Shown here piece by piece: positions 1 to 54,619 of a stretch of 54,619 nucleotides of DNA; the stretch's first letter is position 1; each line of letters opens with the position of its first letter. Source of the stretch: Bacteroidaceae bacterium (lineage in GTDB: Bacteria; Bacteroidota; Bacteroidia; Bacteroidales; Bacteroidaceae); contig JAFTEV010000004.1 in NCBI GenBank assembly GCA_017453465.1, positions 1-54,619 of the forward strand, read 5' to 3'. The notes beneath the pieces are model-generated. The model was not told the DNA's origin. It was given only the letters and a program-made list of their open reading frames with translations, and made no database searches. The position numbers were made by a program, and so were the translations under genes.

Positions 1-22
1 ATTGAGAAACAGTCTCACTTTT

Positions 23-50
23 GAGGCGTAGAAGCCTCCTTCTTTTTTCT
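23..50 (+). terminator. Possible intrinsic terminator at left edge
   Basis: GAGGC and GCCTC (23-27 and 34-38) form a short stem with a six-base loop, followed by a T-rich run. It would end a plus-strand gene lying left of the window. The stem is only five base pairs, so the call is weak. The rest of 1-358 holds no convincing gene. Confidence 0.35.
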
Positions 51-87
51 TGTTGATCATTCTTTGTTGCGTTTTGGATATACGCCG

Positions 88-95
88 CAAAGATA
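88..95 (-). promoter_or_regulatory. Possible Bacteroidota -7 box
   Basis: The minus strand reads TATCTTTG, a match to TAnnTTTG. It would fire leftward out of the window. It may serve whatever follows the DUF1703 gene. No -33 element was judged. Confidence 0.35.
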
Positions 96-358
96 ATCAT
101 TACATATAAGGTACGCAATACGGTCTAAAATGACCGCTTACGCCCGATTGTCAGATAGGGAAAGTGTTAAAATTTTGTGTTGAAATAATTCAACTCCTGC
201 AAGCTCGCTTGCCTAGGAGATAAAGGGAGAAAGAAGGAGATAAAGACGGTAGATTTTGCTGAATGATTGTAGCTGACAGAGTAACGTCCTCTATCTTCGC
301 CGCCGAAAAGCGGCATATCTATCTTTTACTTCCTATATCTACTTAACATCAGATATGA

Positions 359-1906
359 CTACTCCGCGATTTTCCAGTCGTCGATGCGGCGTGTGGCTGT
401 GGAGAAGTTGATGCCAATCTTGAAGAGCTGGCGGCTGTCGCCGGCAAAGGGCCTGGCATAACCTTTCGCCTCTATTTGCCGTAGGGCCTCGTCGGCTGTC
501 TTGTCAAGCTTCAGCTCCAGTATATAGATGTACTGGGGCGTCTGGATGAGGATGTCCATGCGCCCGTCGGTGGCGTGGCGTTCCACCTCGACGTAGAAGC
601 CCAGGAGGCGGAAGAAGACGTAGAGGGTGTTCTGGAAGTACAGCTCCAGATTGCCCATCACCTGATAGTCGCCGCTGGCGAAGAAGTTCTCCAGGCGGCG
701 CATGAAGCCTTCGGCATCCCCGTTGCGGATGGCTTTTACGAAGTGAGAGATAAAGAAGGTGCTCTTGTCCAGCACCTTGGGGGTGTAGAAGGGATAGAGG
801 TATTTGATGAAGCCCTGTTCCACCTCGCGGTTTGGGAAGCCCAGCCGGTAGGTGTCGAACTCCCGGTCGTAGCTTTTCAGTGTGAGGTATCCGCTCTGGT
901 AGAGCAGCGGCAGTGGATTCTCGTCCATGATGTCGATGCTGTTGAGCGTGTCGGTGGAGAGTTCCTCGGTGGTCATGCTTTCCAGGGGGTAGCCCGTCTT
1001 CTTCAGCTGATAGACGAGGAAGGAGGGTGTGCCCGTCTCGAACCAGTAGTCGCGGAACTGCTGGCTGGCCAGTGTGTTGAGCATACTGAAGGGGTTGTAC
1101 ATGCCGGGGCTGTCCATGCAGAAGTGATAGCCGTCGAAGTCTCTCTTCAGCCTTGCATAACATTCTTCCTTGGTCATCTTGTTGGCTTCGGCCAGAAGAG
1201 CCACTCCCTCGTCGAAGTTGGCGTGTATCTCATCCTCGGTCATGCCGCAGATGGTAGAATAGCGTTGGTCGAAAGACAGGTCAAAGAGATTGTTCAGGTC
1301 ACTGAACACACTCACCTTGCCGAACTTGGTCACACCTGTAAGGAAGGCAAATCGGATGTAGCGGTCACACGACTTGAGCGCACCGTAGAATGCCTTGAGT
1401 GTGTTGCGGTATTCCGTCTGCAAGGTTTCGTTGCCGATGGCCTGGAGCATGGGTTTGTCATATTCATCAACCAAAATGACCACACGGATTCCTGTCTTTT
1501 CAAAGATTTTTCTAATTAAATCTTCAAACCGAATACCCAAAGACTGCTGCTTATCATTGAGAACCTGATACTTACCCTCCCACAGAGCTAAGAAACTTCT
1601 GAGTTTATTCTCCAGAGCCTCTTTCGTGTCGTACTTTTCCGTGTTCAAATCCAGATGTAGAATGGGGTGCTTCACCCACTCCTTCTCCAACTTGCTCACG
1701 GCCAATCCTTCGAAGAGTTCGCGCTGCCCATCGAAATACGCTTCCAACGTGGAGAGAAACAGAGACTTGCCGAAACGACGCGGACGGGAAAGGAAGTAGT
1801 AATTCCCTTCCTGCACAAGCTTGTACATCAAGTTTGTCTTATCCACGTAAGCGTAACCGTCTCTACGTATCTTCTCAAAATTCTGTATTCCGATAGGGTA
1901 TTTCAT
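359..1906 (-). CDS. AAA-ATPase-like / PD-(D/E)XK nuclease protein (DUF1703 family)
   Basis: This 515-residue cytosolic protein has the two-part layout of the Bacteroidota AAA-ATPase_like plus DUF1703 family. The N-terminal ATPase part shows a Walker-A-like RPRRFGKS near residue 45 and a Walker-B-like VILVDEYDKP near residue 145. The C-terminal part carries a PD-(D/E)XK nuclease core (MDIL then YILELKLDK near residues 450-470). Biochemical function is not established for the family, which is often present in many copies per genome and is suspected to be mobile or selfish. A TATCTTTG box lies about 24 bases upstream of the ATG, so it is probably transcribed on its own. It sits directly downstream of upxZ, where capsule genes would normally start. 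Confidence 0.88.
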   Translation of the reverse strand: MKYPIGIQNFEKIRRDGYAYVDKTNLMYKLVQEGNYYFLSRPRRFGKSLFLSTLEAYFDGQRELFEGLAVSKLEKEWVKHPILHLDLNTEKYDTKEALENKLRSFLALWEGKYQVLNDKQQSLGIRFEDLIRKIFEKTGIRVVILVDEYDKPMLQAIGNETLQTEYRNTLKAFYGALKSCDRYIRFAFLTGVTKFGKVSVFSDLNNLFDLSFDQRYSTICGMTEDEIHANFDEGVALLAEANKMTKEECYARLKRDFDGYHFCMDSPGMYNPFSMLNTLASQQFRDYWFETGTPSFLVYQLKKTGYPLESMTTEELSTDTLNSIDIMDENPLPLLYQSGYLTLKSYDREFDTYRLGFPNREVEQGFIKYLYPFYTPKVLDKSTFFISHFVKAIRNGDAEGFMRRLENFFASGDYQVMGNLELYFQNTLYVFFRLLGFYVEVERHATDGRMDILIQTPQYIYILELKLDKTADEALRQIEAKGYARPFAGDSRQLFKIGINFSTATRRIDDWKIAE

Positions 1907-1929
1907 GCTTTTTTGCCTTCATTCATTTG

Positions 1930-1937
1930 CAAAGATA
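1930..1937 (-). promoter_or_regulatory. Promoter -7 box for the DUF1703 gene
   Basis: The minus strand reads TATCTTTG, matching TAnnTTTG, about 24 bases before the start codon at 1906. The leader would be very short. Confidence 0.6.
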
Positions 1938-2037
1938 CACCATTCGCTTGATACAACCAAATCTTTTGTTTGATTTTTTGTTAGCAGTCAATTCTTTCTA
2001 CGAAAGCGATAAATCGATGACTTTCTTGTGAGAGCAA

Positions 2038-2496
2038 TTATAGTAGGCTTTCCTGAACGGGTTCGAAGAAGGCTTGGAGGTAGTGGTCTTCCTCGGTGGG
2101 GGAAGTGGTGAGGGTGGGAAGGAGGTAGTCTATGATGGGAAGTAGGGTGTCGTCTTCGGTTTCGCAGTAGAGGTGGACAAGGAGGTGGGCTTTGAGCTTG
2201 CCGTCGGGAAGGAGGGGAAGCAGGAGGGCGGCTCGGTCTGTGGCTTGGTGGAACAGGGCGGAGTCGCGGTAGCCTACCTGGAGGACTACGAAGAGCGTGA
2301 GCAGGAGGCGGGCTTCCTGGACGGGCGTGAGGTCGCTGGAGTCCATGCTGGTAAGGAGCCGGCGGGCTGTGGCCTGGGCTTCGTGCCAGTCTGACTGATA
2401 GTCCTGAAGGGCGTAGTCTTCGGGGGTGTCAATCTGAAGGATTTGACGATAGTATTGAAGACGAAGCTGTTGTGCTTCTTTCAGTATCTTGTCCAT
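2038..2496 (-). CDS. upxZ: UpxZ-like antitermination antagonist
   Basis: A 152-residue, mostly helical protein. The start at 2496 gives the MDKILKEAQQL N-terminus; the frame runs further upstream but would overlap upxY. The central hydrophobic stretch with LLLTLFVVLQVGY, followed by KAHLLVHLYCETEDD, resembles UpxZ proteins. In Bacteroides fragilis these block the UpxY factors of other capsule loci so that one capsule operon is made at a time. It begins 11 bases after the upxY stop, in the usual upxY-upxZ order. The assignment rests on this order plus weak sequence resemblance; UpxZ proteins diverge fast. If the pair is functional, UpxZ would act in the cytoplasm on other loci's UpxY rather than on its neighbour. 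Confidence 0.65.
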   Translation of the reverse strand: MDKILKEAQQLRLQYYRQILQIDTPEDYALQDYQSDWHEAQATARRLLTSMDSSDLTPVQEARLLLTLFVVLQVGYRDSALFHQATDRAALLLPLLPDGKLKAHLLVHLYCETEDDTLLPIIDYLLPTLTTSPTEEDHYLQAFFEPVQESLL

Positions 2497-2507
2497 GGGG
2501 AGGGAAT

Positions 2508-3206
2508 TCAGAGTATTTCGAGTTCGCAGTTGCGGATGTAGGCGGTGGCGTATTTTCCCAGTTGGCCTAAATCGACAAAGACTCGACGCTGGTGTTTCCA
2601 CTTGAGCAGGGTGCCTTCCACGCCGGCAAAGGGGCCGCTGATTACGCGCACGCGCTTGCCTGTGAGGTAGGTCGGCACCTGGTTCTGGTCTATCAGGATG
2701 TCGGTGTGGCGGGATTCAATGATGCGGCGAAAGCTGTCGAACTGCCTTTCGGGTACAACCAGATAGTTGTCGCGCCCTGTGGGGGAGACGGAAAAGTGGT
2801 CGTAGAAGGGTGTCAGCCCTGGTATCTTCGGCCCTGTGCGGAAGAGTGCGCTGTAGTTGGAGGGCGAGGCGTTGAGGAACAGCAACCCTGTGTGGACGGG
2901 TCTTTCTTCGATAACGAGGGATGCCTTGCCGTCCACGATGTGGCAGACTTGTTTCTTGGTAACGGGAAGATAGGGGGTGATGCCCACGGGATGAAGGGTG
3001 GAGAGGGTTTCATAGACGGTGCGTGCCCTGCCGTGGGTAATGCGAGCAACGAACCAGCGTTGCTGCGAAGGGATTGGAGCGTTCTCTACCGACTGCCCAT
3101 TCGGTGCGTTGCCTGGAATGGGGGGCGTATTGGACGTAAATCCGCTACTGTTGTGTAGGCCGCTGTCGGCCTGAACGGGTTTGCAAGATTGAATGTTGTT
3201 CAACAC
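2508..3206 (-). CDS. upxY: UpxY family transcription antiterminator (NusG-like)
   Basis: A 232-residue NusG paralogue. After a 48-residue polar linker comes the NusG N-terminal domain (RWFVARITHGRARTVYETL from about residue 50, continuing to the PTYLTGKR region). A KOW domain follows, with VRVISGPFAGVEGTLLK near residue 190. UpxY proteins bind RNA polymerase at their own leader and prevent early termination of a capsule operon. The start used is a GTG; no ATG lies between it and the NusG domain. Upstream is a leader of about 480 bases that starts at a TACCTTTG box and contains an intrinsic terminator, as expected for this mechanism. No polysaccharide genes follow within the window: the next genes are upxZ and a DUF1703 protein. 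Confidence 0.85.
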   Translation of the reverse strand: MLNNIQSCKPVQADSGLHNSSGFTSNTPPIPGNAPNGQSVENAPIPSQQRWFVARITHGRARTVYETLSTLHPVGITPYLPVTKKQVCHIVDGKASLVIEERPVHTGLLFLNASPSNYSALFRTGPKIPGLTPFYDHFSVSPTGRDNYLVVPERQFDSFRRIIESRHTDILIDQNQVPTYLTGKRVRVISGPFAGVEGTLLKWKHQRRVFVDLGQLGKYATAYIRNCELEIL

Positions 3207-3243
3207 TGCGCGCTTATATAGGAACCTCCATATATAAGGACAT

Positions 3244-3280
3244 AAAAAAAGCGTGAAATCTTCTGTTTTCTATTCCACGC
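3244..3280 (-). terminator. Intrinsic terminator in the upxY leader
   Basis: On the minus strand GCGTGGAAT and ATTTCACGC pair as a nine-base stem (one G-U) around a 12-base loop, followed by seven Ts. It lies about 38 bases before the upxY start and after the leader promoter. It would attenuate the operon unless antitermination occurs, and is a plausible target of UpxY itself. Confidence 0.7.
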
Positions 3281-3689
3281 ATGGAAACTCCAGCATTGCC
3301 TATTGAAGTTGAACAGACAACGTTAGAGCTCACGCCGATATGAATACATCTATCCTATGCTGAAACCAAAGCTCATCGTTCCGTCTGGCCATGCTTCGTG
3401 AGGCATGGGGGCAGGAACAATCGCTGCGTCAGCAGGATGGAATTATCACATCCCAGAGCATCTACCGTTGCAATGTTCGAGACTTCAATCTGGTGAATTT
3501 GCTGGATTCCCTATGCGTCAGGAACAAAGCGTCGAGTAAACGCTTTCAATATGTCTTTTCCCTTTGACATAGCCCATCCCAACCGCTGTACAAGAACAGC
3601 ATCGGCGTGAACTACACACATCCGAAGGAGAGAGGTGCAGAGGCTCGCTCAGCGGATTCTCTGAATTTCGGATTCTTGGGAAATTGCCG
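3281..3689 (-). other. Long upxY leader region
   Basis: About 400 bases between the TACCTTTG box and the leader terminator contain no convincing gene. A 58-codon plus-strand frame at 3391-3567 was seen but not recognised. On the minus strand this stretch would be the transcribed leader in which an UpxY factor could load. Confidence 0.5.
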
Positions 3690-3697
3690 CAAAGGTA
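3690..3697 (-). promoter_or_regulatory. Promoter -7 box of the upxY-upxZ leader
   Basis: The minus strand reads TACCTTTG followed by CGGCAA, a standard Bacteroidota -7 match. Transcription would begin near 3683, giving a leader of roughly 480 bases. Confidence 0.55.
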
Positions 3698-3870
3698 GTG
3701 TGTTTTTTTCAGCTACTCAAATTTTTTGGACAAAAATTAAACGAAAGCGTCACTTTTGCGATGTTTCATGGAGAAACCATTGAGAAAACATCGGGCTGAG
3801 GGACAAGTGTGTCAGCAGCTCTTTTGACAAGGAAATGCTGCCCCACTCTGCTTTTTCTTAAAAAAAGTAA

Positions 3871-3952
3871 GCAATGCGCCGCGCTCGCGTAGGCTATTGT
3901 TTGCGACTGATTGCCTACGTGGGCGCGACGCATTGCCTACACGAGCGCGATT
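3871..3952. repeat. REP-like palindromic repeat, copy A
   Basis: The arms GCAATGCGCCGCGCTCGCGT... and ...GGGCGCGACGCATTGC are imperfect inverted copies around a short spacer, followed by a further partial unit ending near 3952. The same 22-base unit, GCG(T/C)CGCGCTCGCGTAGGC plus AAT, occurs near 29.5 kb and 51.5 kb. It lies between the upxY promoter and the lipoprotein promoter, in non-coding DNA. Confidence 0.8.
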
Positions 3953-4142
3953 GTTCCTATATGCAACGTCCTCAGTTTGTTATAGGTACTCATTTCGAGG
4001 CGATTACCCAATGTGTTTTGTCGGGAAAAGCGTGTTTTCCAGCCGCTATCAATATTATTTAACAGAAAAAGCGGTGTTTAGGGGGGATGTGGAGCGAAAG
4101 CGGATATTCACCGAAAAACTTTGTTTCTTCGAGAAATCGCCG

Positions 4143-4150
4143 TAACTTTG
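4143..4150 (+). promoter_or_regulatory. Promoter -7 box for the DUF3828-like lipoprotein
   Basis: TAACTTTG followed by CCGC, a strong TAnnTTTG match about 50 bases before the ATG at 4202. Confidence 0.65.
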
Positions 4151-4201
4151 CCGCAAAGAACGGCTTGAAGAATGAGCCTTTCCCAGTAAATACAAGGATT
4201 T

Positions 4202-4768
4202 ATGCGAAAAGAAGTTTTATTTCTTGCCTTGCTGCTGGCACTGGCCAGTTGTGGGCACAGCAACAAGAAGGGCGAGAGCCTTTCAGCAGAGAATGAGGTG
4301 GATAGCACTGCCGTAGAAGCAGACCTGACAGCAGAAGTTGCAGCCCGCATCACGGCCATCTACGACGAGGTGTTCGGTTCCTATCGTGCTCAAACAGAAA
4401 ATGCATGGCCGGTGGAGGACTTTGACCGCGAAGGTTTCTTGTCGAAAGATTATCTCAGGCTGCAAGCACAGGTTTTGCGAGCAGACAGCCTGGCGGGAGA
4501 GTTGGGATTTTTCGACTACGACCACTGGATTCAGGCTCAGGACTGGGGCAGCGACCTGGCCATGCAGCTGGTTGGTACGGAGATGCAGAGCGACAGCACT
4601 GCCCTGTGCCACATTATTATATTAAACTGCGGCTACAAGACTCCGTTCACCATTGCCATGGTGAAGGAAGATGGCCGTTGGCTGATTGACGACTTCATCA
4701 ACGACCCTGCGGACGGGCTTTCCGTATCGTCGGAAAAAGAACAAATGAAGGAGTATTTGAAGCAGTGA
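4202..4768 (+). CDS. Small lipoprotein, DUF3828-like
   Basis: A 188-residue predicted lipoprotein. The signal peptide is short (MRKEVLFLALLLALASC) with the lipobox Cys at residue 17. An acidic linker to about residue 45 is followed by a compact alpha/beta domain. The C-terminal part, with MVKEDGRWLIDDF near residue 160, matches the style of DUF3828 or NTF2-like domains, in which a final strand reports a calculated net change. Function unknown; it probably sits in the periplasm or outer membrane. A TAACTTTG promoter lies 50 bases upstream. The codons for HIIIL at 4611-4625 are unusually AT-rich and match the dispersed CATTAT motif. Confidence 0.75.
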   Translation: MRKEVLFLALLLALASCGHSNKKGESLSAENEVDSTAVEADLTAEVAARITAIYDEVFGSYRAQTENAWPVEDFDREGFLSKDYLRLQAQVLRADSLAGELGFFDYDHWIQAQDWGSDLAMQLVGTEMQSDSTALCHIIILNCGYKTPFTIAMVKEDGRWLIDDFINDPADGLSVSSEKEQMKEYLKQ

Positions 4769-4881
4769 AGTGACAGAAAACATAAATTGCAACATCCAAG
4801 CCGCTAAATCCTCCCAAAGATTCACAGGAAAACATTGATTTGCAGAGTTTGTTTTATAAAAACCGCCAAAAGCGACATTCT

Positions 4882-5514
4882 ATGAAAACAAAGAAAATAA
4901 AGTGTATCGTCTTCGACCTTGGAGGCGTGGTGATTCACCTGAGTTACGAACAGGCCGTGCGCCATTTTGAGGAGATAGGGCTGAAGGATGCCCGAAAGCA
5001 TCTGGACGCATTCCACCAGACAGGTATCTTTGGCGAACTGGAGGAAGGTAGGATTTCTGCCGAAACGTTCCGTTCTGAATTGAGCAAGCTGGTGGGACGC
5101 GAACTGACGATGGAGGAATGCGGCTATGCCTGGCATGGCTACGTGGAGGCTGTGCCAAAGCGGAACCTGCTGGCTCTCAAGTGCCTCCAGAGGAAGGGCT
5201 ACCGTGTGTGCCTGTTGTCAAACACCAATCCGTTCATGATGGCATGGGCTTATAGCAAGGACTTCGATGGCGAGGGAAATGGCATTGACCAGTATTTCGA
5301 CCGCCTTTATTTGAGCTACGAATGCAGGGTGATGAAGCCTGCCAAGGAAATCTTTGAGCAGATGCTGCAAGGTGAGGGGGTGAGTCCCGAAGAGGTGCTC
5401 TTCATCGACGACAGTCCCGCCAATTGCCAGGCAGCAGAACAGCTGGGCATACAGACACTTTGTCCACAGAACAACGAGGACTGGACGGGGAGTCTGATGG
5501 AAAGAATCCTTTGA
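4882..5514 (+). CDS. HAD-superfamily sugar-phosphatase-like hydrolase
   Basis: A 210-residue cytosolic HAD hydrolase, subfamily IA (YihX-like). Motif I is VFDLGGVV at about residues 10-17, with the nucleophile Asp and the Gly variant at +2 seen in YihX and relatives. Motif II is LLSNTNP near residue 110, the conserved Lys is in VMKPAKEIF, and motif IV is LFIDDSPAN near residue 175. YihX relatives hydrolyse sugar phosphates such as glucose-1-phosphate, but the substrate here is unknown. The ATG at 4882 is chosen over an upstream TTG because it places motif I at the usual distance. A strong bidirectional terminator follows immediately. Confidence 0.87.
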   Translation: MKTKKIKCIVFDLGGVVIHLSYEQAVRHFEEIGLKDARKHLDAFHQTGIFGELEEGRISAETFRSELSKLVGRELTMEECGYAWHGYVEAVPKRNLLALKCLQRKGYRVCLLSNTNPFMMAWAYSKDFDGEGNGIDQYFDRLYLSYECRVMKPAKEIFEQMLQGEGVSPEEVLFIDDSPANCQAAEQLGIQTLCPQNNEDWTGSLMERIL

Positions 5515-5519
5515 TTACC

Positions 5520-5575
5520 AAAGAACGCCATGTTAAACCAATTGGTTCAGCATGGCGTTCTTTCTTTGTTTTTGT
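5520..5575. terminator. Bidirectional intrinsic terminator
   Basis: AAAGAACGCCATG (5520-5532) and CATGGCGTTCTTT (5551-5563) form a 13-base perfect stem, extended inward by AACC/GGTT. A T-rich run follows on the plus strand. It separates the convergent HAD and GH106 genes. Confidence 0.85.
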
Positions 5576-5579
5576 GATG

Positions 5580-8396
5580 TCATCGGATGATGACTTTTCT
5601 GCCAGCGTTGATGTATATGCCTGGCGTGGAGGGGCGTTCTATGCGCAGCCCTTGCAAGGTGTACCAGTCGGCAGATGTTGTGACAGTCGGATGGGCGGCG
5701 GGCAGTTCGGAAATGCCGCTGGCATCGTCGGGATAGCTGATGGCCACAAGGCTGACAGCGGAGTTCAGTCCAGAGGGGACGAGCGACCAGCCCGCAAAGC
5801 TGTCGTTGGTAGTGCCAACGCCGTTGCCCGCAGAGATATTGCTGATGTTGATGTCCTCAAAGATGCGCCACTGCGTGCCATCTTTATCCATGCGGCGAAT
5901 GCGGTTGGCGGGCAGATTGGTCACTTCGATGCGCACAAGGTTGTTGCCTACCTTGAGGGCGTTGGTGCAGTCCAACGTGAAGGGCACACTCCAGGCGCAG
6001 CCCACATACACATTATTTATATATACGCGAGCCGATTCGCGCACATCGCCCAAATGGATTTCGTAATGCTGTCCGTTGAGTTGGTCAGCAGTGAGCGTGA
6101 CCGACGTTTCATACACGCCTGTGCCCATGAGCTGTGCCGTGTTGTCGTCGAGCGTTTCCCATGTCTGGGGAGCTGCCAGCGTGTAAGTCTTCGAGAAAGA
6201 AATGCCGTTGGCCAATGGAGCATCACTGAAGCTGAGTGTCCATGCGCCATCCAGCGGAATTTCAGTCGTCTGTGCTTCTGCCACATCGTGGTCACGCTGG
6301 AGACCTGTGGCGGCAATGTCGTAGTCGTAAGTCTGGAGGATGACCGATTCACCAGAACGCAGGTTCAGATAGACTTGCCCTTCGTCGTTGACCAGTGCCT
6401 GACGGATGCTGCCGTCAACAGGATTGAAGAGGGCTGCGGACTGGAAGCTGACTGCCAGAGCCACATAGCTGGACACATCATTGGCCGTCAGATTGGTGAT
6501 GAAGTAGTGATGTCCCGTTGGATTGCTGCGACGAATGAAGCGGAGTCCCAGCTGCCGACGCATGGGTTCGGGCTGGCAAATGGCATTGAAGATGCTCTCG
6601 TCACGTTTCTGCGAAACGATGTTTGCACCGAGAGCAGCCAAGGAGTCGAGCCATGCCTTCGTTGCAGTGGGCATATAGAGTTCCACAGGTATTTGCAGCG
6701 CCTTATAGCGTGCGCCGCCCTCCGTAATCAGTTCGCCGTCTTCGTAACGCAGGTTCTCTATCATCTTGTCGGTGATGTAGTCACAGCCGTAGCCATAGAC
6801 ATCGAGCGAATCGACAGTGCGGTCCAGCTTGCCATATTGATTGGGTACATCGGAAATAGCACAGAGGCGGAGCCAGTTGGTGCCAGAGGTGTGCCAAGAG
6901 TTGTAGCAAGTGAAATAAACCAGCACATCGTTGTCAGGTTCTCCCCACTGCAAAAAGCTCTGGCAGCGGTTGACGTACTGCATGAAGCCCGCAGCGTCTT
7001 TCCAGATGCTGTTGGTGGGCGACATATCAATGCTGGCATAGAACTTATGGCCTGGCCATGCAGCCTCACGGGGCGAATAGGTCGTGCCGTGGAAGAACAT
7101 ACGGTTCACGCCAGCCAGGAACATGAGGTCCATTTCGGGCTTCATCTGTGAGAGCGAGGTGCGGAAGTGTTCTGTAAACCAAGTGAAAGTCTCGCTCGAT
7201 GTCAGTCGCTTGCCTGTCAAGTGGGCTGCCGAAGAAGCCATCTTCAGTGTGGCAAAGTCGCTGGAGTTCTTGGCCGTGAAGCCTTCGTCCGTGCGCAGTC
7301 CCTTGATGTTGAGCGGGGTCATGCCATAGCCTTCAATCTCAGGTATATCGACCGAGGCGTAGGTGTCTATCAGGTTGGAAGGTGAGCCGTGCGACTGGTT
7401 GCGGGTGAGCACCCCGTGGCGGTGGGCAAAGTCGTTCCACGGCTTGATGAAGTTGTCCATATACATGTCTGCCATGGTCTCGCGATAGTCGGCACGCACC
7501 TGCGCCTTGGGGTCACTGCTCAGCAAGAAGAGTTCTTGCAAGTGGTTCTGAAGCCTGTAGCCACGTCGTTTCTCAAATTCCTCGAAGAAACGGGGCGACC
7601 AGTCTGCACCGAAGATTTCGTAAGAGTCGTTGAAGAACGTAGCGGGATAAGGATTGCCATTCTTGGCAAAGGTTGTCTCGAAGTGCTGAATGTAGTTGGC
7701 CACGGCTGCACTGTCGAGGTGGTCGAGCACATAGCCCTCACCACCTGGGGCTGCACGCTTCACCATCTGCATGGTGTGCCCGTCGAAGACAGCGATGATG
7801 CGCCATTTTCCCTCCTGCTCTGGTGTCCAGGTCAACGTATTGTTCTTCACGAAGCTGGTCACATCCAGTGTATCGACATCCTTCATCCGCTGCGGATAGG
7901 CCATCACGCAGTTCAGCGTGCTGTTGGCAGCCGGAGTAACATCGAATGTAATGGTCGGCGCAGCGGCTGTGGTTGTGAAATCGCCTTTCGTATAGACCAG
8001 TTTGCCAGCCGCTTCTTTCAGTGGAACCCACGGACCACCGAAGGGCCAGCCCGAACCCATGTTCATGTCTATCTGTATGCCGTTTTCCTGTCCAAGTTTC
8101 TCCACGGTCTTCAACTTGTCCATCCAGTTTGCACTCAGGTACGTAATGTTGTTCTTGGCATTCTGCACCCCATAGATGGGCGTGATTTCCAGTGTGCCAA
8201 TGCCTGTCTGGGCATATTCTGCCATCAGCGCACTGAGGTTGGCGTCGTCCACTGCCGAACCGAGCCACCACCAACGGGCACCTGGCTTCGTCTGCACACT
8301 GCTTTCGGGCCAGGCCGGAGCCTGTGCCGAGGCGGGAAGGACGAGGAGCGAAGACGGAAGAATAAAGGATAAAAGGATTGTAGTCAGCCGTTTCAT
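5580..8396 (-). CDS. GH106 family alpha-L-rhamnosidase
   Basis: A 938-residue secreted glycosidase. The signal peptide ends at PASAQA near residue 25. The catalytic region opens with ARWWWLGSAVDDANL and MNMGSGWPFGGPW, typical of GH106 enzymes, which release alpha-L-rhamnose from pectic rhamnogalacturonan. A beta-sandwich near residues 740-860 resembles the sugar-binding domains of GH2 and GH106 enzymes. The last 25 residues (TLQGLRIERP...GIYINAGRKVIIR) form a short tail common in Prevotella exported proteins, possibly related to type IX secretion signals. It is last in the run thiD, GH127, DUF1016, DUF1846, GH106. The YINNV codons at 6010-6025 match the AT-rich repeat motif. Confidence 0.85.
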   Translation of the reverse strand: MKRLTTILLSFILPSSLLVLPASAQAPAWPESSVQTKPGARWWWLGSAVDDANLSALMAEYAQTGIGTLEITPIYGVQNAKNNITYLSANWMDKLKTVEKLGQENGIQIDMNMGSGWPFGGPWVPLKEAAGKLVYTKGDFTTTAAAPTITFDVTPAANSTLNCVMAYPQRMKDVDTLDVTSFVKNNTLTWTPEQEGKWRIIAVFDGHTMQMVKRAAPGGEGYVLDHLDSAAVANYIQHFETTFAKNGNPYPATFFNDSYEIFGADWSPRFFEEFEKRRGYRLQNHLQELFLLSSDPKAQVRADYRETMADMYMDNFIKPWNDFAHRHGVLTRNQSHGSPSNLIDTYASVDIPEIEGYGMTPLNIKGLRTDEGFTAKNSSDFATLKMASSAAHLTGKRLTSSETFTWFTEHFRTSLSQMKPEMDLMFLAGVNRMFFHGTTYSPREAAWPGHKFYASIDMSPTNSIWKDAAGFMQYVNRCQSFLQWGEPDNDVLVYFTCYNSWHTSGTNWLRLCAISDVPNQYGKLDRTVDSLDVYGYGCDYITDKMIENLRYEDGELITEGGARYKALQIPVELYMPTATKAWLDSLAALGANIVSQKRDESIFNAICQPEPMRRQLGLRFIRRSNPTGHHYFITNLTANDVSSYVALAVSFQSAALFNPVDGSIRQALVNDEGQVYLNLRSGESVILQTYDYDIAATGLQRDHDVAEAQTTEIPLDGAWTLSFSDAPLANGISFSKTYTLAAPQTWETLDDNTAQLMGTGVYETSVTLTADQLNGQHYEIHLGDVRESARVYINNVYVGCAWSVPFTLDCTNALKVGNNLVRIEVTNLPANRIRRMDKDGTQWRIFEDINISNISAGNGVGTTNDSFAGWSLVPSGLNSAVSLVAISYPDDASGISELPAAHPTVTTSADWYTLQGLRIERPSTPGIYINAGRKVIIR

Positions 8397-8426
8397 AATA
8401 GGTTGTGAGGTTATAGGGTTATGAGG

Positions 8427-9893
8427 TTATCTTTTCTTATACGGTTCGCAGGTCAGTCCCACACCGAGCTTTTTGAATATCTTCTGGTCCACTTCACTGA
8501 GCATCACGGTGCAGTGCACTTGACAGCCACGCAGTTTGGGCAACTGCTCCAGGGCGCGGCGGCAGTTTTCGTCGTGCTGCGAGAGCACAGAGAGAGCCAC
8601 CAGCACTTCGTCGGTGTGGAGCCTCGGATTGCGTCCGCCCAGATAGTCAATCTTAGTCTTCTGGATGGGTTCAATCATTGATTGCGGAATGAGTTTGATT
8701 TCGTGGTCAATGCCCGCAAGGTACTTTGTGGCATTGAGTATGAGCGCAGCCGAACAGCCCAACAGTGGCGAGGAATGCGCCGTGATGATGGTGCCATCCT
8801 CCAGTTCGATAGCCGACGACGTGTGCCCACAGGCATCGCGCTGCTCCTTGGCTGCCACGGTGGTGCGGCGGAAGTCGGTCGTAATCTTGGCCTGATTGAA
8901 GAGCATCTGAATCTTGCTCACCTCCGAGTCGTTGCAGGCACCGTTGGCCAGTTTGTTCGTAGCGGCATAGTAGCGGCGAATGATTTCGTCCTTGCTGGCC
9001 TTGCAGCACACCTCGTCGTCACTGATGCAGAAGCCCACCATGTTCACACCCATGTCGGTAGGCGACTTGTAGGGGTTCACACCATAGATGCCCTCAAAGA
9101 GCGCGTTGAGCACAGGGAAGATTTCGATGTCGCGGTTGTAGTTGACGGCAATCTTGTTGTAAGCCTCCAGGTGGAAGGGGTCAATCATGTTGACATCATT
9201 CAGGTCTGCCGTTGCAGCCTCGTATGCAATGTTGACGGGGTGCTTCAGTGGCAGACTCCACACAGGGAAAGTCTCAAACTTGGCATAACCCGCATGAATG
9301 CCGCGCTTGTTCTCGCCGTACAGCTGACTGAGGCAGACGGCCATCTTGCCGGAGCCTGGGCCAGGTGCGGTCACAATGACCAGCGGGCGTTCCGTCTGTA
9401 TGTAGTCGTTCTTGCCGAAGCCCTCTTCACTGGCTATCAGCTTCACGTTGTGCGGATAACCCTCTATGAGGTAGTGGACATAGGTCTTGATGCCCATGCG
9501 CTCCAGCCTCATCCTGTAATTATCGGCTGCACGCTGGCCGTTGTAATGAGTAATCACGACCGAACCGACCATAAAGTCACGGTTCATAAACTCCTCTCGC
9601 AGTCGGAGCACATCTTCGTCGTAGGTAATGCCGAGGTCGGCCCTCACCTTGTTCTTCTCTATGTCCTCCGCACTGATGACAATCACAATCTCTATGCTTT
9701 CGCTCAACTGCGAAAACATACGCAACTTGCTGTCGGGCTGAAACCCTGGCAGCACACGACTGGCGTGGTGGTCATCGAAGAGCTTACCGCCCAGCTCCAG
9801 GTAGAGTTTACCATTGAACTTGGCAATGCGCTCCCGAATGTGTTCCGACTGAATCTTCAGATACCTCTCGTTGTTAAATCCTAATTTTTGCAT
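8427..9893 (-). CDS. DUF1846 family protein
   Basis: A 488-residue cytosolic protein whose opening (GFNNERYLKIQSEHIRERI, GKLYLELGGKLFDD) and internal ITAPGPGSGKMAVCLSQLYG-like segment identify the DUF1846 family. Structures are known for the family, but no reaction is established; the Gly-rich PGPGSGK stretch near residue 180 suggests nucleotide binding. No signal peptide. It lies 46 bases downstream of the DUF1016 gene and 30 bases upstream of GH106, so it is probably co-transcribed with them. The gap to its upstream neighbour contains an AT-rich near-palindrome (CATTATCTATATAATAG). Confidence 0.87.
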   Translation of the reverse strand: MQKLGFNNERYLKIQSEHIRERIAKFNGKLYLELGGKLFDDHHASRVLPGFQPDSKLRMFSQLSESIEIVIVISAEDIEKNKVRADLGITYDEDVLRLREEFMNRDFMVGSVVITHYNGQRAADNYRMRLERMGIKTYVHYLIEGYPHNVKLIASEEGFGKNDYIQTERPLVIVTAPGPGSGKMAVCLSQLYGENKRGIHAGYAKFETFPVWSLPLKHPVNIAYEAATADLNDVNMIDPFHLEAYNKIAVNYNRDIEIFPVLNALFEGIYGVNPYKSPTDMGVNMVGFCISDDEVCCKASKDEIIRRYYAATNKLANGACNDSEVSKIQMLFNQAKITTDFRRTTVAAKEQRDACGHTSSAIELEDGTIITAHSSPLLGCSAALILNATKYLAGIDHEIKLIPQSMIEPIQKTKIDYLGGRNPRLHTDEVLVALSVLSQHDENCRRALEQLPKLRGCQVHCTVMLSEVDQKIFKKLGVGLTCEPYKKR

Positions 9894-9938
9894 GTTCTTT
9901 TGTGTTCATTATCTATATAATAGCTGCATCAAAAACAA

Positions 9939-11078
9939 TCAATGCGCTTTCAAATAATTACAATACTCTTCTAACGACCTCTTCATCACATCCTGTGGAA
10001 TGAGTTTGCGCTGATACTCTGCCACCATCGTCGGGCTGAGTGAACGACTTAAAGTATATTCCACCATGCTGCGGTCTGCCGACGGGCAAAGGATGATGCC
10101 CACACTTGGATTCTCGTTTTCGCGTTTCACATCACGGTCAAGTGCCTCCAAGTACATATCCATCTTGCCCACAAACTCTGGTTGGAAGTCAACTGCCTTC
10201 AACTCTACTGCCACCAGGCATTGCAACGCACGGTGATAGAACAGCAGGTCTATACGTTTGGTTGAGCCTCCCACTTGCACCCCATATTCACTATCTACGA
10301 ACAAGAAATCCTTTCCCAGTTCAAGTATAAACTCCTTCATGTGCTCCAGCATCCCTTTATGCAGGTGGTGTTCATTGTGCTTGGGTGGAAGATTCAAGAA
10401 GTCCACCACAGCCTTGTCTTTCAGCATGAACTCAGCGTAAGGGTATTCCGCCAGCAGCTTGGGAGACATCATCTTGTCCTTATCCATCAGTGAAGAATAG
10501 GTCTGATTGACAATGCAACGACGCAATTCCTCCGCTTTCAGTTTCTGCTGTGCCGCATAAAGCATATAGAAAACACGTTCTTCATGCGATTTGCACCTGT
10601 TGATGATTTCAACATGATTTGTAAAGGTTGTCATCGTCAACAGTGCTGGCATGGCCTCCCAATCAGGCTCCGCCATTTGTGCAGTTACCGACTGCACAAT
10701 TTCGCCTCCACCCAATTGTGCAGTCGGCAACTGCACAAATTCAGACAACTCCAGAGATTTTGCAAGACTTGTGAAGTCTGGCTGGGAATACAGCTCATAA
10801 AACTTTACCATATTGTAAAGATTCCTGCGGCTATACCCCCTACGCTTAGGGTTCATCCTTTTCAGATAATCAGCCAAGTCACTGACCACCTTCGCCCCCC
10901 AATGGGCAGACCTCAGTTGCCAAGAGACATATTGCCCCACCTCCCAGCTTGTCACTAAAGCCTCAATGTTCACTTTAACGATAGCCGACGAGCGATGTTG
11001 CTCAATGAGCAAATTGACAAACGCAAACTGTTTCTCCAGTTCGGTCTGACTGGGCATGATGGCTGCTTCTTGTTTCAT
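9939..11078 (-). CDS. DUF1016/YhcG family PD-(D/E)XK nuclease-like protein
   Basis: A 379-residue protein with the two YhcG parts. The N-terminal DUF1016 helical region has SWEVGQYVSWQL, RGYSRRNLYNMVKFYELY and, later, LLTMTTFTNHVEII. The C-terminal PD-(D/E)XK core has a KRIDLLFYHR segment and VAVELKAVDF near residue 290. The family is widespread in accessory DNA and is thought to process nucleic acids; no target is known. The ATG at 11078 is only 16 bases from the GH127 stop. A second ATG, seven codons in, is possible. Its place inside a sugar-enzyme operon is odd and suggests acquisition. Confidence 0.87.
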   Translation of the reverse strand: MKQEAAIMPSQTELEKQFAFVNLLIEQHRSSAIVKVNIEALVTSWEVGQYVSWQLRSAHWGAKVVSDLADYLKRMNPKRRGYSRRNLYNMVKFYELYSQPDFTSLAKSLELSEFVQLPTAQLGGGEIVQSVTAQMAEPDWEAMPALLTMTTFTNHVEIINRCKSHEERVFYMLYAAQQKLKAEELRRCIVNQTYSSLMDKDKMMSPKLLAEYPYAEFMLKDKAVVDFLNLPPKHNEHHLHKGMLEHMKEFILELGKDFLFVDSEYGVQVGGSTKRIDLLFYHRALQCLVAVELKAVDFQPEFVGKMDMYLEALDRDVKRENENPSVGIILCPSADRSMVEYTLSRSLSPTMVAEYQRKLIPQDVMKRSLEEYCNYLKAH

Positions 11079-11094
11079 AGGTTTGCCGGGGGTT

Positions 11095-14067
11095 CTACTT
11101 TCCCATGTTCTTTCTTGCCAACTGCAAGCGTTTCAGGGCCTTGTCAATGAGGTCGTGCGTGCCCGAACCATCGTTGACGTACTGCACCACCATGTCGGCA
11201 TAGTTGATGGCCTCGCGCAGCTCGGTGGTCTTGTTGGGGATGTTCTCCTTGGAGTCGGTGACGAGCGGAAGAAGCTCGTTCAGGTCTTCAGGCTCGGCCA
11301 GGTTGCCGGGGCGCATGGTGTTGATAACCATGTTCAGGGCCGAAGCCACCTTGTTGATTTCCTCCTGTGTCACGGCCTTCTTGTCCTTGGCCATGACAGC
11401 CTCGGCCTGTGCCTTCTGGTCGAGCAGCCGCTTGTAGCCATTCGGAGCCCAAGGCGAGAAGGCAGGCACCTTCACGGCAAGCGAATTCCAGGCGTTCTGA
11501 CTGTTCACGCGCTCCTGTGCAATCTGGATGGCTTGCTCCAGATTGGTCTTGTCAATACCCTTCTTGGCCTTCGACTTAGCTCCAGTCTCCACGTTCAGAC
11601 GGAGGTAATGCGTCTCATTGCCAGTCTGATAGTAGTCGGGCTGGAACTGATGGCCGGCAAAGCTCAGTGTGTAGAGCTTGCCGTGCGTGTCGTCCGTGCC
11701 CGTGCCGCCATTCAGTGTGATGTCGGAAAGATTGGAGGCCAGCGTGAACTCGGCATCCTTCCATTCGTGGATGTCAGGCGTGGCCATCACCAGCGGGCCG
11801 TACATCAATGCGCCCACCCACTGCGGATTGAACGGCGTGCGTGTTTCGTTCTTGCCCGTAGCAGCCAGGTCCATCTTGTCGGGACCCCAGTTGATGTGGG
11901 CTGTGAAAGGCATCGTGACCTCTACCCTATCTGCCGGACTCCAGTCTCTTTCGGGTATCTCCACGTAGGAACTGGGCTGATAGGTCTTGGCCACCGACTT
12001 GCCGTTGAGCTTGATGTCAAATCCCTTCGTAGCCCAATAGGGCACACGCAGCTTCATGGCAAAGCGAGCCAGCCTGCCGTCCTTGGCATCCATCGTGCTC
12101 ACATTGATGACACTGCGCTCTGCGGGCCATTCGCATTCCTGCTGAACCATGGCTCCCTTCTCTTCCCAATAAGCCTGTGTCGGCATATAGAGTGCCACCC
12201 AGATGGTGTTGCTGTCCACGAAGTAAGCAGCCTCCTGGTACTTCACGTGGTTCTCCACGCCAGTGCCGCCACAGCAGGTGCTCTGCGGCGTTTCGTTGCC
12301 AAAGGGCTTGCGGGCGTTCATGCCCACAGCGTACTGGTAGGTAACGCCCCATTCCTTCGGGTTCACACTGCCCACAATCTGGTTGTAGAGCACACGCTCG
12401 TAGTAGTCCATATAGGCCGCATTGTCGGGGTCAAAACAGTTGAGGTCCTTCGTCAGTTTGGCCAAGTTGTAGGCACAACAAGTCTCGTTGATGTCGGGGT
12501 TAGGATACATATTGCGGCGATGGTCGCTCATCACGCTGGTGTTCATCGAGAGCATCTGCGAATAGGGCTGCCGCCACATTTCGCCATTGCCCACACCGCC
12601 CATGGCATAGGCGTAGCGGCCCTGAATCAGTGTCCAGAAGTTGTAGGCCAGGTTGTAATAATACGGCTTACCGTTGCCCAGATAGCTGCGCAGTGCACCC
12701 GTAATCATGGGGATGTGCTGATTGGCATGGCGCGTGCGGATGTCGTCCACGTTCCGTGCCACAGGGTCGAAGAAGGCAGGAGCGTCGAAATAGTTGGAAG
12801 CCTCCAGCAGGCGCGCCTTCTCCTTGGGGTCGCCGACCATCTCGGACAGGCGGGCCAGCGACTCGGCCATGCCTCCCACCTCGCCGGCAATGTACATGTT
12901 CCACATTTCGTAGCGGTTGCCCGGACGTGCCTGACGTTCTGCCTTGTCGCCGTCGGTCTTTACGTAGGTGCGGTAGTGCAAGCGATTCCACACCCACAAG
13001 CCCATGTCCTTGGCTATCAGCAGGGCTTTGGCTCTGATGGCCTCGTCATCCACATTGTTGGCAATGTCAATCAGACCGGCCAACTGCTTGTGTATCGTGT
13101 AATAAGGTGCCCACACCCACTCCTCGTTGTTATAGGCGCGGTAACATTCTATCAGGGCTGGGTGGGCAGCGGGAATGGCATTCAGGTAGCCATAGCCATA
13201 ATGCCGATAGTCCTTCTTGTACTCATCGAAGGCGGCCCAGTTGCCTTTCATCTGCTGCAACACCCCGTCGGGCGCATAGTCGCGAGCCTCCCAGTAGCGG
13301 TTGAGGGTGCTGTCCCAGACGAAGGTGCGCTCTTGACACTCGCGCAGTTCGTCCACCATGCGCCGGATGCGACTGAGCAACTGCTGCTTCACGTCCCCAG
13401 TCCGAACCGAGGCGTAGGCAAAGGCCAGCGCACTCATGTAGTGTCCCGTGCCGTGGCCCTTCAGTTTTGTCGTGGGCGAATCCCATCCGTCGGCCACGGT
13501 GTAGCCTTCGGTGGGCAGGCCGTAAGTGTCCCGATAATTATAGAGCTGCTGCGTCACGTCCAGCGAGAGCAGTGTCTGGATGTCCAGGTCGCGGTTGTTG
13601 GTCAGGCGGTTCTCACCCGTCAGCCACACTTGGTTCAGTGGCAGCGGCGTGGCCTTGAACCGATTGGCCGGCACAGCCCAGGGAGTGGCCACCACCCTTA
13701 CATGCGCCTCCACGGGGTAGCCGTTGTCCGTGGTGTTGTCACCCACGATGAAGCCCTTCACCGTGTATTCCTTGCCCACGGGGTACAGTTCGGCGTTGGC
13801 CTCCTGCTGCTCGGTGGAGAGCAGCGAATTGGTCCAGCGCACTTGTCGCCACTCTTTGTAACCGTCTGAGTAAGTGACCCAAAGCTGGTAGGGCAGACGT
13901 GGCACTGTGCCCACAGGCGTTTCCACGCTGACGGCCTCCACGGTCTTGATGGCACGCACTTTCCCTTTCGACGCAGGGACACTGGGCAGCACGGGGCTGG
14001 CCACTACGGTTGTACAGTTCATTGCAGCCAGTGTCAGACCGCAAAGGATGAGTTTCAGGTTTTTCAT
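11095..14067 (-). CDS. GH127/GH146-type beta-L-arabinofuranosidase (DUF1680)
   Basis: A 990-residue exported glycosidase. The start at 14067 gives a clean signal peptide (MKNLKLILCGLTLAAMNC...). The Cys within it may make it a lipoprotein or may be chance. The catalytic domain shows the hallmark metal-and-nucleophile motifs: ETCCAYNLAKL, then STCCGGTGVENH, matching the Glu/Cys/Cys-Cys set known in GH127. Such enzymes remove beta-L-arabinofuranose from pectin side chains, arabinans or glycoproteins. After the catalytic part come a beta-domain and helical stretches (about 850-990) with no assigned role. It begins 10 bases after thiD. GH127 versus GH146 cannot be settled by eye. Confidence 0.87.
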   Translation of the reverse strand: MKNLKLILCGLTLAAMNCTTVVASPVLPSVPASKGKVRAIKTVEAVSVETPVGTVPRLPYQLWVTYSDGYKEWRQVRWTNSLLSTEQQEANAELYPVGKEYTVKGFIVGDNTTDNGYPVEAHVRVVATPWAVPANRFKATPLPLNQVWLTGENRLTNNRDLDIQTLLSLDVTQQLYNYRDTYGLPTEGYTVADGWDSPTTKLKGHGTGHYMSALAFAYASVRTGDVKQQLLSRIRRMVDELRECQERTFVWDSTLNRYWEARDYAPDGVLQQMKGNWAAFDEYKKDYRHYGYGYLNAIPAAHPALIECYRAYNNEEWVWAPYYTIHKQLAGLIDIANNVDDEAIRAKALLIAKDMGLWVWNRLHYRTYVKTDGDKAERQARPGNRYEMWNMYIAGEVGGMAESLARLSEMVGDPKEKARLLEASNYFDAPAFFDPVARNVDDIRTRHANQHIPMITGALRSYLGNGKPYYYNLAYNFWTLIQGRYAYAMGGVGNGEMWRQPYSQMLSMNTSVMSDHRRNMYPNPDINETCCAYNLAKLTKDLNCFDPDNAAYMDYYERVLYNQIVGSVNPKEWGVTYQYAVGMNARKPFGNETPQSTCCGGTGVENHVKYQEAAYFVDSNTIWVALYMPTQAYWEEKGAMVQQECEWPAERSVINVSTMDAKDGRLARFAMKLRVPYWATKGFDIKLNGKSVAKTYQPSSYVEIPERDWSPADRVEVTMPFTAHINWGPDKMDLAATGKNETRTPFNPQWVGALMYGPLVMATPDIHEWKDAEFTLASNLSDITLNGGTGTDDTHGKLYTLSFAGHQFQPDYYQTGNETHYLRLNVETGAKSKAKKGIDKTNLEQAIQIAQERVNSQNAWNSLAVKVPAFSPWAPNGYKRLLDQKAQAEAVMAKDKKAVTQEEINKVASALNMVINTMRPGNLAEPEDLNELLPLVTDSKENIPNKTTELREAINYADMVVQYVNDGSGTHDLIDKALKRLQLARKNMGK

Positions 14068-14077
14068 ATCGTTCTTG

Positions 14078-14911
14078 TCAGTTAGTTTCGTTGTAGATGC
14101 GCTGGTGAGCCACCTTGTCCTCCATGAAGCAGGGGTGCACGGGGCCAAAGCCGTGACCGAACTCATACTCAGCACCCAGGCTGATGGCACGGCTGATGAA
14201 CTCTTCGCCCGCCTTCACAGCCTCGTTCAGCGGATAGCGGGCAGCCAAGTAGGTGGCGATGGCAGAGGAGAACGAGTCGCCCGTGCCATTCACATTGTGG
14301 GTGTCGATGCGGGGCTTGGCAAACTCCAAGACCTCGTCCGTCGCGGCGTTGTAGAGGAAGTCGCTCAACATCTGCCCATATTCCATCGACTTGATAATGA
14401 CGGAACAGCCCCAGCGACCCAGTTCCTTGATGTCGGCACGAACATTGCGGATGGGGCGGCCCAGCAAGACCTCGGCCTCGCGTCGGTTGGGGGTAATCAG
14501 CGTAGCCAGCGGAAAGAGTTCCTGCTTGTATGCCTCGATAGCATTGTCGGCCACCAGTTTCTCGCCCACCGAATTGACGATGACGGGGTCAACAATGAGG
14601 GGCACGTGGCGATACTTCCGCAGCACGGTGGCCACGCCCCGGATGATTTCCTCGTTGGGCAACACGCCTGTCTTGATGCAGCCCGTGGCGATGTCGCCCA
14701 GGAAGGACTCGGCTTGCGACACAATCAGGTCCACGGGCAAGTGGAAGATGCGCTTCACGCGACGAGTGTCTTCGTCCACAATGCTCGTCACCGCACAAGC
14801 GGCATAGCCACCACAGGCTGTGATGGCCTTGATGTCGGCCTGCATCCCTGCACTGCCCAGCGGCTCACTGCCCGCAATGAGGAATACCACGTTTAACGAT
14901 TTTTTTTGCAT
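14078..14911 (-). CDS. thiD: Hydroxymethylpyrimidine/phosphomethylpyrimidine kinase
   Basis: A 277-residue cytosolic kinase of the PfkB-like ThiD family. ThiD phosphorylates HMP and HMP-phosphate in thiamine synthesis; pyridoxal kinases share the fold. Motifs seen are AGSEPLGSAGMQADIKA at the N-terminus, GGYAACAVTSI, a central TPNRREAEVLLG and the catalytic NVNGTGDSFSSAIATYLA near residue 215. The ATG at 14911 is used because longer starts add an unrelated basic stretch. A TACTTTTG box lies about 55 bases upstream. It is the first gene of a close-packed run with two glycosidases, unlike a standard thi operon. Confidence 0.86.
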   Translation of the reverse strand: MQKKSLNVVFLIAGSEPLGSAGMQADIKAITACGGYAACAVTSIVDEDTRRVKRIFHLPVDLIVSQAESFLGDIATGCIKTGVLPNEEIIRGVATVLRKYRHVPLIVDPVIVNSVGEKLVADNAIEAYKQELFPLATLITPNRREAEVLLGRPIRNVRADIKELGRWGCSVIIKSMEYGQMLSDFLYNAATDEVLEFAKPRIDTHNVNGTGDSFSSAIATYLAARYPLNEAVKAGEEFISRAISLGAEYEFGHGFGPVHPCFMEDKVAHQRIYNETN

Positions 14912-14965
14912 TCGTTTTTTCGTTCTTCCCGAAGGGCACAATGCGCCCTCCGCACATTTTCAGTG

Positions 14966-14973
14966 CAAAAGTA
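14966..14973 (-). promoter_or_regulatory. Promoter -7 box of the thiD run
   Basis: The minus strand reads TACTTTTG, matching TAnnTTTG, about 55 bases before the thiD start. No thiamine riboswitch was recognised in the short leader. Confidence 0.65.
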
Positions 14974-15142
14974 CAGAAAAAAAATCAATTCCGCGCCAGC
15001 ACTGGGCAGAAAAATCGCTTTCACAGCACAGAAAATGCAGCAACAATGCGATTCCACCAGCAAAACACTGAAGTGGAAATGTGGCGAGTGTGACTTCAGA
15101 AATTTTGGGCTGTGGCTTCAGAAAACAGAGCGTGTGGCTTAC

Positions 15143-15237
15143 AAAGTTGACGCAACGGCGTTGTTTGTAAAAACAACGTACATTGTTTTTGAAAACAACG
15201 CCGATGTTTTTACAAACAACGCCGTTGCGTCAACTTT
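15143..15237. repeat. Perfect 32-bp inverted repeat
   Basis: Arms 15143-15174 and 15206-15237 are exact reverse complements over 32 bases, beginning AAAGTTGACGCAACGGC, around a 31-base spacer. The spacer holds a third, inverted copy of the GGCGTTGTTT core, so alternative hairpins are possible. It lies downstream of the response-regulator terminator and upstream of the thiD promoter. Just before it are three loose repeats of a GTGGCTTCAGAAA-like sequence (about 15085-15145). No gene is visible in 14974-15252. Confidence 0.9.
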
Positions 15238-15252
15238 CTTTGCCGAAGTGAA

Positions 15253-15289
15253 CAAAAAAAGACACCACCCCGAAAGAAAACGGAGCGGT
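15253..15289 (-). terminator. Intrinsic terminator of the exopolysaccharide operon
   Basis: On the minus strand ACCGCTCCG and CGGGGTGGT pair over nine bases with an eight-base loop, followed by GTC and seven Ts. It lies 38 bases after the response regulator stop. Confidence 0.7.
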
Positions 15290-15326
15290 GCCGGAGTGGA
15301 GTCTCAGTGAAGTGCGGCGGCTGCGA

Positions 15327-15752
15327 CTATGCGTTGCCGCTGGTGGCAGCCTTCAGATTGATTTGCGTGGTAACGCTGCTGATGAGCTTTTCCATAATGA
15401 TGGGCTTGTTGATGAAGTCGTTGGCACCGAGCTTGAAGCCCTTCACGATGTCGGCCTCAGAGTTGAGAGCCGAGAGGATGATAATAGGCAGCGACTTGGT
15501 CTTCTCGTCAGCACGTAGGCGGCGAATGACTTCAAAGCCGTCTATGCCAGGCATCATCAGGTCGAGCAACAGCAGGTCGGGCTGGTCTTTGGCTATCATA
15601 TCGAGTGCCGCCTGCCCACTGTTGGCCGTCTGCAACTGAAACGTGTACTGGGAGAGCATCTTTTTGATGAGAAGCACATTGAGAGGTACATCATCGACCA
15701 CTAAGACTTTCAATTCATCCACATTGATACCAGGATTGATAAGTGCATTCAT
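15327..15752 (-). CDS. Single-domain response regulator (CheY-like receiver)
   Basis: A 141-residue protein consisting of one receiver domain with no output domain. The acidic pair is D20-D21 (VLVVDDV), the phospho-acceptor D64 (LLLLDLMMPGIDG), the switch Ser S94 and the conserved Lys K116 (NDFINKP), so it should be phosphorylatable. It is the last gene of the candidate exopolysaccharide operon, 86 bases after the nucleotide-sugar dehydrogenase. No histidine kinase is nearby, so its kinase must be elsewhere. A likely role is to control synthase activity by protein contact, possibly through the zinc-ribbon membrane protein; this is inference from gene order. Confidence 0.88.
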   Translation of the reverse strand: MNALINPGINVDELKVLVVDDVPLNVLLIKKMLSQYTFQLQTANSGQAALDMIAKDQPDLLLLDLMMPGIDGFEVIRRLRADEKTKSLPIIILSALNSEADIVKGFKLGANDFINKPIIMEKLISSVTTQINLKAATSGNA

Positions 15753-15838
15753 AAAAATAGGTTTTAATGATTAAAGAAATAATTTATGTTTGTTAGGTTT
15801 CTGTTTCGGATTGTTTTCTGGGCTGGGACTGACAGCCA

Positions 15839-17134
15839 TCAGATTTCGTGGTAGAAGGGTTCGCCCTGCATGGCAGAACGGTAGAAGCCCTTGATGTCAC
15901 AGAGAATGCCGCCGGGACGCAACATGGCGGGGACGGGCAGTGTGGCAAACTCCCGGTGCTTGACACAGAGCAGGATGGCGTCGTACTGCTGGCCGGCTAT
16001 GGCAGCGATGTCCGACACGATGTCCACACCGTAGTCCTGCTTCACCAGCGCAGGGATGGCGTAGGGGTCGGCAATGGTGACGGTGTCGCAGAATTGGTTG
16101 AGTTCGTGCACGACATCGATGACCTTGGTGTTGCGGATGTCGTTGCAGTTCTCCTTGAACGTAAAGCCCAGCACCAGGACACGGGCACTCTTGGGCGCAA
16201 TGTCGGTCAGGTTCATCAGCTTGACAACTTGGTCAGCGATGTACTTGCCCATGGTGTCGTTGATGCGACGGGCTGCGGTGAGCAGATTGGCCGATTCGCG
16301 ATAGGCCATGGCTCGCTGAATGAGGTAGTAGGGATCAACGCCGATGCAGTGGCCCCCAACGAGACCCGGCTCAAGCCGAATGAAGTTCCACTTCGTACCG
16401 GCTGCTTCGAGCACGTCGCGTGTGTTAATGCCCATGGCGTTAAAGATGTGGTCTATCTCGTTCATAAAGGCGATGTTGACATCACGCTGGCAATTCTCCA
16501 CAATCTTGCAGGCTTCGGCCACGCGCATTGTGGGTGCTTTGTGGGTGCCGTTCTCCAGCACCGAGCCATAGAGCCTGTCAACGAAGTCGGCCACTGCGGG
16601 CGTGGAGCCGGAGGTGACTTTCTTGATGCGCTCCACGGTGTGCTCGCGGTCGCCTGGGTTCACACGTTCTGGCGAATAGCCTGCGAAGAAGTCCACGTTG
16701 AACTTCAGTCCCGACACGCGCTCGACCACGGGGAGGCAGTCTTCCTCGGTTGCTCCGGGATAGACGGTGGACTCGTAAACCACTACGTCGCCCTTGGAAA
16801 TGTGGCGACCCACAACTTCGCTGGCTCCAATCAGGGGGCGCAGGTCAACCAGGTGGTGCTTGTCAACCGGAGTCGGCACGGCCACGATATAGACATTGCA
16901 GGTGTCCAGCGCAGCTTCGTCACTGGTACACGTCAAGCCGCCCCGAAGCGAGGCTTGCATTTCTGCGTCGGTAAAGGTGTCGGTAGAGTCGTGTCCCGAC
17001 AGCAATTCTTCTACACGAGACTTGCTAACATCAAATCCCACTACGCTGTACTTGCGCGCAAAGAGGCAAGCCAGCGGAAGTCCTACATAGCCCAGTCCTA
17101 TTACGGCTATCTTTGAGTTTTGTATGTTCTGCAT
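15839..17134 (-). CDS. Nucleotide-sugar 6-dehydrogenase (TviB/WbpO-like)
   Basis: A 431-residue cytosolic enzyme of the UDP-glucose/GDP-mannose dehydrogenase superfamily. It oxidises the C6 of a UDP-sugar twice with NAD+ to the uronic acid. The NAD-binding motif is VIGLGYVGLPLA (11-22), and the catalytic Cys is C263 in GGHCIGVDPYY. The overall style (VAVPTPVDK, AGYSPERVNPGD) fits the TviB/WbpO group acting on UDP-HexNAc better than classical UDP-glucose dehydrogenase, but substrate cannot be read with certainty. Next to a GT2 synthase it would supply an acidic sugar for the polymer. The 93-base gap upstream contains the AT-rich CATTAT motif. Confidence 0.88.
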   Translation of the reverse strand: MQNIQNSKIAVIGLGYVGLPLACLFARKYSVVGFDVSKSRVEELLSGHDSTDTFTDAEMQASLRGGLTCTSDEAALDTCNVYIVAVPTPVDKHHLVDLRPLIGASEVVGRHISKGDVVVYESTVYPGATEEDCLPVVERVSGLKFNVDFFAGYSPERVNPGDREHTVERIKKVTSGSTPAVADFVDRLYGSVLENGTHKAPTMRVAEACKIVENCQRDVNIAFMNEIDHIFNAMGINTRDVLEAAGTKWNFIRLEPGLVGGHCIGVDPYYLIQRAMAYRESANLLTAARRINDTMGKYIADQVVKLMNLTDIAPKSARVLVLGFTFKENCNDIRNTKVIDVVHELNQFCDTVTIADPYAIPALVKQDYGVDIVSDIAAIAGQQYDAILLCVKHREFATLPVPAMLRPGGILCDIKGFYRSAMQGEPFYHEI

Positions 17135-17160
17135 ATCAATGAATGAATGTGTTTGTTTCT

Positions 17161-17181
17161 TTATTATATATATAATGTGTA
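17161..17181. repeat. AT-rich CATTAT-type motif, intergenic copy
   Basis: The minus strand reads ACACATTATATATATAATAA. It lies between the GT2 synthase and dehydrogenase genes. Near-identical motifs occur at 28.4 kb and 43.6 kb between genes, and inside several genes. Confidence 0.65.
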
Positions 17182-17227
17182 CCCGTGCGGCGGGTGTGTT
17201 TGCAGCGAATTGGCCCAGAGGCTGTGA

Positions 17228-18544
17228 CTAAGCCCGCTCCAGCTGGGCATACCTTGAAGTCTTCTTCGGATTCCACGGGTCTTTGTAGGAAGAGAAGAAG
17301 AAGAGTTCCTTGGTGTGGGCTATGAGACGCACAATGCGCATGAAGTAGCCCGTGTAGAGCGAAGTCAGCGGCAGGAAACGAATGAGGAAGAACTCTTCGC
17401 GCTTACGCTCCGTCACGGCCATAATCACGGTAAAGGCAATCAGCGAAAAGCCGAAACGCAGGAGGAAGTCGAGCAGCATGACCTCGAAGATGTGCTCGCT
17501 GAAGGTCCACATGAGGTTGACGAAGTAGAAGAGCCAAATGTAGTTGAAGACGCAGTCGTAGATGATGCTCTCCATGTTGGAGGCAAAGTTGGAGAAGTTC
17601 CAGTTGCGCTGCGGCAGCAGAATGTCGCGGTGCTTGCGCACACGGAAGCGGATGAGTGACTTGGACCAGCGCAGACGTTGCTTGAAGAGCTTGGTCCACT
17701 TGGTCGGCACGCTGGTGAGGCAGACTGCGTCCTCTGCGAATGCCACTTTGTAACCTGCCTTGCGTATTTTCTGTGTGATGTCGCCGTCGAGGCCTGGGCC
17801 AATGTCCCAGTAGCCCACCTTCTTCAGGGTCTCCACATCGAAGGCTCCGAAGGCTCCCGATATGATGTGCAGAATGCCCAGCTTGGCTGTCACCATGCGC
17901 CCCACCATGATGGTCTTGAGGTACTCCACGGCCTGCATGGAGGAGCAGATGGTCTCCTTGTAGTTGCGCACCTTCACCGTGCCGCCCACGCCCTTCACCT
18001 GCGAGTCGAGATAGAAGGGCAGGAGTATCTTCTCTATGGCATCGCGGTCGAGCGAAGAGTCGGCATCGAGGTGGACAATGTATTTGCCACGGGCGTAGTA
18101 GGCTCCGTAGTTGGCTGCGCTGGCTTTGCCGCCACGGACATTGCAGCGCAGGAAGCGGTCGATGTAGCCATGACGCTCCAATTCGGTGCCTATGAGCGGG
18201 GTCATATCGTCGGAACCGTCGTCCACAACAATGATTTCGTAGTTGTGGTAGGTCTGTTCGGCCAGGGATTTCACCAGCTTGTAGATGTTCTTGCCTTCGT
18301 TCTTGCCCGGAACCAGAATGGTTATCAGCGGGTTTTCCTTAAAGAGACGGAAACGGGCGTAGAACACTTTCTTGTTTTCGCGCTTGTAGGTCAGCACGTG
18401 CCACACCACAACGATGATTTCGAGCAGATAGTATCGAGGAAACTCAATACAGAAGAGAAACCAGTATGTGTTGAAGATACTGGAGAAGGACAGGTGTTGC
18501 AACCATGTCACAAAAGTCTCTAAGCTGTCGAAAATAAAGTTCAT
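17228..18544 (-). CDS. Processive family 2 glycosyltransferase (polysaccharide synthase)
   Basis: A 438-residue inner-membrane synthase. A hydrophobic segment (about 25-50) precedes the cytosolic GT-A domain, and further hydrophobic segments (about 325-405) follow it. All marks of a processive beta-synthase are present: VDDGS at 107-111, the DxD in LDADS at 159-163, an Asp pair in GLDGD at 251-255 where cellulose synthases have TED, and QRLRW at 289-293. Enzymes with this set (cellulose, hyaluronan, Alg8 and BgsA types) polymerise and translocate one polysaccharide chain. The product here is unknown; the dehydrogenase gene suggests an acidic unit. No PilZ domain is present, so cyclic-di-GMP control, if any, is not through this chain. 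Confidence 0.88.
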   Translation of the reverse strand: MNFIFDSLETFVTWLQHLSFSSIFNTYWFLFCIEFPRYYLLEIIVVVWHVLTYKRENKKVFYARFRLFKENPLITILVPGKNEGKNIYKLVKSLAEQTYHNYEIIVVDDGSDDMTPLIGTELERHGYIDRFLRCNVRGGKASAANYGAYYARGKYIVHLDADSSLDRDAIEKILLPFYLDSQVKGVGGTVKVRNYKETICSSMQAVEYLKTIMVGRMVTAKLGILHIISGAFGAFDVETLKKVGYWDIGPGLDGDITQKIRKAGYKVAFAEDAVCLTSVPTKWTKLFKQRLRWSKSLIRFRVRKHRDILLPQRNWNFSNFASNMESIIYDCVFNYIWLFYFVNLMWTFSEHIFEVMLLDFLLRFGFSLIAFTVIMAVTERKREEFFLIRFLPLTSLYTGYFMRIVRLIAHTKELFFFSSYKDPWNPKKTSRYAQLERA

Positions 18545-18564
18545 CTGGACGGGGTTGCGTGCGG

Positions 18565-20238
18565 TTATTTCATGAGAAGAATGAAGATGGCAAGGATGAT
18601 GGCTACGATGGTGAGTGCCGCAAGGAGGATGTAGAGCACGTTGAACTTGCGCTGCTGGGGCACTTCGGGCTGTGGCTTTGGCTCAGGAAGCGGGACTTCG
18701 TTGCTGACCCGCAGTTCTTCTGCTGTGGGGGCATGGTAGAATTCATCGACCGTGCCATCATCGCGCAGGGGTGCGGATGTGTCGTCTGTGGCATTGGGGT
18801 TGATGGCTTCGGGATTGTAGTCCACTGCGTCGTCGGGAGTAGCCGTCACAAACTGTAGGTCGTTAAGGAACTGGTCGATGTTGGAGCCGTCGCCTTCGAG
18901 CTTCATGTATGTGTAGCAGATTTGTTCGCCCGGCTTGAGGACGTAGGCCGCTGCACGGATGGCCTCGGAGAGCAGTATCTGGAAGTCGAGAATGGCTTGT
19001 TCCTGATCGCCCTTGTAGTCGGTGACGATGTCGTTGATATAGGTAATGTTGTTGGCCGCAGAGACTTTGTTGTTGGGGAAGTATTTGCAAATCTGTGCCA
19101 GCAGTTCGGCGCGATTGGCCACTGTAGCGGCTGTGGCATCGAGAATCCAGATTTTGCCGACCAGAACGTCTCCTGCAATGCGGCCTGTGAACTTCTGTTC
19201 GGCCAAAAGACGGATGCGGTTGACGAAGCGGTCAAATTCGAGGAAGTTGTCGTAGAACTCGGTGTAGATGGAGAAGCCTATGTTGAGCGACGTGATGGCA
19301 ATGACTCCTTCCTTTGTGATTTCATAGATGTTGCAGTTCTGCGGAACGAGGGACTTCACGTCGGACGTGGTGTGGCAGTTGGAGCATACGGCTTGCATCT
19401 TGGCCTGCAAGAAGGAGTTGCCGCAGGAGTCACAGGTGAAGACGGTGGCCGGACGGTCGTAATCCACGCCGATGTGGTGCAGCATCTGGTGACACTTGGG
19501 GCAGCGCAGCTGTCCGCCAAAGTTGTAGGTGTGTTCGGGTGTGATGTTGGCACAGCGGAAGTGGTGAATGACCTCTTCGCTCTGTATCATGGAGTTGCCA
19601 CACTTGGGGCAGCTCTCGATGTAGAGTAGGTGGGAGTGCAGGCACTTAGGGCAGAGGTAGATGCGATTGACGAACTGGGTGGAGCGGATGTAGCCTTTCT
19701 CCAGCATGGACTGTATGAAGACAAAGAGTTCGCCCAGTGTGTACCAGCCCAGCTTGTAGAACACATTGATGATGGGGACTACATAGCCCGTGGCAGAAGT
19801 GTTGTCAAGTTCCAGGTCGAGCTTGAGGTGGTCCCGAATGATGAGAAAGCGGAAAAGGCGGACGAAGAACTGGTTGGCAGAGACTATCTTGTCTTCGATG
19901 GAGGTGAGCTTGAGTTCACTGCGACGGTTGATGATGTCTTCTACCTTGTTGAGTGCACCCACGTCGTTCCAATCATCAAAATAGCCGTCAATCAGGTCGG
20001 CATACTCGCCCATCTTGCCTTCGAGCGAGCGGGAGACGAAGAAGGGTTTGTAGCAGCACTTGACGGATGTGACGGGGTTGATGGTGTTCAGTATGTTCTG
20101 GGTCATATCGACCGAGTCATTGAGAATGAACACTGCATCGAAGATATATTCGGGAAAGTCAGGCGACTCCTCAAGTGGGAACGGACTGTCTAACAAGAGT
20201 ATTTTACGCTCGTGCTCGTTGTTCTGTATGGTAATCAT
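18565..20238 (-). CDS. Tail-anchored zinc-ribbon protein with degenerate receiver-like N-terminus (TackOD1-like)
   Basis: A 557-residue protein not confidently assigned. Residues 10-100 look like a degenerate receiver: KILLLDS, FDAVFILND and a KP in CCYKPFF, but no clear acidic pocket. Residues 196-288 hold five CxxC pairs (196/199, 210/213, 246/249, 269/272, 285/288), a multi-zinc-ribbon module. It may belong to the TackOD1 output-domain group found beside signalling domains, but this is from memory of its style. A mixed alpha/beta region spans about 300-450, then a Pro/Asp-rich linker, then a single C-terminal membrane helix (533-555), so the bulk faces the cytosol. It lies 3 bases after the adaptor gene and 20 bases before the synthase. 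Probable role: cytosolic regulator or scaffold of the synthase. Confidence 0.55.
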   Translation of the reverse strand: MITIQNNEHERKILLLDSPFPLEESPDFPEYIFDAVFILNDSVDMTQNILNTINPVTSVKCCYKPFFVSRSLEGKMGEYADLIDGYFDDWNDVGALNKVEDIINRRSELKLTSIEDKIVSANQFFVRLFRFLIIRDHLKLDLELDNTSATGYVVPIINVFYKLGWYTLGELFVFIQSMLEKGYIRSTQFVNRIYLCPKCLHSHLLYIESCPKCGNSMIQSEEVIHHFRCANITPEHTYNFGGQLRCPKCHQMLHHIGVDYDRPATVFTCDSCGNSFLQAKMQAVCSNCHTTSDVKSLVPQNCNIYEITKEGVIAITSLNIGFSIYTEFYDNFLEFDRFVNRIRLLAEQKFTGRIAGDVLVGKIWILDATAATVANRAELLAQICKYFPNNKVSAANNITYINDIVTDYKGDQEQAILDFQILLSEAIRAAAYVLKPGEQICYTYMKLEGDGSNIDQFLNDLQFVTATPDDAVDYNPEAINPNATDDTSAPLRDDGTVDEFYHAPTAEELRVSNEVPLPEPKPQPEVPQQRKFNVLYILLAALTIVAIILAIFILLMK

Positions 20239-20241
20239 GGG

Positions 20242-21471
20242 TTAATAATTGTGGTCTTTGGTCAGTTCCTTGAATTTGGTAGTATCTACAGGAACAAGAA
20301 TCTGGTCTTCTTTTACTTCAAATATGCGACGTGGGTCATACTGAATGGTGTCGGGCTGTGAGAAGAGTCCATTGAAAATGCCGCCGAAAGAGTTGTAGAA
20401 TGTGTCGTACAGCACATTGTTGGCCACCCTGACCCGCACGGGCACGTGGTCGTTGAGCACCCAGAAGGGGATGTACTGCCCTGCATCGAATGTGAAGAGT
20501 GCGATGACAGCGTCGATGTCATGGCTGAAGTTGCTGATCAGATGCTTTGGGATGTCCTCAACACGGAGTCCCAACAGCGACAGGTGTGCATAGAAGGTGA
20601 GGTCGTCGTTGACAATGACCTCGATGCGCTTGTTGTTGTTGATGTACTTCACTTGGTTGGCTGGGATGTAGGCCATCACGCCGAGGTGAGAAGCCTTGTA
20701 GTCGGTGTGCTGCAAGTCCATTACGTTCTCCTTCTCGAAGACCACCGTGTTCTTGGCCACCTTGATGTCTGTGACGATGGCTTCTTCGGGCGCACAGCAA
20801 TACTGTATCACACCGGCCTCGTAGCGGTTCTGTCCTGGTGAATAGGGCAGGTGGTTGTGGCCGTAACCCGAATTGACAATGTAGCGAGAGGAGTTGCCTG
20901 CCATGCTTTCGTAGATTTGAATCTTGCGCTGCTGTTCCAACAGTTTCTCGCGACACTCGTTGAGTTCAGCTTCGATGGCCATGCGCTTGGAGTTGTCGGT
21001 GAGACCATAGAAGATGTCGTTCTTTTCGCTCTTCAGGCGTTTCGTCAGTTCGTTGATTCGGGTCTGCAACACAGGAATCTCCTGCCGCGCAAGGGCTGCC
21101 TGAAGTTTCAGGTTGGCATGGTCAAGGATGATGGATGGGACAGCGTTGACATTGAACTGGCCTAACAGGTTGTCGAGAAGCACGTAGGAATAGAGTGTGT
21201 CGCCAGGCTGAACAATGTCGCCCACATTCTTGTAGATGTCGAGCACATACAAATCATCAATGGCACGCAGGTTGTTTTGGTCGAGCTTCACATAGCCATC
21301 ATAATAGGTGTAAACCACTCTGCGATAGGCAAAGACAAACAAAATAATCAGAATGGCGGTAAAAACAATGGCATAGATTGTTTGCTGTTTGGCGAGTTTC
21401 TTGTTCTGATAGTTCAGAAACTCGTTCATATCTTGTTCTTGAGGCTGTGAGTTATAGCTGAAGTTGTTCAT
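20242..21471 (-). CDS. HlyD-like membrane-fusion/adaptor protein
   Basis: A 409-residue inner-membrane protein: a short cytosolic N-terminus, one membrane helix (about 32-49), then a periplasmic part. An early barrel-sandwich strand set (VLDIYKNVGDIVQPGDTLYSY, near residue 75-95) is followed by a coiled-coil hairpin (about 120-195), then the second half of the barrel and beta-domains (from about 225). This is the layout of HlyD/EmrA adaptors and of the BgsB/Alg44-type partner of GT2 synthases. It overlaps the upstream TolC-like gene by 4 bases, indicating translational coupling. It would bridge the synthase to the outer-membrane protein. The hairpin is short compared with drug-efflux adaptors. 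Confidence 0.72.
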   Translation of the reverse strand: MNNFSYNSQPQEQDMNEFLNYQNKKLAKQQTIYAIVFTAILIILFVFAYRRVVYTYYDGYVKLDQNNLRAIDDLYVLDIYKNVGDIVQPGDTLYSYVLLDNLLGQFNVNAVPSIILDHANLKLQAALARQEIPVLQTRINELTKRLKSEKNDIFYGLTDNSKRMAIEAELNECREKLLEQQRKIQIYESMAGNSSRYIVNSGYGHNHLPYSPGQNRYEAGVIQYCCAPEEAIVTDIKVAKNTVVFEKENVMDLQHTDYKASHLGVMAYIPANQVKYINNNKRIEVIVNDDLTFYAHLSLLGLRVEDIPKHLISNFSHDIDAVIALFTFDAGQYIPFWVLNDHVPVRVRVANNVLYDTFYNSFGGIFNGLFSQPDTIQYDPRRIFEVKEDQILVPVDTTKFKELTKDHNY

Positions 21472-22853
21472 TTGACAGGTGTTTCAATGATGAGTGTCTG
21501 CAAATTGTTGTAACTCGTCGTTTTCTGAATATCAAGAAGCGCAAGGCTGCGACTGAGCATCAACTTATACATGCGCTCCATGCTTTTAAGGTATTCGTTG
21601 TATTCCTCCAGACGAATGATGTAATTGTAGCCCTTGGGCTGTTTCAAGTAGGCATTCTTACGCAGTTCCACATATTTGCCCAACTGTTCTATGTGGAATG
21701 CTTCTGTGCGGATAGCCCTGTTTAACCGCTCCACGCGGTCGAGACGAAGACGGCAATAAGACTTCATGTCTTCATCCAGAGACTGGCGGCTTTCCCGAAT
21801 GATTTGTTTTTCGGTTTCGATGGCACGACGTTTTGCCCCCGATTCGTCGTAAAGCGGGAAGGTGAAGCGCACGCCCAAATCAATGTTGGAAGACGGAGAA
21901 ACCAGCTTGCGCAAGTACATGGAACCGCGTAAGAACGGGGTCAGGCGCATGGTCTGCCCATAGTTGGTGAGCTTCTTTTCCTTATCGAGCAACTGCTCCT
22001 GCACATAGCTGGCACGAAGGTCGGGGTTGTAGCGTTGCACTTCTTCAAAAAGGCGGACAGAGTCAATGGTTATGATGGTAGGGCGAAGGGCGTAGAGGGG
22101 TTCGTTGGCAATGTCTTTCAAATCGAATGTCTGTGCAAGCGTGTATTCCAGCTCCATCTTGTCGTTGATGTTCTCAAGCAGTTTGTCGTTGCTGATTTTA
22201 TCTTGCTCCAGCATGTACTGGTATGCCTGATTCAGAATATCTACATTCTGCAATTCGTTATACAGCACAATGGCGATGTAGTAGTTGTACTCCATCGTCA
22301 GCAGATTCTCCGCAGCCTCATAGATGGCCTTGTTCTTGTCCTTGCTCTGCTTGATGTATTCCAGCTCGTTGGCAAGTTGAATCCGTGCCAGCTCAGACTT
22401 ACGCTGATAGAATGCGCTGTTGAAGAAGTTCCAGCCCAGTTCTGCTTGAAACTTGGCCACGTATGCCGAATACTGGTCGTCATCGTCGTGGGAAATGACC
22501 AACGCCTGATCCAATCGTCCGTATGCCTGTCCCGTCACTTCCAGTCCAGTGCGGCGTTTGAAGGCTTTTGCCTCCTGCGCTCCTTTGGCACGATAGAGCG
22601 AATCAAGAGCAGCATCGGGCAACAAGACATCTTCGCCCAAAGTCAAGTTGGGGCTTGCAACAGAAACGCTGTGCTGCAACAACTTGTCCATTTGTTCAAA
22701 ACGCTGGTCAAACTGCCTCAACACATCTTCATTCTTGAGATTCTCATAAACAAGCATCTTGACGGGCACATGGGCTGTGTCGTCCTGTGCATTGGCTGCA
22801 CAAAAAAAGAAAAATAAAGAAGGAAGAATGAAGAACCTGAGCTTCTCTGCCAT
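21468..22853 (-). CDS. TolC-family outer-membrane channel protein
   Basis: A 461-residue exported protein. The signal peptide ends at CAANAQ near residue 23. The mature part has the two long helical arms typical of TolC/OEP proteins (heptad-rich stretches at about 150-270 and 310-450), each following strand-like segments such as DLGVRFTFPLYDESGAKRR near residue 335. It would form the trimeric outer-membrane exit duct. Most synthase-dependent systems use AlgE/BcsC-type barrels with TPR partners, so a TolC duct paired with a HlyD adaptor is notable. The start lies 88 bases after the surface lipoprotein gene, with a strong hairpin in between. Confidence 0.78.
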   Translation of the reverse strand: MAEKLRFFILPSLFFFFCAANAQDDTAHVPVKMLVYENLKNEDVLRQFDQRFEQMDKLLQHSVSVASPNLTLGEDVLLPDAALDSLYRAKGAQEAKAFKRRTGLEVTGQAYGRLDQALVISHDDDDQYSAYVAKFQAELGWNFFNSAFYQRKSELARIQLANELEYIKQSKDKNKAIYEAAENLLTMEYNYYIAIVLYNELQNVDILNQAYQYMLEQDKISNDKLLENINDKMELEYTLAQTFDLKDIANEPLYALRPTIITIDSVRLFEEVQRYNPDLRASYVQEQLLDKEKKLTNYGQTMRLTPFLRGSMYLRKLVSPSSNIDLGVRFTFPLYDESGAKRRAIETEKQIIRESRQSLDEDMKSYCRLRLDRVERLNRAIRTEAFHIEQLGKYVELRKNAYLKQPKGYNYIIRLEEYNEYLKSMERMYKLMLSRSLALLDIQKTTSYNNLQTLIIETPVK

Positions 22854-22880
22854 AGGTATCAGAAAGGTATAGAATGTAAC

Positions 22881-22926
22881 GACACCGTGGGAATGTCATC
22901 AAAAAGTGATGCATTCCCACAGTGTC
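22881..22926 (-). promoter_or_regulatory. 46-base hairpin between lipoprotein and TolC-like genes
   Basis: GACAC, GTGGGAATG and CATCA (22881-22902) pair with TGATG, CATTCCCAC and GTGTC (22908-22926) around an AAAAG loop, with one mismatch and one bulged T. No T-run follows on either strand, so it is not a typical terminator. It may stabilise the upstream message or mark a processing site, giving unequal expression within the operon. Confidence 0.8.
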
Positions 22927-22941
22927 ATAAGATTGATTTTC

Positions 22942-25356
22942 TTATTGGAAAAGTTCTGCAAGGTCATAAATCTGAAGACCATACATACCGTATGCAACGT
23001 AAGCCTTCTTGCCTGTAACTTTCACGAAGTTAGAAGACTGCTTGGTAGCGTCAGTTTCGTCAATCAGCGTAGCATAGCGTGCATTGCCAATGCCGAAGTA
23101 GCCATAACGCTTCACGGTCTTGTTATAGACAACGCCATTGTCTTCGTAGGTCTCAGTCTGTGACAGAACTGCCAGACCAGACCCCGTAGCAATGTAGATG
23201 TACTTATCGTCGGCATCAACGCCGTTGGCAGACTTCTTTGAACCACCTACACGGTTGCCGTTGTAGTCATACACATCAAAGCCATTTGCACCACGGCAAA
23301 CATAAATCTTGTTGCCGTCACCAATGCAGACGTTCTTACCATCTGTTGGAGTGATTGCACCAACGTTGAACGACTTCACGTGAATCATGTCCTGAGTGTA
23401 GAGAGAAACAGTGCCGTTTGCAACATCGTTGAGCGTGATGATATATGTACCGTCATTATAGATGTACTTGCCGTAGAATGATTCGCCATCTACAATGGCC
23501 TTCTTCTCCTGGTTGCTGTAGTCAGTAAGACCGAACTTGTTGATAGCACCATTGGTTGAGCCAGAGATAGTCAGCAGTTCGCCATTGTTGATGATGCAGC
23601 AGTTGGCCGAAGAACCAGTCAGGTTGACACGGATGTTCTTGCTGGCAAAGTTTGCCTCGTCAATTGTGCCGTCGATGTTCAGAGCAACTTCGTGGAGAGC
23701 AGCACCCACCTTGTTGCTTGTAGAAGGCAGATAGAGCTTGCCGTCATAGTAAACAACGTGGTTATACTTGTGCTCGTTCTGAATCAAAGTCTGGTCGAAG
23801 AGGTAAGTAGAAGGATCGCCATAGTTGTTGGTGTTGATGACATCAATAATGCCACCCCAGTCAGCAAGACCGTCAACAGAGACGCTTGAACCATCAGCGT
23901 TGGTCACATACATGTTCGTGCCATGAGCATGGTCAGCCTCGCCATCATTACCGATGTTTGAGTGCCATGACAGATAGAGCTCACCGTTAGGACCGAAGTC
24001 GAGAGCTGTAGCAGAATACTTGTGTACAGGAGGAGTTACAATTACGATAGGAGTATTGTAGTTGTAGCCAGGAGCACATTCTGTCGGAGCCATCGAGAAG
24101 TTTGCCAACTCTTCGTCTGCAATATACACACCTGGCTGCACAGTGATGTTCGACTTAGCCAGTTCGTTTGCCAGTTCGTGGTCATTGCCAACGAAGTAGA
24201 ACTTCTCAGCATCCAGAGCAAAAGCAGAGCCAGAAGCAGCATTCTCAACACGGAAAGAATTCAGAACCTGAGTTACGCCATTACCCTCGTTGTTGGCAAT
24301 GATGTTAGCCTTCACAACAGCCTTGGCGTTCTCGCCTTCCAGAATGACAACGGCATTGTTGCTGTTGTTCTCGTCCTTGTAAGTGCCAGCCACCTCAATC
24401 ATGCTGCCGTCAGCAAGGTGAATCTTGCTGGTTGCGCAAGCATAAACATTGCCAGCAGAGAGGTAGTTGATCCAAGCCTCCGACTCGTTGGAATTGATGT
24501 TGAACAGCCCCGGAGTGAACACCTGGCAGCCAGCAGCAAACTTCGTGTAAGCCTCCAGCGAAATGTTTGGAGCCTCTACTCTACCCTGCACAACCAGTGT
24601 CTGCTGTACGAGCAGGTCTGTGTTAAGAATCAAGTCGCCAGCAACGTAGCACTTAGCATCCTTCTCAATCCAGAAGTTCTTGCAGTGAACGTCACCACCG
24701 ATATAGATATTAGCGCGATTGGCACGGAAGTCAATATCATCGCCCAAGTCCAAGTCACCGTAGTTATACAGTGCACCTGTAGCCTGGTCAATGTAAAGTT
24801 CCTTCTTGGCATTGCTGCAGTTCAATTCACCATAATTGTAGATGTTGAACTGAACAGGAAGATCAGTATTATAATTCAAAGTACCTCCAGGCAAAACGTA
24901 AATTTTAGCAGGAACTTGACCGCTGCCTGTCCAAGCAGAAGTGCCCCAGTGGTTACCCAAGTCCAGTGTACCCTGAACATAAAATTCATCACCATTAAGA
25001 CCCAGGTTACTACCATCGTATGTCACGCCAGCAGGAATGAAATATTTAGTGTTTGACTGTATTTCCCAGCCATTCACACCAGCCATACTCTTGGCATCAG
25101 AAGGAACAGCGGGAGCCTCAGCCATGCTTGAAGTCACGCCCAACAAATTGATAACAGAAGAAGAAACGGCACGAGTGCCCATTGTTTCGAGGTCGTTGAA
25201 GTTTACGATACGATTTGCATCGCTCTTCACAAATGCAAAATCAGAAGAAGACGTAAGGTTTGCCTGTGCAGCACCATTGTTGTCAGACAAGCCGTCATCG
25301 GTAGAACACGCTGCCATCATAAGGGCGGCAGCACCGAATAACCAAAATTTTTTCAT
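22942..25356 (-). CDS. Large surface lipoprotein with beta-helix-like and beta-propeller-like regions
   Basis: An 804-residue lipoprotein. The ATG at 25356 gives MKKFWLFGAAALMMAAC with the lipobox Cys at residue 17. The following STDDGLSD is acidic, like the export signal that places Bacteroidota lipoproteins on the cell surface. Residues about 100-320 are short repeats rich in YxYGxLxxxN-like turns (NYGELNCSN, NYGDLDLGD, IYIGGDVHC), suggesting a beta-helix. Residues about 440-800 look like propeller blades ending with GLQIYDLAELF. No enzyme motif was seen. Codons are more AT-rich than in neighbours, as in highly expressed genes. As first gene of the operon it may bind or organise the exported polymer; this is inference. 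Confidence 0.7.
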   Translation of the reverse strand: MKKFWLFGAAALMMAACSTDDGLSDNNGAAQANLTSSSDFAFVKSDANRIVNFNDLETMGTRAVSSSVINLLGVTSSMAEAPAVPSDAKSMAGVNGWEIQSNTKYFIPAGVTYDGSNLGLNGDEFYVQGTLDLGNHWGTSAWTGSGQVPAKIYVLPGGTLNYNTDLPVQFNIYNYGELNCSNAKKELYIDQATGALYNYGDLDLGDDIDFRANRANIYIGGDVHCKNFWIEKDAKCYVAGDLILNTDLLVQQTLVVQGRVEAPNISLEAYTKFAAGCQVFTPGLFNINSNESEAWINYLSAGNVYACATSKIHLADGSMIEVAGTYKDENNSNNAVVILEGENAKAVVKANIIANNEGNGVTQVLNSFRVENAASGSAFALDAEKFYFVGNDHELANELAKSNITVQPGVYIADEELANFSMAPTECAPGYNYNTPIVIVTPPVHKYSATALDFGPNGELYLSWHSNIGNDGEADHAHGTNMYVTNADGSSVSVDGLADWGGIIDVINTNNYGDPSTYLFDQTLIQNEHKYNHVVYYDGKLYLPSTSNKVGAALHEVALNIDGTIDEANFASKNIRVNLTGSSANCCIINNGELLTISGSTNGAINKFGLTDYSNQEKKAIVDGESFYGKYIYNDGTYIITLNDVANGTVSLYTQDMIHVKSFNVGAITPTDGKNVCIGDGNKIYVCRGANGFDVYDYNGNRVGGSKKSANGVDADDKYIYIATGSGLAVLSQTETYEDNGVVYNKTVKRYGYFGIGNARYATLIDETDATKQSSNFVKVTGKKAYVAYGMYGLQIYDLAELFQ

Positions 25357-25400
25357 ACTCAAATACATTTATTAAGTTCAACTTACATATTATTTCGCGG

Positions 25401-25408
25401 CAAAGGTA
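25401..25408 (-). promoter_or_regulatory. Promoter -7 box of the exopolysaccharide operon
   Basis: The minus strand reads TACCTTTG followed by CCGCG. Transcription would start about 40 bases before the lipoprotein ATG. It is the only clear -7 box found for the seven-gene run. Confidence 0.7.
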
Positions 25409-25514
25409 GCACTTCTTCTCAAATAATAAGGTATTACACTTGAATAAAAGCACAAAAAAAGTTAAAAAAGGTAACTTTTTACACCAAATTTCCTTCTTTT
25501 TGAGCAAAAGCGGA

Positions 25515-26603
25515 TTAAGGGAGAGCATCTTTTGCTTCTTCAAGCACATAGCGTTTGTAGTAGGAAATCAACAAAGTTGTCAGTGGCAGGGCAATAATCA
25601 AACCGATGAAACCCAGCAACGACCCCCACACAGAGAGACTCAGCAGAATCACGGCAGCATTAAGCCCCGTCACATTGCCCATGATTTTCGGGGTCAGAAT
25701 CGCATCCTGAATTGTCTGCACCACGGCAAACACCAACAAAGCTGGCAGCAGAATGCTCCAGAAATTCTCATTGGTGTCGTATGCTTTCAGCAAGGCCAAC
25801 AGAATCGTAGGAATAAAACCCAGCGTCTGCAAATAAGGCACCAGGTTCAAGAACCCGATGAACAGTCCCAAAGGTATCGCCAGCGGGAAGCCGATGATTA
25901 AGAATCCGATGGCAAACAGTATGCCCACACACAGCGCAATCAGGCTCTGTCCACGGAAATAGCCATTCATGCCCTTCTCCACATCTTTTATTACCGCGTA
26001 AACAATGCCGCGCTTGGTGGGTGGAACCATGTGGATGATGCCATGGCTCATCTGCTCATAATCCATCAGGATAAAGAACAGGTACAGGATGGAAATGAGC
26101 GATGCCACAAGGCCCACAAGCGTGTTCACAGAGTTGGACAGCAGACTGAAGACCTGCGGCACACCGCGCTCCACCAGCGAAGACACATCCTTGATGGTCA
26201 GTGCATTCGCAATCTGGTCAAAATCGACATTGTGCTTGATGAACAACTCTATCTCGTCCGACACATAATTCACCATCTTGTCGGTCGTCACATAGTCTAT
26301 GATCATCCCCTTCAGGCGGCCCACTTCCTCAATGATTGAAGGCATAATGAGGTAGCAAGCCCCAGCCAAGATTCCCGCAATGATCAGCAGTGTGACCACA
26401 ATGCTCAGCACCCGCGACTTCAGCCTGCACTTGTACTGGAAGAAGCACACCACAGGATAAAGCAGATAGGCCACAAGCCATGCCAGAAAGAATGGCACCA
26501 GCACACGGCTCAGTTTGCGCAGCAAGATATAGACCAGCACAACCATCAGGACTGCCATCACAGCCCGTATGAAGCGGTCAAAAGTGATTTCCCTTGTTTT
26601 CAT
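25515..26603 (-). CDS. AI-2E family transporter
   Basis: A 362-residue polytopic inner-membrane protein. Paired hydrophobic segments at about 10-50 and 60-95 are followed by a periplasmic or cytosolic helical region (about 100-150), then further membrane segments (about 155-185, 215-265, 280-345). The family signature region FLIIGFPLAIPLGLFIGFLNLVPYLQ and the C-terminal VIILLSLSVWGSLLGFIGLIIALP are present. Members export autoinducer-2 (TqsA) or act as Na+/H+ antiporters; the substrate here is unknown. It has its own TATCTTTG promoter and seems separate from the downstream exopolysaccharide operon, 147 bases away. Confidence 0.87.
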   Translation of the reverse strand: MKTREITFDRFIRAVMAVLMVVLVYILLRKLSRVLVPFFLAWLVAYLLYPVVCFFQYKCRLKSRVLSIVVTLLIIAGILAGACYLIMPSIIEEVGRLKGMIIDYVTTDKMVNYVSDEIELFIKHNVDFDQIANALTIKDVSSLVERGVPQVFSLLSNSVNTLVGLVASLISILYLFFILMDYEQMSHGIIHMVPPTKRGIVYAVIKDVEKGMNGYFRGQSLIALCVGILFAIGFLIIGFPLAIPLGLFIGFLNLVPYLQTLGFIPTILLALLKAYDTNENFWSILLPALLVFAVVQTIQDAILTPKIMGNVTGLNAAVILLSLSVWGSLLGFIGLIIALPLTTLLISYYKRYVLEEAKDALP

Positions 26604-26674
26604 CTCTTCACTTTTTCTTTTAAGTTAGACACAGAATAATGCTAAGACACAAGCACTTTTCGTTAATTATTCGG

Positions 26675-26682
26675 CAAAGATA
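26675..26682 (-). promoter_or_regulatory. Promoter -7 box of the AI-2E transporter gene
   Basis: The minus strand reads TATCTTTG followed by CCG, about 72 bases upstream of the ATG at 26603. Confidence 0.55.
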
Positions 26683-26746
26683 GATATAAAAATGTGAAAA
26701 AACGTTGTTTTCGCGCTTTTTTTTTCGCAAAGTTACAGTTAATTCA

Positions 26747-26754
26747 TACTTTTG
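26747..26754 (+). promoter_or_regulatory. Promoter -7 box touching the rsmI start
   Basis: TACTTTTG ends five bases before the rsmI ATG (26759). Transcription should begin at or next to the start codon, which would make a leaderless message. Confidence 0.6.
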
Positions 26755-26758
26755 CAAC

Positions 26759-27517
26759 ATGCTATACATCGTACCAACGCCTGTAGGCAACATGGAGGAC
26801 ATGACCATGCGAGCCATCCGAGTGCTCAAAGAGGCCGACCTGATACTCGCAGAAGACACCCGCACATCGGGGGTCCTGCTCGCCCACTTTGACATCCACA
26901 CGCCGCTCCTGTCCCACCACAAATACAACGAACACGAGACCGTGAACACCGTGTTGGCACGACTGCAAGCCGGAGAGACCATCGCCCTCATCAGCGACGC
27001 TGGCACACCGGGCATCAGCGACCCAGGCTTCCTGCTTGCACGCGAAGCGGCACGAGCCGGCATCGAGGTGCAGACACTGCCTGGCCCCACAGCTTTCGTG
27101 CCCGCGCTGGTCAGCAGCGGACTGCCCTGCAACCGATTCGTCTTCGAAGGTTTCCTGCCCCAGAAGAAAGGCCGACAGACTCGCATCGACCTCTTCCGCA
27201 ACGAAGTGCGCACCGTGGTCTTCTACGAATCGCCCCGCCGTCTGGTCCGCACACTGGAGCAGTTTGCCGAAGCCTATGGCTCCGACCGCCCCGTCTGCGT
27301 GTCACGCGAAATCTCAAAGCTCCACGAAGAGCACATACGCGGCACCCTGGCCGAGGTCACCCAGCACTTCCGCACCCACGAACCCCTGGGCGAAATCGTC
27401 ATCCTGCTGGGCGGAGTGGCCGAAGCGGAGGCCGACGAACCAGAACAGGCAACAAGCAGCGACCCCCTGTCGCTCATCATGGGAACTGCAAAATCCAAGA
27501 ACAAATACAAAAACTAA
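26759..27517 (+). CDS. rsmI: 16S rRNA 2'-O-ribose C1402 methyltransferase
   Basis: A 252-residue cytosolic SAM-dependent methyltransferase of the tetrapyrrole-methylase fold. RsmI methylates the ribose of C1402 in 16S rRNA at the decoding centre. Motifs: MLYIVPTPVGNMEDMT at the very N-terminus, EADLILAEDTRTSG, SHHKYNEHE, ALISDAGTPGISDPGF and LPGPTAFVPALVSSGLP, all diagnostic. The ATG at 26759 gives the usual N-terminus and sits just after the -7 box. The C-terminal 25 residues are acidic and then basic and poorly conserved. An 18-base gap leads into the next lipoprotein gene, so the two are probably co-transcribed. Confidence 0.93.
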   Translation: MLYIVPTPVGNMEDMTMRAIRVLKEADLILAEDTRTSGVLLAHFDIHTPLLSHHKYNEHETVNTVLARLQAGETIALISDAGTPGISDPGFLLAREAARAGIEVQTLPGPTAFVPALVSSGLPCNRFVFEGFLPQKKGRQTRIDLFRNEVRTVVFYESPRRLVRTLEQFAEAYGSDRPVCVSREISKLHEEHIRGTLAEVTQHFRTHEPLGEIVILLGGVAEAEADEPEQATSSDPLSLIMGTAKSKNKYKN

Positions 27518-27535
27518 TAAAAACAGAGAAACATC

Positions 27536-28390
27536 ATGAAACAGATCTTTATCCTTGCAGCCGTATGCGCTGCCCTGTGCACATCATGCGGCAACGGAAC
27601 TGCCACAAGTTCCGACAAATCCGCCAGCGAGCGCGATTCACTCCAGCGCATCATTGACCAAAAAGACCTTGAAATCAATGATATGATGGGGCAAATCAAC
27701 GATATTCAGGAAGGCTTCTCACTCATCAATCAGGCTGAAGGCCGTGTCAACATGCTGGCACAAAATGCCGAAGGCAACAACTCTACTGAGAACATCCGCG
27801 AGAACATGGAGTTCATCCAGCAGACACTGGCCGCCAACCGCCAAAAGATTGCCGACCTGGAACAGAAGCTGAAGAGCAGCAGCATCAATGCCTCCAAGCT
27901 GAAAGAGACCATCAGCGCCCTCACCCAACAGCTGGAAGCCAAAAACCAGGAACTGGAGCAACTGCGTGCAGAGCTGGCCGAGAAAGACGTGCAAATCGCT
28001 GCCCTCAACGAGAACGTGAACACCCTCACAGCCGAGAACACCGAGGTGAAGCAGCAGCGCGACGAAAGTCAGCAACTGGCTCAGGCTCAAGACCAACAGC
28101 TCAACACGGCATGGTACGTCTTTGGCACCAGCAAAGAACTGAAGGAGCACAACATCCTGAAAAAAGGCGATGTGCTGAAGGGCGACTACGACAAGGCATA
28201 CTTCACGAAGATAGACATCCGCAAGACGCAGGTCATCCCCTTCTCGTCGAAGTCGGCCAAGCTCCTCACCACCCACCCCGCCGACTCCTACAGCCTGATG
28301 AAGGACACCAAGGGAGAATACACCCTGCGCATCACCGATGCACAGCGTTTCTGGAGCATCAGCAAATACCTGGTTGTGCAAGTGAAATAA
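27536..28390 (+). CDS. Coiled-coil lipoprotein, function unknown
   Basis: A 284-residue predicted lipoprotein: signal MKQIFILAAVCAALCTSC with the lipobox Cys at residue 18. Residues about 30-190 are almost continuous heptad coiled coil (DLEQKLKSS, LTQQLEAKNQELEQLRAELAEKD). The last 95 residues form a compact beta-rich domain starting NTAWYVFGTSKELKEHNIL, which resembles a conserved C-terminal domain of Bacteroidales envelope proteins. No enzyme motif is seen. It is likely periplasmic, spanning distance from the outer membrane. It follows rsmI by 18 bases and precedes another exported protein by about 54 bases. Confidence 0.78.
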   Translation: MKQIFILAAVCAALCTSCGNGTATSSDKSASERDSLQRIIDQKDLEINDMMGQINDIQEGFSLINQAEGRVNMLAQNAEGNNSTENIRENMEFIQQTLAANRQKIADLEQKLKSSSINASKLKETISALTQQLEAKNQELEQLRAELAEKDVQIAALNENVNTLTAENTEVKQQRDESQQLAQAQDQQLNTAWYVFGTSKELKEHNILKKGDVLKGDYDKAYFTKIDIRKTQVIPFSSKSAKLLTTHPADSYSLMKDTKGEYTLRITDAQRFWSISKYLVVQVK

Positions 28391-28423
28391 ACAGGACGCG
28401 CCGCGCACTGCACACTGCGAATT

Positions 28424-28443
28424 CCTATATAATATATAATGTG
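28424..28443. repeat. AT-rich CATTAT-type motif, intergenic copy
   Basis: CTATATAATATATAATGTGT runs up to the start of the next gene; its reverse complement is ACACATTATATATTATATAG. An ATG inside the motif (28439) is in frame with the gene start used at 28445. Confidence 0.6.
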
Positions 28444-28444
28444 T

Positions 28445-29161
28445 ATGCATCGTACAGTTTTCATCCTAATGGCTCTGCTCGCTGCCATGGGCCTGAGCGC
28501 ACAGGACTGGGAGCCTATCGGCACATGGCCCTTCGAGTACAAGACCTTCCGTGTGGCCACCGTCTATTCGGGCGTGTTTAATGTCAAGAAGACACAAGTG
28601 CCATGCAACATCCATCTGGGCAACCAGACCCTCTGGTTCTCACGCAACGACACACTGATGGAAGCCCTGCAGGGCACCATCCTGCGCGTGGAATTCCCCA
28701 ACGGTGACACCTTCATGCCCGTGAACGAAAGCCAGCAATTCGGGAAAATCATTCAGCAGGACACCCTCTGCGGCAAAGTAGCCCGTGTGCTGCATGTGCG
28801 CAGCGTGGACCAGAACGCTGTCGATAGGCGTGCTGTGGACATCATGAACAACTCGCAGAACCTGCAGCAGACTTCGCTCAACATGGGAGCCTGGGGCGCA
28901 CAGCTCTCCGATGCCAACGCTGCCATCAACGAGGAAGAACTGCCCCTGCCCCTCATCAACACCTTCTACTACCAGTACAACGGCGAAATCTTCGAGGCCA
29001 AGGAGAAGAACATCCTCAAGCACATCGACCAGAGCCGCCGCAAGGAGTATCGCAACTACACCAGACAGGCGGAAATCATTTCCAACAACAAGTCCAGTAT
29101 GCTGAAGGTGTGGAACGACTTCTTCGTGAACTACAGCAAGCCGCTGCACGTGAAGAAATAG
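28445..29161 (+). CDS. Exported protein of unknown function
   Basis: A 238-residue protein with a signal peptide (MHRTVFILMALLAAMGLSAQ, cleavage near residue 20). The mature part starts with beta-strand-like segments (WEPIGTWPFEYKTFRVATVYSGVF) and ends in a charged helical tail (EAKEKNILKHIDQSRRKEYRNY). The Cys pair near residues 51 and 103 could form a disulfide. No family was recognised. The ATG at 28445 is preferred over one two codons earlier because it starts a standard signal peptide. It ends the plus-strand run rsmI, lipoprotein, this gene, followed by a strong terminator. Confidence 0.72.
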   Translation: MHRTVFILMALLAAMGLSAQDWEPIGTWPFEYKTFRVATVYSGVFNVKKTQVPCNIHLGNQTLWFSRNDTLMEALQGTILRVEFPNGDTFMPVNESQQFGKIIQQDTLCGKVARVLHVRSVDQNAVDRRAVDIMNNSQNLQQTSLNMGAWGAQLSDANAAINEEELPLPLINTFYYQYNGEIFEAKEKNILKHIDQSRRKEYRNYTRQAEIISNNKSSMLKVWNDFFVNYSKPLHVKK

Positions 29162-29198
29162 GCTGCCGCCACACGCCGAGCACCGACCCTGCGACCCA

Positions 29199-29250
29199 AG
29201 AAAACAAGACGAAACCCATAGAACATACGGTTTCGTCTTGTTTTCTTTTT
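29199..29250 (+). terminator. Strong intrinsic terminator
   Basis: AGAAAACAAGACGAAACC (29199-29216) and its exact reverse complement (29229-29246) form an 18-base stem with a 12-base loop, followed by TTTT. It ends the rsmI run. Confidence 0.88.
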
Positions 29251-29288
29251 AGTGTGTTCTATCAATCGAGTTTTGAACAGAGAGAGAA

Positions 29289-29321
29289 GAATGAAAATTG
29301 AAGATTGAAGATTGAAGATTG
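29289..29321. repeat. Short 7-bp tandem repeat
   Basis: Three to four copies of a TTGAAGA unit lie in non-coding DNA after the rsmI terminator. 29251-29492 contains no gene that I can see. Confidence 0.6.
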
Positions 29322-29492
29322 TCCAATTGTCTATCTCTGTGTCGCTGTGTCTCTGTGTTCAATTGATAGAAGCGTGCAATGTTAAAAAGTCTTTCTTCAT
29401 GCCAGAATAAATCTTACACGCAACTGTGCACAATAGTGTAACCCTCTCATAACGAGTAGCAAGAACACACTGAGGCAGTTACGCACAACACC

Positions 29493-29577
29493 CGTCGCGC
29501 TCACGTAGGCAATGCGTCGCGCTCGCGTAGGCAATCAAACCCAAACCATTGCCTACACGAGCGCGACGCATTGCTAA
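29493..29577. repeat. REP-like palindromic repeat, copy B
   Basis: Two direct units, GTCGCGCTCACGTAGGCAAT and GCGTCGCGCTCGCGTAGGC plus AAT, are followed after a 12-base spacer by an inverted unit ending GCGCGACGCATTGC. The second and third units can form a nearly perfect 22-base stem. It is the best-preserved of the three copies. Confidence 0.85.
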
Positions 29578-29658
29578 CACGATTTAAACAAAAAGCCTTT
29601 TTTGAGGCTTCTGCTCAAAAAAGTACCGCCCAGATTTGTGTGGGTGAAGAAATGTCGT

Positions 29659-29666
29659 TACTTTTG
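29659..29666 (+). promoter_or_regulatory. Promoter -7 box upstream of the methyltransferase leader
   Basis: TACTTTTG followed by CAG is a clean TAnnTTTG match. Transcription would start near 29673, about 340 bases before the first methyltransferase ATG, so the structured region in between would be transcribed. A 27-base hairpin (CTTTTTTGAG/CTCAAAAAAG, 29597-29623) lies just upstream. Confidence 0.6.
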
Positions 29667-29793
29667 CAGAAAGAAATGCGGCCACCCCATGCCCAAAGAC
29701 CAAGGGAGCCGCCATGTAAAACCCTCAGAACAAGAAGAAAAGACACAGAGAAACTTAAACAAAAACACATACTAACCAAAGCATTAGCTATCT

Positions 29794-29981
29794 CGAAGTA
29801 CCCCGAAAATTTGCCGATTTGAAAAGGTATTGAATAGATTTAGTTCGTGTTCACGCTGAGCGTGGGCAGAACTTATCATTCAATACAGGTTACGGCAAAT
29901 ACCTCGGGTACTTGATAAGGAAAGTTCACGCTTTCTTTATGCCCACAAGTACCCGACCAAGGATTGGACGTAACCTGTATT
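29794..29981 (+). ncRNA. Structured leader with mutually exclusive stems
   Basis: Segment B (29878-29914) can pair backward with A (29794-29835: AGTACCCCGA, TTTGCCG and TATTGAAT blocks). It can also pair forward with C (29946-29981). The forward fold has a perfect 13-base stem (AATACAGGTTACG with CGTAACCTGTATT), a 10-base stem (CGGGTACTTG with CAAGTACCCG) and a 10-base cap stem (29915-29924 with 29931-29940). The A-B loop also holds GTGGGCA, complementary to TGCCCAC beside the cap stem. No known riboswitch class was recognised. It ends about 30 bases before the methyltransferase start. A mobile palindromic element is an alternative reading. Confidence 0.6.
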
Positions 29982-30012
29982 TCTTCCGATTTAGACTGAT
30001 GTGCAACAAGCA

Positions 30013-30696
30013 ATGCACATGGACAACATGGACGCAGACTTGAAGCCCACTCCGCAGCAGAAGGGGCAAATCAAGTCGAAGGAACGTGTGTCGAAGCATG
30101 GAGAGGTGTTCACCGCCGAGCGCGAGGTGAACGCCATGCTCGACCTCGTGAAGCAGGAAACGGAACGCATCGAGAGCCGTTTTCTGGAGCCAGCGTGTGG
30201 CGACGGCAATTTTCTCATCGAGATTCTGCGCCGCAAGCTGGCTGTGTGTGAACAACGTGTACAGCAGAAGCAGTGGACTCAGTTGCAGTACGAAAAACAC
30301 GCAGTCTGGGCCGTCAGCAGCATCTACGGCATAGAGCTTTTGCCCGACAATGCCGAGGCTTGCCGCCAGCGGCTCTATGGCTATTTCTGTGAGCAATATG
30401 AGCGGCTGTTTGGCGAGGCGTGCAAGCCGGCGTGCCGCAATGCCGTGGCCTACCTGCTGGGGCGCAACATCATTATGGGCGATGCCCTGACCTACCGCCG
30501 AGTGGATCAGCCCGACGAGTGGATTGTGGTGAGCGAGTGGTCGTTCATTGGCGAGGGCAAGGTGGTCAGGCGCGACTACAGCTTTTCCTATCTGGTGGCC
30601 ACCGGACAGGGCGGCGACCTCTTCAGCGACCAGCCCTGCGACACGTTTCCGCCTGTGTATTTCTTGAACTTAAGCCATGCAGCCTATGAAAATTGA
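30013..30696 (+). CDS. N6-adenine methyltransferase-like SAM-binding half, lacking NPPY
   Basis: A 227-residue protein. GEVFTAEREVNAMLDLV (about 31-47) and motif I FLEPACGDGNFLIEIL (about 57-72) are followed by YGIELLPDNAEACRQRL and NIIMGDAL. These match the SAM-binding half of gamma-type DNA adenine methyltransferases. The position where the catalytic NPPY motif should follow carries unrelated sequence (SEWSFIGEGKVVRRDYSFSY), so by itself it should not methylate. Its end overlaps the next gene, which does have NPPY, by 20 bases. The two may form one heterodimeric enzyme, or this may be a specificity or structural partner. Start: ATG at 30013, with later in-frame ATGs at 30019 and 30028. Confidence 0.72.
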   Translation: MHMDNMDADLKPTPQQKGQIKSKERVSKHGEVFTAEREVNAMLDLVKQETERIESRFLEPACGDGNFLIEILRRKLAVCEQRVQQKQWTQLQYEKHAVWAVSSIYGIELLPDNAEACRQRLYGYFCEQYERLFGEACKPACRNAVAYLLGRNIIMGDALTYRRVDQPDEWIVVSEWSFIGEGKVVRRDYSFSYLVATGQGGDLFSDQPCDTFPPVYFLNLSHAAYEN

Positions 30697-32194
30697 CACG
30701 TACAACCCCGATGTGCTCAACTGCCTGGCCAACCTGAGCAATGACGAGGTGTTCACACCGCCCACCCTGGCCAATCAGGTGCTCGACCTCCTGCCACAGG
30801 AGTTGTTCTCGTCGTCCACCAGCACCTTTCTCGACCCCGTATCGAAATCGGGTGTCTTCCTGCGCGAAATCGTCAAGCGGCTCGACCGGGGCCTTGCCCA
30901 GCAGATGCCCGACCGCCAGAGGCGCATCGACCACATTCTGCGCCACCAAGTCTTTGGCATTGCCATCACGGAGCTGACTGCCCAGCTCTCGCGCCGCTCG
31001 GTCTATTGTTCCAAGGATGCCAGCTGTCCCTACAGCGTCACGCGCTTCCCCTCCGAGAGTGGCAACATCCGCTACCGCCCGCTCCGTCACACTTGGGCGA
31101 ATGGCAAATGCCGCTACTGCGGTGCCTCCCAAGAGGTCTATAATCGTGGCGACCAAGCCGAACAATACGCCTACCAGTTTATTCACACCGACAACCCACA
31201 CACATTATTTAATAATATGAAGTTCGACGTAATTATTGGAAATCCTCCGTATCAGCTGGAAACTGGCGGAGCCGGGAAACAAGCGAAACCAATATACGAC
31301 CTTTTTGTTAATCAAGCCATGAAATTGAATCCCCGATTTCTCACGATGATAATTCCATCACGTTGGTTTTCTGGCGGAATGAAACAACTGGAAGATTTTA
31401 GAGGAAAAATGATGAGTGACGGCCATATCCGCGTACTTGTAGATTATGCCAATGCAAAAGAATGCTTTCCCCAAAACAGTATTAGCGGTGGCGTTTGCTA
31501 TTTCTTATGGGATAGAGACCATTCTGGAGATTGCAGTTTTACAAATATAAAGGCAGGACAAACCTCGACATTAATTAGACCCTTAGATGAATTTCCTGTT
31601 CTTGTCCGATACAACAATGCTGTTAGCATTCTTCATAAAACAAAAGCCCTAAAAGAGAACAGTCTTTCAGCAATTGTATCATCTTTATGCCCTTATGGTT
31701 TACCCACCAATTATAGAGGAAAGGATAGAGCCTTCAATAATGCCTTAATTCTCCATTCAAGTGAAGGCGAATCGTATGTAAATAGGAATGAAGTTTCAAA
31801 AGGGATAGAGTGCATTGACACATACAAGATAATAATGGGAAAAGTAAGCGCAGAACACGCAGGAGAACCAGGGAAAGACGGAATGTATCGCGTTTTAACA
31901 GCTTCAACACGTGTGATTGGGCCAAAAGAAATATGTACACATTCATATTTCATCATTGGCAATTATGAACAAAAAAAATTAGCAGATAATCTTCTTTGCT
32001 ATCTTTATACTAAGTTTGTTCGTTTCCTTCTATTAGTAACAATGAGTTCTATTAACCTTTCCAAGTCTGTGTTTTGGGTAGTTCCCCTCCAAGACTTCTC
32101 CCACCCATGGACAGATGCCATGCTCTACGAAAAGTATAGCTTGACCGAAGAAGAGATAGCCTTCATAGAAAGCATGATACGCCCCATGGAATAA
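30677..32194 (+). CDS. Eco57I-type DNA adenine methyltransferase (NPPY) with mosaic core
   Basis: A 505-residue protein. An N-terminal NDEVFTPPTLANQVLDLLP and a motif-I variant DPVSKSGVFLREI (about 53-65) precede a Cys-containing insert (C111, C117, CRYC at 145-148). The catalytic IIGNPPYQLE lies at about 187-196, followed by IIPSRWFSGGM and a C-terminal recognition-like region. It resembles Eco57I-family methylases of restriction systems. GC content drops sharply from about 31,215 to about 32,095 and then rises again for the last 100 bases. This suggests replacement of the core and recognition region by recombination. A second ATG at 30686 is also possible. Likely partner nuclease: the GIY-YIG helicase downstream. 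Confidence 0.8.
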   Translation: MQPMKIDTYNPDVLNCLANLSNDEVFTPPTLANQVLDLLPQELFSSSTSTFLDPVSKSGVFLREIVKRLDRGLAQQMPDRQRRIDHILRHQVFGIAITELTAQLSRRSVYCSKDASCPYSVTRFPSESGNIRYRPLRHTWANGKCRYCGASQEVYNRGDQAEQYAYQFIHTDNPHTLFNNMKFDVIIGNPPYQLETGGAGKQAKPIYDLFVNQAMKLNPRFLTMIIPSRWFSGGMKQLEDFRGKMMSDGHIRVLVDYANAKECFPQNSISGGVCYFLWDRDHSGDCSFTNIKAGQTSTLIRPLDEFPVLVRYNNAVSILHKTKALKENSLSAIVSSLCPYGLPTNYRGKDRAFNNALILHSSEGESYVNRNEVSKGIECIDTYKIIMGKVSAEHAGEPGKDGMYRVLTASTRVIGPKEICTHSYFIIGNYEQKKLADNLLCYLYTKFVRFLLLVTMSSINLSKSVFWVVPLQDFSHPWTDAMLYEKYSLTEEEIAFIESMIRPME

Positions 32195-32299
32195 AGACAT
32201 ATCAATAAACATGAGCCTCCGCAGGCTCGCACGTTCTTTGAAAAAGAAGGGAAAGCCCAGAAAAGCGTTCACTTTTTTGGTGAATACAGAAAAGTTTCG

Positions 32300-32307
32300 T
32301 AACTTTG
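32300..32307 (+). promoter_or_regulatory. Promoter -7 box of the toxin-antitoxin pair
   Basis: TAACTTTG followed by CCGC lies 23 bases before the toxin ATG. It indicates separate transcription from the methyltransferases. A small GAGCCT/AGGCTC hairpin at about 32213-32228 lies between the two units. Confidence 0.65.
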
Positions 32308-32329
32308 CCGCTGCAAAATCAACAAGACA

Positions 32330-32638
32330 ATGGTCATTGAATATGAAAAAGACTATTTAAAGGAACTCTATGATTCGGGAGTCTGCAAAAACAAAAAATA
32401 CAGATTTCAGAAACAAGTGGTGCAAAAGTATCAAAAGCGAATAGATACGCTGATGGCAGCAACACGCAAGGAGGATTTATTCGTTTTCAACTCGTTGAAC
32501 TTCGAGTCACTTTCCAATGACTATTATTCCATACGCATAGATTATCACTATCGACTGGAATTTAAAATAAGAACAGAGGGCACTGAAACACTTGTAAGCA
32601 TTTGCACCATTACAGACATTACGAATCATTATCAATAA
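32330..32638 (+). CDS. higB: RelE/HigB-like toxin
   Basis: A 102-residue basic protein of the RelE/ParE superfamily: two N-terminal helices (EYEKDYLKELYDSG, KQVVQKYQKRIDTL) then a beta-sheet ending with FESLSNDYYSIRIDYHYRLEFKI and SICTITDITNHY. The order toxin then XRE antitoxin is the HigBA arrangement. HigB toxins cleave mRNA on the ribosome. It lies 12 bases upstream of the antitoxin and inside the restriction island, where it may stabilise the region. The exact target is not readable. Confidence 0.82.
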   Translation: MVIEYEKDYLKELYDSGVCKNKKYRFQKQVVQKYQKRIDTLMAATRKEDLFVFNSLNFESLSNDYYSIRIDYHYRLEFKIRTEGTETLVSICTITDITNHYQ

Positions 32639-32650
32639 AGGAACACTACA

Positions 32651-32959
32651 ATGGAAACCATTAAAAGACTACCTACACATCCTGGCGATGTGCTGAAAGA
32701 AGAGATTGAAAGCCGAGGTATCTCGCAAAAGAAGTTCGCTGAGTTGCTGGATGTTCCTTACACACAGTTGAATGAGATTCTGAATGGCAAACGCCCCGTG
32801 TCAACAGACTTTGCCTTGATGGTGGAAGCAGCATTGGGCATCACGCCAGAGCTGTTAATCAATATGCAGAGCCGCTATAACATGGCTCTGGCCAAACAAA
32901 AGCCAGCTTTGCACACTCGCTTGCTCAACATCCGAAAGATGTGTGCTGCCATATTCTGA
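32651..32959 (+). CDS. higA: HigA-like XRE-family antitoxin
   Basis: A 102-residue DNA-binding antitoxin. The opening KRLPTHPGDVLKEEIESRGI is diagnostic for HigA/VapI proteins. The helix-turn-helix follows (SQKKFAELLDVPYTQLNEILNGKRPVS), then LMVEAALGITPELLINMQ. It should neutralise the preceding toxin and repress the shared promoter at 32300. Only 12 bases separate the genes. Confidence 0.88.
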   Translation: METIKRLPTHPGDVLKEEIESRGISQKKFAELLDVPYTQLNEILNGKRPVSTDFALMVEAALGITPELLINMQSRYNMALAKQKPALHTRLLNIRKMCAAIF

Positions 32960-33132
32960 CGATTTCTCCCCGACATTTTTTCAAAGCGCGTGCTATAAAC
33001 AACTATTGCTTATGGCAGGGTGTGTCGTTGCCCTGCAACAAGCATCACTTGAATATCGTATTAAACCTTTTATAACAAGCGCGCTCATTGACATTTTGCG
33101 GGAGATTTCTTGTCGGTTTCGAGGAAAGCAGG

Positions 33133-33140
33133 TATCTTTG
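33133..33140 (+). promoter_or_regulatory. Promoter -7 box of the four-helix-bundle gene
   Basis: TATCTTTG followed by CCC lies 22 bases before the ATG at 33163, giving a very short leader. Confidence 0.6.
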
Positions 33141-33162
33141 CCCACCAAAAAACAGCAAGCAC

Positions 33163-33825
33163 ATGAACGAAGAAACCAACAAAGCCGAGACGCCCGTACT
33201 GCGCAAACAAGCGAACTGGGAAGGGCTTTACTTCTACCAGAAGTCGAATGTGCTCTACCAGTTGACTTTCGCCTTCACAAGACGTTTCCTTACTCGCGGC
33301 GACCGCACCATCGACCAAATGGTGCAGGCTGCGCGTTCTGGCAAACAGAACATCGTGGAGGGTTCTGCCGACGGAGTGACCTCGATGGAGATGGAACTGA
33401 AGCTCCTGAACGTGGCTCGCAGCAGCATCAAGGAACTGAAGGAAGACTACGAGGATTACCTCACCTCGCGCCATCTGACCCGCTGGGCAACAGGCCACGA
33501 CCGCTACGACGGTATGCTGAAGTTCTGCCGAAAGCACAACAGCATAGATGACTATCAGCCCTACTTTGAAAGATGGACAGCCGAGGAGATGGCGAACATC
33601 GCCCTGACCCTCTGCCACATGGTGGACAAGATGATGACCACCTACCAGAAGCAGCTGGAGACGGAGTTCATCACCGAGGGCGGCATCAAGGAACGCATGA
33701 CCGCAGCCCGCCTGGGCTACCGCACCAACCAGCGCGAGGAGATTGCGCGGCTCAAGCAGGAGCTGGAGCAAGCCTATCGGCGAATAGCAGAACTGGAAGA
33801 AAGGCTGAAGGGCTTGAAGGGCTAG
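33163..33825 (+). CDS. Four-helix-bundle protein with suffix domain
   Basis: A 220-residue helical protein. The middle part (YQKSNVLYQLTFAFTRRFL, GDRTIDQMVQAARSGKQNIVEG) matches the S23/IVS-type four-helix-bundle family also used by Avd proteins of diversity-generating retroelements. The region around ARSSIKELKEDYEDYLTSRHL and the C-terminal ARLGYRTNQREEIARLKQELEQAYRRIAELEERL fits the longer version with a suffix domain. No reverse transcriptase is nearby. Function unknown; it may bind nucleic acid. The ATG at 33163 follows a TATCTTTG box. A tandem repeat directly follows the stop codon. Confidence 0.78.
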   Translation: MNEETNKAETPVLRKQANWEGLYFYQKSNVLYQLTFAFTRRFLTRGDRTIDQMVQAARSGKQNIVEGSADGVTSMEMELKLLNVARSSIKELKEDYEDYLTSRHLTRWATGHDRYDGMLKFCRKHNSIDDYQPYFERWTAEEMANIALTLCHMVDKMMTTYQKQLETEFITEGGIKERMTAARLGYRTNQREEIARLKQELEQAYRRIAELEERLKGLKG

Positions 33826-33828
33826 GCT

Positions 33829-33920
33829 TTCTAGAAAGACTAGAAGAACTAGAAGGGCTAGATTAACTAGAAGGGCTAGATTAACTAGAAGGGCTAGATT
33901 AACTAGAAAAACTAGAAAGA
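33829..33920. repeat. 18-bp tandem repeat after the four-helix-bundle gene
   Basis: Three perfect copies of ACTAGAAGGGCTAGATTA (33848-33901) are flanked on both sides by partial CTAGAA copies. Every copy contains TAG, so the four-helix-bundle frame cannot read through in one register. In another register the repeat reads as Leu-Glu-rich segments. Confidence 0.85.
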
Positions 33921-33963
33921 CCAGCAACCTCCCGCAAGGCACAGCGCGCCATAACAACAGCTT

Positions 33964-36495
33964 ATGGCAACAACAGAACTATTGCGCAGCAGGGTGGAAG
34001 GCCAGCCTTCCATCTATGCTTACGAACTGCCCGAAGTGCCTTCGCATCGCGGAATGCTGAAGGTGGGCTACACAGTGAGAACAGCGGAGGAGCGGGTGGC
34101 CGAGCAGTGCCGGACGGCTCACCTGAAATACAAGATTGTGCTGGTGCGGTCGGCCATGAAAGCTGACGGCACCTCGTTTGACGACCATGCGGTGCACCGA
34201 CTATTGCGCGAGGCGGGATTCTACAACCCCGAAGGCGAGTGGTTCCGCTGCACGGTGCGGGATGTGGAACGTGCCATCCATGCAGTGAGGGCTGGACAAG
34301 AGACCATGCTGGAGCGCACGGAGACCTTCACCATGCGCCCCGAACAGAAGCTCGCCGTGGACCGAACCAGCACCTACTTCAAGTCTTTCCAAAATGAGGA
34401 GCAAAACGTGGTGCCCCACTTCTTGTGGAACGCCAAGATGCGCTTCGGCAAAACCTTCACCACCTATCAGCTGGCACTGCGCATGGGCTGGCACAGGGTG
34501 CTGGTGCTCACGTTCAAGCCCGCCGTGAAGACGGCCTGGAAGGAGGACTTGCTGACACACTGCGACTTCCGTGGCTGGCAGTTCTGCGAAAAGGGAGAGA
34601 ACTTTGAGTTCAACAAGGTGGACGAGGCGAAGCCCTTCGTTTGCTTCGCCTCATTTCAAGATGTGCTGGGACGCAATGCTGCGGGCGGCATCAAGGCTAC
34701 CAACGAGTGGATTCAGCAGGTGGAGTGGGACTGCATCGTGCTGGACGAATATCACTACGGCGCATGGGGCAAGCACGCCAAGGACTTCTACAACAAGCAG
34801 GACGAGGAACTGCTGGCACGTGCCGCCGAAGTGGGCGAACTGATGGCAGAAGACGCTGACAGCTGCAAGGAGGTGGAAAGCCGCGAGCTGTATGACGAGG
34901 GGCTGATGCCACTGACCACTCATGCCTATCTCTACTTGTCGGGCACGCCGTTCCGTGCCATCAGTACAGGAGAGTTTATCGAGGAACAAATCTACAACTG
35001 GACCTACTCGGACGAACAGCGCGCCAAGGAGGAATGGACGAAAGACCCGACGCGACGGGGAATGCCCAACCCCTACCAGGCTCTGCCCAAGATGGTGATG
35101 ATGACCTATCAGCTGCCCGACAGCATCAAGGAGGTGGCCGACCAGGGAGAGTTTGACGAGTTTGACCTCAACGAGTTTTTCCGTGCCGATGAGCGCGGCT
35201 TTGTGCATGAAGAACACGTGCAGAAGTGGCTCGACCTGATTCGGGGCAGCTACAAGGAGAACATCGTGACCGAACTGAAGCAAGGCAGGGAGCGTCCGCC
35301 CATGCCGTTCTCGGACGTGCGGCTGGTCAGCTACCTGCAACACACGTACTGGTTCTTACCATCGGTGGCGGCATGTAAAGCCATGGCACGCCTGATGGAG
35401 AAACCTATCAACCGCTTCTACCACGACTACGAGGTAGTGGTGGCTGCCGGGGCCGAGGCGGGCATGGGGGCTGAGGCTGTGCACCCTGTGTATGAAGCCA
35501 TGGCCCGCAATGGCGACCCCAGGCAGAGCAAGACCATCACGCTGTCGTGCGGCAAACTCTCGACGGGCGTGACGGTGCGCCCCTGGACGGGCATCCTGAT
35601 GTTGCGCAATGCCCGCTCGCCTGAAACGTACTTCCAGGCAGCCTTCCGCGTGCAGTCGCCGTGGACGACACGCGACGAGCGGGGCAACGAGGTTGTCTTG
35701 AAGCCCTTCTGCTATGTGTTTGACTTTGCGCCGAACCGTGCCCTGCGACAAGTGGAAGAGTATAGTTGTCAGCTGAACCTGCAAGAACCGAATCCAGAGA
35801 AGAAGGTGGAGGAGTTCATCCGTTTCCTGCCCGTGCTGGCCTATGACGGCAGTTCGATGAAAGAGATTGATGCGGCGGGCATTCTGGACATGGCGATGAG
35901 CGGCACGACAGCCACACTGCTGGCCCGACGCTGGGAAAGCGCGGTGCTGGTGAATGTGGACAACACCACGTTGGGACGACTGATGAATTCGCCCGAAGCC
36001 ATGAAAGCATTGATGAAGATTGAGGGATTCCGCTCGCTGAATCAAGACATTGAGACCATCATCAACAAGAGCGAGCAGGTGAAGAAAGCCAAGCGTGAAC
36101 AAGACAAAAAGCTCACAGCCAAGCAGAAGAAAGAGCTGACAGAGGCTGAAAAGGAGTACAAGAGCAAGCGCAAAGAAATTCAGCAGAAGCTCATCAAGTT
36201 TGCCACACGCATTCCGGTGTTCATGTACCTGACGGACTTCCGCGAATACTCACTCAAGGATGTCATTGTGAATCTGGAGCCAGAACTGTTCCGCAAGGTG
36301 ACGGGACTCAGCATCAGCGACTTCGACTTGCTGGTGAGCCTCAACGTATTCAACAGCGAGCTGATGAACGATGCGGTGTATAAGTTCAAGCGATATGAAG
36401 ACAGCAGCCTCAGCTACACGGGCATTGACACCCACAAAGAGGCCGTTGTCGGCGGCTGGGACACAGCTATTGACAGAACGGAACTCTTCAAATAA
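33964..36495 (+). CDS. GIY-YIG (T5orf172-like) nuclease fused to DEAD-type helicase
   Basis: An 843-residue protein. Residues about 15-110 form a T5orf172-type GIY-YIG nuclease: SIYAYELP, GMLKVGYTVRTAEERVAEQ with Arg44, and GEWFRC with Glu92. Residues from about 125 form an SF2 helicase: Walker A AKMRFGKT (157-164), DEYH box (261-264), LSGTPFRA motif III and a QAAFRVQSPW motif near residue 560. The C-terminus contains a charged coiled coil (about 690-745). Such fusions serve as the cleaving, translocating subunit of restriction systems. Together with the two methyltransferases it completes a plausible restriction-modification set, though a toxin-antitoxin pair and a four-helix gene lie between. 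Confidence 0.82.
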   Translation: MATTELLRSRVEGQPSIYAYELPEVPSHRGMLKVGYTVRTAEERVAEQCRTAHLKYKIVLVRSAMKADGTSFDDHAVHRLLREAGFYNPEGEWFRCTVRDVERAIHAVRAGQETMLERTETFTMRPEQKLAVDRTSTYFKSFQNEEQNVVPHFLWNAKMRFGKTFTTYQLALRMGWHRVLVLTFKPAVKTAWKEDLLTHCDFRGWQFCEKGENFEFNKVDEAKPFVCFASFQDVLGRNAAGGIKATNEWIQQVEWDCIVLDEYHYGAWGKHAKDFYNKQDEELLARAAEVGELMAEDADSCKEVESRELYDEGLMPLTTHAYLYLSGTPFRAISTGEFIEEQIYNWTYSDEQRAKEEWTKDPTRRGMPNPYQALPKMVMMTYQLPDSIKEVADQGEFDEFDLNEFFRADERGFVHEEHVQKWLDLIRGSYKENIVTELKQGRERPPMPFSDVRLVSYLQHTYWFLPSVAACKAMARLMEKPINRFYHDYEVVVAAGAEAGMGAEAVHPVYEAMARNGDPRQSKTITLSCGKLSTGVTVRPWTGILMLRNARSPETYFQAAFRVQSPWTTRDERGNEVVLKPFCYVFDFAPNRALRQVEEYSCQLNLQEPNPEKKVEEFIRFLPVLAYDGSSMKEIDAAGILDMAMSGTTATLLARRWESAVLVNVDNTTLGRLMNSPEAMKALMKIEGFRSLNQDIETIINKSEQVKKAKREQDKKLTAKQKKELTEAEKEYKSKRKEIQQKLIKFATRIPVFMYLTDFREYSLKDVIVNLEPELFRKVTGLSISDFDLLVSLNVFNSELMNDAVYKFKRYEDSSLSYTGIDTHKEAVVGGWDTAIDRTELFK

Positions 36496-36524
36496 GCGTT
36501 CCATTCTGTCATGCTTGTCAATTC

Positions 36525-37493
36525 TTATTCCCAACCCAAGGCTGAAGCACCGAGCACGGCAGCATTCTTGTCCATCAACGGACTGACAAGGAACTGCGCC
36601 TTGCGGCGGAAGATGTTGAGCACGGAGCGGTCGTAGGCTTCCTTGATGGGATTCATGATGAGGTCGCCCGCCTTGCAGAGTCCGCCAAAGAAGATGAAGG
36701 CTTCGGGGCTGGAGAAGGCGGCAAAGTCGGCACAAGCCTGTCCCAGCATGGTGCCTGTGAACTGGAATATTTCGTTGGCTACCTCGTCGACCTGGGCTGC
36801 AGCAATAGAGACATCGAGCGATTCGAGCTGCTCGGCTGGCTTGTTGCGCAGAAGCGAGGGGCGGTCGGTCTTTGCCAGAATTTCGCGTGCCGTGCGTGCC
36901 ACGCCTGTGGCTGAACAATAGGCTTCCAGACAGCCTGTGCGTCCACAGCCGCACGGACGGCCCTGTGAAGAACGGTCCATGATGACATGGCCCAGCTCGC
37001 CAGCGAAGCCGTCGTGACCATACACCAGCTGGCCGTTGATGACAATGCCTGAGCCTACGCCTGTGCCCAGCGTGATGACAATAAAGTTCTTCATGCCCTT
37101 GGCTGCACCGTACATCATTTCGCCCATGGCCGCAGCATTGGCATCGTTGGTCATCTTGACGGATATGCCCAGCTCCTTCTGGAACATATCGGCCAGGGGC
37201 ACTACACCTTCGTGAGCCCAGGACAAGTTGGGTGCATACTCTATGGTGCCCGTGTAATAATTGGCATTGGGGGCACCAATGCCCATGCCCTGAATGTTCT
37301 GTGTGCCGCCTACCTGCTCAATGAGCGGACGCACACAGGCCACGCCTGCATTGACAAAATCGACAGCCGTCGTATATTTGCCTGTCTTGATACTACTCTC
37401 ACAAAGGATTTTGCCTTCGGCATCTACAATGCCAAACACGGTGTTGGTTCCACCCAGGTCCACACCAATCACGTATGGTTTCAGTTTTTCCAT
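36525..37493 (-). CDS. ROK-family sugar kinase (glucokinase-like)
   Basis: A 322-residue cytosolic kinase. The ATP phosphate motif is VIGVDLGGTNTVFGIVD at the N-terminus. The sugar-binding MTNDANAAAMGE and the ROK zinc motif HVIMDR...GRPCGCGRTGCLEAYCS near residue 175-190 are present. ROK members phosphorylate glucose, other hexoses or amino sugars, and this one most resembles bacterial glucokinases. No DNA-binding domain, so it is not a ROK repressor. It has its own TAACTTTG box and is convergent with the helicase gene, 29 bases away, with no obvious terminator between them. Confidence 0.88.
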   Translation of the reverse strand: MEKLKPYVIGVDLGGTNTVFGIVDAEGKILCESSIKTGKYTTAVDFVNAGVACVRPLIEQVGGTQNIQGMGIGAPNANYYTGTIEYAPNLSWAHEGVVPLADMFQKELGISVKMTNDANAAAMGEMMYGAAKGMKNFIVITLGTGVGSGIVINGQLVYGHDGFAGELGHVIMDRSSQGRPCGCGRTGCLEAYCSATGVARTAREILAKTDRPSLLRNKPAEQLESLDVSIAAAQVDEVANEIFQFTGTMLGQACADFAAFSSPEAFIFFGGLCKAGDLIMNPIKEAYDRSVLNIFRRKAQFLVSPLMDKNAAVLGASALGWE

Positions 37494-37549
37494 AGTATAT
37501 ATACGTTTTTTTGAGGTTTGCTTTTTTGTGGCTATGCCGTTTTATGGTG

Positions 37550-37557
37550 CAAAGTTA
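37550..37557 (-). promoter_or_regulatory. Promoter -7 box of the ROK kinase gene
   Basis: The minus strand reads TAACTTTG followed by CACC, 57 bases before the ATG. It faces away from the promoter at 37590. Confidence 0.65.
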
Positions 37558-37589
37558 ACACATTTCTTTTTTATACCGAATAAAATGCG

Positions 37590-37597
37590 TAATTTTG
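37590..37597 (+). promoter_or_regulatory. Promoter -7 box of the LysE-DUF4924 operon
   Basis: TAATTTTG followed by CACG lies 48 bases before the LysE ATG. Confidence 0.6.
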
Positions 37598-37644
37598 CAC
37601 GCAAAAACGTTAAAACATAAAAAACGTAAGCACGCAAAAGACAC

Positions 37645-38379
37645 ATGGAACTCCTCAACATACACTTCTTTGGGCTTGACTTCACCAGCACATTCCAGGA
37701 ATGGATGCAGCAGGTGGGTATTCTTGACGAAATACTGAAAGGTTTCATCATCGGCATCATCGTGTCGGCTCCCATGGGACCTGTGGGCATCCTGACCGTG
37801 CAGCGCACCCTGAACAAGGGGCGCATGGAGGGACTGGCCACGGGCATTGGGGCTTCGGCCAGCGACTTTCTGTATGCCATCGTGACGGGCTACGGCATGT
37901 CGTTTGTCATCGACATCATCGAGAACCCTGCCATCGCGCTCATCATCAAGATTGTGGGCAGTGTGCTGCTCTTTGCCTTCGGTGTCTATACGTTCCGCTC
38001 TGTACCCAAGCAGCAAAAGATGCTCGATGACATTCCCACGCCAACCGAATCGGGTAGCCTGACATCCTACGCCATGTCGGGCTTTGCCGTCACTGTGAGC
38101 AACCCACTCATCATCTTCATGTTTGTGGCCCTGTTCGGTCAGTTCACCTTCATCTTGGTTGACAACATCATCCCGCAAATCATGGGCTACCTGGCCATCA
38201 TCGGCGGTGCCTTCTTCTGGTGGTTCAGCCTCACGTGGCTCATCGACAAAGTGCGCACGCGGTTCAATCAGCGCATTCTGTGGTGGATTAACCGCATCAT
38301 CGGCATCATCGTCATGGTGGTCAGCGGCATCATCATCATATATACTGTAACTGGCCACGCCATTCCATTCACCCTATAA
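37645..38379 (+). CDS. LysE-family transporter
   Basis: A 244-residue inner-membrane protein with about six hydrophobic segments. The family motif GFIIGIIVSAPMGPVGILTVQRTLNKGR lies near residues 33-60. The next segment (ATGIGASASDFLYAIVTGYG) and NPLIIFMFVALFG near residue 152 are also typical. Members export amino acids, but the substrate here is unknown. First gene of a plus-strand run with DUF4924 (42 bases downstream) and, after an inserted restriction gene, rfbD. Confidence 0.88.
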   Translation: MELLNIHFFGLDFTSTFQEWMQQVGILDEILKGFIIGIIVSAPMGPVGILTVQRTLNKGRMEGLATGIGASASDFLYAIVTGYGMSFVIDIIENPAIALIIKIVGSVLLFAFGVYTFRSVPKQQKMLDDIPTPTESGSLTSYAMSGFAVTVSNPLIIFMFVALFGQFTFILVDNIIPQIMGYLAIIGGAFFWWFSLTWLIDKVRTRFNQRILWWINRIIGIIVMVVSGIIIIYTVTGHAIPFTL

Positions 38380-38421
38380 GACAAGATTCGTCCAATTGTA
38401 AATCGTCTAATTGTCAAATTC

Positions 38422-38976
38422 ATGTATATCTCCGAACAACTCAAGAAGTCAAGCATCGCTGAATACCTGCTCTACATGTGGCAGGTGGAAGACGTGATTC
38501 GTGCCTACGGACTCGACATCGACGACATTTCTGAGCACTATATTCCGCACTTCGAGCTGGAGCCTGAACGTGCCGTAGAACTCATTGGCTGGTATGAAAA
38601 CCTCATCAACATGATGCACGAAGAAGGCGTGGAAGAAACTGGACACCTGCAAATCAACCAGAACATCATCATCCTGCTGAACGACCTGCACCTCCAACTG
38701 CTGAAGTCGCCGAAGTTTCCCTTCTACTCCGCCCAATACTACAAGGCCCTGCCCTTCATCGTAGAACTACGCCAAGCCAAAAAGAACAAGGGCGAAGAGG
38801 AAAAGAGCGAAATCGAGACCTGCTTCGATGCCCTCTACCTCGTCATGCTCATGCGTGCACAGAAAAAAGACATCGCCCCCGAAACAGCTACCGCCATCGA
38901 CAACATCTCCAAACTGCTGGCCATGCTCAGCGAATACTACCGACAGGACAAAGCCAACGAACTGGAGTTGGACTAA
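38422..38976 (+). CDS. DUF4924 family protein
   Basis: A 184-residue soluble, all-helical acidic protein. MYISEQLKKSSIAEYLLYMWQVEDVIRA at the N-terminus and a central INQNIIILLNDLHLQLLKSP identify the Bacteroidota DUF4924 family. No function is known. From family knowledge, this gene often sits beside rfbD in Bacteroidales, so its neighbour 25 bases downstream, a type IIG restriction gene, appears to be an insertion. Confidence 0.85.
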   Translation: MYISEQLKKSSIAEYLLYMWQVEDVIRAYGLDIDDISEHYIPHFELEPERAVELIGWYENLINMMHEEGVEETGHLQINQNIIILLNDLHLQLLKSPKFPFYSAQYYKALPFIVELRQAKKNKGEEEKSEIETCFDALYLVMLMRAQKKDIAPETATAIDNISKLLAMLSEYYRQDKANELELD

Positions 38977-39001
38977 AAGGCCATAATACCCACGAACCAT
39001 T

Positions 39002-42000
39002 ATGAACGAAATCTTTACACCTGCTCAAACCGTCAGCAGAACTTACCTGAGAAGTTTCATCAATGAGGAAGACTTCCTGCGGTTCAAGAATGCGTTAAAA
39101 ACATTTCTTGCCAACTTCGATGAGCAGGGGAAAGAGGAATACAACAAGACACTCGTCCGCGACTTCCTGAAAGAAGCCTTTTATAATAAAACAAATGCCA
39201 TCAACACATACGGGGATGCAGACTCGGCTATCTATGGCACTGTACAGGCCAAGGGCAGTGTGCCACTGGTGCTAATCGAAGCCAAAAGCCGAAGAAGTGC
39301 GGACATGATTGACCATAGGCATTTCAACCGAAAGGCACTACACGAACTGGTGCTCTACTATTTGCGCGAGGAAATAGGCCAAGAAAACTTCGCCATTACT
39401 AATCTCATTATTACAGACGGCATTGAATGGTACGTTTTCAAAAAGAAGCTGTTCCTCGACCTCTTTGCCAGAGACAAGAAGTTTGTGGACAAATGCCTGT
39501 CAATGGACCAGAGCGCGGCCTACTCCACCGAAGACATCTATAAAGTCATCAAGCAGCATGTGGCTAAAGTAAAAGATGACATTAACTGCACACACTTCAG
39601 CATGAATGATGTTGCAAAGCTGATTGAGAGTGATGACCTGTACACACAGCCACAGTTCCGTGCCATCTACAAACTGCTGTCACCCATTCATTTGCTTGAG
39701 CTGCCCTTCATAGCCGACAACAACACGCTGAATCAGGCATTCTACAACGAGCTGCTCTATATCATGGGACTGGAAGAGGTGCTGGACAGCAACACCAATC
39801 TGCTCAAGATAAAACGACTGAAGCCCAAGAAGCGTCAACAATACTCCATGCTGGAGCAAGCCATATCGCTACTTGAAGACCGCCCCGACATGGGAGGCGA
39901 AGCTGCCATAGAGGATGCTGCACTGGGGCTGGTGCTGGAATGGACGAACCGCATCCTCTTCTTGAAATTGCTGGAAGCACAGTTAAAGGACTTCGATGAA
40001 GACAACTCGTTTCGGCCACTTCTCACCATCGGACGTTTGCCAAGCTACCAGGATTTTTATGAACTGTGCATGAGGATGCTGGCCAAGAACTATGATGAAC
40101 GCACAACGTCTTTCGTGGAACGCTTTCCCGATGTCCCTTACCTGAATAGTTCGCTTTTTGAATTGTCCGAAGCCGAACTGAAATACTTTTCCATCAATGC
40201 CATCAAGGCAGGCGAGATGGAAGTTTACGCCAACACTGTTGTCAAAGACGGGAATCACAAACGAAGGGGAAAGATGCAATCGCTCGAATACCTCTTCCAC
40301 TTCTTAGGTTCCTATAATTTTGGGGCCGACAGCCTGGAAACCAAAGATGCCAGCACCATTATCAATGCGGCTGTACTCGGACTCATCTTTGAGAAAATAA
40401 ACGGCTACAAGGATGGAGCCTTCTTCACGCCTGGCTACATTACAGAATACATGTGCCGCAGTGTCATTCGCGACACGGTAGTAAACAGGTTTAACGAGGC
40501 TGAAGACTGGAACTGCCAGAACTTCGACGAACTGAAAGAAAGAATAGACTATTACAATCGTGACTTCCGCACCAAAGCCAACCACATTATTAATAATATA
40601 AGAATCTGCGACCCAGCTGTGGGTAGCGGGCATTTCTTGGTGTCAGCACTGAACGAATTGATACTCATCAAGCATGAGCTGGGCATTCTGCAAGACCAGG
40701 ACGAACAGCCCAACCGACTGAAAGGCTATCATATCAGTGTGGAAAATGATGAACTCGTACTAACAGACGAAGACGACAAGGTCTTTAAATATCGCCCCAG
40801 TTCGCCTGATGCACAACGCATACAGGAAGCACTGTTTGAGGAAAAGCGCACCATCATTGAGAACTGCCTTTTTGGTGTAGATATTAATCCCAAAAGTGTG
40901 GACATTTGCCGATTGCGCCTTTGGATTGAACTACTTAAAAATGCTTACTACTATAAAGACGAAAAGGGAAAACGAAAACTCCAGACCCTGCCCAACATTG
41001 ACATCAACATCAAGTGTGGCAACTCTTTGCTGTCAAAGAATCCCGTCCGCCAAGGCAATGCCGTGGTCGAATTGAAGATGTTTGAGTTACAAAAGCTGCA
41101 GACGTACAAAGAAGATGTTGCTGCATACAAGCATTGTTCCGACAAAAAACGCAAAGCCGAAATCAAGGCAAAGATTCAGCAGTTCAGAGACAGTTTCATC
41201 GCGCAGGGCTATCAGCAAAACTTTTTCGACATAAGAGGCAACAAGGAATACATTAGCGACGACATCTACAGCAACAGCCTCGAATGGATGTTTGACTATC
41301 CCGAAATTTTAGATGACGAAGGGAGGCTGCTGGGCTTCGACATCATCGTGGGCAATCCTCCATACGTCAGTCTGGAAGAACAAAAAGAACTGTCAAAGGC
41401 TTACGGAAAACTGAAAACACAAGGTCTGAGTGAAAACAAAAAGCCTGTCTATACAACTTACGACCCTCGTGGCGACCTCTACATGCTATTCGTGGAACGT
41501 GCCATCTCTTTACTGAAACCACACGCCTACCTAACATTCATCATCCCGAACAAATGGATGCGTGTAGGCAGCGGAAAAGGATTGCGACGTTTCCTGCTCA
41601 GCAACAATTTGACACAGCTGGTAGATTTCTGCGACAATCAGGTATTTCCTGAAGCCACAACTTACACGTGTATCATCAGAATGACAAACGAGGATTCTGA
41701 AGCACAATTCCTTTCGTCTCGACCAGAAAAGCTTAACAAGAAAACCTTGTTTGTTGACATCAAAAATAAAGAAGAACTCTTTCCAAAAGCAGGACTAAAT
41801 GATGGAATTTGGATAACATCTTCGTTAAGAAACCACCAGCTTGTAGCAAAGCTAAAAGCCGAAATGCCAACGTTGGGTGATTTAGTGGGAAAACAATCCT
41901 ACCGAGGCATATTGACTGGACTGACCGATGCATTCCTCATTTCAGAAGAAAAGCGAAACCAGCTTATTGCGGAAGATAGTAAAGCTGAATATGTTATTCG

Positions 42001-42646
42001 CCCGTTCCTGCAAGGACGCAACTTGAAAGCTTTTGCAAAAGCCCAAGCCGAGAACTATGTATTATTCCTGCCCAAAGGTTTCACAAAGAAAGGCATGGGC
42101 TGGGAACAAGATGCTGAAGGAAAGCCCGAAGAGCAAGAAGCTTGGACCTGGTTTAGCAATACCTACCCTTCGATAGCCAAACACTTGCAACCATTTGCAG
42201 ACAGAGGACGCAAACGGTCAGACAAAGGCGACTATTGGTGGGAACTCAGAGCCTGCTCGTATTACGACAAGTTTGAAAAGCCCAAGATATTCTATCAAGT
42301 GTTGCCTGTAAAACCATGCTTTGTTTATGAAGAAACCGACATTCTTTGCAACAATTCCGTCTGGTTTATTCCCACACAAGATAAACGACTGTTAGCATTA
42401 CTAAACTCCCAACCTGCATGGTGGCTAATGAAAGAATTTTGCCCACTAATCAGAAATGGCTGCCAACTCATTTGGGACAACCTACGCCAAATTCCCGTAC
42501 CCAAAGAATTGCCCGAAGAACTGGCCACCTATGCAGACAAACTGATAGACGCCACACGCACAGCCGACCAAGAGAACTACAACAAAGTTTATGAAGAACT
42601 CAACAGATACGTAGAAGAACTATATGGTCCAGCACTAAACAAATAA
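39002..42646 (+). CDS. Type IIG restriction-modification enzyme
   Basis: A 1214-residue single-chain restriction enzyme and methyltransferase. The nuclease domain is N-terminal with a PD-(D/E)XK core (GDADSAIYG then VLIEAKSRRSADM; IEAKS at 92-96). A helical connector (about 200-430) leads to the gamma-type adenine methyltransferase: GAFFTPGYITEYM, motif I ICDPAVGSGHFLVSAL (about 535-550), FGVDINPKSVDICRLRLWI, and NPPY at about 785-788. The C-terminal TaqI-like recognition region contains GKQSYRGILTGLTDAF and KIFYQVLPVKPCFVYEE. It would methylate one strand of an unknown site and cut nearby. It has no promoter of its own that I see and relies on the LysE-DUF4924 run. The HIINN codons at 40585-40600 match the AT-rich motif. 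Confidence 0.87.
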   Translation: MNEIFTPAQTVSRTYLRSFINEEDFLRFKNALKTFLANFDEQGKEEYNKTLVRDFLKEAFYNKTNAINTYGDADSAIYGTVQAKGSVPLVLIEAKSRRSADMIDHRHFNRKALHELVLYYLREEIGQENFAITNLIITDGIEWYVFKKKLFLDLFARDKKFVDKCLSMDQSAAYSTEDIYKVIKQHVAKVKDDINCTHFSMNDVAKLIESDDLYTQPQFRAIYKLLSPIHLLELPFIADNNTLNQAFYNELLYIMGLEEVLDSNTNLLKIKRLKPKKRQQYSMLEQAISLLEDRPDMGGEAAIEDAALGLVLEWTNRILFLKLLEAQLKDFDEDNSFRPLLTIGRLPSYQDFYELCMRMLAKNYDERTTSFVERFPDVPYLNSSLFELSEAELKYFSINAIKAGEMEVYANTVVKDGNHKRRGKMQSLEYLFHFLGSYNFGADSLETKDASTIINAAVLGLIFEKINGYKDGAFFTPGYITEYMCRSVIRDTVVNRFNEAEDWNCQNFDELKERIDYYNRDFRTKANHIINNIRICDPAVGSGHFLVSALNELILIKHELGILQDQDEQPNRLKGYHISVENDELVLTDEDDKVFKYRPSSPDAQRIQEALFEEKRTIIENCLFGVDINPKSVDICRLRLWIELLKNAYYYKDEKGKRKLQTLPNIDINIKCGNSLLSKNPVRQGNAVVELKMFELQKLQTYKEDVAAYKHCSDKKRKAEIKAKIQQFRDSFIAQGYQQNFFDIRGNKEYISDDIYSNSLEWMFDYPEILDDEGRLLGFDIIVGNPPYVSLEEQKELSKAYGKLKTQGLSENKKPVYTTYDPRGDLYMLFVERAISLLKPHAYLTFIIPNKWMRVGSGKGLRRFLLSNNLTQLVDFCDNQVFPEATTYTCIIRMTNEDSEAQFLSSRPEKLNKKTLFVDIKNKEELFPKAGLNDGIWITSSLRNHQLVAKLKAEMPTLGDLVGKQSYRGILTGLTDAFLISEEKRNQLIAEDSKAEYVIRPFLQGRNLKAFAKAQAENYVLFLPKGFTKKGMGWEQDAEGKPEEQEAWTWFSNTYPSIAKHLQPFADRGRKRSDKGDYWWELRACSYYDKFEKPKIFYQVLPVKPCFVYEETDILCNNSVWFIPTQDKRLLALLNSQPAWWLMKEFCPLIRNGCQLIWDNLRQIPVPKELPEELATYADKLIDATRTADQENYNKVYEELNRYVEELYGPALNK

Positions 42647-42657
42647 CAAATAAAATC

Positions 42658-43533
42658 ATGAACATTCTTATCACAGGCTGCAACGGGCAGCTGGGCAACG
42701 AGATGCAACTCCTTGCCAAACAGAATCCACAGCACAAGTATTTCCTCACGGACATTGTCATCCCCGAAGGACTTGATGCCACCGTGCTCGACATCACCAA
42801 CCGTCAGGCCGTAGAGGACTTCGTGGAAACAAATCAGATTGACTGCATCGTCAACTGCGCAGCATTCACGGCTGTTGACAAAGCAGAATCAGCAGAAGAA
42901 CTCTGCTACCTGCTCAACAACACAGCTCCAGGCTATCTGGCCGAGGCTGTGGGCAAACGTGGCGGCAGTATGATACAGGTCAGCACCGACTACGTCTTTG
43001 ACGGCACAAACCACACGCCCTACACAGAAGACCAGCCCACCTGCCCCAACTCCGTCTATGGCCGCACCAAGCTGGCCGGCGAAGAGTCCGTCAAGACGAA
43101 CTGCAAAAACAGCATGATTATCCGCACGGCATGGCTCTACTCCATCTACGGCAACAACTTCGTCAAGACCATGATTCGCCTGGGCAAGGAGAAACCCGAA
43201 CTTGGTGTCATTTTCGACCAAGTGGGCACACCTACCTACGCCCGCGACCTGGCCGTAGCCATCATGACAGCCATCAACAAGGGCATCGTGCCGGGCACAT
43301 ACCACTTCTCCAACGAAGGTGTCATTTCGTGGTACGACTTCACCAAAGCCATCCACCGCATCTGCGGCATCACCACCTGCCATGTGCGTCCGCTCCACAC
43401 CAGCGAATACCCCACCCCCGCAGCACGTCCCCACTACAGCGTGCTCGACAAAACAAAAATCAAGCAGACCTACGGCATCGAAGTTCCTTACTGGGAAGAC
43501 AGCCTTGCCGAATGTATCAGCAAGCTGCAATAG
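42658..43533 (+). CDS. rfbD: dTDP-4-dehydrorhamnose reductase
   Basis: A 291-residue cytosolic SDR enzyme that makes dTDP-L-rhamnose from dTDP-4-keto-L-rhamnose, the last step of the rfbBDAC pathway. Motifs: NILITGCNGQLGNEMQ at the N-terminus, NCAAFTAVDKAE near residue 70, STDYVFDGT and the catalytic VYGRTKLAGE (YxxxK) near residue 135, then IIRTAWLYS. The other rhamnose genes are not in the window. It starts 11 bases after the type IIG gene and ends at a strong terminator. Confidence 0.92.
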   Translation: MNILITGCNGQLGNEMQLLAKQNPQHKYFLTDIVIPEGLDATVLDITNRQAVEDFVETNQIDCIVNCAAFTAVDKAESAEELCYLLNNTAPGYLAEAVGKRGGSMIQVSTDYVFDGTNHTPYTEDQPTCPNSVYGRTKLAGEESVKTNCKNSMIIRTAWLYSIYGNNFVKTMIRLGKEKPELGVIFDQVGTPTYARDLAVAIMTAINKGIVPGTYHFSNEGVISWYDFTKAIHRICGITTCHVRPLHTSEYPTPAARPHYSVLDKTKIKQTYGIEVPYWEDSLAECISKLQ

Positions 43534-43571
43534 CTCAATGCCACAGAATTTGCAAAACTGTGCAAATGAAA

Positions 43572-43600
43572 AAAGACTGGGACGTGTGCCCAGTCTTTCT
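43572..43600. terminator. Bidirectional intrinsic terminator
   Basis: AAAGACTGGG and CCCAGTCTTT (43572-43581 and 43589-43598) form a 10-base stem with a 7-base loop. Ts follow on the plus strand and a T-run also follows on the minus strand. It serves rfbD and the convergent GH30-GH43 gene. Confidence 0.85.
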
Positions 43601-43619
43601 TTATTATATATAATGTGTA
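43601..43619. repeat. AT-rich CATTAT-type motif, intergenic copy
   Basis: TTATTATATATAATGTGTA, whose reverse complement is TACACATTATATATAATAA, sits between the terminator and the end of the GH30-GH43 gene. It is nearly identical to the copy at 17.16 kb. Confidence 0.7.
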
Positions 43620-43623
43620 AACA

Positions 43624-46584
43624 CTAATTGCCCGTGCTCAGATAGATTTCGATGAGGGCGGTGATGTCACCGACGGTGAGTTTGCCGTCTCCGTCAATGT
43701 CCCAAGGATTGTCTTCGGGGTCTTCGGGGCCTGGGCCGGGTTCAGGAATCTTCACTTCGTCGGGCGAGAATTGCCAGCTGTGGAACTTGGCAGACTGAGC
43801 TTTGGGGAAGACAAAGTAGAGGTAGTTTTGCAGAGCATTGACAGTGCTACTGAGGTTCACCTGAATGGTGGTGTCGTTCTCACATTCAAAGTTGACGATG
43901 GCAATGGGTTCTGCATCGAGGCTGCCCAGACGGACTTCCATGGTGCCTGTGCCTTGCAGGGTGGCGTAGAGGCTCTTGGCTCCTTCGGGGTAGTCGGCAT
44001 TGGCGAACTGCACACCGCGCAGCAGGGTCCAGTCGCCCGCACTGATGGCTGACACACTGGCCAGACCTGCGGAGTCTGTGTTTTCAGCCTTGATGCCAGC
44101 TGCACCAGCCACGGTGGTTGCACGCTGCTTGTCGTATGGATTCAGACGAGCTGCGGTGATTTGCGACACTCCCGTCAGCGAGGCTGTGTTGGCATTCAGT
44201 GTGGCCATCTTTGCCGTGCCTTCCACAACGGTCAGCTTGTTCATCTGCAAATTGCGGTAGCCGCCGCTGTAGCCCAACTGACTTTCGAGCCACTGCGTGT
44301 GGTAGAAGAGGTAGTAAGCTGAGCCAAACTTCTGCAAGTGGCTGTGGTTGTTGCCATACGGGTAGCCAATGCGACCAGGGTTGGGCAGTATTTCGCCCTT
44401 GTACGACCACTTGTCGGCCATGGGGTCGGAGGCTGTCAAATAAACAATTGAACAAGGTGTGGGAGCCTTGGCCGAACTATAGGAAGACCAGTCGTCGGCA
44501 ATGGTCCAGCGTGTGCAATAGCTGTAAACCCACTTGTTGCCGATGTAGTTGAGTTCGTTAGCCTCGAAATGGCAGGGAGCAGAAATGGGCTGAATGTCAC
44601 CGTCAAGAGAGATAAGGTCGCTGCCCAGTTTCACGATGCGTGCATTGCCGGGCTGAAGATTTGTGCCCTTGACATCGCCGCCGCCGAAGGTGAGGTAGGC
44701 TTCAGAGCCGTCGGGCTTGATGGCTGCACCGGGGTCGATGATGTTGGAGATAGTGCCCAGCCCCGATGTCTTGCTGTCGATGAGCGCATGACCCAGCGGG
44801 TCAGTCCAGGGACCAGTGGGCGACGTGGCTGTGAGCACGCCAATGCCCGCACCAGAGTTGGTGAAGTACATGTAGAAATGAGTAAGTCCGTCATCCTCCA
44901 CACGGCTGATGATGCTGGGTGCCCACGAAGCAGAAATCCACGGAGCAATGGCCTTCACGTCAATGGTGCCATGGTTGGTCCAGTTCACCATGTCGGCTGT
45001 GGACATGCAGACCAAAGTGTTAATCTTGCTGTACTTGTTAGCCTGCAAGCCATTGCTGGCATCAAACTCCTGCTGGTCATTGGTGCCATAGACATAGAGA
45101 CGACCGTCGTACTCAATGGCCGTGGGGTCTGCACAGAAGTTGTAGGGGTTAAGCGGGTTGCCATAGGTAGGCAGCTTGGGCGATGTAGCCAGTTCTGCTT
45201 CGGCTGTGCTGTCGGGGTTTTCCACCTTTTCAAAGACGAAGGTGTAGAATGTAGCTGGCTGCAAGGCAATCTTCAGCTTCTTGGTGCCGTCAGTATATTG
45301 GTCGGTCAGGTCAACCTTCTTGGCATTGACAGCATCGTTTGTGACAATGGCTGTAATCTTTGTGGGATTGATGGGGGTGTTGATGGTAAGGTTATATACT
45401 TCGGCTGAAGGATTGAGCACAAAGACAGAAAGCGTATCACCACCCTTGCTCATATAGGCCGAACCGCCAGCAAGCCCTGATGCATACGTGCCGATGAGGT
45501 TCGACTTGATGCGTGTCTTGCCCGTGGCATACTTGGCATAGTGGCTGAAGACATAGGCGCGCTTCCATAACTCGGTGTCGCTGCCACCGTGGTTGCAGGC
45601 AAAGAAGTCGTCGAGCATGTTGTAATAAACGTAGCCGTTGTAGCCGTTCTGCAAGGCTTGTTCGATGTTCTTAATCATTTCAAACTCGTAAGAAAACTGG
45701 CCGCTGTAGGAGCTGTTGTAGTCAATGAGGAACTCGGTCATCCACATGTGCTTGCCCGTCTTGCTGGTCACATTATTTATAAAGGAGAGGTCGTTGGAGC
45801 CGTAGAGGTGATTGCCCCACACGTCGATGTTATCTACAGCGTCCTTCATGCCCACCAGCGTGTTGTTGTAGTTGGCCTGTCCCCAGCCGAAGGTTTCGGG
45901 ACCCATAATCTTGCACTTGGGGTCAACGGCTGCACGAGCAGCCTTTACAGCGGCAGCCATCTGCTTGGGCGAATAGATACAGCTTTCGTAGCTGGCGTGC
46001 TCCACTCCGTTATCGGTAGCCGTCGGGGTGTAGTCACATTCGTTCTGAATGGAAATCATGTCGATGGGGCATCCCTTGGCCTCCATTGTGGCACGATAAC
46101 GCTCCAGGAATTTGGCAAAAGCGGGGATGCTGTCATCTATGATGGTTCCGCCATTGGAACCTTGTCCGCCCCATGTATGCTCGACCAGCGGCCATACCCA
46201 CGTGCCAAACTCATTCTGGTAATTTGATGTCCTGCTGGTCTTGTACTTCTTGGGCGGTGTCCATGGTGTAGCAAACACCTCCACGTCGTGATTGATGCTG
46301 CGTGCCCAGCGAATGGGATTGCCATACTCGCCCCAGTTGTTTTCGTTGGGATTGATGCGGACACGCATGATGTTCAGTCCCACCTGGTTCTCGCCCTGCC
46401 CCCAGAGCAGGTTCACCTTCTGCTGGGTGTAAACGTCGGCCCACTGGCCATTCATGCCAGTGCCACCGAAGCCGTCGATGTACTGGTACCTGGTTGAACG
46501 GCTCAGGGTGATGGTAGCCGTCTTCTGCGAAAAGGCAGTCAGCGAGAGGGCTGCCAACGCAGTAGTCAAGAGTGTTCTTTTCAT
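43624..46584 (-). CDS. GH30-GH43 fusion glycosidase with dockerin-like tail
   Basis: A 986-residue secreted xylan enzyme. The signal peptide ends near residue 19 (LSLTAFSQ). The GH30 domain (about 25-450) shows YIDGFGGTGMNGQW, the acid/base E182 in ISIQNECDY and the nucleophile E284 in WMTEF, as in glucuronoxylanases. The GH43 domain (about 475-790) shows NFCADPTAIEYDGRLYVYG, WAPSIIS and HFEANELNYIGNKWVYSYC. A beta-rich carbohydrate-binding-like region follows (about 800-940), then a single EF-hand-like DIDGDGKLTVGDITALIEIYL tail. Such tails are common in Prevotella; a true cellulosomal dockerin has two. It follows the GH115 gene by 11 bases. Confidence 0.87.
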   Translation of the reverse strand: MKRTLLTTALAALSLTAFSQKTATITLSRSTRYQYIDGFGGTGMNGQWADVYTQQKVNLLWGQGENQVGLNIMRVRINPNENNWGEYGNPIRWARSINHDVEVFATPWTPPKKYKTSRTSNYQNEFGTWVWPLVEHTWGGQGSNGGTIIDDSIPAFAKFLERYRATMEAKGCPIDMISIQNECDYTPTATDNGVEHASYESCIYSPKQMAAAVKAARAAVDPKCKIMGPETFGWGQANYNNTLVGMKDAVDNIDVWGNHLYGSNDLSFINNVTSKTGKHMWMTEFLIDYNSSYSGQFSYEFEMIKNIEQALQNGYNGYVYYNMLDDFFACNHGGSDTELWKRAYVFSHYAKYATGKTRIKSNLIGTYASGLAGGSAYMSKGGDTLSVFVLNPSAEVYNLTINTPINPTKITAIVTNDAVNAKKVDLTDQYTDGTKKLKIALQPATFYTFVFEKVENPDSTAEAELATSPKLPTYGNPLNPYNFCADPTAIEYDGRLYVYGTNDQQEFDASNGLQANKYSKINTLVCMSTADMVNWTNHGTIDVKAIAPWISASWAPSIISRVEDDGLTHFYMYFTNSGAGIGVLTATSPTGPWTDPLGHALIDSKTSGLGTISNIIDPGAAIKPDGSEAYLTFGGGDVKGTNLQPGNARIVKLGSDLISLDGDIQPISAPCHFEANELNYIGNKWVYSYCTRWTIADDWSSYSSAKAPTPCSIVYLTASDPMADKWSYKGEILPNPGRIGYPYGNNHSHLQKFGSAYYLFYHTQWLESQLGYSGGYRNLQMNKLTVVEGTAKMATLNANTASLTGVSQITAARLNPYDKQRATTVAGAAGIKAENTDSAGLASVSAISAGDWTLLRGVQFANADYPEGAKSLYATLQGTGTMEVRLGSLDAEPIAIVNFECENDTTIQVNLSSTVNALQNYLYFVFPKAQSAKFHSWQFSPDEVKIPEPGPGPEDPEDNPWDIDGDGKLTVGDITALIEIYLSTGN

Positions 46585-46595
46585 ATTACTAATGT

Positions 46596-49013
46596 TTATT
46601 CTATTGTGATTCGTTCTATAACAATACCCGCATCCAGGGGAGCGAGGGTCAGAGTGTGTACACCATCAGCCGTGGCAGAGAAGTTGACCTTCACCCGGCG
46701 GCGGTTGATGCGTTCCTTGGCCCAGTCAAACTGCTGGTCACCCGTGGCGTTGTTGAACTGGATGACAGCCGAGCCATTGGTATTGAGGGTGACGGGCGCA
46801 CTGCCGTCCACGGAGTAGTTCAGCCGCATACCTCCCTGCACGTCGTTGAAGGGGAAGTTGGGTGCCAGGGCAAAGGTGATGGTGGCCGCTTGCTTGTTGG
46901 TTTTGAAGCGGTACGTAATGCTGCTGCCATCCGTCTTTTCGCTGTAGGGCATCAGTGCAATGGCCGACTTGTAGATACCGAAGTCGGGAATGAGCGTCCA
47001 CTGCGCGTTCTGTGCATCGGTCTTTTCAGCATAGCAATCTGCATCAATGACTACTTTCCCTTGATATTCAGCAATGACGGGCGCGGTGGTGGCCACACGC
47101 TTCACGGCTGGCTGTATGTTGTGCTTTGGATTGTTCCATGAAACATAGCCAATGTGTACCTCGTCCATCATGTGGTTCCACTTGCCGCCCGCAATGTTGT
47201 GGTTGTAGTCGGCACAGAGCAGCGAGTCCTTCTGATAGCACTGAACCACGCGCTCAGCCCATTCGTTGGCAGCGGGGTCGCCAATGCTGGCCAGCTGTTC
47301 GTTCCGTGCCAGTGCGTAGTACATTTCATACATGTTGGCCATGCCACGGATGGGGAACAGGATGAGTTCGTTGTAAGCATCGCGATATTCCGTAGGCAGC
47401 GTGATGTACTGCGCCAGGGCATCGGCTTCGAGCATCTTGTATTCAGCCAGGTGCTTGTCCCACTCGCCGCTCTGCAAGTTGTAGGTGTTCTTGGCCAGTT
47501 GCTCGGCGGTGCGGCGATGGGCATATTTGCACTGGAGGTTGAGGATGCGGGCAGCATCCTTGGCCTGTGTTTCGCCAAACTGCTGACGGCAGAAGTCTTC
47601 AGTGTAGGCCATGAGGTTGTCGGCTGAGAACTGGGTGGGATTCCATGCCTCCTTAAACCAGAAGTCAATGGGGAACTCCATCGGCTTGAGGTCGCCCACA
47701 TTGAGCACCCACAGCTTGTCAATGCCAGCACGATAAGTGAGGTCAAGCTGTTCCCACAGGCGTTGCACCTGACTCACGTTGAGCCACTTGCTGTTGCGTG
47801 GAGCACCCACATAATCCACATGGTAGTACATGCCGTAGCCACCCGGATGGCGTTTCTGCGGCTGTGCGGTTGTGCGGTTGTGCGGTTGTGCGGTCTTCGT
47901 GTCGGGCAGCATACGCACATTGCCCCAGTTGTCGTCACACAGCAGGAGGATGACGTCGTCGGGCACCTTCATGCCCATTTCATAATACTGCTGCACCTCC
48001 TTATACAGTGCCCACACCTGCGGCACGTCTTTGGCTTTCTTGCCCGTAGCTTCGGCAATGAGCTTGCGCTGGTGAGCCACAATGCGCTCCATCAGTGCCA
48101 CATCGGGCTTTTCGGCCATGGGTTCGTCGCCGTTACCGCGCATACCGATGGTAATGACATCCTCGGTGTCCTTCATGCGTTCAATGCCTTCACGCCAGAA
48201 GTTGACCAGTTCGTCGCGGTTGGTGTCGTAGTTCCAGGGGCCACGTGTCTTCACCCGTGTCCACTCCTGGTGTGCCTTTGCGCAGGGTTCGTGGTGGCTG
48301 GTGCCCATGATGATGCCCATGTCGTCGGCAGTCTTCAGGTTCAGCGGGTCATCGGCATAGAAGGCTGCTGCCCACATAGCTGGCCACATGAAGTTGCCCT
48401 TCAAGCGCAGCAGCAGTTCAAACACCTTCGCGTACATCTTATGATTGAAACCGCCAAAGGTGCTGTGCGCCCAGTTGCCCATGCAGGGCCACTCGTCGTT
48501 GATGAAGATGCCGCGATACTTCACGGCGGGTTCCCCGTCGGTGTACTGGCCCAGACGTGCATAGACTTCGCTGTGTTTCTGCACCGGCACATCGGCCCAC
48601 CAATACCAAGGCGAAACGCCCAGCTGACGCGAGAGTTCGTAGATGCCGTAGATGGTGCCGCGCTTGTCGCTGCCCGCAATGACGATGCGGTCGTCCTGCA
48701 CGTCGATGATGAACTTTTCGTTCTTGCCTTTCAGTTCCTTGGCATAGAGTTTCTTGTCAATCAGGCTGCTCTTGCCGTAGGTGCCCACCACGATGGGGGC
48801 ATGGGCAGAGCCTGTCACTGCCTGCAGGTCGGTCTGCAAGTTCTTCAGGGCTATCAGCACACCAGGATAGTCAGCCTCATCACACTGCACCGTGGCAGCA
48901 GTGCCCGTCAAGCGCAGGGCCGTGGATGAAGGCTGGGTGAACGTAACAAAGTCATCGGCTGCCCACAGGGTGAAACAGCTCATAAACAGCAGAAGGAAGA
49001 GTCGTAGTTTCAT
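46596..49013 (-). CDS. GH115 alpha-glucuronidase
   Basis: An 805-residue exported enzyme. GH115 enzymes remove (4-O-methyl-)glucuronic acid from xylan. The signal peptide ends at FTLWA near residue 18; the ATG at 49013 is chosen because longer starts precede it with unrelated sequence. Family marks: AGSDKRGTIYGIYELSRQLGVSPWYWWADVP, YRGIFINDEWPCMGNW, LKGNFMWPAMW and GTSHHEPC. At about residues 373-386 an insert rich in Thr-Ala-Gln-Pro is encoded by an 8-bp tandem repeat, between KTA and HPGGYGMYYHVDYVG. A TAATTTTG box lies about 20 bases upstream, divergent from GH2. Confidence 0.88.
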   Translation of the reverse strand: MKLRLFLLLFMSCFTLWAADDFVTFTQPSSTALRLTGTAATVQCDEADYPGVLIALKNLQTDLQAVTGSAHAPIVVGTYGKSSLIDKKLYAKELKGKNEKFIIDVQDDRIVIAGSDKRGTIYGIYELSRQLGVSPWYWWADVPVQKHSEVYARLGQYTDGEPAVKYRGIFINDEWPCMGNWAHSTFGGFNHKMYAKVFELLLRLKGNFMWPAMWAAAFYADDPLNLKTADDMGIIMGTSHHEPCAKAHQEWTRVKTRGPWNYDTNRDELVNFWREGIERMKDTEDVITIGMRGNGDEPMAEKPDVALMERIVAHQRKLIAEATGKKAKDVPQVWALYKEVQQYYEMGMKVPDDVILLLCDDNWGNVRMLPDTKTAQPHNRTTAQPQKRHPGGYGMYYHVDYVGAPRNSKWLNVSQVQRLWEQLDLTYRAGIDKLWVLNVGDLKPMEFPIDFWFKEAWNPTQFSADNLMAYTEDFCRQQFGETQAKDAARILNLQCKYAHRRTAEQLAKNTYNLQSGEWDKHLAEYKMLEADALAQYITLPTEYRDAYNELILFPIRGMANMYEMYYALARNEQLASIGDPAANEWAERVVQCYQKDSLLCADYNHNIAGGKWNHMMDEVHIGYVSWNNPKHNIQPAVKRVATTAPVIAEYQGKVVIDADCYAEKTDAQNAQWTLIPDFGIYKSAIALMPYSEKTDGSSITYRFKTNKQAATITFALAPNFPFNDVQGGMRLNYSVDGSAPVTLNTNGSAVIQFNNATGDQQFDWAKERINRRRVKVNFSATADGVHTLTLAPLDAGIVIERITIE
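47859..47894. repeat. 8-bp tandem repeat inside GH115
   Basis: Three exact GGTTGTGC units plus one variant unit and a partial one occur in the coding strand's complement. Eight is not a multiple of three, so gain or loss of one unit would shift the reading frame. Confidence 0.85.
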
Positions 49014-49033
49014 GTGCGTTTCATTTTTGGTCG

Positions 49034-49041
49034 CAAAATTA
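49034..49041 (-). promoter_or_regulatory. Promoter -7 box of the GH115-GH30/43 operon
   Basis: The minus strand reads TAATTTTG followed by CGACC, about 20 bases before the ATG. An imperfect operator-like pair TGTAAC/GTTACA (49077-49082 and 49095-49100) lies upstream. Confidence 0.6.
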
Positions 49042-49193
49042 CACTTTTTTAGCAAAAAATCCTTTCGTAAATTATATGTAACTTTTAGCCCCACGTTACA
49101 AAACTGCAAGAACGAGAGCTGAAAACCAAAGAAATGATACACGAGAAAAAGTTTTCGTACAGCCGAACACTTTATTATATTAAGAAAAAGAAG

Positions 49194-49201
49194 TAACTTT
49201 G
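49194..49201 (+). promoter_or_regulatory. Promoter -7 box of the GH2 gene
   Basis: TAACTTTG followed by CCGC lies 22 bases before the ATG at 49223, divergent from the GH115 promoter. Confidence 0.65.
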
Positions 49202-49222
49202 CCGCAAATTATTGTTAAGACC

Positions 49223-51502
49223 ATGAAGCGGCAATTCCTTTTCATCACCTTGCTGTTGTGCCTCTCCACAGCCTGGGCACAACGCGAGAAAATCAACTTC
49301 GACTTTGACTGGGAGTTTCGGCTCACCAGCGACGATGACCGCAAGCCCATTGACCCAGACTGGCATCCCGTACAGTTGCCCCACGACTGGAGCATCAGCC
49401 AGGTGCCAGATGGCAGACTGACGGGTTGCAATGGCCACCTGCATGGCGGTGTGGGCGACTACCGCAAGACATTCAGCATTCCGGCGAAAGACAGGGGGCG
49501 TGCCATCAGCATCCTCTTCGACGGCATCTACAACCGCAGCACGGTCTGCATCAATGGCCACAAGCTGGGCTTCCGTCCCTACGGATTCTGCTACATCGAG
49601 TACGACCTGACCCCCTACCTCAACTACGGAGGCAGCAACCAACTGACCGTGAACGTCAATTCGCCCAGTGCCAACGACAGCATTGCCCGATGGTACACGG
49701 GCAACGGCATCTACCGACACGCCTGGCTCATCAAGACCAGCCCGGCACACATCAAGACCTACGGCACCTACATCGTGACCCGTGGCAACCAGGTGACCAT
49801 CCGGACGGAGACGGTGGGCAACATCGGCAAACCCCGCCTTGTCCACAAAATCTTCGATGCACAAGGCAAGCAAGTGGCCAAAGGCAACGGCGAGGAATCC
49901 ATCGAGGTGAAGAACGCCACCCTGTGGAACGGCATGGAGAATCCCTACCTCTACCGCGTGGTCACCACCCTGTATGACGGCAGCAAACAGCTCGACACCT
50001 ATGAATCCACCTTCGGTTTTCGCACCGCTGAGTTCACCAGCGACCGTGGCTTCCTGCTCAACGGCAAGCCGCTCAAGCTGAAAGGCTTCTGCCTGCACCA
50101 GGACGATGCGTGCTTAGGCTCTGCCCTGCCCCTGCGCAGCATGGAGCGGCGACTGGAGATGTTCAAGGGCTATGGCGTGAATGCCGTGCGCTGTTCCCAC
50201 AACCAGCCCGCGCCAGAGTTTCTTGATCTCTGCGACAAGATGGGCTTCATCGTGATTGACGAAGCCTTCGACAAATGGAAATCGGGCTACTATGCCGAGT
50301 GTTTTGACGAGTGGTGGCAGCGCGACCTCAGCAACATGATAGTGCGCGACCGCAACCATCCCTGCGTCGTTACCTGGAGCATCGGCAACGAGCTGCAAGA
50401 GGCTTGGGACGGCACGGGCGAGGGCGTGAAGCGTGCCCAGATGCTGCAAGACTTCGTGCACCAGCTGGAGCCTACGCGCCAGGTCTGCATGGCCTGTCAG
50501 AACAACCACAACGGCCAGTTCTCTGGCGTGACCGACGTGGTGGGCTACAACTACCTTGAAGCCCGAATGCTCAGCGACCACAAGCAATTTCCGCAGCGCA
50601 AGTTCCTGGTGACAGAAGAACTACCCTACTATTGCGGGGCTGAAGGCAACATCCGTGCCTACGACACCAACAACCCCTGGAACATCATTGCCGCCAACGA
50701 CTTCATTGCGGGTGGATTCATCTGGACGGGGCAGGACTACATCGGCGAGGCTTCGTGGCCCAGCAGCGGATGGCCCACAGGACTGATTGACCTGAGCGGC
50801 AGGGAGAAGGCGCAGGGCCTGTGGCACCGTGCCGCCTGGAACCCGGACAAACCCGTGGTGGGCATCGCCGTCAGGGACAACGCCCTGGACATCGACCACG
50901 GACGCGACCTGTGGCAGTGGCCCAACATGGCCAGCATCTGGAACTTCCCCTTCCGCTACGAGGGGTTGGTCGTGGAGGTCAACACCATCACGAACTGTGA
51001 ACGGGTGCAACTCATTATTAATAATAAGGTGATGGGCGAAAAGCGTACCGCCGACTACCCCAACCATACCATCGTGTGGAACGTGCCCTACACCCCTGGC
51101 CACATCGAGGCCAAGGGCATCAACGGCACCGACACCGTGGCCTACTACGACCTGCGCACGGCCAGCCAGCCTACCCAACTGCAAGCCACGGCAGACCGCA
51201 CCCAGCTGACGGCTGACGGGCAAGACCTCTGTTACATTCAGCTGCAACTGCTCGACAAGGACGGCATCCCCGTGCAGCACGAAAACCGCCACATCCGCGC
51301 CACCATCGAGGGCGAGGGCATCCTGCGCGGCTGCATCAACAACAACCTGCGGCGCACCACCCCCTTCACCAGCACCGAGGACGACACCCACTTTGGGCGT
51401 GCCTTTGCCATCGTGCAGACCACGCGCAAGGCTGGCCCCATCCGCGTGCGATTCGACTGCGAAGGCATGGCTCCCGTCATCCTAACGCTCAGCAGTCAGT
51501 AA
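49223..51502 (+). CDS. GH2 family beta-glycosidase
   Basis: A 759-residue exported enzyme with signal peptide MKRQFLFITLLLCLSTAWAQ. The order is a sugar-binding jelly roll (about 25-170, with LPHDWSI), an immunoglobulin-like domain (about 175-270), the TIM barrel (about 275-560) with RCSHNQPAPEFLDLCD, the acid/base Glu in TWSIGNE (390) and a VTEE nucleophile region (463-466), then C-terminal beta-domains. Members include beta-galactosidases, beta-mannosidases, beta-glucuronidases and arabinosidases; the substrate is not readable. Its position beside GH115 suggests xylan or hemicellulose side chains. The LIINN codons at 51013-51027 are AT-rich amid otherwise GC-rich codons. Confidence 0.87.
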   Translation: MKRQFLFITLLLCLSTAWAQREKINFDFDWEFRLTSDDDRKPIDPDWHPVQLPHDWSISQVPDGRLTGCNGHLHGGVGDYRKTFSIPAKDRGRAISILFDGIYNRSTVCINGHKLGFRPYGFCYIEYDLTPYLNYGGSNQLTVNVNSPSANDSIARWYTGNGIYRHAWLIKTSPAHIKTYGTYIVTRGNQVTIRTETVGNIGKPRLVHKIFDAQGKQVAKGNGEESIEVKNATLWNGMENPYLYRVVTTLYDGSKQLDTYESTFGFRTAEFTSDRGFLLNGKPLKLKGFCLHQDDACLGSALPLRSMERRLEMFKGYGVNAVRCSHNQPAPEFLDLCDKMGFIVIDEAFDKWKSGYYAECFDEWWQRDLSNMIVRDRNHPCVVTWSIGNELQEAWDGTGEGVKRAQMLQDFVHQLEPTRQVCMACQNNHNGQFSGVTDVVGYNYLEARMLSDHKQFPQRKFLVTEELPYYCGAEGNIRAYDTNNPWNIIAANDFIAGGFIWTGQDYIGEASWPSSGWPTGLIDLSGREKAQGLWHRAAWNPDKPVVGIAVRDNALDIDHGRDLWQWPNMASIWNFPFRYEGLVVEVNTITNCERVQLIINNKVMGEKRTADYPNHTIVWNVPYTPGHIEAKGINGTDTVAYYDLRTASQPTQLQATADRTQLTADGQDLCYIQLQLLDKDGIPVQHENRHIRATIEGEGILRGCINNNLRRTTPFTSTEDDTHFGRAFAIVQTTRKAGPIRVRFDCEGMAPVILTLSSQ

Positions 51503-51513
51503 GACATTTGGTC

Positions 51514-51603
51514 TGGCTCGCATAGGCAATGCGTCGCGCTCGCGTAGGCAATGTGCCAGGTTTAATTGCCTACGCGAACCGAGCGAAAAGCCTATGCGAG
51601 AGA
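51514..51603. repeat. REP-like palindromic repeat, copy C
   Basis: A partial unit (GGCTCGCATAGGCAAT) and a full unit (GCGTCGCGCTCGCGTAGGC plus AAT) are followed after a 12-base spacer by an inverted, partly decayed unit ending CCTATGCGAG. It lies in the 210-base gap between the GH2 and GH27 genes and may end the GH2 message. Confidence 0.8.
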
Positions 51604-51667
51604 AACGGAAAGACAGCGGCTTTTTAGTCCCTTAAAATCAAGAACTAACTGAGAGCGAATCGTTTGA

Positions 51668-54265
<2,598 letters not shown>

Positions 54266-54315
54266 AAAAAGTTTTTTTGCTCTTCAGATTTTGGTTTTTA
54301 GCAAGTTGCAAATGT

Positions 54316-54347
54316 TGTAACATTTCGCAAAACTCATGTAACATTTC
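54316..54347 (+). promoter_or_regulatory. Direct-repeat operator candidate
   Basis: TGTAACATTTC occurs at 54316-54326 and 54337-54347, spaced exactly 21 bases, about two helical turns. It lies 27 bases upstream of a -7 box. This spacing suits a dimeric activator such as a hybrid two-component regulator of glycan genes. Confidence 0.6.
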
Positions 54348-54373
54348 AAAAAGGAAGCTCCATGGAAACGCAA

Positions 54374-54381
54374 TAATTTTG
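54374..54381 (+). promoter_or_regulatory. Promoter -7 box at the right edge
   Basis: TAATTTTG followed by CAGCC, then an A/G-rich leader of about 100 bases and an ATG at 54481 that stops after four codons (MKPS). It looks like the promoter of a glycan-uptake operon whose first gene is broken at this point. Confidence 0.55.
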
Positions 54382-54568
54382 CAGCCGAAAAGAAAGGCAA
54401 AAGAAGAAAAGCAAAAGAAAAAAGAAATATATAAAAGGAATTTCTTACTTTATTATTATCAACTTAAAACTTTTTCGCTTATGAAACCCTCATGAATATT
54501 TCAAATTCGCCAAAGTGAATGAAAAGTGGCTGCCGCCTCGTTATATAGTTACACTACTTTACGAGATT

Positions 54569-54619
54569 ATGGCAGCAGTTGAATTCACGCAGGTCGTGTC
54601 GCGCGGTTGCGGCATGGAC
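54569..54619 (+). mobile_element. IS110-family transposase, N-terminal fragment
   Basis: The last 17 codons read MAAVEFTQVVSRGCGMD and are cut by the window edge. The VVSRGCGMD segment fits the start of IS110-family transposases, where the RuvC-like DEDD domain begins with CGLDVHK-like sequence. The 80 bases before it contain a CTCGT...ACGAG pair (about 54537-54565) that could be a subterminal feature. The element's left end is not defined, but the broken frame at 54481 suggests insertion near 54490. The call rests on a short sequence. Confidence 0.5.

Follow-up and report, generated by a model that had tools for sequence, protein, structure and literature searches.

A Bacteroidaceae operon with a predicted Mxd-like exopolysaccharide synthase, a TackOD1 regulator and a putative TolC-fold exit route

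A seven-gene operon from a Bacteroidaceae bacterium probably encodes an Mxd-like machine for synthase-dependent exopolysaccharide secretion, in a form fitted to cells that seemingly lack c-di-GMP. We put the probability of this reading at about 0.7, and the Bacteroidota members of the group are known from sequence alone. A first-pass annotation of the window, a 54,619-nucleotide stretch of DNA, had proposed a trans-envelope polysaccharide synthase and exporter with a TolC/HlyD route; this remains the best reading of the gene order, the structure model of the TolC protein, the motifs of the GT2 synthase, and the way in which TolC and HlyD travel with the GT2. Apparently new is the finding, by sequence analysis, of a probable exopolysaccharide operon in genomes that have no GGDEF match above its cut-off and no PilZ match, together with a c-di-GMP site that has mostly been lost.

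Canonical synthase-dependent exopolysaccharide systems combine a GT2, a c-di-GMP regulator, periplasmic modification enzymes, and a TPR protein with an outer-membrane pore (PMC7112194). In Shewanella oneidensis, mxdABCD encodes a regulator, a membrane type II glycosyltransferase and an efflux-pump homologue, and is required for aggregation and biofilm formation (PMC3691769). An exopolysaccharide is the probable product of Mxd, and binding of MxdA both to c-di-GMP and to CheY3, a single-domain response regulator (RR), has been reported (PMC7666153). The available passages of these accounts, which describe Mxd from Shewanella, first term the regulator a gene of unknown function and leave the exit route unnamed. 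The function of the TackOD1 domain, found in REC-TackOD1 architectures in Archaea, has been called obscure (PMC5847659). In this study, protein families, two protein folds, gene order, co-occurrence, receiver arrangements, the absence of above-cut-off GGDEF matches and of PilZ matches in the genomes searched, and the loss of RxxD in most aligned rows were computed.

All seven open reading frames lie on the minus strand at the places that had been claimed for them. They encode a probable lipoprotein (22942..25368; lipobox-like AAC-S, by eye), a 461-residue TolC-fold outer-membrane factor (21468..22853), a periplasmic adaptor of the HlyD/EmrA/MacA type with one N-terminal transmembrane segment at residues 26-55 (20242..21471; family profile and hydropathy), a REC*-TackOD1-GGDEF* regulator, the asterisks marking degenerate domains (18565..20238; Pfam, motif and model), a membrane GT2 of processive type (17228..18544; motifs and NCBIfam), an accessory nucleotide-sugar 6-dehydrogenase (15839..17134; NCBIfam and PDB matches), and a single-domain RR (15327..15752; PF00072 and phospho-receiver residues). 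The core spacings recomputed to the values first given, namely a 4-nt overlap of the TolC and HlyD genes and gaps of 3 nt from HlyD to the zinc-ribbon regulator and 20 nt from there to the GT2; the outer intergenic gaps are 88, 93 and 86 nt. The claim of one clear promoter did not hold up as well. A perfect Bacteroides-type -7 box, TACCTTTG, stands upstream of the operon (25401..25408, minus strand), but no TTTG -33 box occurs at the usual spacing from it, and the strict Bacteroides promoter pattern is absent at the operon. Sigma-70-like sites are at chance level (10 versus 9.9 expected). Directly 3' of the last gene is a 12-pair terminator-like hairpin with a T run after it (15261..15292, minus strand); across the whole region such sites number 7 against 11.8 expected, which is no excess over chance. 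Completeness of the window genome is 85% and contamination 6%; contig C82 of the same assembly carries a 100% identical copy of the operon that is probably an assembly duplicate.

The TolC fold proposed for the outer-membrane factor was borne out by a structure model; its profile (A1) matched no solved structure by sequence. Neither the TolC-like nor the HlyD-like window protein has a Pfam match over cut-off, and both names are suggested by the model and by relatives. The HlyD-like protein reaches HlyD_3 at E 0.023, and relatives at two loci (L024, L029) pass that cut-off. Its family profile gave 13 matches, among them some coiled-coil tektins along with the membrane fusion protein 8dck (9.8e-08), EmrA (2.2e-06) and MacA (2.5e-04); a tblastn search of plasmids with the window protein found no match. 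In seven cases (five loci of another class, G324 and Aeromonas) the outer-membrane factor is prolonged at its C terminus by a domain that all seven share and that resembles a glycoside-hydrolase barrel, as judged from the shared profile and from Pfam GH18/GH30 matches in three of the seven, all below curated cut-offs. The Aeromonas C-terminal part has no GH family match, nor do two of the five other-class fusions; for the Aeromonas part, Pfam MEDS is a weak match at E 7e-4, under its cut-off.

The regulator consists of a degenerate receiver (about residues 1-115), a TackOD1 zinc ribbon (122-307) and a degenerate GGDEF-like domain (323-472) whose fold was recognized by a structure model, followed by a low-confidence linker and a transmembrane segment at 530-557. 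TackOD1 (PF18551) passes its cut-off of 32 with 161.5 bits, and the zinc-ribbon sites are C196/199, C210/213, H226/C229, C246/249, C269/272 and C285/288. This pattern of five CXXC and one HXXC recurs in all 36 aligned rows, with one pair replaced by CXC in two relatives (G331, G433); the G324 protein has no GGDEF-like domain. The first-pass annotation had described a tail-anchored zinc-ribbon subunit of a secretion system. The tail is real in the window protein, but not in its family: hydropathy gave a C-terminal transmembrane segment only in G000, G283 and G430 among the operon genomes, and we reject the tail as a defining trait. With its REC-like and GGDEF-like domains, the TackOD1 protein is a signalling protein instead of a secretion subunit. 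Archaeal TackOD1 proteins share the five CXXC and one HXXC and the REC-TackOD1 architecture, but there the setting is thaumarchaeal type IV pilus loci (PMC5847659), whereas in the window it is GT2, HlyD and TolC.

The RR has a strong PF00072 match (2.6e-30) and intact phospho-receiver residues DD20-21, D64, S94 and K116. In the window's genus it is the last gene of all six operons, and in the 17 exporter-free loci examined it always comes directly after TackOD1, a pairing thus seen in 23 of 23 genus loci; 22 of the 35 other TackOD1-bearing genus genomes were examined with flanks. Most genus loci examined therefore keep TackOD1 and RR without the exporter, and the pair must have another target. 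The other genera of the family have 12 operon loci, two of them cut by contig ends, and none yielded an RR homologue. In view of these 12 loci and the 17 exporter-free pairs we reject the RR as an exporter subunit, the part it had first been given, and any role in the window exporter would be by analogy. Phosphorelay genes recur nearby: other single-domain RRs lie near L022-L025 and L031, in L031 just upstream, and kinase, Hpt or RR genes adjoin L024, L104 and L110. In all five other-class loci a canonical REC is fused to TackOD1 and a separate REC*-like gene is present, whereas the window's genus has REC*-TackOD1 with a separate canonical RR.

The motifs [VI]DDGS, DAD, DGD[ILV]T and QRxRW are present in all 25 aligned GT2 proteins, an alignment from which G339, whose protein is split, and G324, identified later, are omitted. 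QxxRW is typical of processive enzymes, and the motifs are consistent with the processive type assigned earlier. The best NCBIfam match, PgaC_IcaA (TIGR03937), scores 157.6 bits, below its equivalog cut-off of 422.3; no NCBIfam family exceeds its cut-off for the TackOD1, HlyD, TolC, GT2 or lipoprotein products. No GT2 relatives were found in viral contigs. The dehydrogenase passes the NDP-sugDHase model (357.9 bits, cut-off 189.8); its best model, TviB (NF011729), gives 448.1 bits, below the equivalog cut-off of 592, and its best PDB matches are 4r16 and Cap5O. By these matches it is nearest to the UDP-HexNAc types (TviB-like). It occurs in 17 of 28 loci and is absent from 11, two of them cut by contig ends, and is an accessory, not a core, component. 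The acidic polymer proposed earlier is plausible for the window and must be limited to it, because the dehydrogenase is present in just those 17 loci. Of the 28 exporter loci, 22 have a lipoprotein homologue nearby, in two cases a weak one (E about 1e-12). Relatives match LVIVD and DUF5074 only below curated cut-offs, and a lipoprotein with such propeller-like repeat homologues is a probable surface partner of the polymer.

The order OMF-HlyD-TackOD1-GT2, with OMF the outer-membrane factor, is kept at 28 loci from 27 Bacteroidota genomes, two of the loci being cut by contig ends and some having an extra gene within the core. The GT2 lies immediately 3' of the zinc-ribbon gene in all 27 loci whose contig extends far enough. 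The gene-order comparison proposed in the first-pass annotation thus came out in favour of a conserved core. In a sample of 301 genomes of the family, GT2 and HlyD occur together in 13 of 14 GT2-positive and 13 of 15 HlyD-positive genomes (Fisher p 7e-20; the genomes are not independent, and in each of them scoring took in only five GT2 candidates from a first look); the sole GT2-only genome, G324, turned out to hold a diverged operon. Two matches were left out of the counts, G074 as sub-threshold and containing a stop and G403 as a weak HlyD without an operon.

These comparisons bear on a rival reading, in which the duct and adaptor belong to a common efflux or type I secretion apparatus and the adjoining GT2 produces some glycan or glycolipid that has nothing to do with them. 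ABC, RND and MFS tripartite pumps do have a TolC-fold factor and a HlyD-family adaptor; among the proteobacterial loci, L105 has an MFS/HlyD/outer-membrane pump in its vicinity, and L104 and L106 have ABC transporter genes farther out. The operon itself, in contrast, has no pump gene, and its inner-membrane enzyme is the GT2. Across the 28 loci the interval from OMF to GT2 holds no pump gene, only HlyD and TackOD1 and, in some, a dehydrogenase, lipoprotein or small REC*-like gene; no ABC or RND family was found by Pfam in a sample of further neighbours. The pair thus goes with the GT2 and not, as a pump would have it, with ABC or RND genes, and the outcome by which the first-pass annotation would have been refuted did not arise. 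The GT2 is also the best-conserved part between genera of the family (62-68%, 46% in G324, compared with 26-41% for TolC), and a glycosidase-like domain ends the outer-membrane factor in the seven cases described above. We regard a pump as unlikely. Slightly less likely still is a capsule or glycoconjugate accessory locus, in which a lipid or Wzy-type repeat would receive sugars from the GT2, with the ducts in an accessory role. In its favour, a close dehydrogenase homologue has a Polysacc_synt_2 gene next to it in G250, and in G282 such a homologue lies in the vicinity of weak Wzz-like and MatE-like genes. Against it, none of the seven window proteins was recognised by Pfam or NCBIfam as a flippase, Wzy, Wzz or initiating transferase, and the GT2, with QxxRW in 25 of 25, has a polymerising synthase as its best named match.

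A regulator that still sensed a cyclic dinucleotide through its GGDEF-like domain would make this an ordinary c-di-GMP-type system, which we consider very improbable. The fold is GGDEF-like, MxdA is reported to bind c-di-GMP (PMC7666153), and the three gammaproteobacterial relatives all keep RxxD and all exceed the GGDEF cut-off. Among the 36 Bacteroidota rows, however, an aligned RxxD persists in only two (G064, G042) and is absent from 34, and the window protein has neither RxxD nor the GGDEF motif. Searches of 26 of the 27 operon-bearing Bacteroidota genomes (G353 left out; 14 of the 26 at least 90% complete) gave neither a GGDEF match that passed the cut-off nor a PilZ match of any kind. 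For the exopolysaccharide machine that we favour, a phosphorylated receiver probably does the switching in place of c-di-GMP.

The first-pass annotation had suggested a distinct class of secretion system in Bacteroidota. The core, however, is not confined to that phylum, and machines of its kind are already known. Alpha- and Gammaproteobacteria have TackOD1-GT2-HlyD modules too, with the order regulator-GT2-HlyD in all nine uncut proteobacterial plasmid loci examined (TolC lies in between in L113). An Aeromonas plasmid carries TackOD1-GT2-TolC-HlyD, its TolC protein ending in the glycosidase-like domain. This plasmid, and a model that proposes a TolC duct for cyanobacterial cellulose (PMC12430437), speak against the claim that known systems lack such a duct. 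The model resembles the window in its GT2 synthase (XcsA), HlyD-like adaptor (XcsB) and TolC duct, but its genes do not form a single operon, and the synthase carries a PilZ or PCR domain. The review calls it a proposal lacking experimental validation, and its available passages make no mention of TackOD1 for it (PMC12430437). Searches of open-licence PMC papers turned up no account of a GT2/HlyD/TolC exporter in Bacteroidota or of TackOD1 together with GT2 in bacteria.

The closest likeness is to Mxd, whose layout fits TackOD1-GGDEF/GT2/HlyD loci of Plesiomonas, Photobacterium and Aeromonas. In both systems a GGDEF-like regulator, a GT2 and a HlyD-type membrane fusion protein stand side by side, in the window as TolC-HlyD-regulator-GT2. 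The single-domain RR CheY3 interacts with MxdA (PMC7666153), and gene neighbourhood suggests that an RR may do likewise in the window's genus. The operon may be homologous to Shewanella mxdABC. The systems differ in that MxdA is a reported c-di-GMP binder while the window protein has no RxxD and its genome no GGDEF match. The Bacteroidota operons also include a TolC-type factor, as a rule accompanied by a propeller-type lipoprotein and in many cases by a dehydrogenase, and their HlyD gene precedes the regulator instead of following the GT2. BcsE of Escherichia coli cellulose synthesis, with a degenerate receiver and a degenerate GGDEF domain, and PelD of the Pel system, with a degenerate GGDEF domain, are likewise cytoplasmic regulators of polysaccharide secretion, but both keep RxxD and bind c-di-GMP, whereas the window protein lacks this I-site; the available passages mention no zinc ribbon for either (PMC7439463, PMC8461298). 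The canonical systems share the inner-membrane GT2 recognized here by its motifs. They differ from the operon, which by sequence has no c-di-GMP-binding domain or subunit and, among its seven proteins, no periplasmic polysaccharide modification family and no TPR match, the outer-membrane protein having a TolC fold and the glycosidase-like domain occurring only in relatives.

We propose that the GT2 would polymerise a sugar chain at the inner membrane from a substrate that, in the window, probably includes a hexosaminuronic acid, the putative product of the dehydrogenase. The chain would be handed to the HlyD-type adaptor and leave through the TolC-fold duct, which presumably forms a trimer, and the propeller-type lipoprotein may hold or organise it outside the cell. 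On the cytoplasmic side, the REC*-TackOD1-GGDEF* protein would sit at the GT2 and switch it. Its input may be a phosphorylated receiver, supplied here by binding of the phosphorylated RR and in other lineages by the receiver fused to TackOD1. Tentatively, and at somewhat less than an even chance, these operons belong to a cross-phylum TackOD1 class of synthase-dependent secretion, with a TackOD1 regulator, GT2, HlyD and TolC and a duct that is sometimes glycosidase-like-ended. The Bacteroidota branch would then have abandoned c-di-GMP, keeping a relic GGDEF only in the exporter's regulator and switching by a phosphorylated receiver, and in one genus the regulator pair would have outlived the exporter and taken another target.

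The operon family is a natural case of an exopolysaccharide machine that seemingly works without c-di-GMP. The steady neighbourhood of TackOD1 with GT2 and HlyD in bacteria suggests a function for this domain. For Mxd, the family offers testable answers: its regulator would have a TackOD1 domain, and the polymer would leave by a TolC-type duct.

The operon comprises seven genes on the minus strand, from 25368 to 15327, and the ORF positions bear out both the same-strand layout and the spacings of the first-pass annotation. Its proposal of one clear promoter was not confirmed: the perfect -7 box 5' of the operon lacks a -33 box at the usual distance. A hairpin with a T-run lies behind the last gene; terminator-like sites in the region number 7 versus 11.8 expected by chance. 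Perfect TTTG-N17..22-TANNTTTG sites occur six times in the whole window, against 0.47 expected, and the operon has none. Downstream on the minus strand are a GH127 beta-L-arabinofuranosidase-like protein (11095-14190), its position kept in some genomes with the operon, and a YhcG/DUF1016-type PDDEXK nuclease gene (9939-11078). An Eco57I-type DNA methyltransferase ORF and a neighbor with a sub-cut-off MmeI match occupy 30001-32194 on the plus strand; about 300 bases ahead of this region is a perfect Bacteroides-type promoter match (29635-29666). An identical copy of the operon is present on a second contig of the assembly, and the closest named relatives are uncultured Prevotellaceae/Bacteroidales genomes.

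The interpretation of these genes as an exporter with a TolC/HlyD route is the best supported one. Including six operon genomes of the window's genus, we found 28 loci in 27 Bacteroidota genomes. The HlyD gene is present in all 28, a TolC-type gene in 27 (the G331 locus is cut), and the zinc-ribbon regulator TackOD1 in 27, with the GT2 gene immediately 3' of it in the same 27; the exception is G353, where the contig stops after HlyD. A lipoprotein homologue is close to 22 loci, two of these matches being weak, and the dehydrogenase is present at 17; in some loci the HlyD-TackOD1 interval holds a dehydrogenase, a lipoprotein or a small gene resembling a degenerate receiver. Family-profile E-values in this comparison of loci were computed on a small set of fetched ORFs. 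Among 301 family genomes, HlyD matched in 15 (one, G403, weakly and without an operon), GT2 in 14 (five first-look candidates scored per genome), and both in 13. The GT2-only genome, G324, carries a diverged operon in the order outer-membrane factor (OMF)-HlyD-TackOD1-GT2-lipoprotein. TackOD1 exceeded the cut-off in 10 of 247 sampled Bacteroidota genomes, the window's own counted. A dehydrogenase of at least 58% identity occurs in 6/6 operon genomes of the genus versus 2/39 others; the G250 copy is not part of the operon and adjoins a polysaccharide-biosynthesis gene. The G339 GT2 (L093 6553-7862) and the G285 dehydrogenase (L036 12979-14248) are each in two pieces, as a pseudogene or an assembly error.

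Restriction to Bacteroidota was too narrow a view, since TackOD1, GT2 and HlyD also occur in Alpha- and Gammaproteobacteria. By tblastn, TackOD1 is present in 18 plasmid records and this GT2 in nine of those 18 (E up to 1e-40). Ten bacterial plasmid regions were read (L104-L113), and TackOD1, GT2 and HlyD stand in order in 9/9 alpha- and gammaproteobacterial regions uncut by the record start, with HlyD called by annotation or Pfam in eight regions and by the family profile in L105; genes of L108, which is without annotation, were called from ORFs, profiles and Pfam. L113, on an Aeromonas plasmid, carries the genes as TackOD1-GT2-TolC-HlyD. The TolC protein encoded there (OEP match, E 3.8e-09) has part of the C-terminal domain found on the OMFs of G324 and of five exporter loci of another class (profile E 2.1e-11, positions 11-112 of 241, in a four-protein search). 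This domain matches GH18 or GH30 below the cut-off in 3/5 of the other-class loci, and no GH-type Pfam match to it was found in the remaining carriers. The one haloarchaeal plasmid region read, L114, encodes TackOD1 (4839-5822, E 2.4e-27) and has no annotated GT2 or HlyD.

The exporter seems to work without c-di-GMP. Of the 27 operon genomes, all but G353 were searched, and none of these 26 gave a PilZ match or a GGDEF match over the cut-off; 14 of them reach 90% completeness or more with contamination of 5% or less. Among 14 control genomes, the same searches were positive in 5 and 8. The sole weak GGDEF match is G203's own TackOD1 protein. The input is likely phosphorylation: the receiver is fused to TackOD1 in the five other-class loci, whereas the window's genus encodes it separately as a response regulator (RR); L031 has a single-domain RR immediately upstream, and kinase, Hpt or RR genes adjoin L024, a Palleronia locus and a Roseibium locus. 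Directly 3' of the G480 exporter operon (L094 8756-11694) are genes for an NMT1-like binding protein and a dCache-HAMP-SpoIIE phosphatase, which are possibly another signaling input.

The first-pass annotation had read the zinc-ribbon protein as a subunit of the secretion system and the RR as a further member of it. Both readings were wrong; the RR pairs with TackOD1 where there is no exporter. In the window's genus, TackOD1 is found in 36/45 genomes and the HlyD gene in only 6/45, and 17 of the 20 loci fetched first (L046-L058, L060, L061, L063, L064) are two-gene units of TackOD1 with the same single-domain RR directly behind and no exporter. Where their neighbors were read, these look by eye like housekeeping genes (sufC/D-, ribF- and hisS-like). 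In the midpoint-rooted TackOD1 tree, in which some branches are long, the 17 exporter-free proteins form one group, which is sister to the six from the genus operons and lies within a wider set of proteins encoded in operons. Loss of the exporter with retention of the pair is the simplest explanation, and it implies that the pair has some other target.

Shewanella mxdABCD, needed for aggregation and biofilm, is described as encoding a regulator together with a membrane type II glycosyltransferase and a homologue of efflux pumps (PMC3691769). MxdA is reported to be an effector that binds c-di-GMP and to interact with the single-domain regulator CheY3, and the biofilm defect to be rescued by two foreign MxdA-binding CheYs and not by one non-binding CheY (PMC7666153). 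From the layout and the gammaproteobacterial relatives, we infer that the exporter is probably homologous to Mxd. A GT2-HlyD-TolC route has a proposed precedent in the XcsAB-TolC model for cellulose of cyanobacteria (PMC12430437); BcsE (PMC7439463) and PelD (PMC8461298) are precedents for regulators with a degenerate REC-GGDEF and a degenerate GGDEF, respectively. Canonical synthase-dependent systems are defined here as in PMC7112194. We rate the exporter as belonging to a kind already known, yet poorly understood, of which the window system is a variant.
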